Source of the DNA: a virus
Virus record (IMG/VR): IMGVR_UViG_3300028920_000142
Span: 1-41,183 of that record
Reading direction: 5' to 3' (one strand)
DNA length: 41,183 nucleotides
The translations under genes were made by a program, and so were the position numbers. Every line of letters starts with the position of its first letter. Positions within the stretch are counted from its first letter, which is position 1. The notes under the pieces are model-generated. The model did not search any database. It was not told the origin of the DNA and worked only from the letters and a program-made list of their open reading frames with translations. This document shows positions 1-41,183 of this stretch, in pieces.

Positions 1-1667
1 GAGGTCTGGAGGAACGTCACCGAGGTCGGCGGCGAGGCGAACCGCATCGGGTAGTTCCAGCTCCCGCCGATGGAGTTCCACCCGGCGTGGTAGCCCTCGG
101 CGCCCGTGTAGGCGCGTTGGCGAATACCCGTCGCCCCGCTGCTCACGAACTCGACGTTCGTCCCCCCGAGCGTGAGCACCACTGCCTTCTCCCAATTGCT
201 CCACGTGTTCGACGCGGTCCCCTGCAGCAGGAACTCCACCACCTTCTCGCTCAGGCGCATGGCGGTGCGCGGCTTGCCGGTCGACGTGGCCTTCCACTGC
301 GTCCCGACCCACTCGGCGTTGATGGTGATCCACAGGGCCGCGCCATCAAAGTAGATGCGGAGGGGCACGTTGCTCGACGGCACCTCAAGCAGCAGCCGCA
401 TGGCCGCCCCCGGGTCCGGATACCGCACCCCCGGCGACCCCGCGAAGGTCTGCGGCTGAGCCCACGAGTTGGCCTCGTCCAGCAGGCCCGCCCGGTTCAC
501 CTGGCCGAGGAGCAGGTTGAGCTGGTTCCGCACCGATCCGGCCGGCAGCGCGAGGGGCGCGCCGGAAGCGCCCTGCGCGCCGATGCGCTCAGCCCCGTCG
601 TCGTTCAGCTCCGCCGAGCCCAGGTCGCCGATCATCTTGGTGAGCTGCGCCCCGACGCTCGTCGCCGGATTCGTTCGCCCACCTCGCCAATCCGGCCCGC
701 CTGGGTAGGCGATGGCCGAGGACGCGTGGGCCCCCGAGCTCGCGCCCACGTGGGCGTTGACCCAGCCCAGCAGCTGCGAGAGCTGCCCGTCCACGTTCCC
801 CGCCGGCAGGGCGTGCGGCATCCCCGTGACCGCGTCCGCGCCCACGCGCGACGCGCCCGGTGCCCCCCCCTGGGTCGACGCCAGGTCCCCCAGCAGCTCG
901 TCCAGCGCCGCCTGCAGGTTGTTGCCCGTGAGCCAGCCGGGCGGCGCGCAGTCGATGTCCGCCGCGGCGTGGCGCCTTCCCGCTGCGGAGAAGTGGGCCG
1001 CGAGCTCCGCGTCCACCGCGTCGAGCGCCGCCTGCATGGTCGCGCTTGAGGGCTGCAGCAGGCTCCACCCGCCGATCAACACCGCGATGGTCTGCGCGTC
1101 CGCAAATACGAACGCCTGCCGCCGCGAGATGTCGATGTCCCCGGCCTGGATCTGCGTCTGCCCGGCGGTCCGCCGAACATCGCACACCAGCAGCTCGTCC
1201 TGCACGAGCGGGACCGGCGACGCTCCCCCCGCTGGCCCCTCCGGCGCCTGCCGGACCACCAGCTGGAAGGACTCGTCGCGCCGGAAGAACACCTGCTGCG
1301 AGTTGCCGTCCGTGCGCGGGTCCGAAAGCAGCCGGTCGAATCGCAGGAACAGCCCGAGCCACCGCTCGTTGCCAGCCTGCACCACCTCGGTAGGGATCCC
1401 GGTGTGGTCCACCGAGCAGTCCACCGTCTGGTCCGTCCCGAAGAAGACGCGCTGCCCGAGCCGGTCGTAGGCCCGGGCGGGCCCGTTCAGATCGACCGTG
1501 AGGTCGGCCACCGGCGTGTGCGGCGCGGGCACCGCCCCGCTGACGATCCCGAGCAACCCAATGTCGGCCGCCAGGTCGCGGTCGGCCTTCTCCAGGAGTT
1601 CGAACCCCAGATCCAGCTCCGCCTCCCGGACCTTCTGCCGGAAGTAGTAGTCACACCGGTCGGCCAT
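1..1667 (-). CDS. Tail-fibre-like baseplate/tail protein, 3' end outside the window
   Basis: This minus-strand frame is open from ATG at 1667 to the window edge (about 555 codons visible, no stop), so the C-terminus is missing. The start follows a strong Shine-Dalgarno (GAGGAGG, then CCC before ATG). The N-terminal half begins MADRCDYYFRQKVREAE and reads like a phage virion attachment domain. The middle carries repeated segments of the type 'ALPAGSVRNQLNLLLGQVN', and the last visible part (W..YPMRFASPPTSVTFLQT) resembles tail-fibre/receptor-binding tips. It is the last visible late gene, downstream of the gpI-like gene, where tail fibres normally lie. The fibre role is inferred from position and repeat character, not from a firm family match. 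The gene is separated from the upstream late gene by a plus-strand cargo gene and a 37-bp repeat. Confidence 0.6.
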   Translation of the reverse strand, partial: MADRCDYYFRQKVREAELDLGFELLEKADRDLAADIGLLGIVSGAVPAPHTPVADLTVDLNGPARAYDRLGQRVFFGTDQTVDCSVDHTGIPTEVVQAGNERWLGLFLRFDRLLSDPRTDGNSQQVFFRRDESFQLVVRQAPEGPAGGASPVPLVQDELLVCDVRRTAGQTQIQAGDIDISRRQAFVFADAQTIAVLIGGWSLLQPSSATMQAALDAVDAELAAHFSAAGRRHAAADIDCAPPGWLTGNNLQAALDELLGDLASTQGGAPGASRVGADAVTGMPHALPAGNVDGQLSQLLGWVNAHVGASSGAHASSAIAYPGGPDWRGGRTNPATSVGAQLTKMIGDLGSAELNDDGAERIGAQGASGAPLALPAGSVRNQLNLLLGQVNRAGLLDEANSWAQPQTFAGSPGVRYPDPGAAMRLLLEVPSSNVPLRIYFDGAALWITINAEWVGTQWKATSTGKPRTAMRLSEKVVEFLLQGTASNTWSNWEKAVVLTLGGTNVEFVSSGATGIRQRAYTGAEGYHAGWNSIGGSWNYPMRFASPPTSVTFLQT

Positions 1668-1690
1668 GGGCCTCCTCGAGAACAGGTCTC

Positions 1691-1727
1691 TATAGAGGCA
1701 AAGCCCCCCACCCGGAATTCCGGGACA
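1691..1727 (-). repeat. 37-bp bipartite element, copy 1
   Basis: On the plus strand it starts TATAGAGGCAAAGCCC and ends CGGGACA, 37 bp end to end. The same two blocks at exactly the same distance occur at 6962, 20011 and 36698. It lies between the plus-strand cargo gene starting at 1796 and the Shine-Dalgarno of the minus-strand tail-fibre gene at 1667. This copy contains a perfect 14-bp palindrome (CCCGGAATTCCGGG) where the other copies have short C-run/G-run arms. Function is unknown: a late promoter, a leader structure or a recombination site would all fit. Confidence 0.75.
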
Positions 1728-1795
1728 CGATCATTCCGTTCGCTTGGAAGAACGAAGTAGTACGTTGCCTGCACACCGCGTGCTACGGTCGAGTA

Positions 1796-2413
1796 ATGCC
1801 GAAGAAAAAGAAGAAGAGGTTTGACGTTCTCGCCAAAGAAGCTCTGCGCAAATGGCCGAGTTGGACGACCAAGCTGTGGCCTGTGAGTAGAGAAGGGGGT
1901 TCATGGCTTCGCGCGCAGCCAATTGACGGGTCGGCGACTGGCCCGAGGCTCTCCAAAGCCGGTGCTGACACCTTTAAGACACAACCAGATGGGCTCTGGG
2001 TCTTCATCGCGAACGATGAATTTGCTGACTGCATCGCGATTGAGGCATGCAGTGCACGCCAGAACTTCTGGGACAAGCGCTCAAGGTACATGCCGTCAAC
2101 TTCAGCTGTCGTTCTGCAGTGTCCTTCCACATGGCTGACGTCGAAAGTGAACCGGGGAAGAGGTCAGAAGCCGAGATGGAAACTCGCGTCCGGCTTCCAA
2201 TCTGCTCCGGTAACTGACCTCCGTTTGCCGGTTCGTTTTCTTCGTGTCCTCTATTTTTTGGAGAATGGACTGTATTCAAAGTGGAGAGAGGTGGGTGTGC
2301 CCGAGGCTCATGAGTTCGTTGCTAGCTATTCATCCATCAAGAGCTACAACTCTGAGAAAATGCAGGTGTTCTTGCGTCGGATGTCGCTCGTTCAGCACTT
2401 TTACACGAAGTGA
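1796..2413 (+). CDS. Unrecognised basic protein, cargo gene of island A
   Basis: It encodes 205 residues with a very basic start (MPKKKKKRF) and no signal peptide or membrane segment. The most distinctive stretch is the motif E-A-C-S-A-R-Q-N-F-W-D-K-R-S-R-Y around residues 82-97, followed by a hydrophobic strand and a Cys-Pro, with a Trp-rich N-terminus. The acidic and Lys/Arg spacing recalls small nuclease-like folds, but no catalytic signature is certain and no function is assigned. The gene runs opposite to the late operon and is visibly AT-richer than its neighbours, so it looks transferred. It ends 21 bases before the end of the convergent gpI-like gene. No clear Shine-Dalgarno precedes the ATG. 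Confidence 0.65.
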   Translation: MPKKKKKRFDVLAKEALRKWPSWTTKLWPVSREGGSWLRAQPIDGSATGPRLSKAGADTFKTQPDGLWVFIANDEFADCIAIEACSARQNFWDKRSRYMPSTSAVVLQCPSTWLTSKVNRGRGQKPRWKLASGFQSAPVTDLRLPVRFLRVLYFLENGLYSKWREVGVPEAHEFVASYSSIKSYNSEKMQVFLRRMSLVQHFYTK

Positions 2414-2434
2414 GCGGCGAACAAGCGGCACGGC

Positions 2435-3772
2435 TCAGGAGTGCAATGTCGATTCCGGACCCAGCTCGCTGATGCCCAGCTCCCAGTGATCGTAGGTCTG
2501 TGGGGGCGTGGGCTCGATCAGGTCCACGAAGTGGGTGTGGGCGGGCTTCATGTACTCCACGATGGCGCGGAGATGGCGGCGCTGGGGCTCGGACAGGGAG
2601 ACCGCGACCAGGACGTTGAAGGCATAGCGGGCGAAGCGGTCGGAGGGGCCGAGGATCCAGTCGATGCCGAGCTCGGACTCGCCGAGGACCAGGGTGTCCG
2701 CGGTGAAGGCCAGGATGGCGATCTCCAGGCCGAGGAAAAAGCGGACGGCGTTGCGGATGCCGGGGGCGGTGCCCTTCTGGCGGTACATCTCCACGAGGAC
2801 AGAGGCCAGGCGGCGGCGGGAGAGCTCGTCGAGGGCGAAGGAGAACGGGTTACCCAGGTCCTGGAGGATGAGGTCCAGGAAGGGGGCTGGGGCGCGCTCG
2901 AGGTCGAAGAGGTCGGGAAAGCGGTCCACCTCGGCGAGAAGTAGGTCGGTGATCTCCTGGAGGCAGGCGATGAAGCGCCACAGGTCGCCCGTGTCGTCGG
3001 CGCGGCGGTTATGGCGGGGGAGCATGGACCAGAGGTCGAAGCGTCGCGCACGGGGCCGCTGGGGGCGGAATCCGGCGAAGACAGCGGCGTCGTGCGGCGG
3101 CAGCGGCGGGTTGCCGCTCAGGTCGGTGACGCCGGTCACCGTGACGCGGTAGCGGACACCGGGCGTCATCTCGGTGTCGAGCTGGACCGTGACGAGGGTC
3201 CCGCCGGCCGCAGCTCCCACGGGGGAGACAGGCACGGCCGGGGCGTCGAGGGGCGCGAAGGCGAAGCCGCTGCCGCTGGTCACGATGATGGGCTCGTCGA
3301 GGGCGACCCGGACGGCGCGCTGGCCGATGGCCTGGGCGGCGACGACCTGCGGCGCGGTCCGGTCATCGACCGTGAAGGTGTAGGTCTCGTCGAGCGGGTG
3401 ACCGCCCCCGGCGACGTCCGTGATCACCCGCACCGACACATCGGCCTGGCTACCGAAGGGCACGACCGGATCGAGCACGATCCGGAGGGTGTCGGTCGTC
3501 TGGGTCACCGAGGCCGCCGGGCCGCTGAAGGGCGGCTGGACCTCCGGAATGGCGGCGCCGCCGAAGGCCAGCTCACCGTTCAGCCACACCCTGGTGGCCG
3601 CCCGGTCCACGCCCGCCGGGCCCGGATCGACGATCTCCAGCGCCACGGGCCAGCCGATGGGGACGCCCTTCTCGTCGGGCCCCGGATCCCGGTTCACGAG
3701 GACCGGCCGGGCGACACCCTGGAGGGCCACCACATCGTCGACGTACAGGGCCGGGAGCTGCAGGTCGGGCAT
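2435..3772 (-). CDS. gpI-like baseplate protein with N-terminal Ig-like domains
   Basis: It encodes 445 residues. The C-terminal half (from about 250) matches the P2 gpI / tail_P2_I family: a segment around [13 protein letters not shown], then helices with [18 protein letters not shown], and a conserved-looking tail [10 protein letters not shown]. This family forms the outer baseplate wedge of contractile tails together with gpJ. Residues 1-240 are beta-rich, with Ig/SbsA-like bacterial domains (for example the segment around [13 protein letters not shown]), an addition compared with the roughly 180-residue P2 protein. The ATG at 3772 directly abuts the stop of the upstream gene. The last few codons (GGT CCG GAA TCG ACA TTG) are less GC-biased than the rest, at the edge of cargo island A. 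Confidence 0.75.
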
Positions 3773-4171
3773 CTACACGCTCCGGAGCTCCAGGCGGACG
3801 GCCACCTCGTGGACGCCGCTCAGCGTGGAGACGTTGGCTGCCAGGTCGGTCAGGGTACGCTCCCGGCCCGCCAGGCACGTGGCCCGGGCTCGCTTCGCGC
3901 CGTCCACCGCGAGAGAGACCTCCCAGGCCAGGCCTGCCGGGAGGTCGGCGGGCACCCGCAGGTGCAAGGTTGCGCGCACCAGATCAACGCCGGTGAGGTC
4001 CACCTGCTGCGTGACCTGGCCATGGTCGCCCGGCTCGAGGTCGGCGCGCCACCCGGGCTCGTCCGCCCCGATTACGAACACGTACTCCCCACCGGGAGGC
4101 GCGACGGCCGAGGGCTGGACGCGCCCCTGCCCGAGGCCCAGCCGGGCATTGAAGGCGTTCAGGGTGGTCAT
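3773..4171 (-). CDS. Small beta-rich tail/baseplate accessory protein
   Basis: It encodes 132 residues starting [18 protein letters not shown]. The sequence alternates hydrophobic and polar residues like a beta-sandwich and contains two Cys-poor strands with the pattern 'RATLHLRVPADLPAGLAWEVSLAVDG'-type. No family was recognised. ATG at 4171 overlaps the TGA of the upstream gene (ATGA), and its TAG abuts the ATG of the gpI-like gene, so it is translationally coupled inside the baseplate operon. It probably decorates the baseplate or fibre region, by context only. Confidence 0.6.
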   Translation of the reverse strand: MTTLNAFNARLGLGQGRVQPSAVAPPGGEYVFVIGADEPGWRADLEPGDHGQVTQQVDLTGVDLVRATLHLRVPADLPAGLAWEVSLAVDGAKRARATCLAGRERTLTDLAANVSTLSGVHEVAVRLELRSV

Positions 4172-4863
4172 TGCTGTCGAAGGACCTCGATGTGGTCGAA
4201 GAAGCCCCGACGCGTGACGTCCTTGACCGCGAAGCCGAATCCGCCTCGGCCCGAGGTCAGAGGCTGGGAGCCGCTGTTGATGCCCAGGTGGTCGTCGATG
4301 AGCTCCACCATGCCGGGCACGGGCTGCCAGTCGAGCGGCGTGCCGAGGGGGTGGGCGTCCAGGTCGCTCTGCAACACCTTGAGCACCACGTCGCCGTTGG
4401 TGTTCACGATGACGTCGAGCCGGAGGTGCAGCCAGGTGGACTGGGCGAAGCTGGCCCCCGAGGCGAGGAGCACGCCCGTCCCGTCGGCGCTCGGGACCCC
4501 GGCGACCAGGCTCCCCTTGCGCAGCACCACGCGGTGCGGGTCCTCGTCGGACAGGCCAAGCAGGTAGGCCTGGTCGTTCACCGAGGTGCCCTGACCGCAC
4601 AGGAACAGGAAGGGTGAGAAACCGGTAGGGCCGCCGCCCGGACCCCGCTGCAGGCAGCCGCGGATGGAACCACCCAGGGCCATGGGCGCGAAGTCGGGCT
4701 GGTTGGCGAAGAGGGCCACCGCGCCCGTGGCCGCGTCCAGGGAGTTGAAGGCGAAAACGAAGCTCCCGCCCCCGGGCGGCGCGCTGCTGCCCGCCGTGGG
4801 TCCGCGGTCCACGGTGGCGATGTCCAGCCCGTCGTTCAGGTAGGTCCAGTCTGTGCTGCCCAT
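4168..4863 (-). CDS. Concanavalin/LamG-like tail accessory protein (putative)
   Basis: It encodes 231 residues beginning [14 protein letters not shown]. The body is Gly- and aromatic-rich, with motifs such as [19 protein letters not shown], a long central loop, W-LHLRLDV-I strands and a C-terminus [10 protein letters not shown]. This pattern is common in jelly-roll (LamG/ConA-like) phage decoration or glycan-binding proteins, but the family assignment is tentative. ATG at 4863 has a GAGGAGG Shine-Dalgarno about 10 bases upstream. The TGA overlaps the next start (ATGA). Context is the baseplate/fibre part of the late operon. Confidence 0.55.
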
Positions 4864-4888
4864 GGTGCTGCTCCCTCCTCGGCGCGCC

Positions 4889-5440
4889 TCAGATGGTGGT
4901 GGCCGGGTCCCAGGTGCCCGAGAACGACTCCACCGCGGACGCTCCGCCGTCGAACAGGGCCGCCTCGCTGGTGATGTCGGGCCAGGCCCACGCGTAGTGC
5001 TCGTTGTCGGTCCAGGCGGACTCGAAGGCCTCGGTCGGCGACCCCCCGAAGAGCGCCGGCACCGCGGAGACGTCGCTCCAGCTCCAGGCGAAGGGCACGT
5101 TGTCCCAGCCCGCCTCGAGGTCCTCCACGACCCCGCCGTGGAACCCGCAGGCGACCACGTGGCCGGTCGGGAGCTCCGTGAGGTAGACGTCGTTGTCCCA
5201 CGCCTCCTCGAAGTCCTCGATAGCCTCGCCCTGCGGGTCGAACATGGCGAGCACCGCCGCGCCCTCGTCGAACACCCGCAGCAGCTCGTGCCAGCGCTCG
5301 AAGTCCTCCCATCCACGCGGCGCGCCGGGGCCAAACCCCGCGATGCCCTGGCGCTGGACCATTGCGGTGAAGGTCCAGTGCTCGGCCTCCCCGGGATCCT
5401 GGCCAGCGTCCTCGAAGCCCGGGTTCTGGATCGCGGTCAC
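4889..5440 (-). CDS. Tail protein with tandem E-(D/A/S)-F-E-x-x-W repeats
   Basis: It encodes 183 residues. Four or five imperfect units of about 35-45 residues contain an acidic-aromatic core: [34 protein letters not shown] and ESFSGTW. They are interleaved with AALFDGG-type strands. The GTG start at 5440 overlaps the stop of gpJ (GTGA). Such repeats suggest a modular fibrous or surface-exposed tail component, but no function can be claimed. The repeated Trp/Phe pattern is clear in the translation, while the structural role is inferred from its position between gpJ and the gpI-like gene. Confidence 0.6.
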
Positions 5441-6948
5441 AGGTACCCTCCGGTCCGCGCGTCGATCAGGGTCACCTCGCCCAGCACCGGGAACTCCCGC
5501 AGCCCGAGCTTCACGTCCGCCGGCAGGTCGTTGAGCTTCAGGTCCCCGTGCCCGTCGCCCAGCTTGCGCACACCGGCCGTGTCCCGGATCACGTTGAACA
5601 CATCGGACCAGGCCACCTCACCGGCCGGGCTGCCGTCCGCGTCCCGGACGTTGAAGCCGAAGTCCACCAGCGGGTTCGGCGTGCCGTCGGGCTCGCTCAC
5701 CCGGAACATCGCCTGCAGGTTGGCGCGGATCCGGTCCCGCACGATCGAGGGGTCCTGCCCCTGCTGCAGGTGCACCCGCGCCTGCACCCGCACGACCTTG
5801 TAGACGGGGTCTTGCACTCGAACCTGGAAGGTCAGTGTGCAGGGATAGACCTCGGTGACCTGGAGGAGCACCGCGTTCTTGAGCGCCGGTGTGGGCATCC
5901 CGCCGCCCTGCGGGATGATGTAGAGGATCCCGCTGTTCTCCTCGATGGTCGAGTCGTCGTCCGAGGTGAGCATCAACGCCCGAGCCACACCCGGCAGCCG
6001 CCGCGCGTTGATCTCGAAGTCCTCCCGCGCCACGGTCCGATTGAGCACGCGCAGGCTCTCCGGCGCGAGCAGCCGCGCCGACGCCAGGCTCTGGCGGTTC
6101 GTCCCGCCGCTCGCCGGCAGCGGGTTGGTGACCGAGAGCTGCACCGGACGGCCGTGCACGTCGGCGAACACCCCCTCGACCACCACCAGGCGACTCGCCT
6201 CCACGTTGCCCGCCTCGCCCCCGCCGGTCTTGTAGGTCACCCGGATAGTCCCGGTGGGCGGTGCGCCGCTCACCCCACCCCCGAACCGCAGGGTGGCCCG
6301 GTCGTTCTGGTCCACCAGCACCAGGTAGTGCCGGTCGTTGGGCCCGGAGCCGAGCAGGCTGCTCTGCTCGTCGTACCCGCCGTTGGCCGCCGTGACCTGC
6401 GTCGATCCGTCCAGGTACGGCACGTGGTCCAGCGGCAGGTCCAGCCCGGCGAGCCCCTGGGAGTCGAAGAGTTGCGTGTGCGTCTCAGAGTGCTCCACCA
6501 CCCCCACAACCTGCGGCGGGTCCAGGCCGGCCGGGATCACCAGGTCCGAGAGAAGCTGGAACCGCACCGGCTCGGTCACCTCCCGGGTGCGAACCACCGT
6601 CCCGGCCGCCACTGGCACGTCCGCCACGGGCGGCCGGGCGAGCGAGAACACCGCCTCGGCCGTGGCCGCCCGCGCGCCGTGGAGCCGGTAGCCGAGCAGC
6701 CGGGCCAGGGCGATCACGTTCTTGCGCTGGGTCGCCGTGCCGATCCGCGACTCCCGGGCCTGGTTGTCCAGGTAGTAGGTGATCACGTCCCCCACGAAGG
6801 CGTACATCTCCACAAGGACGTTCCCGAAAGAGGCGACGTCGAAGTCGCTCCAGTCCGGGAACACGCTCCGGATCAGCGCGATCAGCCGCGCCCGCAGCGA
6901 GTCGAAGTCCTTGTCCGTGTAGTCGACGCTGGCTGGAAGGACCGCCAC
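5437..6948 (-). CDS. Baseplate protein gpJ / gp6-like
   Basis: It encodes about 503 residues of the baseplate J family, the wedge ring of contractile tails. The N-terminus ([21 protein letters not shown], then [23 protein letters not shown]) and the segment with YLDNQARES and LARLLGYR are typical of gp6/gpJ-type proteins in phages and contractile injection systems. The start is placed at GTG 6948, eight bases after the AGGAGG Shine-Dalgarno. The upstream GTG at 6957 overlaps that Shine-Dalgarno and is unlikely. The stop overlaps the GTG of the next gene. A 37-bp repeat lies immediately upstream, and beyond it the plus-strand HNH cargo gene separates gpJ from its usual partner gp25. Confidence 0.88.
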
Positions 6949-6961
6949 CGGCTTCACCTCC

Positions 6962-6998
6962 TATAGAGGCAAAGCCCGCATGACCACAAACGGGGACA
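6962..6998 (-). repeat. 37-bp bipartite element, copy 2
   Basis: Plus-strand ends are TATAGAGGCAAAGCCC and CGGGGACA. Total length (37 bp) and block spacing are identical to the other three copies, and only the roughly 13 bp between the blocks differ. Read on the minus strand it runs straight into TATAGGAGGTG, the Shine-Dalgarno of gpJ. It forms the left edge of cargo island B. Confidence 0.75.
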
Positions 6999-7082
6999 AG
7001 ACGGCAGCGCACCAGCCACCAACAGCACGTTCGCGTTGCAGGTGGATGCGATCGCAGTCAAGAAGTAGGTAGATCATGTAAA

Positions 7083-8222
7083 ATGGCAATCATGAGCGGA
7101 CCTGTAGCCAAATGCGCGTGGTGCGGTGGGCAACCAGACCATCCACTTGTTGAAGGACACATTTTTCCAAAGTGCATTGGAGGGCTGAAAGCCGGTGGAC
7201 TATGGGTTCCTGCGTGTCGAGCGTGCGAACAGTTGATTTCCGAAGCTGAAGAGACGATTGGACGAAGAGCCCCGGTGGCACTACAGCGCTTCCGCCACGG
7301 GCTCAGGCCTCGCCACAAAAAGCGAGCGGAGAGTGGGATGCTGCAGCCTGGGCTGGCATTGGTGAAAGAACCCACCACTTGTCGTTACGACAACTTCTGT
7401 ATGCGGGCAGGAGACGAGACTCCGAAGGTGCTACCAGCGTTGGAAGTCGACCTGGAGAAAGGCAATGCATGGACACATGGGCAATGTCCAGAAGCAGTGA
7501 ACCGCCTTCTAGATCGTCTCGAAGAACTCGCGTCCACAACGAAGCCAGGTGCTATTGTCGGAAAATTTGGTGTTGAGCTGCTCGGAGATCTGTGGCCTGA
7601 GCATCTCGACGATCCGGACTTCAATCCGCGTGGGTATCTATCACCTAGTGGCGAACTGCGGCTGTGTGCACGGACCGTCGTGGAAGCACAGAACCTCTTT
7701 ACAGCCATGATGGTGCTGGCAAAGATAGGCGCGTTAGCATGTCGTGATCATCGTCGGTGGCAACGATGGGCAATTCCTGCGAATGCACCACATTCTCTGG
7801 TCCTGAAGTACAACCAGCAACATGTCGAACGGATAGTATTGAAAATCGCGTATGGTGTAGCCGTCGCTTGGTTGCGCGGTAATGGCCGCAATGCATGTTT
7901 GCCAACCTCGATCGGTCTCTTTGTTCGAGGTTTGAGGGAGCTTGATCAAGGTGTCACAATAGCGAGAATCATGATTGAAGAGGACACGAACAACACGCTC
8001 GCTGAAATCAAAGTCGGACTTGTGTCTCTTGTTGCGCCGCAGAGTGCCGTGGTTGGACTCTTTGGGGATTGGTACCAAATTTCTGTACCTGAACATTGTT
8101 CCTTCGGGGTTAGCGAAGCCGTCGGAGCTGTGTGCAGGGTTGAGCCACCTCGATCTCAACGGTGGATAACGGCGAGCAAGGTTACAGAGGTGCTGAATAT
8201 CGTGGGCAGCACTGATTATTGA
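7083..8222 (+). CDS. HNH-type nuclease with large C-terminal domain, cargo of island B
   Basis: It encodes 379 residues (376 if the second ATG at 7092 is used). The N-terminal 60 residues form a zinc-supported HNH module: C11-x2-C14, then E24-G-H26-I-F-P-K, and a second C45-x2-C48 pair. This is the arrangement C-x2-C / E-H-I-x-P / C-x2-C of HNH_5-like nucleases. The remaining roughly 320 residues are mostly helical and not recognised, and could be a sensor or specificity domain. The gene is antisense to the late operon and clearly AT-richer, and its stop overlaps the stop of the convergent gp25 gene by 7 bp. A stand-alone, non-intronic HNH protein in a moron position could be a defence or interference nuclease, but that is inference. 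Confidence 0.7.
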   Translation: MAIMSGPVAKCAWCGGQPDHPLVEGHIFPKCIGGLKAGGLWVPACRACEQLISEAEETIGRRAPVALQRFRHGLRPRHKKRAESGMLQPGLALVKEPTTCRYDNFCMRAGDETPKVLPALEVDLEKGNAWTHGQCPEAVNRLLDRLEELASTTKPGAIVGKFGVELLGDLWPEHLDDPDFNPRGYLSPSGELRLCARTVVEAQNLFTAMMVLAKIGALACRDHRRWQRWAIPANAPHSLVLKYNQQHVERIVLKIAYGVAVAWLRGNGRNACLPTSIGLFVRGLRELDQGVTIARIMIEEDTNNTLAEIKVGLVSLVAPQSAVVGLFGDWYQISVPEHCSFGVSEAVGAVCRVEPPRSQRWITASKVTEVLNIVGSTDY

Positions 8223-8626
8223 ATCTTAAGGGATACCACATCGGACGCCGAGAGTTTGATGTTACCAGCGGAAGACTGCCTTCGTGCACTTTGAAAGCAG
8301 ACGCGTAGGAAACTGGCCGAACCAACTCTAGCAACAATAACCTTAATCAACTTTGCCTCAGGCACCCAGCGCCTGAAGGCGTCGCGCACGTAGACCCGGG
8401 CGAGCTCGCCCAGGGCCTCTTCGTTGCGCTGGTGGCGCAGGAGGTGGAGGGCGGAGCCGAATTTGGTGCGCCAGGGTAGCTCACCGGAGGAGCGGGGAGT
8501 GGCGCCCTCGGTGGCGAGAACCTGGGTGACCTTGGAGCGCTCGAGCTCCTCGCCAGTGCCCGAAGCGAAGTCGTTCTTCTGGTCTCGACGGAAGGGGATG
8601 AGCAGGTTGCGGGGTGGCTTGGACAC
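8216..8626 (-). CDS. gp25/gpW-like baseplate wedge protein with recoded 3' end
   Basis: It encodes 136 residues of the gp25/gpW family, the sheath-initiating wedge protein. Recognisable parts are the N-terminal segment around NDFASGTGEE, a stretch with T-P-x-S-S-G-E-L-P-W-R-T-K-F-G-S-A-L and helices ending YVRDAFRRWVPEA. GTG at 8626 is preceded by TAGGAGG. From about 8360 to the stop (the last 45 or so codons) the DNA changes to AT-rich with codons such as ATT, GTT, AGA and TTA, while the encoded strand still looks like the normal C-terminal beta region. The switch point coincides with a GAGGCAAAG 9-mer on the minus strand (8359-8351), the same 9-mer as in the 37-bp element. The gene is separated from gpJ by cargo island B. 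Confidence 0.8.
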   Translation of the reverse strand: MSKPPRNLLIPFRRDQKNDFASGTGEELERSKVTQVLATEGATPRSSGELPWRTKFGSALHLLRHQRNEEALGELARVYVRDAFRRWVPEAKLIKVIVARVGSASFLRVCFQSARRQSSAGNIKLSASDVVSLKIQ

Positions 8627-8635
8627 GATGACCTC

Positions 8636-9310
8636 CTACGGGATGGGCACGGCGGCGCGCGCCTGTTCGAGGGTGGTGACAAGGGCGTCCAGGGGTGCGA
8701 GGGCCTCGTCTATGGGCTTGCCGGAGAGGTCGGACAGGTCGGGGATCTCCGGGCCACCAACCATGCCGAGGAAGATGTTCATGAGGGCGATGAGCTGGCC
8801 GAGGGAGCCGAGGGCCTTGCCGATGTTGGCGGCCTCCTGGGCGACGTTGGCCTCGGCGCACAAGGCGATGTCGAGGAGGCCCGGGTCGTCGAGCTCCACG
8901 GCGCGGACGGACGCTGCGGAGACAGACTCGAGGTGCTTCTGCAGGTGCTCGAGCTGGTCGCGGGTCTTGCCCAGGGTGTCGATGAGCAGGTCGATCAGGC
9001 CGACGATGGTGAGGGGCAGGGAGAGCTGGGGGACCAGGCCGAGGAGCCGGGACACCTTCTGCGCGAGATCGGGGATGGCCGTGGCCAGGGCGGTGGGATC
9101 CGGCGGCGGGCCGATGGTCTGGGGGATGGCCTTGATGCACTCGAAGGCGGCCACCACGGCGTCGATGATGTTGAAGATGGGCATCAGCGGCGTGAGGGCG
9201 GGCTGCACGACCTGCAGGAGGTCGATGTGCTCGATGCTCGGGCCGCCCGGGAGGGTGAGCCGCATCGGGTCCGGCAGGGTGGGGATTCGTAAACAGATGC
9301 TTGTTGGCAT
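8636..9310 (-). CDS. Helical baseplate-region protein of unknown function
   Basis: It encodes 224 residues rich in Leu, Ala, Ile and Pro, with amphipathic helices and a helix-breaking segment GPPPDPTAL near residue 80. Several hydrophobic stretches (LPLTIVGLIDLLID; LIALMNIFLGMVGG) are present, but none is flanked like an exported membrane protein. ATG at 9310 follows TAGGAG. It lies between the spike and gp25 genes, where some contractile systems have PAAR or other hub accessory genes, yet no PAAR motif is visible. A structural or hub-loading role is a positional guess. The RIT element begins 29 bp upstream of its start and separates it from the spike gene, leaving the gene and its ribosome site intact. 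Confidence 0.6.
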   Translation of the reverse strand: MPTSICLRIPTLPDPMRLTLPGGPSIEHIDLLQVVQPALTPLMPIFNIIDAVVAAFECIKAIPQTIGPPPDPTALATAIPDLAQKVSRLLGLVPQLSLPLTIVGLIDLLIDTLGKTRDQLEHLQKHLESVSAASVRAVELDDPGLLDIALCAEANVAQEAANIGKALGSLGQLIALMNIFLGMVGGPEIPDLSDLSGKPIDEALAPLDALVTTLEQARAAVPIP

Positions 9311-9338
9311 GGCTCCTACGGCTCCTCAGGTAGGCTCA

Positions 9339-9367
9339 GATGGGTTATGCGGTGCCTTGGGTTATGC
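9339..9367 (+). repeat. RIT terminal inverted repeat, left
   Basis: It begins GATGGGTTATGC and ends TTGGGTTATGC, so each end holds the 9-mer GGGTTATGC twice in direct orientation. It is the exact reverse complement of 12726-12754. The paired 9-mers are probable recombinase binding sites. Confidence 0.9.
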
Positions 9368-9371
9368 GGAT

Positions 9372-10376
9372 TCATGCGTTTTTCGTAGCCTGCATTTTCA
9401 GGAATCGTATGACTCGATCGGCATCACGGAAACGACCAGGCCGGAGGCTTGGAGGAAGTTGAGTTTCAATAGCTGCAAGCTTCTCGGTAGGGTCCGCCCG
9501 AGTGTAGATTTCGGTAGTCTGGATGCTCGCGTGGCCCAACCACAAGGCGACCTTGCGGAGATCTCCAGTAGCCCGAAGGACAATCATCGCGCAGGTGTGT
9601 CGCAGCACGTGCGGCGACACACGCTTCGTTGCGATCGACGGGCATTGCATCTGCGCATTGCGCTCGTGGCGCCGAACAATGGCCTCGACGCCAGAACGCG
9701 TGAGCGCGCGTCTGTGCTGGCCGATGAAAATTTCGGCTGCATCGGATTCGCCTCGAGACGCAAGCCATTTCCTCATTTCGCCTGCAACGCTCTTCCACAA
9801 TGGCAGCTCCCTGTACCGCCGTCCCTTTCCCTGGACGACGATCGTCGGGTCAGTGCCCAGGGAGATATCAGCCAGCTTCGCACCAACGAGTTCCGAAACG
9901 CGGAGGCCGACGGTGACTGCGAGGTAGAGAAGCGCGCGATCTCGAAGACCGCACCACGTTGTGACATCAGGGGAGTCAACCAAGGAGTGCCACTCGTCAT
10001 CGGTCAAGTACGGCACCAGAGGTTCGTCGGACCGTTTTGTTGGGATCGCCAGGACACGCGCGATCTGGTCGAGAGCGAAAGGCGCTCGGTGCTCGATGAA
10101 TCGCATGAAGGACTTGATTGCAGCCAGTCTCGCGTTGCGTGTCGCGGGGCTGTTTCCTCGCACGTTCTCGAGATGCGCCAGGAATGCGAGTACGGTAGGC
10201 GCATCGAGATCCGCGACTCGGAGCTTCGAGGGACTGCTCCTACGGCGTTTCCCCGCGAACTCCACGAGCAGCCGAAAACAGTCAGCATAACTCGCTCTGG
10301 TGTGGACGCTCGCTCCGCGCTCAATTGGCAGCCTCGCGGTAAAGAATGCTTCCAGATGTGGGGCCAGCATCTCCAT
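9372..10376 (-). CDS. ritC: Tyrosine recombinase, third RIT gene
   Basis: It encodes 334 residues of a phage-integrase-type recombinase. It has an N-terminal SAM-like core-binding domain (about 5-105) and a C-terminal catalytic domain with Arg in VGLRVSELVG, Lys in GKGRRYRELPL, the H-V-L-R-H box, His in LGHASIQTTE and the nucleophile Tyr in EIYTRAD. All catalytic residues look intact. ATG at 10376 abuts the TAG of the upstream recombinase gene. It acts on the ends of its own element together with the other two recombinases, according to what is known of RIT elements. The symbol follows the order used for RIT genes. Confidence 0.88.
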   Translation of the reverse strand: MEMLAPHLEAFFTARLPIERGASVHTRASYADCFRLLVEFAGKRRRSSPSKLRVADLDAPTVLAFLAHLENVRGNSPATRNARLAAIKSFMRFIEHRAPFALDQIARVLAIPTKRSDEPLVPYLTDDEWHSLVDSPDVTTWCGLRDRALLYLAVTVGLRVSELVGAKLADISLGTDPTIVVQGKGRRYRELPLWKSVAGEMRKWLASRGESDAAEIFIGQHRRALTRSGVEAIVRRHERNAQMQCPSIATKRVSPHVLRHTCAMIVLRATGDLRKVALWLGHASIQTTEIYTRADPTEKLAAIETQLPPSLRPGRFRDADRVIRFLKMQATKNA

Positions 10377-11303
10377 CTACACAACCCTCCCTTCATGTCG
10401 TTCGCATCGTTCTGCTATGGACTTGAGGAGCTGAGGGGTCGCCTCGTAGTACCAATAGGTGTGGGCAATGTCAGAGTGTCCGAGGTACAGGGACACGGCT
10501 CGTGTATGGATTGCCACCATCTTACGATCCGCCACGCAGGACTCGAGAGCCCGCACGGCAAACGTGTGTCGCAGGCTGTGCAGGACGGGCCCCCTCACCC
10601 CGTCCCTTCGAGGGATTCCTATTCTATCGACGATCTGACGAAAGACGCCGCTTGGTACCCCCTTCGCCATCTTCGTCCCAGTTGTAGACGGGAACATGAA
10701 TTCGCTGCCGGCGATCACTCCGCGTCTCCCGCGAAGGTAGCGAAGAAGCGCTTCCTCTACGGACGGGTGAAGGGGAATGGCACGACTCCTGCCCTTCGAT
10801 CCTCTAATCGCGAGCACGCCATGGCGGAGATCCCCCAAGCGGAGTCTCTGCGCCTCGGAAACCCGCATCCCGGTGGAAGCCAACAACCCAAAAAGAGCGG
10901 TGTAGACACGATGCCTCTGGGATCTTCCTGGCCGCCATCGGCTCGATGCGGCCAAGATTTGCTGAATCTGGGTTGGGCTCAGAATGTACGGAGTTGGGCG
11001 TTGCTTGGGATACGGCCCAAAGTAGTCGCGCGGGGGGAATTCGTTCCTGTCGTCCTCTGCACGAGTGTAACTCACAAACCGGTGGATCGTGCGCAAGCGG
11101 TGGACTCTGATCCAGGTCGATTCAGACATGGTAGCGAAGCGAACGGCCAGTTCGGCGGAAACACAGTCCACATCGTTCTCCGCCGAGAACGCTGCGAACG
11201 CGCGGAGAAGGTGGCCCTCACGTTGAAGCTTGCGTCCGGCTGCAGCCTGCATCTCAAGGTACGACTCGACCTGCGTTGTCAGTCTCGATCTCATTCGGGC
11301 CAT
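10377..11303 (-). CDS. ritB: Tyrosine recombinase, second RIT gene
   Basis: It encodes 308 residues. The catalytic set is visible: Arg in STGMRVSEAQ, Lys in GSKGRSRAIPL, the H-S-L-R-H box, His in LGHSDIAHT and Tyr in the YWYYEA segment. The start ATG (11303) overlaps the end of the first recombinase by 13 bp, and the stop abuts the start of the third, giving a coupled three-gene unit. The length fits a typical middle RIT recombinase. Confidence 0.88.
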   Translation of the reverse strand: MARMRSRLTTQVESYLEMQAAAGRKLQREGHLLRAFAAFSAENDVDCVSAELAVRFATMSESTWIRVHRLRTIHRFVSYTRAEDDRNEFPPRDYFGPYPKQRPTPYILSPTQIQQILAASSRWRPGRSQRHRVYTALFGLLASTGMRVSEAQRLRLGDLRHGVLAIRGSKGRSRAIPLHPSVEEALLRYLRGRRGVIAGSEFMFPSTTGTKMAKGVPSGVFRQIVDRIGIPRRDGVRGPVLHSLRHTFAVRALESCVADRKMVAIHTRAVSLYLGHSDIAHTYWYYEATPQLLKSIAERCERHEGRVV

Positions 11304-12472
11304 GGCTGCGCTACCTCCTTCATGGCATCGGAGCTCGCATGCATGTAGTGAGCCGACGTGGATTTCGACCGGTGCCTCAGGAGCACTTTGATGGACTCGG
11401 GCTGGAGCCCAGACTCGGCCATTCTAGTCGTAGCTGTGTGTCGCAGAAGCTGAGTTCTCGGGGCAGGATTGCGGATGCCTGCGTTGCGAAGTGCCTTCTG
11501 CCAGATTGCCGTGATCGAGCTGGATGTAGAGAGTGGAGTCTTCGGTACAACCGACCGGATGAACACAACGTCTGTCCGGACCTTGGGGCGCTCATGCTCG
11601 ATGTAGTCGAGCAGTGCATCGCCTACCGCCTGAGGAAGAGGGAGCGCAACCCGGCGTCTCCCCTTGCCGCAGACTCGAATCAACCCGTTCTCCCAATCGA
11701 TATCTCGCACTCGGAGCTCCAGAACATCACGGCACCGCAAGCCGACCTGGACGAGGAGGAGCAAGACCGCGGTATCCCTCCTGGCGTTCCGGCCTTGAAT
11801 GCCAGCAAGCATTCGATTCACCTCGTCGCTCGAGAGTACTGCTGGCGACGGATCAGCGGGCGGCTGTCGAACAGAAGGAACCGCATGCATGAGCTCAGGT
11901 GGGCATTGTCCTGTCGCGACCGCGTATCTCACGTACGCGCGGATACCGACTACAAAAACGCGAAGGCCTTGCGGCGCGCAATCTCGTGTGAGTTGAAGCA
12001 CCGCGTTGCGGAGATTCTTCGCTGTGTATTTCGCAGGATCCGATCCGAGCTGTTGGGTGACTTTCTCGATCTTGGGGCGGTATCTGTCTGCGGAAGCTTC
12101 CGAAAGGCCGCGGTTCTGCTTGAGCCACTCCAGGCACTCCTCAACACGTTCATCTCGAACCCGGTCAGGTCGAATTCGGCGCTCCTTGGGCCCCTGCTTC
12201 ACGAAGCGGAGAAAGTTTCGCGCGTACTTGATGCGCTTGCTCATTCGAATTCCATCGCCGGTTTCGAGACACGAGCATCTGACAGCATGGCGGGCGAAGG
12301 CCGGGAGATCTTCCAGGCTCAGTTGGTTCATACGCATCCCTTGACTACCTGCCCAGACAGACAGGTGCCATGCATTTGCCAACACCGCGTAGCAGTAGTT
12401 CCTTTCGTAACCATCGCGATGAAGCGCTGCTGCGAAGGCTTCAAGTTCCTTGGTCGCAGGCCCACTTCGCAT
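11291..12472 (-). CDS. ritA: Tyrosine recombinase, first RIT gene
   Basis: With the Met at 12472 as start it is 393 residues, the usual size for the first RIT protein. The frame is open further, to an ATG at 12772, but that start lies outside the element and reads through its terminal repeat, so it is unlikely to be native. The core-binding domain begins at about residue 8 (ELEAFAAALHRDG). Catalytic residues are Arg in VGLRCRDVLEL, Lys in GKGRRRVALPL, the second-box R-H in QLLRHTATTRM, His in LRHRSKSTS and Tyr in AHYMH. The position that is normally His in the H-x-x-R box is Gln here (Q-L-L-R-H), a substitution not seen in the other two recombinases. Confidence 0.82.
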   Translation of the reverse strand: MRSGPATKELEAFAAALHRDGYERNYCYAVLANAWHLSVWAGSQGMRMNQLSLEDLPAFARHAVRCSCLETGDGIRMSKRIKYARNFLRFVKQGPKERRIRPDRVRDERVEECLEWLKQNRGLSEASADRYRPKIEKVTQQLGSDPAKYTAKNLRNAVLQLTRDCAPQGLRVFVVGIRAYVRYAVATGQCPPELMHAVPSVRQPPADPSPAVLSSDEVNRMLAGIQGRNARRDTAVLLLLVQVGLRCRDVLELRVRDIDWENGLIRVCGKGRRRVALPLPQAVGDALLDYIEHERPKVRTDVVFIRSVVPKTPLSTSSSITAIWQKALRNAGIRNPAPRTQLLRHTATTRMAESGLQPESIKVLLRHRSKSTSAHYMHASSDAMKEVAQPWPE

Positions 12473-12725
12473 GCGCGCCAGCGATCCCCTTTTTCGGTAG
12501 AATTTGTCCAGCAAATCGCTCTCCTCCCAACGCGCCAGATACCGCACCACCACCAGTGCGAGTTCGACGACGTTCAACAAGAGACGAGCGTAGTTCGAAA
12601 GAGATCTACGAGTTCCCAGCCTCAAGTGCCTCAGTGCGGTCCGTTGGTTATGCTGATTTGGAACCACCAAGGATGTATCAATCCGGCTGAAAGGCGCGAA
12701 TCCCGGTGTATTCAACCTGGGCTCT

Positions 12726-12754
12726 GCATAACCCAAGGCACCGCATAACCCATC
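12726..12754 (-). repeat. RIT terminal inverted repeat, right
   Basis: It is the exact reverse complement of 9339-9367 over 29 bp, with two copies of GCATAACCC on the plus strand. Its outer end lies 17 bp from the stop codon of the spike gene. Confidence 0.9.
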
Positions 12755-12778
12755 TAATGCTGAATTCCGCATTAGATG
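12751..12778. repeat. 10-bp inverted repeat at the RIT/spike junction
   Basis: CATCTAATGC and GCATTAGATG form perfect 10-bp arms around the 8-bp centre TGAATTCC. The left arm includes the outermost 4 bp of the RIT repeat, and the right arm includes the spike stop codon (TAA on the minus strand). It could be a by-product of insertion next to a matching target, part of the recombination site, or a weak hairpin. Confidence 0.6.
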
Positions 12779-13356
12779 GGGTCACCGGACGGACGCACGA
12801 CCCTTCCTCCGATGGTGATGTGCGGGGCCTCGAGGCGAATGGCGCCCACGGCCTTGATGGTGATGGCGGTGGTGGCCTCGATGGTGACCGAGTTGGTTTC
12901 GGCGTCGAGGACCAGGTGGTCGCCGGTCTTCTTGTTGGTCAGCTGGAGCTTGCGCTGGCCCTCGGTTTCGTCCAGCTCGACGCGGAAGGTCTCGGAGGCG
13001 AGCACGCGGTTGTCGGGCGGAGTGCGGCGCGCCTCCTCGGGGACCTCGCTCTCGCCGTCTGGCTTGCCCCAGTGGGCGGGCAGAAAGTACGCCTCGTCCG
13101 CGTCGCCCTGGTTGAAGAACACGGCCACCTCGGCGCCCACCTCGGGCACGGCGAAAAACCCGCGGTCCTTCGACCCGCCGCCGCAGGTGCCCAGCGGCCA
13201 GGCCCACGGGCCGTGTGGCTCCACCAGCCCCGGGATGCAGAACCGCACGCGGCCGAGCTGCTCTGGGTCGTCGCGGTGAGTGACGTAACCCACATACAGG
13301 CCGAGCAGGCGCGTGTCGTGGGTGTCGATGTCGTCGTCGAAGGGTGCGTAGGTCAC
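12772..13356 (-). CDS. Baseplate spike protein, gpV/gp5 OB-fold family
   Basis: It encodes 194 residues. Residues 15-105 form the gp5/VgrG-type OB domain ([20 protein letters not shown], then [13 protein letters not shown] and [22 protein letters not shown]). The C-terminal part (about 130-194) is a short beta-helix-like spike stem with T-x-T-I-E-A and I-T-I-K-A repeats. No lysozyme domain is present. The protein forms the membrane-piercing tip beneath the hub. GTG at 13356 lies 3 bp after the hub stop. The RIT element follows 17 bp beyond its stop. Confidence 0.85.
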
Positions 13357-13359
13357 GGG

Positions 13360-14631
13360 TCAATCCATCACGGTCTGCCAGTTCTCGGGGTCATCATGGC
13401 CGACGCGGCGGCCGTCCTGGTAGTACTCGAGCCGGGTCCGGCCGGTCTCGGGGTCAACCCGCTCGATAGTGGTGAGCTTGCCTCCCTGCCGGCGACCGGT
13501 GCGGTTTCGCTCGCCGCGCTGCTCACGGGCGAGGCGCCGAGCCAGGCGGCCGGTGCCGTCGCGGGTGAGCTTGAGCTGGCAGGTGTAGCCCGACGTGGAG
13601 ATGACGTGCTTGGCGTCGGTCACGTAGTACTTGCCCGACAGCAGCGCGGTGACGCCGCGGACCTCCACGATGCTCTTGGCACGCAGGGTGGGATCGCCGA
13701 CGGTGCGCAGGGACAGCTTGATGGTGGCGCGCTCGGCACGGCGGAACCGGGCCGCGGCCTGCCGCTTGGCCCGGCCGGCGCTCGAGGCAGAAGTGGGGCT
13801 CACGCTGGCGGTGGCGTTTCGCGTCTCGAGGTGAGTCCGGCCGGTCTCGGGGTCCACCACCTCCACGGTCTGGCCGAGGGTGTCGCGGGTGGTGCTCGCC
13901 GAGGTGGCGGAGGAGCTGATGGTGGTCTTGCGCAGCGGGTCCCGGCCCCGCACCGTGGCGCGGCCCACGCGCTTGACCAGGTCGGACTCGACGTTGACAT
14001 CCAGCACGTCGCCCCGGCCCGGGTCTGCGTACCATGTGAGCACGTGGGTGGGCGCTGCGCTCTGGCGCCGTTTGTGCCAATGCAGCCCGCCGAGGTCCAC
14101 GTAGAACTGGAAGCCCTCCCGGGCGGCGAGGCGCCGCAGGAACCGGGCGTCGGTTTCGGCCGTCTGGTTGATGACGTCGTAGACCTCGCCGGTGTCCTCC
14201 ACGTCGACGAACTGCCCCTCGTAGCCGTTCTCCTTGGCCACGGCGCGGACCACGTCGGACCGGGTCACGTCCTCCCAGCGCCGGGTCCGGGACTGGCGGT
14301 TCATCTGCGACGACTTGCAGAGGCACTCCACGTTCAGCGTGCCGAAGCCCTTGAGCTTCTTCACCACCACCCGGCGGGGCGGGGACATGTTGCCCGGGTA
14401 GCCCCAGGAGACCTCCAGACAGGCGCCCCCCATGAGCTCCTGGCGCTCGAAGAAGTGCAGGTCCTGATTGCGGAGCTGCAGGGTGAGCTTGTCGGCCTTC
14501 TTCTCGCAGTCCTCGTACGTGAAGCCGATGAGCCGGTCCCCGAGGTCCAGCGGCTCGCCCGAGGTAGCCTTCTCGTGCGGCAGCAAGGTGATCCGCACCC
14601 CGGGGGCGCTCCTGTCCACGCGCGCGGTCAC
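13360..14631 (-). CDS. Baseplate hub protein, gpD/gp27-like
   Basis: It encodes 423 residues. The start is GTG at 14631, overlapping the TGA of the LysM gene (GTGA). The longer open frame to 15000 would run through that gene. The N-terminal half has the gpD/late-control pattern: a segment FTYEDCEKKADKLTLQLRN, a central E-x-V-T-R-S-D-V-V-x-A-V-A-K-E-N-G-Y helix, and Q-T-A-E-T-D-A-R-F-L-R-R-L-A-A-R-E-G-F-Q-F. These are typical of hub proteins that form the trimeric ring above the spike. The C-terminal 60 residues are basic (RRLAREQRGERNRTGRRQGG) with an RVDPETGRTRLEYYQDG tail. It sits between LysM and spike genes as in other contractile tails. Confidence 0.85.
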   Translation of the reverse strand: MTARVDRSAPGVRITLLPHEKATSGEPLDLGDRLIGFTYEDCEKKADKLTLQLRNQDLHFFERQELMGGACLEVSWGYPGNMSPPRRVVVKKLKGFGTLNVECLCKSSQMNRQSRTRRWEDVTRSDVVRAVAKENGYEGQFVDVEDTGEVYDVINQTAETDARFLRRLAAREGFQFYVDLGGLHWHKRRQSAAPTHVLTWYADPGRGDVLDVNVESDLVKRVGRATVRGRDPLRKTTISSSATSASTTRDTLGQTVEVVDPETGRTHLETRNATASVSPTSASSAGRAKRQAAARFRRAERATIKLSLRTVGDPTLRAKSIVEVRGVTALLSGKYYVTDAKHVISTSGYTCQLKLTRDGTGRLARRLAREQRGERNRTGRRQGGKLTTIERVDPETGRTRLEYYQDGRRVGHDDPENWQTVMD

Positions 14632-14969
14632 CCCTGGTCCCTCCGCCGCTCCTCGCCGAGGATCACGTCCGTGAGCACCCGCAGCGAGGGAATGTGGATC
14701 CGACGCCCCGGTGTCAGGGTTATCGTTGGATCGATGATCGGGTCGATCTGGTAGTCCGCGATGACCCACCAGAAGCCGCAGGCCCGCGGCAGGGGCGCGA
14801 AGTAGCGGCCGGCCAGAGTGAACAGCGTGTCTCCCTCGGCCGCCACGTGGACTCGGTTGTCCGCGTGGGGCTGGTAGCGGTAGGGCTCGCACTCGGTCAG
14901 CTGCAGCCGGCCTGAATCGTCTCGAACCCCCAGACAGAAGGTGTGTCGCGATCCCACAAACGGAGGCAT
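14628..14969 (-). CDS. LysM-domain baseplate protein (gpX/gp53-like)
   Basis: It encodes 113 residues. Residues about 40-100 are a LysM module: [18 protein letters not shown], then [11 protein letters not shown] and a final P-G-R-R-I-H-I-P-S. In contractile phages and injection systems such proteins link the tube initiator, hub and wedges. ATG at 14969 follows CGGAGG-type sequence in the 2-bp gap after the upstream stop, and its stop overlaps the hub start. Confidence 0.82.
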
Positions 14970-14971
14970 GG

Positions 14972-15484
14972 CTACACCCCGTCGCTCCGCAGCGTCTCAC
15001 TGCTCACGCGGACATCCAAAATTTCCTCGAACCCGCAGGTGGCCTGGTAGACGAGCACCTCGCCACCCACGCCGAACTGCCGGTATTGGAACTCGAGGTC
15101 GGTGATCACCGTCTCGATGGTGAGTACCTTGGGCCAGATGAACAGGGTCCGCGGCGGCGCAGTGTCCACGACGCCCTCGGTCCCGGTGGGGGGCACCGTG
15201 AGCGCCCGTAGGAACGAGCGGAAGGCCAGAATCTCCGGGCTGCCCGGCTGGCGCACGGCGAAGTAGCGATCGAGGTAGAACTCCACGCCGTTGAGGGTGC
15301 GGTTGCCCGTGGACTGGAACTGCAGCACCTGGTGCGACAGGCCGGGCACAGCCAGCCGGCTCCAGTTGACCTGCACCTTCTCGGTGATCTGCGTGGGGTT
15401 GAACAGGCACTCCATGGTCTCGGTGGTGTGCACGTTCACGAGCAGGCACCGGGGCGGTCGGGCCGCGCTGAGCTGGATGGTCAC
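14972..15484 (-). CDS. CIS_tube-like tube-initiator/hub adaptor protein
   Basis: It encodes 170 residues. The N-terminal pattern ([45 protein letters not shown]) resembles the CIS_tube family (Afp7-type) of contractile injection systems and some phages. A C-terminal [22 protein letters not shown] strand-rich segment follows. In this family the protein is usually fused to LysM, whereas here LysM is on the adjacent gene. GTG at 15484 is preceded by GGGAGGG. The role inferred from family and order is joining the first tube ring to the hub. Confidence 0.78.
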
Positions 15485-15497
15485 CGCGTCCCTCCCA

Positions 15498-18320
15498 TCA
15501 GTACGCCGGCACCGACGAGTAGGTGCGGTTGGCCGTGTCGCGGTCGGCGTTGTGGGTGGCGTGGGCGATGGTCTCGCCGTCCACTTGGAGTTTCAGAACG
15601 ATGGGCTGACGCGCGCCCGGTCCGCCAGCGCGGTCGCGCATGGTCGAGCGGAGGGTAGACTCCAGCCGGTCGAGGCTCCGCGTCCGGACACCCGCCTCCG
15701 TGGCCGCGGGAGTCGCTGTCGACGTGGTCGCGGGCGCCGAAGTCGGCTTGATGACTTGGTTGACCGCGGCGATGGCCGTGGTGATCGTGCTGCCGATGCT
15801 CACCGAGGCGCGGGTCCGCTTCAGCTTCTCCAGGCTCGACGGGAGCAGGGCGTCCGGGATCTTCTCGATGATGCTGAGCACGAAGTCCCAGATCTTGTTG
15901 ATGACCTTGCGGATGCCCCGGCCGATGCCGGCGAAGAAGTCCACCACCGGCCGGAGGAAGCCCTTGATCCCGTCGGCGATACCCTGGAAGACGCTCTTGA
16001 ACCAGGCCCCGATGCCGACGAAGAACTGGCCGATGGCCCGGAAGAAGTTGCCCACGGACTGGATGGCCGAGCGGATGGCGTTCGGCAGGGTCTCCACGAA
16101 CCACGTGTAGATGGCGGTGGCGATCTTGCCGATCCAGGTGCCCAGCCAGACGAAGGCGTCGATCAGCCCTTTGACCCCGTAGACCCCCAGGGCCACGACC
16201 CGGATCAGCGCCGCCAGCACGTAGGTGACTCCCGTGACCGCCACACCGAGGGTTTGCCCCAGGAACTCTCCCAGGGACCGCCAGGCGCTGGTGGACTCCT
16301 TGGCTCCATCGGTGGACGAGCTGGTGGCGCCGGTGAGGGTGTTCCAGGCGTCCTTGAGCATGTTGATGGCGCTGGCCACCGCGTCCAGGGCCGGGCGGAT
16401 GTACTTCAGCATCGACCGGAAGCCGGCAACGATCCCACCGGTGATCCGCGCGAACACGGCGATGACCTTGGCCGCCCACTTCACGATAGTGCCGAAGACG
16501 GCGCCCACCACCTGCCCGAAGCTACGGAACTTGTCCGAGGGCAACCCCGCCGCGCCGCCGGCGATGTCGCCGAACAGGGCGGCGATCTCCCGCCCCAGCT
16601 CCGAGAAGGCGTCCACGAGGTCCGCGAACACCGGGCGCGCCGCCTCAATGGTCGAAACGAACCCCTCCTTGAACCCCTCCCACACCTGCTGGATGCGGTA
16701 GACGATCTGCCACACCGCGATGAGGAACCGCTTGAGCCCCTGGTTCTCCGCGCGGTTGAGCTCATCGCGCACCGCGCCGGAGAAGCCGCCCTGCACGAAG
16801 AGCTGCTTCAGGGCCTGGAAGAACAGGCTCACCTTCTCCCACACCCGCCGGGCGAAGTCACCGATGCCGCCCAGGTTCTTCTTGAAGGCGATGTAGAACC
16901 CCGCCACCACCGCGGCCAGGACCCCGATGATCAGGATCACCGGCAGCAGCGACGCCAGGATCCCGCCGATGGAGATCCCCAGCGCCTGGAAGGCGATGGC
17001 CAGCAGGGCGATGGTCGCCTTGGCCGCGATGACCCCGCCCACCAGCATCAGGAACCCGCCCGCAGCCAGCACCACGCCCGCGAGTGCCTTCTTGATGGGC
17101 GCGGGAATGGACTGGAAGGCCTTCAAGATGGCGTTCAGCGCGTTCACCAGAGCCTTCACGATGGGTTTGAACACCTGGGCGAAGGGCTTGCCCAGCACCA
17201 CCGCGAAGGTCTGCATGGTGCCCTTGAGCAGGGTCTTCTGCCCCTCGAAGGTGTCGAGCAGCTTGTCCCGGAACTGGGCCGCGGTCCCGGCCGCGTTGCC
17301 CATCTGCTTGCGCAGCGCGGCGATGGCTTCGGCCCCTCGCAGGGTGACCGTCACCCCGTCGCGCACCGTGGTGAAGGCCGCCTTCTGGATGGCGTTGAAC
17401 GCCAGGAGCCCCCGGGCGCCGAAGGCCACAGCCACCCGTCGGTTGCGCTCCTTGTCCGTCATGTTCGCCGTGGCCCGGGCGAAGTCGGACATGATGTCCA
17501 CCACGGAGCGCATCTTCCCGGTGGACTGCTCGAAGATCTTCACCCCGGTCCCCAGGACAGCGTTCTGCGCCCGCGCGTCGGCGCCCACGCGGCGCACGAC
17601 CTCCCGGAAGGCAGTCGCCGCGCTCGAGGCGTCGATGTTCCGGTTGCGAAGCAGGCCCATGGTGATGAGCGTGTCGTCCAGGGCCTGGTTGAACGTCGCC
17701 CCGGCCGCGGCAGCCTTGGCAAGCCCCGCCTGGAAGTCCCGCGTCTGGAAGTTGGTGAGCTGGGTGATCCGCAGCAGCTTGTCGGTGATCCCGGCCGCCC
17801 GCTCCGCCTCCAGCCCATACGCGTTCAGCGTGCCCACCACCGCCTCGGCCGCCGCCGCTACCCCGAGCTGGCCCAGCGACCCGGCAGCCAGGTCCAGCAC
17901 CGGGATCAGCGTACGGGTCGCCTGAGTGGCCGTCTGCCCGGCCGTGGCCAGCGAGGTCAGCCCCTCTACCGCCTCGGTGGGGGAGAACTGGGTCCGGATG
18001 CCGGCCTCGATGGCCGCCTGCCCCAGCATGTCCATCTCGCTGGCCGTGGCCCGGGTCACCGCCCCCACCGCGGCCAACCCCTGCTCGAACTTGCCCGCCG
18101 CGTTGGCCAGCGACAGCGAGCCCGCCACCATGAGGGCGCCCGCGGTGAACACCGCGAAGCCCACGGCAAGCTGCTTGAAGTTGCCCATCATCCGCTGGGT
18201 CCCCAGTCCCACGCGCTCGTCCAGCGAGCTGAAGCGTCGCTCCACCCGCTGCATCTTCGACGACGCCAGGTCCCGCGCCGTGAAGACGAAGCCGAGCCCC
18301 AGGGAACCGTTCAAGCCCAT
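15498..18320 (-). CDS. Tail tape measure protein
   Basis: It encodes 940 residues, the longest gene in the window. The N-terminal 350 residues match the TP901/PhageMin tape-measure core (segments [12 protein letters not shown] and [17 protein letters not shown]). Two hydrophobic regions (about 50-75 and 405-475, the latter long enough for several membrane passes) are typical of tape measures that help DNA cross the inner membrane. The C-terminal third has repeated aromatic-Gly helices ([10 protein letters not shown]). By the usual rule of about 1.5 angstroms per residue, the tail would be near 140 nm. ATG at 18320 overlaps the end of the HNH gene by 10 bp. Confidence 0.9.
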
Positions 18321-18997
18321 TGGTCGTCCCCGGTCCCCACGCCCGGATCTGCCGTCAATCGTTGGAGCAGTCGGATGTGCGCCTCCTCCAACTCCAGCTC
18401 CAGCTCACCGCGGCCGTGGTAGGCCAGGTGGCATGCAGCACAGAGTGTGAGCAAGTTGGCTTCGTCGTTGTTGGTTCGGTCGAGATCCACATGGTGGACC
18501 TGAAGCATGCCTTGCGCGCTGCCGCAGATGGCACATCGGAAGAGGTCGCGCGCGACGATCCTGTCGCGGAGCTCTTGCGTCCAGTCGTCTCCGTACGTGC
18601 CGATACCAGGCCTGCATCGTGCTCGTGCACGCGACGAGATCTGGGTACGGGTTTTAGGCGAGTGTGTCCGGCCGTAGAACGGGTTCTTCCTGCCACGCTT
18701 GTCGTAGGTGCCAATGATCCGATTCCTGAACGTCTCCGTGTCGTAGGCCCCTCGCCGCCATGCGGCTTTCACGGCTTCCGACTGGCTGTGCTTCCCGCGT
18801 CGTCGATCACAGTGTCGTTGCTCTGCTGTTGATCGGACTGGAATGCCGAGGACGCGCAACCGGCGCAGAATCGTCTTCGAGGAGACACCGCGGCTATCTG
18901 CAATCTCCTTCGCCGACTGCTCCCGCCACACGTAGTCGATGGCGATCTCGACGAGGTCCTTCTCAGCCGACAGTGCTTTGTCTTGGTTGCCTATCAT
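18311..18997 (-). CDS. HNH endonuclease with HTH and NUMOD3 motifs, inserted in the tail operon
   Basis: It encodes 228 residues in three modules. There is a helix-turn-helix at about 28-52 ([20 protein letters not shown]). A NUMOD3-like DNA-binding motif follows at about 105-122 (N-P-F-Y-G-R-T-H-S then T-R-x-Q-I). The HNH nuclease spans about 150-195 with C155-x2-C158, H168-H169, N181 and C186-x2-C189-H190. This is the build of free-standing phage homing endonucleases. It lies between the tail assembly chaperone and the tape measure. Its ATG overlaps the T-frame stop (ATGA), and its 3' end overlaps the tape measure start. It is less GC-biased than its neighbours. It probably spreads by cutting phages that lack it. 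Confidence 0.85.
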
Positions 18998-19982
18998 CGA
19001 GTGCCTTTGGCGGCCTTCTCGATCTCCCGCGCCTCCCGGGACCGCTGCGTGCCGATGCGCTCCAGCAGCCAGTCTCGGTCTCTCACCAGCAGCTCCAGCG
19101 CCTCCTCAAGCGACAGCCCGAGCCCCGAGCCGCCGTGCTGGGTCCAGCAGAGCTGGAAGACCGCCTCCCACCAGTCCTCGATCGCTACCCGAGGGAAGAG
19201 CTCGAGCGGTCCGACTCCTCCAGCCTCTCCGCCCGCCTCCGCCGGCGCGCCCGCGCCTTCCCCGGCATGAAGAACGTCTTCTCGAAAGGGAGCTCCAGCT
19301 CCTGCACGGTGAAGCACTCCGGACACTCGATCTCGATGTCCGTCTCCACCCCGCAGTCCACGCGGTCGAACTCATCCACCAGGAAGTCCGCGTCCCGCAG
19401 CGACAACTCCTCGATGAACTGCCGCTTCCGCCGCGGCTCCACCCCCTCGATCTCCACCACCCGCATCGCCAGCATCGCCGACAGGATCCGGTCGCGCGCG
19501 TTCCGCCGCACCTGCGGCAGCCGCCGCTCGTCCGCTCCGGTCAGCAGCCGAAACCACACCTTGACCTGCGAGTCCGGTAGTATACACTCGAATCTGTTGC
19601 CCTTTACGAAGGCATCACGGCTCTCGGGGGAGAGCGGACGAACGGGAAGATCATGGAGGTTGAGCTCCCACTCGATGCGGCTCCGGCACGAGTCGCTCTG
19701 GCAGGGGATCGCGAAGGCGTACTCCGGCCCATAGGTCAGCGCCCGGAGCTGGAGCAGCACGAAGAACCGGTCCCCCTGCAGCACTCGGCTCCAGTCGATG
19801 TCCTTCTCCCCGAAGTCGTAGGGCCCCGGGTCCAGGGTCTCCTCCCAGCAGGCGGCCAGCAACCGGTCCACCTGCTCCCCGCTCTTCGCCAGCTTTCGGT
19901 CGGTCAGGATCCGCTCCTCGCGGACCTTCATGCCGCGGATGCGGCCGGTCAGCCCGGATGGGCACGTGATGGTCTCGGACAT
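18994..19982 (-). CDS. Tail assembly chaperone G-T fusion made by -1 frameshift
   Basis: Frame 0 starts at ATG 19982. At codons 232-233 the sequence is C CCT TTC, a perfect X-XXY-YYZ slippery heptamer at 19290-19284. Slipping back one base continues in a frame open to 18994, giving a protein of about 329 residues: 233 shared plus 96 T-specific. The T part contains a helical stretch with [14 protein letters not shown] and [13 protein letters not shown] pairs made by -1 slippage are known in many tailed phages directly upstream of the tape measure, as here, where they chaperone tape-measure folding and tube assembly. Confidence 0.75.
19185..19982 (-). CDS. Tail assembly chaperone G (T4 gp26/baseplate-like family)
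   Basis: It encodes 265 residues terminating in frame 0 at a TAG. The sequence has the character of the T4_baseplate/gp26-like chaperone family: an N-terminal [12 protein letters not shown] segment, a Cys pair in [12 protein letters not shown], and a terminal zinc-ribbon-like I-E-C-P-E-C-F followed by [11 protein letters not shown]. The last 20 residues are basic ([14 protein letters not shown]). ATG at 19982 follows AGGAGG. It is the first late gene after cargo island C, with a 37-bp repeat upstream. Confidence 0.8.
19284..19290 (-). other. Programmed -1 ribosomal frameshift site CCCTTTC
   Basis: In the reading frame it is C CCT TTC (Pro-Phe). After slipping, both tRNAs re-pair as CCC and TTT, the canonical arrangement. 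It precedes a long stretch where the 0 and -1 frames are both open, and the -1 frame encodes the T domain that stops exactly at the start of the next gene. Confidence 0.72.
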
Positions 19983-19993
19983 TCGATGCCTCC

Positions 19994-20014
19994 TGTAGGA
20001 TTTCTGCTCCTACA
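19994..20014. repeat. 7-bp inverted repeat next to the chaperone ribosome site
   Basis: TGTAGGA and TCCTACA flank a 7-bp centre. In the minus-strand mRNA the hairpin lies immediately before GGAGG of the chaperone gene and borders the third 37-bp element. It may influence access to the ribosome site, but it could equally be a local duplication of the TAGGAG leader that the other copies have once. Confidence 0.5.
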
Positions 20015-20047
20015 GAGGCAAAGCCCCGACCTTCAGAAATGGGGACA
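20011..20047 (-). repeat. 37-bp bipartite element, copy 3
   Basis: Plus-strand ends are TACAGAGGCAAAGCCCC and GGGGACA, with the fixed 37-bp length. It lies between the plus-strand sigma-factor gene at 20084 and the minus-strand chaperone gene at 19982. A C4/G4 pair around 12 bp could form a short stem, as in the other copies. Confidence 0.75.
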
Positions 20048-20083
20048 TACCGCTCTCGATTCGAGTGCGCCGTTTGTTGAACG

Positions 20084-20668
20084 ATGAAACCGTGGTGGCA
20101 ACGTGAACTCGTCGATCTTCTCCCCAAGCTACGGGCAACCTTGGCACGCAGGCTCCCCTATCGAAGCTCTGAGCAGGAAGACGTGCTGAATGATACCGTG
20201 GTGGCGGTTACACAGCGGATGCAGAGTGGTTCGACATCCGGAACGGTGAATTGGAGCAAGGAGCCTTCATCTGTCAACGAACGCGAGGCCTTCCACAAAT
20301 TTGTCTACGTCATTCTGCGCAGGCGTATCTGTGATTTCTACCGCTTGAGAAGCAGCAACAAGAATGTCAGCGGACTTGACGACGTCGGTTGCATCGCCGC
20401 CCCCGACGGCTGCGCCGACCATCGAATCTTAGTCAAGCGCATGCTAGGGATCGTCGCTACTTCTATGCACGAGTTAACTCAAGAGGATCGCGATCTGATT
20501 GCGTTGGCAGGACAGGGCAGCGAGGCACCATTTCACCTTTCTGCGCGTGAGAGACAACGCCTCAGCCGGGCACGTAAGAAGCTGCGCGAGGCGATTGTGG
20601 CGGAGCTCGGGGAGGATGTCCTTGTCTTGCTAAATCGCGATGGAGACGAATATGGCACAGCTACCTAA
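20084..20668 (+). CDS. ECF-like sigma factor, cargo of island C
   Basis: It encodes 194 residues. Region 2 is visible as EQEDVLNDTVVAVTQRM plus AFHKFVYVILRRRICDFYR (about 29-90). Region 4 is seen at about 125-175 (LTQEDRDLIALAG, then L-S-A-R-E-R-Q-R-L-S-R-A-R-K-K-L-R). No anti-sigma partner with a typical ZAS motif is next to it, but a single-pass membrane protein is encoded two genes away. The stop overlaps the start of the metallophosphoesterase gene, implying co-expression. It is AT-richer than the late genes. Which promoters it would recognise is unknown. Confidence 0.72.
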   Translation: MKPWWQRELVDLLPKLRATLARRLPYRSSEQEDVLNDTVVAVTQRMQSGSTSGTVNWSKEPSSVNEREAFHKFVYVILRRRICDFYRLRSSNKNVSGLDDVGCIAAPDGCADHRILVKRMLGIVATSMHELTQEDRDLIALAGQGSEAPFHLSARERQRLSRARKKLREAIVAELGEDVLVLLNRDGDEYGTAT

Positions 20669-21899
20669 AGACGCCCAGCCGATCCTACAGATAGTCCACG
20701 TATCCGATATCCATGTCGATGAGGTTCCCGACGGTAGGGAAAGTGAAGTAGACGCAGTGTTGCTAGAAAGGCAAAAGTATGCTTGGGCCGAGAACAAACT
20801 TAAGGAATGGCTCGATCGAACCGTTCCCTCTCAGACTACAAGAAGGCTATTGTTGGAGTGGCTCTATAAGGAGCTCAGATGCGGAACTGCGCCTTACGAT
20901 CCAGGAGCGAGTGATGACTTCCTGGATTTCCTCGGCTCTTTCCTGAAGCAAGACGAGAGATGGATCGGGATGCCAACCTGGTTAGTGGACACGGGCGATC
21001 ACAGCGTTTTCGGAGACACAGAATCTTTGAAAGAAGCAGCTGTAGTGCTTAAAGAACTCTGCTTTGACGAGGACAATTTGATCCACCTCATCGAGGAAGA
21101 CAAGCTGGTTCATTGCATCCATGGAAACCATGACGTTTGGCCAATGGATTTTTTCTTTCCGCGAAAGGAGGACTTCTACCTTCCGTGGACGAGGAGTGTG
21201 CCCGAAGACGTTAAGGCGCACTTAAAGCAGTTGGAACAAGAGTTATATTACGCGGTTGGCAAAGTTGTGGCTCCACTTCGACAGCAGATTGCAGGCGGGC
21301 CATCTGTGGTTCAGCTGTTCACTCTGGACACGGTCGATCCGGCGCGCCGGCAGAACTTCTTCGCGCGTGGGCGCGTAGAGAAGCGCAATCTGGATGATCT
21401 CGACGACATGATCAATGGAGTAGACGGCGAGGGAGACGCGCGTCATTTTCGAATCCTGGCATCACACCATCCAGTGACACATCCTCCCAGCGATATTCCC
21501 TATGTGATGAAGCTTCATCGCGCGGACCGAGTACAGAAACGCCTGCGCAATGCCCCACGGATTCACCTTGTCCTCAGTGGCCACACGCACGACCTTTACC
21601 CGCTTCTTGGGACTTTCCACAAAGACGAGCACTTTTTATCTGAGCCACGTCAGCTCGTCGTGGGTACCCTCATGCAGGTCGACTACTCGAAAGAAAAAGT
21701 GTACGATAATCAGTTCCAGATCCTGCGCTTGTACGAGTCACAATCGTATCCGCGGCAAATATACATCGAGCGGATTGTAGCAGCGCGAGCAAAGCTGGAA
21801 ACCCGTGCAACGGACGGCAGGAAGGCCGACGGTCGGCCGTTCGAGAACGTCTCCGCAACCGACGACGCGCCTGGTGAGGTGTTCAGCATCGAGCTGTGA
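20652..21899 (+). CDS. Calcineurin-like metallophosphoesterase, cargo of island C
   Basis: It encodes 415 residues. The full metal-binding set is present: D-x-H in VSDIHVDE near the N-terminus, G-D in VDTGDHSVFGD, G-N-H-D in HGNHDVWP, a His in ASHHPVTH and G-H-T-H in SGHTHDLYP. It should therefore be an active two-metal phosphoesterase; the substrate (protein, nucleotide or nucleic acid) cannot be told. ATG at 20652 was preferred because GGAG lies 6 bases upstream; an in-frame ATG at 20640 is the alternative. Either start overlaps the sigma-factor gene. No signal peptide is seen, so it is cytoplasmic. Confidence 0.8.
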   Translation: MAQLPKDAQPILQIVHVSDIHVDEVPDGRESEVDAVLLERQKYAWAENKLKEWLDRTVPSQTTRRLLLEWLYKELRCGTAPYDPGASDDFLDFLGSFLKQDERWIGMPTWLVDTGDHSVFGDTESLKEAAVVLKELCFDEDNLIHLIEEDKLVHCIHGNHDVWPMDFFFPRKEDFYLPWTRSVPEDVKAHLKQLEQELYYAVGKVVAPLRQQIAGGPSVVQLFTLDTVDPARRQNFFARGRVEKRNLDDLDDMINGVDGEGDARHFRILASHHPVTHPPSDIPYVMKLHRADRVQKRLRNAPRIHLVLSGHTHDLYPLLGTFHKDEHFLSEPRQLVVGTLMQVDYSKEKVYDNQFQILRLYESQSYPRQIYIERIVAARAKLETRATDGRKADGRPFENVSATDDAPGEVFSIEL

Positions 21900-21967
21900 A
21901 TTGGCCGTTCGCGAGCTGAGAGCGCCTAAATACCAGGCCGCACTCAGTCGTCTGATGCCCCCCAAGG

Positions 21968-23698
21968 CTATCGGAGTCGAAGAAGCGCCTTCAGCTTCAC
22001 TGCACTCTGCTGGTCCGTCCTGGATCGCTCAAGGAGCTTCCCACAACTTACGAAACTGGGCTCGTTTTCCAGAGTGGACTCGAGGCGACGTCTCTGCGAC
22101 GCGAGTCTCGTCGCCTTGGTGCCGTTAATTCGCCGTAAGTCGAGCGTGTCCGAAGCGAGGCAGAGTGCTTCGTAGGCAGCTTGTCGCCTGTCGGTTTCAT
22201 TCGAAGAGAGATCGCGACGTACCAACCAATCAGACACTTTCAGTGCTCTATTCTGCAGCATGCGAGAGGTGATCGTCCGTGACTGATGGTGTGCGAGGAA
22301 CCAGTAATAGTACAGCAGACTCCTATAGCGCTTCTCGTCGGGTTTCTGTGAATATAGAATACGAGATCTCTTCTCCACAAAACGGACTATCTTCTCCGTG
22401 AACTTGCGCATCTCCGGAGTGTTGGAGGTGTGCTTGTCGAGCGACATTAGCGCTGAAAGCAGCTCATGCCATTGGATGGCAAATGGGTGTTTCGCGACAG
22501 CAAGGGAGGAACCGAATCCTTGTGTACTACTCTCCTCATTCGTGTCTTTGATGTAAAGCACAGCAAATTCCCGCTTAGCAGTTGGATGCTTAAGTTTGCT
22601 GTGCATGGCCTGCCTCACAGCTCTCGGCGGGGACATCGCCGCAGCCATGTCCCAGTCCATCGGCGCGGCCATGGTCGGGGCCATTCCCGCTCGAGCCATT
22701 GCAGCAAATCTCGCGTTTCGTCTTTGGGAGTTTGAACGCTTCAATCCTGGCATCACTTTGAAGAAGACGAAACCACCAATCAGCACAAGAACAATCGAAG
22801 CAGCTAGAGAGAGCTTCGCCGTAGTGCCCATGCCCACGGACTTTGCTTCTGGCTCGGAAGCCACAGACTGGACGGGTTCAAAGTCATCGGTACCTTCAGT
22901 AAACTCGTCCAAGGCCGGTTCAGGATCGCGCTCTATGCCTTCAGGCGGTAACGCTTTGTCTGTTGCCGAGTCGATACCCGATCGAACATCCTCAGACCCA
23001 TTTGTGGTTTGATTTGCTGCAGATGCCTCCGCTTGCTTCAGCACGATCTGCCCTGGAAGAAGCGCTACCTCAGCAGTAATTAGCTCGACTGCAAGTTTTT
23101 CGAGAATGATCCGCCCTCGGTGCGCACCTATTGGTAGCGTACGCATTGATCTCTCGAAGTTGCGGTACGATCGGGCTCCCATTTCTGCGGGCGACACCGG
23201 GAGCAGCGTCCGTGCGTCGAGCCGCACCTCGGGCCGCTTTTTCAGACATCGAGTGAGATACTGCAACCAGGACGATGCCAGCAGTTGGCCGGTCTTGTCT
23301 GCCTCTTGCTTGATGAGGGACTCGCTCGGCTCGGTTTTGGGATCGACGTCGTTGGTTAAAACGCTGATGAGGTCGCGCTGGAATCCCTCAAGTTCGTCGC
23401 GCGTGATCTCTTCTGCAGGATAGTCGTCGTCCAGCTTGAGAAGGCCGGTGAGGGCCTGCATCGCTTCTTTCGCGAGAGCATCGGCACCGGTAGCGCGAGT
23501 ATTTGCGGCATACAGGTCTCGCACACCTTCTTTGGCGAGTTCACACAACCGCATCTCCACTCTCTCGTGGTCCCACTTTTCTGACACGCCCGGAGGACCA
23601 TTCTCGGAAATACTAGCTGTAATTACAGCATATTCACAGCCTTCAGTGTCACCCAAGGGAGTATCTGAACGTCCGATGCTGTCGTCAGTCGGTGTCAT
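21968..23698 (-). CDS. Single-pass membrane protein of unknown function, island C
   Basis: It encodes 576 residues. There is an N-terminal soluble, mostly helical region (1-220), then an acidic Ser/Glu-rich linker (about 225-290) and one transmembrane helix at about 294-316 (LSLAASIVLVLIGGFVFFKVM). A Met/Ala-rich stretch (MARAGMAPTMAAPMDWDMAAAM) and a helical C-terminal domain with R-Y-R-S-L-L-Y-Y-Y-W-F follow. No known domain was recognised. The ATG has an excellent Shine-Dalgarno (AGGAGGAA). It converges on the phosphoesterase gene with a 68-bp gap. It could be a membrane anchor, sensor or effector for the adjacent sigma/phosphoesterase pair, by position only. Confidence 0.65.
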   Translation of the reverse strand: MTPTDDSIGRSDTPLGDTEGCEYAVITASISENGPPGVSEKWDHERVEMRLCELAKEGVRDLYAANTRATGADALAKEAMQALTGLLKLDDDYPAEEITRDELEGFQRDLISVLTNDVDPKTEPSESLIKQEADKTGQLLASSWLQYLTRCLKKRPEVRLDARTLLPVSPAEMGARSYRNFERSMRTLPIGAHRGRIILEKLAVELITAEVALLPGQIVLKQAEASAANQTTNGSEDVRSGIDSATDKALPPEGIERDPEPALDEFTEGTDDFEPVQSVASEPEAKSVGMGTTAKLSLAASIVLVLIGGFVFFKVMPGLKRSNSQRRNARFAAMARAGMAPTMAAPMDWDMAAAMSPPRAVRQAMHSKLKHPTAKREFAVLYIKDTNEESSTQGFGSSLAVAKHPFAIQWHELLSALMSLDKHTSNTPEMRKFTEKIVRFVEKRSRILYSQKPDEKRYRSLLYYYWFLAHHQSRTITSRMLQNRALKVSDWLVRRDLSSNETDRRQAAYEALCLASDTLDLRRINGTKATRLASQRRRLESTLENEPSFVSCGKLLERSRTDQQSAVKLKALLRLR

Positions 23699-23934
23699 GG
23701 TGATTCCTCCTGCGGCCGGTAGGTCGTCTCGGCTGCCGTGTGGACGCTGAATCTAGTCCGTCCACCGCCCAGTAAGTCGGAGGAGAAGCCGCTTTGTGAC
23801 GAGTTGCACAGCGAAACTATCGTGCGTTCCTAGCGGGAGGCTGATAAAGGCTCGTAAAAACGTATGGTTGACGCATTGTCATGGTTCTATCACGAGATAC
23901 CTAGTCATCTGGCTTCGGTTCGCCTGGGCCTCCG

Positions 23935-23954
23935 GCGCGCCAGACTTCGGACGC
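23935..23954 (+). repeat. IS terminal inverted repeat, left
   Basis: This 20-bp sequence lies 9 bp from the transposase stop codon and is the exact reverse complement of 26259-26278. Confidence 0.85.
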
Positions 23955-23963
23955 CGTGTCAGA

Positions 23964-26156
23964 TCAAATGTGGGATCGGAAGCGCAGTGGGCGGAGACTC
24001 GTGTCGCCTGGCAGCACCAGGCCCCAGCCATTGATCGTGTCCATGGCGGCCAGGAATGCCTCCTTCTCGTTGCGGGTCCCGGCCGGGCTGAGGACCACGG
24101 AGATGTGGTCCTGCTTCACTCGCACCTGACCCGGTGCCTTGAGCAGGTTGGCCAAGGCTTTCTTGGCCTCCGCCGGACGCCGGAGATGTGGCGCCAGTGT
24201 GTAAGCCAGGTCGGTTTCGGCGTTGGCGCAGACGATGCGGATCGTGTCCACCACGGTCTTGTACGGCGTCTCGTGATACACCAGCCGTCCGGCAAGCTCG
24301 GTCTCCTCCACCGCGGCCTTCTTCGGCACGTGTGGGCGTAGCGCCTCCAACTCGTCCTGGCGCTGCATCGCCTGCGCGAGTTTCTTCTCCGCCCGCTGTC
24401 GACGGCGGTCATCATCGGCTGGGAGGCGTGCCAGGTCGCGACGCGCCATGCCCTCCTCCACTCGTGCCAGGCGTAACGCGTTGTCGAGCTTGCGGCGGGC
24501 CGGGTTCGGGATCACGGTCCCTTCCGGGTAGTGCCGCACCTTGCGGCCGTCGAGCTGGTTGATACCCCAACGCTCGACGCCGTGCTTGAACGCGTTTTCC
24601 TGGCACCACCGCCCCAGCATGATGCCGATCAACATCTGGGCCGGCGCCTTCGAGATCGCCAGCAGGTTCACCTGATAGCCATCCTCCATCCGCAGGGCGA
24701 TCCGGCGGACTCGCCCCCGTCCTCGACCCAGGTTGGTGTTTCGCTCGTGGAACTCGATCACCTCGTCGCCGAGCTTCACCTGCTCGGTGAACACCCCCGG
24801 GCTGAGAAGCGGATACGGGCGCCGCTCGTAGGTCACGAATTCGAAGCCGAAGTCCCGCAGCTCCACCAGTTGCTCGGCGTACGCCCCGGCCCGGTCGAAG
24901 GCCAACAGGAGCCGCTGCTCCTCGCCCAGCCCCTCTCGCAGGAGCACGGCAATCGGGCTCAGAAGCGCGGTCAGCGATTCGTTCGACGCCACTGGCACTC
25001 GCAACACGGGCCGTCCATCCTCGTCGTGGACGTAGTAGTCGGTGGTCCCGGGCAGCACCCGCTTGTCCTGCATCCGCCAGCCTTTACGGATCACGTGCTT
25101 GCCCGTGTAGGGACGCATGTGGTTGTCCACATAGAACACCGTCACCTGCTCGTCCAGGGCCTGCGCCTCTCCCAGGTAGAATCCCGCGATCAGCAGGTGC
25201 AGCTCCATCGCGCCCGTGTCGTCCGCCAGCCGCTTGAGCACACGCCGCACCCAGCTTGCCGACGGCGCTTGGTCCGCACGAAGCAACACGCCACCGCTGG
25301 GCGTCGCCAGACGGCGCACGCCTTCGACGCAGCACTGCCCGATGCTCAACGCGCAGATCACGGCGTCCACCGCCAGCCGCACACTGTGCGCCCCACGCCG
25401 CGCTCCCCAAACCTCGGCCACCGCATCGTACAGTCGATGGCGCACGGCTTGTCCCAGCATCAGCCAGGTCCCCACGTGCTGGACCAGCTGGCCGCCTCGG
25501 ACCGGCGCGGCGGCGATATGCTCCGTCCCGCCCTCCTGCTCCTCCGCAGACCCCGTCGGCTCGGGAGCGGGGCGATCCGGCTCCGATGGTGACTCCTGGT
25601 CTTCGAGCGCCATGCGCTGCTGCTCCATCGCAGGGGTGGGCGTCGTCTCTTGCGATAAGTCCTCTGGCTGCTGCTGCTCTGCCTCCCACTCCTTGTGTAC
25701 CACCCAGACGGTGTGATGGGAAACCTCGAACCGACGCTTGATACGCCGATGCGCGGGCCGGACCCCAAGCCCTTGCTCGAATAGCTTGTGAAGCTCACGG
25801 CGCAGCTGTGGCGTGAGTTTCCGATCGCCCCGAAAGCCCCCCGGACCTTCGGTGGGCAGCGCAGCAATACCACCTCGTTCTACGCGGCGGCGGACTCGAC
25901 GCAGCTGCTCGGCGGAGACATCGAACGCCCACGCCAGCTTGCCGAGACGGATCGTCGGCTCCTGCGCCAGGCCCACCATCAGTAGATTCCGAACGCCCCG
26001 CTCCTGGGGATGGTACTTGCCAACGACCGTGCCGCCGACGAGGACTTCGACGTGATCTAGGTGATGGACTACGCAGCCGTGCCGCGAGAACCAACGGAGA
26101 TTGGGATTTGACGGCGGCTCGGTCAACGGTAACATCAGGGTCGCACTCCGGGTCAT
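23964..26156 (-). CDS. DDE-type transposase
   Basis: It encodes 730 residues, intact. The N-terminus has a helix-turn-helix region (about 65-165: [17 protein letters not shown], then a second HTH with [14 protein letters not shown]). A Gln/Glu/Pro-rich linker follows. The catalytic core has candidate acidic residues in [27 protein letters not shown] and a later Glu (W-C-Q-E-N-A-F-K). The C-terminal part is helical and charged. The arrangement fits unclassified or IS1202-like DDE transposases, but the exact family could not be fixed. ATG at 26156 lies about 100 bp inside the right inverted repeat. Confidence 0.82.
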
Positions 26157-26258
26157 GGTACCCGGAACAACACCTGGCGGCCCGCCAAAATTCCCACCTT
26201 TCCTGCTTACGCGGTGGGCTGTTTCAACCCCGCAGAATCAACCAGAGCAGCCTTGGAC

Positions 26259-26278
26259 GCGTCCGAAGTCTGGCGCGC
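26259..26278 (-). repeat. IS terminal inverted repeat, right
   Basis: It is the exact reverse complement of 23935-23954 over 20 bp. About 100 bp separate it from the transposase ATG, presumably holding its promoter. Confidence 0.85.
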
Positions 26279-26402
26279 AGTACAGCAGGAAACAGGAAGA
26301 AGCAATATGCTTCGGCTTGCACTGGAGGTTTTTTGTGCAAAAACAATCACTTCAGTCACCTCGAGGATTCGGGCAGTTTTGCGATGCCAGTCGGTGCGGG
26401 GA
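26279..26402. other. AT-rich remnant between the IS and the tube gene
   Basis: These 124 bp contain no convincing gene. They hold short T- and A-runs (TTTTTTGTGCAAAAA) unlike the surrounding GC-rich phage DNA. They end at the tube stop codon with GGGGAC, and are probably the original right edge of cargo island C. Confidence 0.45.
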
Positions 26403-26864
<462 letters not shown>

Positions 26865-26921
26865 GGGTTACTCCTGTCGCTGAGCTGATGCTCCGGTGCT
26901 CCTGGGCGATGGCCGAGTGTT

Positions 26922-29134
<2,213 letters not shown>

Positions 29135-29138
<4 letters not shown>

Positions 29139-30037
29139 GGGTCACTCCTTTCGATGGGCGCGGAGCCCACCTCCACGCCGTCCACGGCCTTGCCGCGGTC
29201 GCGCGTCTGGCCTTCGTCCAGGTCGAAGCCGCGGATGACGAGGCCGCATGAGAAGGCGCGGAGGTCGTCCGGGCCGTCCAGGCTGGTGCGGAAGTCACCG
29301 TCCGGGTCCATCTCCCAGCGGACCGCGCCGAGGGCCGGGTCGGCCGAGTTTCGGGGCAGCTCGATCCAGCGGTTGCGGTTGAGAAATGTCCCCACCGCGG
29401 CCATGAGGTTGAGCAGCTCCACCGTGTGGTCCGACACGGCGGTAATGGTGAACACGAGGTCCACGGTGTAGGGCGGGCGGTGGCGCGCGAGCTCGGGCCC
29501 CGCCGGCCCGGGCACCACGTCCTCGCGGCCCTCGTTGAGGGCGTAGAAGCGGTTCTCGGAGATCCGGGGGCCCGAGAGCACCACGGACGGGATCTCGGCC
29601 ACGGTAACGAGCTCCAGCTCCCCGCTCTCGGCGTCGCGGTAGTCCACCGCCACGGTCATGCTGACCTGCGAGAGGACCTGCCGCTTGAGCTCCCGGAGCA
29701 GGGCGCGCACCAGCCGGATGAAGTCGGTCTCGCCGGCCAGCCTGGAGCGCAGGAAGCGATAGGCGTCGGGCAGGGTCGCCACCTCGCCGGGGACTGGGCT
29801 GCCGGTCGGGTCGAGGTTCTGGAGGGTTACATCCACGCGGCCCTGCGCGTGGGCCGGGACGCGGACGTCGGCGATGTCGAGGCCGGCGTCGTGGTGCACG
29901 TTGAGCACCGTGGCCGGTGCGTCATCGAAGAAGACCTCGACCCGATCCGCGAAGTCTGCACCAGTGATCCGCACGAGCCCCCCACCGCTCGCAGGGCCCA
30001 CGTTCGGGGAGATTCCAGCAAGGGAAGGAGCTGTCAC
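29135..30037 (-). CDS. Tail terminator-like protein with N-terminal IPT/TIG domain
   Basis: It encodes 300 residues. Residues 1-85 are an IPT/TIG Ig-like domain ([20 protein letters not shown], then V-x-V-P-A-H). The remainder resembles tail-terminator proteins: an early [15 protein letters not shown] helix, [19 protein letters not shown], and [16 protein letters not shown]. It lies immediately before the sheath. GTG at 30037 follows GGAGG with a 6-base spacer. The fused TIG domain is an addition not needed for termination and may bind host or virion surfaces. Confidence 0.72.
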
Positions 30038-30070
30038 GCCCGACCTCCATGTCCAGACAAAGAACCATCT

Positions 30071-30116
30071 GTTGACTTACATGCGGACTGAATATAGACT
30101 CTTTTGTGGGTCAACC
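30071..30116 (+). promoter_or_regulatory. Likely promoter/operator of the toxin-antitoxin pair
   Basis: TTGACT (30072-30077) and TAGACT (30095-30100) with a 17-bp spacer resemble sigma-70 boxes. GTTGAC (30071-30076) and GTCAAC (30110-30115) form an inverted repeat that brackets the promoter, fitting antitoxin autoregulation. It lies 15-60 bp before the antitoxin ATG. Confidence 0.5.
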
Positions 30117-30130
30117 CGGCTGAGGCAGAC

Positions 30131-30424
30131 ATGCGCACCTTTCGAGTCTCCGAAAACATCGTCCCCGTGAGCGACTTCAAAGCGAAGGCCGCTGACTGGC
30201 TGCGCCGGCTGGGCGAGAGCTCCGAGCCGGTGATCATCACGCAGAACGGCAAGGCTGCAGCCGTCGTGCTGTCGCCTGCCGCGTACGACGAGCTGACCGA
30301 GCGCTTCCGCTTCATGGAGTCCGTCGAGCGTGGCCTGGCCGATGTCGAGGCCGGTCGCGTCACCCCGCACGAGGAGGTCGTCGCCGAGATGCGCCGCCGC
30401 TTCGGTGGGGGCGCGGACGAATGA
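30131..30424 (+). CDS. Phd/YefM-family antitoxin
   Basis: It encodes 97 residues. The N-terminus has the Phd/YefM fold pattern (VPVSDFKAKAADWLRRL, then PVIITQNGKAAAVVLSPAAYDEL), with a charged helical toxin-binding C-terminus (VTPHEEVVAEMRRRF). ATG at 30131 was chosen because GAGG lies just upstream; the longer frame from 30104 lacks support. Its TGA overlaps the toxin ATG (ATGA). The pair is antisense to the late operon, between the tail-completion and TIG-domain genes. Confidence 0.85.
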   Translation: MRTFRVSENIVPVSDFKAKAADWLRRLGESSEPVIITQNGKAAAVVLSPAAYDELTERFRFMESVERGLADVEAGRVTPHEEVVAEMRRRFGGGADE

Positions 30425-30762
30425 GCCCAGACGGAGGGGAGCCAACTCGGCCGTTGGATATCCACTGGTCCGACCGGGCCAAGGGCGACCTCGCAGCGAT
30501 CGGTGAGTACATCGCAGCGGACAACCCTGTCGCTGCGATGCGCTGGGTGGATCGTCTCATCGCCGATGTCGAGCGCGCCGCCGAGATGCCTCTCGCCGGA
30601 CGGCTCGTGCCCGAGTACGCAGACCGAGGGGACATCCGCGAGGTGCTCAGGCGCACCTACCGAATCGTCTACCGCGTGCGGGACGAGGCCATCGAGGTGC
30701 TCACGATCTTCGAGGGGCATCGCCTGTTCCCGCAGGGAGCCCTGCCAGAGGATGAGAGCTAG
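30421..30762 (+). CDS. ParE/RelE-family toxin
   Basis: It encodes 113 residues with the ParE-type layout: I-H-W-S-D-R-A-K-G-D-L-A-A-I near the start, a helix with NPVAAMRWVDRLI, then P-L-A-G-R-L-V-P-E-Y and the closing strands R-R-T-Y-R-I-V-Y-R-V and V-L-T-I-F-E-G-H-R-L. The family includes gyrase poisons and mRNA interferases; which applies here cannot be told. It is coupled to the antitoxin by an ATGA overlap. It stabilises a replicon or prophage, or interferes with other phages, according to general knowledge of such modules. Confidence 0.85.
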   Translation: MSPDGGEPTRPLDIHWSDRAKGDLAAIGEYIAADNPVAAMRWVDRLIADVERAAEMPLAGRLVPEYADRGDIREVLRRTYRIVYRVRDEAIEVLTIFEGHRLFPQGALPEDES

Positions 30763-30799
30763 CCGTCGCGTGACGCTATTCGCCTCGTGAGCCATCGCC

Positions 30800-31384
30800 T
30801 CACCACCCGAGCTGCTTGGCCACGCGGCCGAGGAAGCGCGCCTGGGCGCCCTTCACGAACTTCTTGAAGGCTGGCCGCAAGAACGGCCGGGCGGGGATCT
30901 TGACCACCACCACGCCCCTGCCGCCGCCGGACTCGCCAGCCTTGCCTGCCTTCTTGAGCAGGGCGAAGAGGAACCGGCGCATGGCGGGAGTCATCGGGAT
31001 GACGATGGGGCGCGACCCGAACTCCATGAGCTGGGCCACGTCCACCAGCGCCTTGACGTCCTTGCCCCGCGCCTTGCGGGGAACGCCCACGAAGGCCTCG
31101 GCGCCTCGCACGATGGCCGCAACGGCGTTCCGCAGATCAGCGCGAACCAGCAGCGACTTGGTGCCGCCGAAGCCGCGCAGCTTACGCGCGGCCAGGGTGA
31201 GATCCGACGGGGGCTCCAGCGCCTCGCCGCCGGGGGCCTGGCGGGTGATGCCCCGGATTACCTCGGTGCGAAGCCGCTCGGCCTCCTGGCGGAGCGAGCG
31301 GTCCACGGCGTGCTGCAGCCGCTGGGGAGCGGCGGTCAGCAGCCGCCTGGCCAGGGCCCAGTCTCCGGTGCGACGAACGGTCAT
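30800..31384 (-). CDS. HK97 gp10-like tail completion protein
   Basis: It encodes 194 residues. The C-terminal [14 protein letters not shown] and the segment [11 protein letters not shown] are signature features of the HK97-gp10-like / tail completion family that caps the tail for joining to the head. The N-terminus is an amphipathic helical region. ATG at 31384 lies 3 bp after the upstream stop. Confidence 0.82.
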
Positions 31385-31387
31385 GGC

Positions 31388-31921
31388 TCACCTCCTCCGG
31401 GCCGCCTGCTGGTGGTCCTCGAAGGTGACCAGCAGGAGGTTACGGCGCGGCCGGGCCATGCCGAGCCCGAAGCCGCTGGCCTTGGTCTCGGTCACGAAGA
31501 GCCCGGGCGGGTTGCGGAAGGCCTGGACGAGCTCGCCGCGGCGGTCGTAGAGCGCGCCCAGCCGGTCGCCGGGCTGGATGAGCGGCACGCCTGTGCCCGG
31601 GTGCACGAGCCCGAGCCGCTCCAGGTTCCGGAAGTGGAACGTGAGCACGACCTTGACGCGGGGCGACTGGCCGGCCGGGAGCACGCGCAGCGCCCCCTGC
31701 ACCTCGGGCTCCACCTGGCAGGGCACGCGCACCGGGCGGTGCTCCTGGCGGGTGCGCTCGCCCACGCCGTCGTCGTCCAGATCCACCAGGACCGGCTCCT
31801 TGAAGTCGGGGTCGAAGCCGCTCGTGAGCGGGCCCGGGGCGTCCGGGTCGGTGGCCGCCATGGCCGCGGCGTCGAGCCGGAATAGCTCGGCCTGGAACCG
31901 GAAGATGAGCCGGCCGCGCAT
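31388..31921 (-). CDS. Head-tail connector-region protein
   Basis: It encodes 177 residues from ATG 31921, which overlaps the upstream TGA (TGATG). It has a short N-terminal strand-rich part, a central acidic loop ([12 protein letters not shown]), a small beta domain with [13 protein letters not shown] and [12 protein letters not shown], and a basic C-terminus. No family was recognised with confidence. Order (connector, this gene, gp10-like) suggests a head-tail joining or stopper protein. Confidence 0.6.
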
Positions 31922-32556
31922 CAGGCCGCCCCCAGGCCCGCCGGCCGGCGGTAGCGCATGAGGATCCGATCGACCTCCGGGTCGCCGGTGAGCGGCCCGG
32001 GATCGCCGGGCTTGTCCAGCTTGTAGCTCTGGTCCCGGGTCTTCTCCTCGATGATGCGCCAACGGTCGCGCGCCTCGGTCGCGTCGTCGGTGTCGCCCAT
32101 CAGCGGGAGCCACCGCAGCACGAGCAGGATGCAGGCGCGGCGGATGGCCAGCGGCGTGCGGCCATTGGGCGTCCCGTCGGGCTCGGTGTAGCCCCAGAGA
32201 CCACGCACGATCACGTTCGCCGTGCCGCGCGGGAAGCGACCATGCCTGAGCGTCAGTCGCGGCGCGTCGAAGCCCGGCTCCACCGGGGCGCCGACCACCA
32301 CGAGGTGCTCGGGGTCACGCGGGAGGTTGTAGCCAACCACGATGAGCCGGTTGAGCTGGATCGGCGGAGCGGGGGGCTCCAAGCTGGGTGTGCCGCGACC
32401 GTCCAGGCGGTACGTGAGCGCGAGCGGCTCGAAGAACCAGCCGGTGAGCCGATCGATGGTCCGGCTCGCCTCCTCGAGCAGCGCCTCCAGACGGGCGTCC
32501 GAGGCCTGGGCCTGGTCCACCCCCTCCGCGCGCAGGTCGTCCACCGTGGCGTACAC
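31921..32556 (-). CDS. Head-tail connector (gp6-like adaptor)
   Basis: It encodes 211 residues. It begins with [12 protein letters not shown], typical of gp6-like adaptors, followed by helices ([18 protein letters not shown]). A middle beta insertion and a helical C-terminus ([18 protein letters not shown]) follow. It would bind beneath the portal ring. The start is GTG at 32556 after a GGGGG-rich ribosome site. Its stop overlaps the next start. Confidence 0.75.
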
Positions 32557-32567
32557 CCGTGTTCCCC

Positions 32568-32939
32568 CTACCCTTGCGCCTTGCGACCGCGCTTGCCGCC
32601 GCCCTTACCGCCGTCGTCCAGGGCGTCCTCCGGCACCGGGGGCGGCCCCTCGCGGGGCGCCGTCTCCTTCGCCCGATCGGCGGGCCTGGCCGGCTTGGCC
32701 GCTTCGAACTCACGCTCGTCGATGGCCGTGGCCTCGGCCTCGGTGCACACGTCGAAGGCCGGACGCGAGTGCGGGTCATGGGCGCGCTGGCGGACAGCGC
32801 GCAGGTACTCGCCCACCTCGGGGCTCACGCGGTACCAGCCCTTGCCCTCCTCGAACCGGATGCCGCGGTAGACGAACCGCCGCAGCACCTGTCCGCGGTG
32901 CGGGTCGCGGGTCTTGAGACGCGCCAGTAGACTCTCCAT
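32568..32939 (-). CDS. Small head-region protein, function unknown
   Basis: It encodes 123 residues. The N-terminal half is a compact, charged domain with [19 protein letters not shown], and the C-terminal half is disordered, Lys/Gly/Pro-rich ([14 protein letters not shown]). ATG at 32939 follows GAGGAG. It lies between major capsid and connector genes, as small head proteins often do. No known family was recognised. Confidence 0.6.
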
Positions 32940-33003
32940 TTGGACTCCTCGTACTTCTCGGGTGCGCTCCCCTCGAGCCGGCCGCCTCGGGCCGGCCGTC
33001 GAG

Positions 33004-33942
33004 CTAGAGCTGCACGTTGATGGCCTTGCAGACGCCTTCCTCCTCCGAGTAGCGTACGTCTGCCTCCAGGGTCACCACGACCGCCAGCGCGCGCCGGCGG
33101 ATGGACCGCTCCCACTCGATGCGGATCTTGCGGCGCACACCCACCACGATGTTCTTGGGGTGGGTCAGGATCACCACGGTCTGGTTCTGGCCGGGCCCCA
33201 GGTCGTCGGGGAAGAGCGGCACGGGCACCACCGGCGTGCCCGCCGCCAGGATCGGCGTGTCGACCTCGAGGTACTTGTCGCCCATCGCCGTCTCGCGCTG
33301 CGAGCGGTGGCGGCGCAGGTTCGCCTCGGCGTCCTCGGAGGTGTAGAAGCGGAGCTGCCGCTTGTTCTTGCGGAAGCGGGGCGGCAGCGTCTTCATCATG
33401 TCGTGGAACAGGTCGTCGTCCACGGGGCCGCCGGCGGCGTCCACCACGTTGGACTGCGCCTGTACCAGGACCCCGTCGAGCTGCGCCAGGAAGGGGTCGG
33501 CCGAGGTCTGGTCGCCCTTGATGGCTACCTCCTCCAGGTCGCGACCCACGGCCGGCCCCAGGAGCTGCATGATGGTCTGGCGCAGGTCGCCCTGCTCGAT
33601 GTTCTCCTCCAGGACCCGGTCCGAGAGGTTCACCTCGCCGATGAACTCCTGGGCGTCCAGCTCCACCTTGGAGATGTCGGGCACCACGCGGTCGGCCTGC
33701 GGGAGCTCGGTCAGCTCCTGGGCGGCGCGCAGCACGCGGCTGCCGAAGGCGATCTGGTCGATGTCCTCGCGGGCCCGGTTCATGGGCCGGTAGGTGACCT
33801 GGCCCAGGAGCACCGACTCCACGGTGGTAAGGCGCATGAACTTCTTGGCCTGGACCGGGTGCAGCAGCCCGCCGTTGCTCACCAGGTGGGAGAGGGCGAA
33901 GTCCGCTTTCTCCAGGATGGTTCGGTTGGACATGTGGCTCAT
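33004..33942 (-). CDS. Major capsid protein
   Basis: It encodes 312 residues. It has a helical N-terminus ([29 protein letters not shown]), [18 protein letters not shown] and a C-terminal [25 protein letters not shown] region. These fit phage major capsid proteins of the HK97 fold found beside XkdF-like proteases. The scaffold and protease genes just upstream support this. ATG at 33942 follows GAAAGGA. Confidence 0.82.
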
Positions 33943-33963
33943 GGTCGGTTCCTTTCTCGGGGC

Positions 33964-34929
33964 CTACAGGTCGTGGAAGGAGACCGCCTTGTCGACGCTC
34001 TCCCGGTCCACGGGCTGGTTGAGGTCCAGGGGCCAGCTCGCGCCGGCCCCGCTGCCCGCCGCCCCGGGAGCGCGCTCCCCGGCGGGCTGGCTGTTGGGCA
34101 GGCCGAAGCGCTTCTCCAGCCGCGCCAGGCGCTGTTGCTGCTCCTTGACCGTGCCGGTCAGGGCCTGCAGCGTGGTGACCAGCGCGCCGAGCTGCTCGCC
34201 CAGCGGGTTGGGCGCCTGGGCGGGCGCCTGAGCCGGTGCCTGGACGGGCGCCTGGCCCGACGCGGGGCTCTCGGACGACGCCGCAGCCTGGCCGCCCGCG
34301 GCAGTCGGGGCTCCCGACGCGGCCGGCTTGAGGGCCGCGCTGACTCGCTGCAGCGTCGCGCGGATGGAGTCCATCGCGGACGCCAGGCGGTCGCCCTTGG
34401 CTGCCGGATCTCCCGCACCACCGGCAGCCGAAGCGGACGTGGCGTCCGCGGCGGTGCCAGAGCCGGGCTCGGAGCCCGCGTCACCTCCGGCGCCCACCAC
34501 TTCGGCGAGCTGCCCGGCCACGGCCTGCAGCTCGCCGGCGAGCTCACCGAGCCGGGGCCCGGCCTCGTCGACCTCCTGGTCGCCGAGCAGCTCCACCGCC
34601 TCGGTCAACCCCTCCAACGCCGCCACCGCCGCGGCCAGGGGCCCACCCGTCTCGGGGGCTGGGCTGCCCCCCGCGCCCGGCTCTCCGGTGCCCGTATCGA
34701 CCTCCCCCTGGGCCGTCGTCGCGCTCCCGTCCGCGCCATCGCCGTCGCCACCGGGAGCGTTGATGTCACTCTCCACCGGGGCGGTCTCGTTGGTCGTCTC
34801 GTCCATGCCGTCGCTCCTTTTCACGATGAGAAAGCGGCGCTTGTTGGCCGCCCGGTCCACGAGGGACACCTCCTCCACCACCATCTCCAGCAGGCGCGTC
34901 ACCCGGTCCTTTCCGCTGGCCCCGGGCAT
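33964..34929 (-). CDS. Prohead scaffold-like protein
   Basis: It encodes 321 residues. The N-terminal 40 residues ([21 protein letters not shown]) are a conserved segment often seen next to or fused to prohead proteases. The rest is low-complexity and Ala/Gly/Pro/Asp-rich, with a Q-A-P repeat ([15 protein letters not shown]) and a coiled-coil-like stretch with [12 protein letters not shown]. That build is typical of scaffolds, which line the prohead and are cleaved. ATG at 34929 overlaps the upstream stop (TGATG), right after the protease gene. Confidence 0.75.
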
Positions 34930-36686
34930 CAGGCCGCCTCCTGCTCGGGCGCGGGCGCCTCGGTACGGGAGGTCTCCACACCTCGGGCGGACGCCTCATC
35001 CGCTGCCGCCGTCTCGGGGATCCGGCGCGCTGATCCACCCACCGAGAAGCCTCCCAGGGTCCCGTCCTTGATCCGCGCCCACAGCTCGTCAGACAGGATG
35101 CGCACCGCCAGCAGCCACGTGCCCCGGCGCACCTTCACCCCGCCGATCTCGAAGTCCACCGGCGCCAGATAGCTCTCCAGGATCCGCACCTGGCCGTTGA
35201 CCTGGAGCCGGTGCATCAGGCCCAGCCCGCCGAACTCCTCCATGAACCGGTGCGCCGCCTGGCGGATCTCCTCGGCCGAGTAGATGTCACCCTGGGCGTC
35301 CACCACCTCGGGCTCGAGCACGATGCCGAGGACGAACCGCTCGTCCTGGGGGTCCACGCCCTTGATCAGCGGGATGGTCTTCGAGAACGAGCCTGCGCCC
35401 ACAGCGGCACCGCCGTCCTGCTTCGCGGCCTTATCGGTCCCGCCCTTCTTCTGCGCCTCTGCCAGGAGCTGCCGCGCCTGCTCCTGGAGCGCCGTGAGGT
35501 CGTCCGCCGACAGGCCCGGGATCCTGCTCTGCGGGATCCGCGAGATGGCGTTCTGCAGGTGCGGGATGTCCAGCTCTCCGTCCACGTCTCGGACCGGAAA
35601 GTGCCGCAGGCTGCGCGGCGTAGTCTTGCCCTCGTCGTCCTTCTCGCCGCCGGGCTCGATGTGCAGGAACGCGCTGTCCTCCAGGTCGTTGATGTAGGCC
35701 TGGCTCCACTGGTCTTTCTCGATTCCGGTCGTCTCGCCGGCACCCTCCCGAGACTCCCAGCCCTCGAGCTCCCAATCCTCGACCCCCCAGCCCGCGTCCT
35801 CCAGCGCGTGGAGCTGCTTCTTCACCGGCGCGAAGTTCGTCACCACGAGCTGGGTCAGCGTCTTCGGCCCGCCCACGCCCCGCATGGACCGGATGGTCCG
35901 CGGCGTCTGGATCCGCTTGACGTGGAACCCCGAGCCCTTGAGCAGCCCGGGCAGCTTGCCCCGCACCCCGTAGGTCAGTAGGAACTTCCCCTTGAGCGAC
36001 TTCAGGACCTCGAAGAACCGCTCCTCATCGAACTTCGACTCCCCCACGGCCACGTCGTAGCCGGGGTAGGGCGGGTCCAGGAAGAACGCCGTGTGAGGCC
36101 CGTCGTACTTGCGGACCACCCGCAGGTAGTCCCCGTCGTAGACCCGCACGTGCTTGAGCCTCGGCCCGTGCTTCTCCAGCCGATCCACCGATCGGGCGAC
36201 GATGCCCTGGCCAGACGGGCTGAAGCTCCGCCCCCGCATCTTCCCGTAAGAGAAGTGGGTCACGTACAGGAACCGGTGCAGCTTCTCCACGTCGCCAGTC
36301 GGTTTCGAGTCCAGCAGCCGCTTGTAGGCCGCCCGGTCCCCCACCCAGCGCATCCGCTTGAGCCGCTTGATGCCGTCCGCGGTCATCCGCTTTACCAGCC
36401 GGTAGGCCTGGGCCAGCTCCACGTCCGCGTCGTTGATCACCTCTACCCGGGACCGCTCCTTGGCGAAGAGCACCGCCGCGCTCCCGCAGAACGGCTCCAC
36501 ATAGGTCCGGTGCGGCGGCAGCATCGCCGCCAGCCGCTTGGCCAACCGCTTCTTCCCGGCCGGGGAGCCCCACAGGGTCTTCTCGACCCTCTCGGGCGCC
36601 ACCTGACCCAGGACATCGCGGGCCTTCTCCACGGCCACGACCGCCCGACGCTGAACGTCGCTCTCGGCTGCAGGGGTGCTTCGCAA
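34929..36686 (-). CDS. DNA adenine methylase fused to XkdF-like prohead protease
   Basis: It encodes 585 residues with two enzymatic parts in one frame. Residues about 40-285 are a Dam/D12-class N6-adenine methyltransferase: P-F-C-G-S-A at 65-70 (AdoMet motif), N-D-A-D at 85-88 and the catalytic D-P-P-Y at 204-207. A linker (about 300-430) carries S-L-R-H-F-P-V-R-D and I-P-H-L-Q-N-A-I-like prohead-protease leader segments. Residues about 440-557 match the XkdF/peptidase S78_2 fold, with candidate His492 (GLMHR) and Ser548 (GFSVGG). The start is TTG at 36686, with AGGAGG 6 bases upstream. Cleavage may release the methylase during head maturation. Confidence 0.85.
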
Positions 36687-36697
36687 GCTATGCCTCC

Positions 36698-36734
36698 TAC
36701 TGAGGCAAAGCCCCCCTGCCGAAAAACGGGGACA
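36698..36734 (-). repeat. 37-bp bipartite element, copy 4
   Basis: Plus-strand ends are TACTGAGGCAAAGCCCC and GGGGACA, again 37 bp. It lies between the plus-strand HAD lipoprotein gene and the minus-strand methylase-protease gene, running into that gene's AGGAGG. Confidence 0.75.
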
Positions 36735-36857
36735 TGATCCCGTCGTTCAGCGTCTTGTTTTGACTCCCCGGTATAGTATTCTCACCCTCAACAAGACGTT
36801 CAATTCAAACACAACGAAACAAAGCAGACTCAGATGGGCTGCGGCTAGGAGCTAAAA

Positions 36858-37856
36858 ATGAAGCAGAGCGTGCGTGTTTTCGGAGTGCTTGCGCTAGCCA
36901 TGGCAGGGTGTTGCGGCAACAGGGCGGCTCAGCATCCAAACATTCCCAAGCCAGTCGTTCGAACTTCCAGCGACAAGAAGCAGCTGGCCACCTGGAGCGA
37001 CGGCCGAATAAAGAAGAGAATCCTGAGGTTCGTTGCGGATGTAACGACGCCTGGAAGGCCGACCTATCTCCCTCCGTCGCAACGACTTGCTGTCTTTGAC
37101 TTAGACGGGACAGTTCTATGCGAGAAGCCGGAGTACATTGAGGTTGTTCTCGCACTTCAGAGGCTTAAGGAACTTGCCAGAAAGGATCCTCGCCTGGCCA
37201 GCAAGCAGCCCTATAAAGCCGCTCTAGCCAATGAATCGACCTATATCAGCAAGTACGTCAATACTGTCCTATTCACAGCATTCGCTGGAATGAGACAAAA
37301 GCAATTTCGAGAGCATGTACTACGATTTTTGAAGACAACCAAGCATCCCTGGTTGAATAAGCCATATATCGAGCTCTACTATCGACCGATGAAAGAACTG
37401 ATCGAGCTACTTCACAAGTACAAATTCCGCGTGTACGTATCTTCGACTTCAATGCAAGAGTACATCAGAGCGTTTGTGCCTCACGTACTCGGCATTCCGG
37501 TTCAGCGAATAATTGGATCTACGATCCGAAGTTCGCTGAAGGAAGGAGCTAGTGGCGTCATAACCATTATCAGAAGCACGGGATTTGACCTTCCGCACAA
37601 CTCAGACCGCGGCAAAGTGCAAAATATCTGGAACCGTATCGGGGGAAGACCTATCATCGCAGCAGGCAACTCAATGGGCGACAGCTACATGTTGCGCTTC
37701 ACTTCTCAGGGGCCTACGAGCCTCGTGCTTGTTATCAATCATGATGATGTAGCTCGAGAAGGCTACTCTTATAGCAAACCAAAGTTGTTAGATTTGGCAA
37801 AAAAGTCGGGATGGATTGTCGTCGGCATTAAGAACACGTTCCGACTGGTTTTTTAG
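36858..37856 (+). CDS. Exported HAD-family phosphatase lipoprotein, cargo of island D
   Basis: It encodes 332 residues. The N-terminus is a lipoprotein signal (hydrophobic VFGVLALAMAG, then Cys18), so the protein is probably anchored outside the inner membrane. HAD motifs are intact: D81-x-D83-G-T (nucleophile and acid/base), S195-S196-T (motif II), K253 and G-N-S-M-G-D at 270-275. It resembles phosphoserine-phosphatase-like or nonspecific acid HAD enzymes, but the substrate is unknown. A Shine-Dalgarno (AGGAG) lies 6 bases before the ATG, and a weak -10-like TATAGT sits at 36772. The gene is AT-rich with unusual codons. An exported moron could act at the host surface, for example in superinfection exclusion, which is inference. 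Confidence 0.8.
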   Translation: MKQSVRVFGVLALAMAGCCGNRAAQHPNIPKPVVRTSSDKKQLATWSDGRIKKRILRFVADVTTPGRPTYLPPSQRLAVFDLDGTVLCEKPEYIEVVLALQRLKELARKDPRLASKQPYKAALANESTYISKYVNTVLFTAFAGMRQKQFREHVLRFLKTTKHPWLNKPYIELYYRPMKELIELLHKYKFRVYVSSTSMQEYIRAFVPHVLGIPVQRIIGSTIRSSLKEGASGVITIIRSTGFDLPHNSDRGKVQNIWNRIGGRPIIAAGNSMGDSYMLRFTSQGPTSLVLVINHDDVAREGYSYSKPKLLDLAKKSGWIVVGIKNTFRLVF

Positions 37857-37950
37857 GAGTAAAAAGGGAGCCGACCAACCACGCCAGCCGCAAGCAAAGT
37901 GCCCGTGCCTTGAATTGGCGACCTGTGTCAAACCGTTTCCATCTCGATCT

Positions 37951-37970
37951 ACGGACGTTCACGGACGTTC
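37951..37970 (+). repeat. Tandem decamer
   Basis: The 10-mer ACGGACGTTC occurs twice in a row in the 179-bp gap after the HAD gene, followed by a looser pair (AAGATCCGTC, AAGATACGG). No gene is seen in this gap. It could be a binding site or a scar of exchange at the right edge of island D. Confidence 0.5.
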
Positions 37971-38035
37971 AAGATCCGTCAAGATACGGAACATCACTAA
38001 CTCTGGTTTCCACATTCCACCCATTCCACCTGCGG

Positions 38036-39127
38036 TCACTGGGGAATGCTCACCAGGGAGCTTCTACATAACCCGTGTAGCGGCGGGAATGATATTCCAA
38101 GGTCCAAGAGCTCGTGCTCGCCTAGGCCTCGGACGAACTCGCCCCGGTCGTCCTTTGTGCCGACCGCCGAGCGAGCGACCTCGGCGATCACCGTCCGCTG
38201 GCCGGCCCGATTGACGTAGAGCGACTTGCGACCTGTGTCGGGGTCCAGGGACTCGCGAACCCAGGGCAGGATGTCCTTCATCCGGTCGGGCTCGGCCTCG
38301 ACGCGCTCGAAGAGTTGGAGCCCTCGGCTCACCGAGAAGGTCTTGCCGTGCAGGAAGCGGCAGGTCTCCGTGGTGTGCTCGTCGAGCACGGCCTCGAAGA
38401 CGTAGCGGTCGATGCCCGCCTCGGCGAGGGAGGAGAGCTGGCCGCAGGATCGTCCTTGCGCGATGAACGAGCCGGCGACCACCTCCCAGTAGGGCTGGCC
38501 ACGGCCGGCGATGGTGGACGCGGCAGCCCGGGCCAGGTCGCGGGCGATGTCCTGGCGTCCCAGCCCGGCCTCCAGACCGTCGGACACGATGCGCCTGGCC
38601 TGGACACTGAATACCTCTGCCCGGCGGCCGTACTCGTCGCGGATGAAGGCGCTCTGGCTGGTGGCGAGGTAGTCGACGACGCGGCGGTCCAGGGCGTTGA
38701 AGTCGGCGCTGATGGCAAGCCGCTGACCCTGGCGCGCGGCCGAGCGGGCAGCCCGGACCACCTCGTCCGCGGCGTCGCCGAATGTCGCCTGCACAGCGCC
38801 TGGGACCGCGGCAGTCCGACCACCGGCAGCTTTGAGGGCCTGGGCGATGAGCGCCCGGCGCCGCTCGGCCGTGGTGCTGCCCCAGTCCACGTCGAGCACC
38901 GAAACCGCCGCGCGCACCGCCGCGTCGTCGGCCTGGGAGGCCCGAGCGCGGAGCTGGGCGGCCAGGCGGGCCACGGCGCGGTCGAAGCCCCTGGCGCTCC
39001 CCAGGTTCATGGCCTTCGACACCGGCACCCGGAGGTAGCGCTCCAGGAGCTCGTCGGCCGCCTCGCGGGCCTCCGAGACCAGCCTCAGCCGGGCCTCGAC
39101 GCTACCCTCGGTGCACATGCGCCGCAC
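38036..39127 (-). CDS. Minor head protein, Mu gpF/SPP1 gp7-like, with recoded 3' end
   Basis: It encodes 363 residues (360 if the in-frame ATG at 39118 is used). The C-terminal domain has the Mu F-like signature: V-L-D-E-H-T-T-E-T-C-R-F-L-H-G-K-T-F and, about 90 residues later, F-P-P-L-H-G-L-C-R-S-S-L. It takes part in head morphogenesis and DNA entry near the portal. From about 38150 to the stop the codons change to AT-rich, rare ones (CTA, ATA, TCA, TTA, AGA) while the conserved motif is kept. This is the edge of cargo island D. The start overlaps the zinc-ribbon gene by up to 26 bp. Confidence 0.82.
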   Translation of the reverse strand: MRRMCTEGSVEARLRLVSEAREAADELLERYLRVPVSKAMNLGSARGFDRAVARLAAQLRARASQADDAAVRAAVSVLDVDWGSTTAERRRALIAQALKAAGGRTAAVPGAVQATFGDAADEVVRAARSAARQGQRLAISADFNALDRRVVDYLATSQSAFIRDEYGRRAEVFSVQARRIVSDGLEAGLGRQDIARDLARAAASTIAGRGQPYWEVVAGSFIAQGRSCGQLSSLAEAGIDRYVFEAVLDEHTTETCRFLHGKTFSVSRGLQLFERVEAEPDRMKDILPWVRESLDPDTGRKSLYVNRAGQRTVIAEVARSAVGTKDDRGEFVRGLGEHELLDLGISFPPLHGLCRSSLVSIPQ

Positions 39128-39389
39128 CGCCAGTCCCAGGTGGACGTAGGATCAGCGGGCTTCGTTGCCGTGCTCGGACCTCGAGGCCTGCCTCGGTCGG
39201 ATGCAGCAGCACGTCGTGGCTCTCCGCACAGCGGTCACACACCGCGAAGACGAGGACGCCGTTCCGCCACAGGGTGATCGCCTCGTCGAGGCCCGCCCGC
39301 TGGTGGCAGATCCGGCACTCGATGACGCCTCGCTCGGCGTCGAGCTGGGCCTGATGTACCCAGGCCTGGTTCAGTGTTTCCGCGTTCAT
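39102..39389 (-). CDS. Small zinc-ribbon protein
   Basis: It encodes 95 residues with C-R-I-C-H and, 24 residues later, C-D-R-C-A, a C-x2-C / C-x2-C zinc ribbon. ATG at 39389 is preferred: GGAGG is 6 bases upstream, and it overlaps the stop of the sigma-like gene (TGATG). A GTG at 39392 is the alternative. Function is unknown; it sits in the head module between portal and minor head genes. Confidence 0.6.
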   Translation of the reverse strand: MNAETLNQAWVHQAQLDAERGVIECRICHQRAGLDEAITLWRNGVLVFAVCDRCAESHDVLLHPTEAGLEVRARQRSPLILRPPGTGGAAHVHRG

Positions 39390-39925
39390 CACCGGCCTCC
39401 AGCGCTCAAAGCGAAGTACGTGGCGTTGGTGGCCTCGGGAAGGTCGTTCGCGTCCGCTGCCGGCTGGTGTCTGACCGCCTCACCGCGCCAGAGTCGCGCC
39501 AGCTCCTGGCCTTGCTCCTCGTGGAGCCGGGCCAGGGCCTGCCTCTCGATCTTGCGGACACGCTCGCACGAGAGGTTCAGCAGCTCGCCGATCTCATCGA
39601 GGGTGTGCTCGCCGCCCTCTGCCACGTCCAGGGCGCAGGTCTCCGGGATCTCCCAGGGCGCCAGGTGCGGCCACGCCACGGTGATGGCGCCGCTGGGTTT
39701 CACCTCGAGGTACAGGTGGTGCCGACAGCCGACGAAGGGGCACGGCCGAGGTCCGCGCCGGCAGTCGGCACGGGATGCCGGCCGTGGGTGTTCGAGGGAC
39801 GGCAGCTTCCCCGTAATCCTGCGCCAACGGAGAAGGGCTGCAGGACTCATGGTCTTGGGCCTCGGGTCCAGCCTGGACCGTCGGTCGATTCGTCTTCCTC
39901 GTCGTTGTTCCTCGTGTGCTCTCAT
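39389..39925 (-). CDS. Sigma region 4-like DNA-binding protein
   Basis: It encodes 178 residues. The C-terminal half has a Cys-containing segment (RPCPFVGCRHHLYLEV), then E-T-C-A-L-D-V-A-E and a sigma-70 region 4.2 helix-turn-helix (TLDEIGELLNLSCERVRKIE, about 120-145). No region 2 is present, so it is not a complete sigma factor. Proteins of this build are annotated as sigma-factor-like HTH proteins in several high-GC genomes. It lies inside the head operon, coupled to the portal gene (ATGA). It could act as a late-transcription co-activator; the 37-bp elements are candidate sites. That link is inference. Confidence 0.75.
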   Translation of the reverse strand: MRAHEEQRRGRRIDRRSRLDPRPKTMSPAALLRWRRITGKLPSLEHPRPASRADCRRGPRPCPFVGCRHHLYLEVKPSGAITVAWPHLAPWEIPETCALDVAEGGEHTLDEIGELLNLSCERVRKIERQALARLHEEQGQELARLWRGEAVRHQPAADANDLPEATNATYFALSAGGR

Positions 39926-41183
39926 GATTCGTCCTCGACAGGTGGCTCCTCACTCGCGCCGCTGCCACCGGCGCCGGCAGCCAGGCTCTCGAACCAGGAG
40001 CCGAACTCAGCGTCCGGCACCGGGATCCGCTCCTTCGCCGGTCCGGCGAGGTAGCGCCGGGCCAGGGTCATGCGCTGGTCGGACAGGCGTCTCTCCTCGG
40101 CCGCGAGCTCCTCGCGGAGGTTGACCAGACTGCGTGCGTCGCGGAGCAGGGAGCGCTCGCTACCTTCCGGTTGGTCCTCATTGTCAGCTCGAAGATTTTG
40201 GATGCCCGCCAACGTGAGAGTGATGGGCTGCTTCACCCACGCGGCGCCGATCTTGCGGAACTCCCGGTTGAAGATGTCCCCGGCCAGCAGGCGCCCCTCC
40301 TCGGGCGTGAGCACCCCTACCCGGACCAGCTTCTCCACCATCCCGGAGAGCCGCTCCGGGTCGCGGGTCACCGGTGTCTGGGACCGGAACCGCCAGAACC
40401 GGATCCCCATGTCCGCCAGGAGCCGCCGGTTGATCAGGTAGTCGAACTCGTCCCGCTCCGGCTGGAACACCTGGTCCTCGGCGAACCGGAGCTGGGCGTC
40501 GGCCACGGCGCGGTTGAAGTCCTTGCTCTCCCCGCGCAGCAGCCGCGGCACGCGGAAAGCCGCGCCCACCTTATCGATGTTCCGCTCGTCGTAGACCTGG
40601 AAGAGCGCGTCCTGCTGCTGGGCGTCAGTCAGGGGGCGCAGCTCGATCTTGGCCCTCGCGTGCTCGCCGGCGCCGCTGCCTTCAGCCTCGAGGATCAGCA
40701 CCTTGTGGAAGTTGTCCTTGCCCTTGAGGTTCTCCTCGATGAACCGCTCGATGCGCGGCACGGACGTCTCGGAGAGCTTGCCCCCCGAGACCAGGAGGGC
40801 CAGGGGCGGCACGGACTTGTTCTCGAAGTAGAGGTAGTTGACCTCCTCCATCTGCCGCGATCCGAGCACCGCGAGCAGGGTCCCTACCCAGCGGGGCACC
40901 CCGTATGGAGAACGCGGCGAGTGGATGGAGAAGTGGATCAGCTCGTTGGCCGGGCCGTCCTCGGGGTCGGCCTCCAGCAGCGACTCGACGTCCTTGAACA
41001 CCTCGCCGGTCTTGCGGGAGACCACCCGCGGGTCCCCGAAGGACTTGAAGAAGACCTGCTCCGTCCCCTGGATCTGCACGTAGCGCCGCAGCCGCCGCTT
41101 CGAGGAGACCACCTCGTAGCTCACCGGCGACACCTGCACACGGTCCGCCACCTCCACCGACACCTTGTCCAGGGACAGCAGGC
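39922..41183 (-). CDS. Portal protein, 5' end outside the window
   Basis: About 420 codons are visible. The frame stays open to the right edge, so the N-terminus is missing. The visible part has portal features: H-F-S-I-H-S-P-R-S-P-Y-G-V-P-R-W-V-G, an F-E-N-K-S-V-P-P-L-A-L-L-V-S-G-G segment, FRVPRLLRGE and W-R-F-R-S-Q-T-P near the clip/stem. These match PBSX/P2-type portals of contractile phages. The C-terminus is acidic. It forms the dodecameric DNA gate at the head vertex and is the first visible gene of the late operon. Confidence 0.85.
   Translation of the reverse strand, partial: LLSLDKVSVEVADRVQVSPVSYEVVSSKRRLRRYVQIQGTEQVFFKSFGDPRVVSRKTGEVFKDVESLLEADPEDGPANELIHFSIHSPRSPYGVPRWVGTLLAVLGSRQMEEVNYLYFENKSVPPLALLVSGGKLSETSVPRIERFIEENLKGKDNFHKVLILEAEGSGAGEHARAKIELRPLTDAQQQDALFQVYDERNIDKVGAAFRVPRLLRGESKDFNRAVADAQLRFAEDQVFQPERDEFDYLINRRLLADMGIRFWRFRSQTPVTRDPERLSGMVEKLVRVGVLTPEEGRLLAGDIFNREFRKIGAAWVKQPITLTLAGIQNLRADNEDQPEGSERSLLRDARSLVNLREELAAEERRLSDQRMTLARRYLAGPAKERIPVPDAEFGSWFESLAAGAGGSGASEEPPVEDES

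Follow-up and report, generated by a model that had tools for sequence, protein, structure and literature searches.

A phage contig encodes, in one open frame, a Dam-type DNA methyltransferase joined to the N-terminal side of the protease that is predicted to mature its head. The contig is an IMG/VR virus record; the whole stretch analysed, 41,183 nucleotides long, is called the window here. The reading that we find reasonably probable is that the fusion is a maturation protease with an N-terminal methylase cargo, a two-domain polyvalent protein that the virion would deliver to counter restriction in the host. Such a reading must, of course, be weighed against other uses of a methylase, and against the possibility that the single frame is not read as a single protein.

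The fusion gene and its two domains

The fusion frame is open for 585 codons and is listed with a TTG start, with an in-frame GTG slightly 3' of it as an equally plausible start. The original prediction had placed a Dam-type methylase and an XkdF-like protease in this one frame, with the AdoMet and DPPY motifs of the former intact and with plausible His and Ser residues in the latter. Pfam, PHROGs, AlphaFold2 and homologous fusions all bear this out.

The methylase half matches MethyltransfD12 (PF02086) at residues 44-239 with E=5e-15, far over the gathering cut-off, and phrog_13242 (450 positions) with E=9e-202. Against the PDB, phmmer matches it to 7m6b and 2dpm. Its AdoMet motif reads directly as VEPFCGS. 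AlphaFold2 gives it a confident Dam fold, with pLDDT mostly 90-98, and Foldseek finds 7m6b, E. coli Dam, DpnM and T4 Dam as PDB neighbours of the model (target-normalised TM-score 0.66-0.75 for E. coli Dam and DpnM). The last three resemble the window methylase in both fold and motifs; unlike it, Dam and D12 methyltransferases are normally free-standing. GATC occurs in the window at 0.96 of expectation, neither avoided nor enriched, a value uninformative on the specificity of the methylase.

The protease half matches Peptidase_S78_2/XkdF (PF14550) at residues 441-556 (E=2e-29, 102 bits against a cut-off of 24) and phrog_3017, "head maturation protease", with E=7e-37. A sequence search found it no relatives in the PDB. 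Its AlphaFold2 model is fair (pLDDT ~80), and the viral structural neighbours of that model are XkdF proteins.

In an alignment of 32 homologues, whose numbering is shifted by 8, the columns that hold the AdoMet motif, DPPY, His492 and Ser548 are invariant or nearly so. By its AdoMet motif, DPPY, Rossmann methylase fold and profile, the window protein is a D12-type methylase, with methylation activity predicted. By profile, His/Ser pair and gene position, it is also an XkdF protease, predicted to cut the scaffold and itself. Having at least two functionally unrelated domains that come from a shared domain pool, it fits the concept of a polyvalent protein; its packaging in the virion and transfer into the host cell are predicted from the position and homology of the protease. 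Table 1 gives the coordinates.

Table 1. Coordinates in the window of the fusion gene, its parts and the neighbouring head genes
Feature	Position	Strand	Basis
Major capsid protein, HK97 fold	33004..33942	-	phrog_1623
Scaffold gene	33964..34929	-	phrog_13975, E=4e-39
Methylase-protease fusion gene, 585 aa	34929..36686	-	Open frame; homologous full-length fusions
XkdF / Peptidase_S78_2 head-maturation protease domain, residues 430-560	35007..35399	-	PF14550, phrog_3017
Putative catalytic Ser548 ("GFSVGG")	35043..35045	-	Invariant in homologue alignments
Putative catalytic His492 ("LMH")	35211..35213	-	Invariant in homologue alignments
Linker, residues 309-429, with helical mini-element	35400..35762	-	No Pfam family; low pLDDT either side of element
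D12 class (Dam-like) N6-adenine DNA methyltransferase domain, residues 18-308	35763..36635	-	PF02086, phrog_13242, phmmer, Foldseek
DPPY catalytic motif, residues 204-207	36066..36077	-	Direct reading; invariant in 32 homologues
Mu-F-like minor head protein	38036..39127	-	phrog_13868
Portal protein	39922..41163	-	Pfam/PHROGs

The head module around the fusion

The fusion had been said to lie directly ahead of the scaffold and capsid genes, and the Pfam and PHROGs matches of the neighbouring ORFs confirm that place. The TGA stop of the fusion and the ATG of the scaffold gene overlap by one base, and the major capsid gene comes next. On the 5' side lie an inserted reverse-strand gene, then the Mu-F-like minor head protein, a sigma-like protein and the portal. 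Among relatives the order portal, minor head protein, cargo-protease, scaffold and major capsid is conserved.

No second protease was found by Pfam and PHROGs among the roughly 30 window ORFs scanned. The window record is linear and has no terminase on it, so a further protease gene may lie off the contig. From its baseplate matches and weak sheath matches, the window virus is classed as a contractile-tailed phage; its hosts are myxobacteria-like.

Two further genes lie within the module. At 36858-37856 (+), between the minor head gene and the fusion, is a HAD-family hydrolase with a lipoprotein-like N-terminus and 50% GC in a genome of 66% GC, likely a recently acquired moron. At 39389-39925 (-), between the portal and minor head genes, is a Sigma-70 region-4-like protein, of which a copy 66% identical lies near the head genes of one relative (L112).

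Distribution of the fusion among relatives

When IMG/VR was scanned with the window protein, both domains turned up within a single frame in about 30 contigs, at identities mostly of 45-67%. An alignment of the protease domain only (A1), used as query, gave 309 relatives in viral contigs, of which 80 were kept, and 57 in bacterial genomes. The latter are mostly Myxococcota (Myxococcus, Corallococcus, Archangium and Polyangia MAGs), the binning being taken as given.

Dropping redundant and truncated frames left 112 protease genes. At least one D12 methylase is fused to the protease in 92 of these 112 non-redundant full-length relatives, a fraction valid within this clade but not for XkdF proteases in general, as A1 was seeded mostly with fusion members. 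One methylase is present in 56 genes, two in 30, three in 6 and none in 20. Among XkdF proteases at large, unfused forms are common. On the protease tree the number of methylases shifts at least 20 times, a rough count from few columns and a poorly resolved tree with weak support; changes in methylase number seem to be frequent.

The same domain pair thus recurs in dozens of independent contigs, as a search proposed with the original prediction was meant to ask. The 92 full-length homologous fusions exclude a sequencing error or a missed stop as the origin of the frame. Nor do homologues always encode the two domains apart: at the loci examined there is no split pair and no methylase as a separate gene beside the protease. 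In none of 50,697 GenBank phage records is as much as 80% of the fusion covered at one place.

Selection on the methylase

Median dN/dS among the myxobacterial prophages is lowest in the protease (0.111), slightly higher in the methylase (0.157) and highest in the linker (0.546). Read from these ratios, the methylase is under purifying selection. Both of its motifs are kept in 116 of 134 copies, as judged by regular expressions.

These data bear on the view that the N-terminal domains serve the protease or scaffold as a handle, structural or DNA-binding, which for example sets spacing or provides a tether to the portal, with methylation incidental. The copy number and position of the protease do matter in assembly, and one or both motifs are missing in the other 18 of the 134 copies. 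A mere handle, however, would have little call for catalytic residues that are invariant or nearly so, or for a methylase dN/dS near that of the protease. Further, unrelated folds take the same place in other members, and the canonical XkdF proteases function with no handle of the kind. We consider this explanation very unlikely.

The linker and the question of an internal start

The linker of the window protein, about 120 residues long, matches no Pfam family over the cut-off. It contains a small helical element, and on both sides of this element AlphaFold2 gives stretches with pLDDT <50, which are probably disordered, to go by the model. Most single-methylase relatives have no element-bearing linker; in many of them the linker is only a few tens of residues long. 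A stretch resembling the element is found also in L108, L114, L116, L119-L121 and L139.

A single frame need not, of course, yield a single protein. Two might be made through an internal start or a programmed event, so that sharing a frame is translational economy only, and the protease/scaffold genes of herpesviruses do have internal starts. Here, just 9 of the 92 fusion genes have a start codon with a Shine-Dalgarno match of at least 5/6 anywhere in the linker, and the rate per start codon is not higher there than elsewhere in the frame. An internal start dividing methylase from protease was rejected, there being no conserved start with a Shine-Dalgarno sequence. The short linkers of many single-methylase relatives also leave little room for one. 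That two separate proteins are made seems to us exceedingly improbable.

Cargo variety on the same protease

The methylase is not the only enzyme found on this protease. An ATP-dependent DNA ligase (PF01068), with or without LigD-type phosphoesterase signatures, is attached to it in L034, L075, L086, L103, L104, L024, L095 and L164. One of these, L164, is 2128 aa long and carries three methylases and the ligase on one protease. A PF18823 pyrophosphatase (InPase) is present in L101, L107, L109 and L163, and a 2'-5' RNA ligase/2H domain in L084. Some members have long regions without a Pfam name at the cargo position, and one (L105) has essentially no cargo. The ligase, pyrophosphatase and 2H domains occur in members that lack a D12 methylase and in some that have one. 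The cargo enzymes act on DNA ends, bases and nucleotides.

The protease is C-terminal in the window protein and in nearly all relatives. Residues extend beyond it in L101, L106, L107, L109 and L156, and in L101, L107 and L109 these include the InPase.

Relation to canonical XkdF proteases

Canonical XkdF head proteases (PBSX/YqbD type; Lactococcus phage 28201 gp33, Enterococcus phage EG-TP1) resemble the window protease in family, catalytic His/Ser and gene position. They are made from a single gene of about 350 aa, in which an opening segment such as MRKLENVKVTHVSYVDKAANKKQFFLTK is followed by the protease and then by a C-terminal part; two of those examined (L040 and L043) start with the opening segment. 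The window differs: the segment sits with the scaffold in a separate gene, and the N-terminal place on the protease is taken by a methylase.

Over its first ~38 residues, the window scaffold matches the start of a canonical XkdF protease (phrog_3017 positions 5-32, E=7e-4). The scaffold ORF likewise starts with the opening segment in most relatives whose downstream gene is intact. The simplest reading, inferred from sequence, is that a canonical protease-scaffold gene split, with the protease half gaining an N-terminal cargo. The segment itself, which shifts between the protease and scaffold genes (the N-terminus of 33964-34929 and most relatives), might serve in prohead targeting, in capsid binding or as a cleavage element.

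Comparison with known systems

With the original prediction came the remark that such a fusion is not known to have a described function. This stands for the pair itself: no description of a methylase-XkdF pair was found in the literature on prohead or capsid-maturation proteases and XkdF, a search of open-licence papers that leaves absence unproven. It does not stand for the arrangement, as a C-terminal assemblin-like protease was noted in 2017 (PMC5512222). Those authors state that an assemblin-like peptidase, wherever a polyvalent protein has one, is always C-terminal and probably acts in virion assembly (Iyer et al. 2017, PMC5512222), and list InPase and 2H as phage-specific in the domain pool of these virion-packaged proteins (PMC5512222). 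The cargo classes found here overlap, by domain matches, the functional classes of that pool.

The likeness is one of plan: nucleic-acid enzymes, among them adenine methylase, InPase and 2H, are joined there to a C-terminal or nearly C-terminal maturation-type protease in proteins predicted to be packaged and injected (PMC5512222). Assemblin-like peptidases receive only a few sentences, however, and the methylases are helicase-linked and of the DarB type (PMC5512222). In the window clade the partner is D12/Dam-type, the gene takes the place of the maturation protease that the phage itself uses, and modules of ATP-dependent DNA ligase are frequent among the cargo. What is new, beyond that account, is the D12 partner, the use of the own protease slot, the apparent scaffold split with transfer of the N-terminal segment, the ligase forms and the extent of the clade. 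The members with a pyrophosphatase behind the protease (L101, L107 and L109) are, on their domain order, exceptions to "always C-terminal".

Phage P1 offers a precedent for a methylase in a head. Its antirestriction protein DarB, which has a methylase domain, is packaged in the head and is believed to pass into the cell when the phage infects (PMC9024508, PMC5512222); an N-terminal capsid-targeting signal recruits it (PMC9024508). By cryo-EM, the inner surface of the P1 head has 55 DarA-Hdf pairs on it, which contracted particles without DNA lack (PMC12810830). The Dar system (the methylase-helicase DarB with DarA, DdrB, Ulx and Hdf) resembles what is proposed for the window in that a methylase-containing antirestriction protein is in the head and head assembly genes are involved. 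It differs in that DarB is encoded apart from the prohead protease Pro, whereas the window methylase is covalently part of its protease. The comparison is of how the systems may work and not of membership: the D12 methylase has no helicase, and no DarA/Hdf-like family was found in the scanned window ORFs.

MuF-fused effectors and toxins provide a second parallel, in which a head-morphogenesis protein carries exchangeable effector domains (PMC5512222). There the carrier is a portal-associated minor head protein; in the window it is the protease, and Pfam finds no cargo on the window's own Mu-F-like protein.

Several database entries appeared to be known fusions. Proteins of PAK_P1, phiPsa374, Rhizobium RHph_TM16 and the Lactococcus 28201 group are annotated "DNA methyltransferase" (or "/prohead protease"), and were rejected as fusions, having 151-350 aa and no methylase domain. 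XkdF-only proteins carry this wrong label in Pakpunavirus, Otagovirus, Rhizobium and Lactococcus phages; PAK_P1 gp3, phiPsa374 gp161 and Lactococcus 28201 gp33 (L169, L042 and L040) are among many more in GenBank. The label probably spread from fusion sequences, and the fusion appears to explain this wide annotation error.

How the fusion might act

A rival reading has the methylase act in the cell that makes the phage. Here, the enzyme, as the fusion or freed by autolysis, would methylate phage DNA late in infection or during its packaging into the prohead; the virions would contain methylated DNA, and any copy of the enzyme in them would be irrelevant. Free-standing phage Dam-type methylases normally act in the producing cell, and hundreds of free D12 phage methylases were found in the search. 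AdoMet is small, and the motifs of the methylase are intact. Yet such a role needs no fusion to a prohead-bound protease, and 92 of the 112 relatives retain the fusion, with no split methylase gene beside the protease at the loci examined. A ligase or pyrophosphatase cargo is, moreover, unfit for marking DNA. We therefore regard action in the producing cell as unlikely.

For delivery by the virion, we infer packaging, cleavage, ejection and anti-restriction in the following order. The protease is needed in the prohead to digest the scaffold, and a methylase fused to it would be carried in. Inside the head, the protease would cut the exposed flexible linker as well as the scaffold, leaving the folded ~33 kDa methylase as a soluble internal protein. 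This would be ejected with the DNA at infection, and adenines of the entering genome would be methylated ahead of the host restriction enzymes. Relatives would swap the cargo against other host barriers, or to repair or close the linear genome.

What speaks for this order of packaging, release and ejection is that it accounts for why the two domains are fused at all, why the linker evolves fast and is modelled with low confidence, why the cargo consists of such enzymes, and why it matches the polyvalent domain pool. Placement in the prohead, release by self-cleavage and ejection, all raised as possibilities in the original prediction, draw support from the cargo pattern across the family. Prohead proteases, however, usually leave the head after autolysis; the freed methylase could be lost along with the protease, which counts against delivery.

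A broader proposal covers the large clade, mainly one of Myxococcota phages. Here the protease would be a general loading device by which N-terminal enzymes (sets of methylases, DNA end-joining modules, pyrophosphatase) are carried in, set free by the activity of the protease and delivered with the genome; the gene split would have allowed this loading, leaving the N-terminal segment on the scaffold. We judge this proposal to be evenly poised between right and wrong.

Should delivery be correct, anti-restriction and DNA-repair enzymes can be loaded into the particle in advance, with no additional signal to target them, because the assembly role of the protease guarantees entry into the head and release is automatic. 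The system would then be a delivery platform testable by swapping N-terminal cargo, and cargo content should track the restriction systems of the hosts.

Other genes of the window

Three consecutive tyrosine recombinases, all phrog_1, lie within the tail/baseplate module (9372-10376, 10377-11303 and 11291-12772, all on the minus strand). The triplet resembles a recombinase-in-trio element inserted amid structural genes. A Transposase_29 (PF21804) gene also lies amid structural genes (23964-26156, -). At 20640-21899 (+) is a Calcineurin-like phosphoesterase, and the ORF ahead of it (20084-20668, +) has a weak sigma-70 region-2 match. An HNH endonuclease gene adjoins the tape-measure gene (18311-18997, -) and is possibly a homing insertion.
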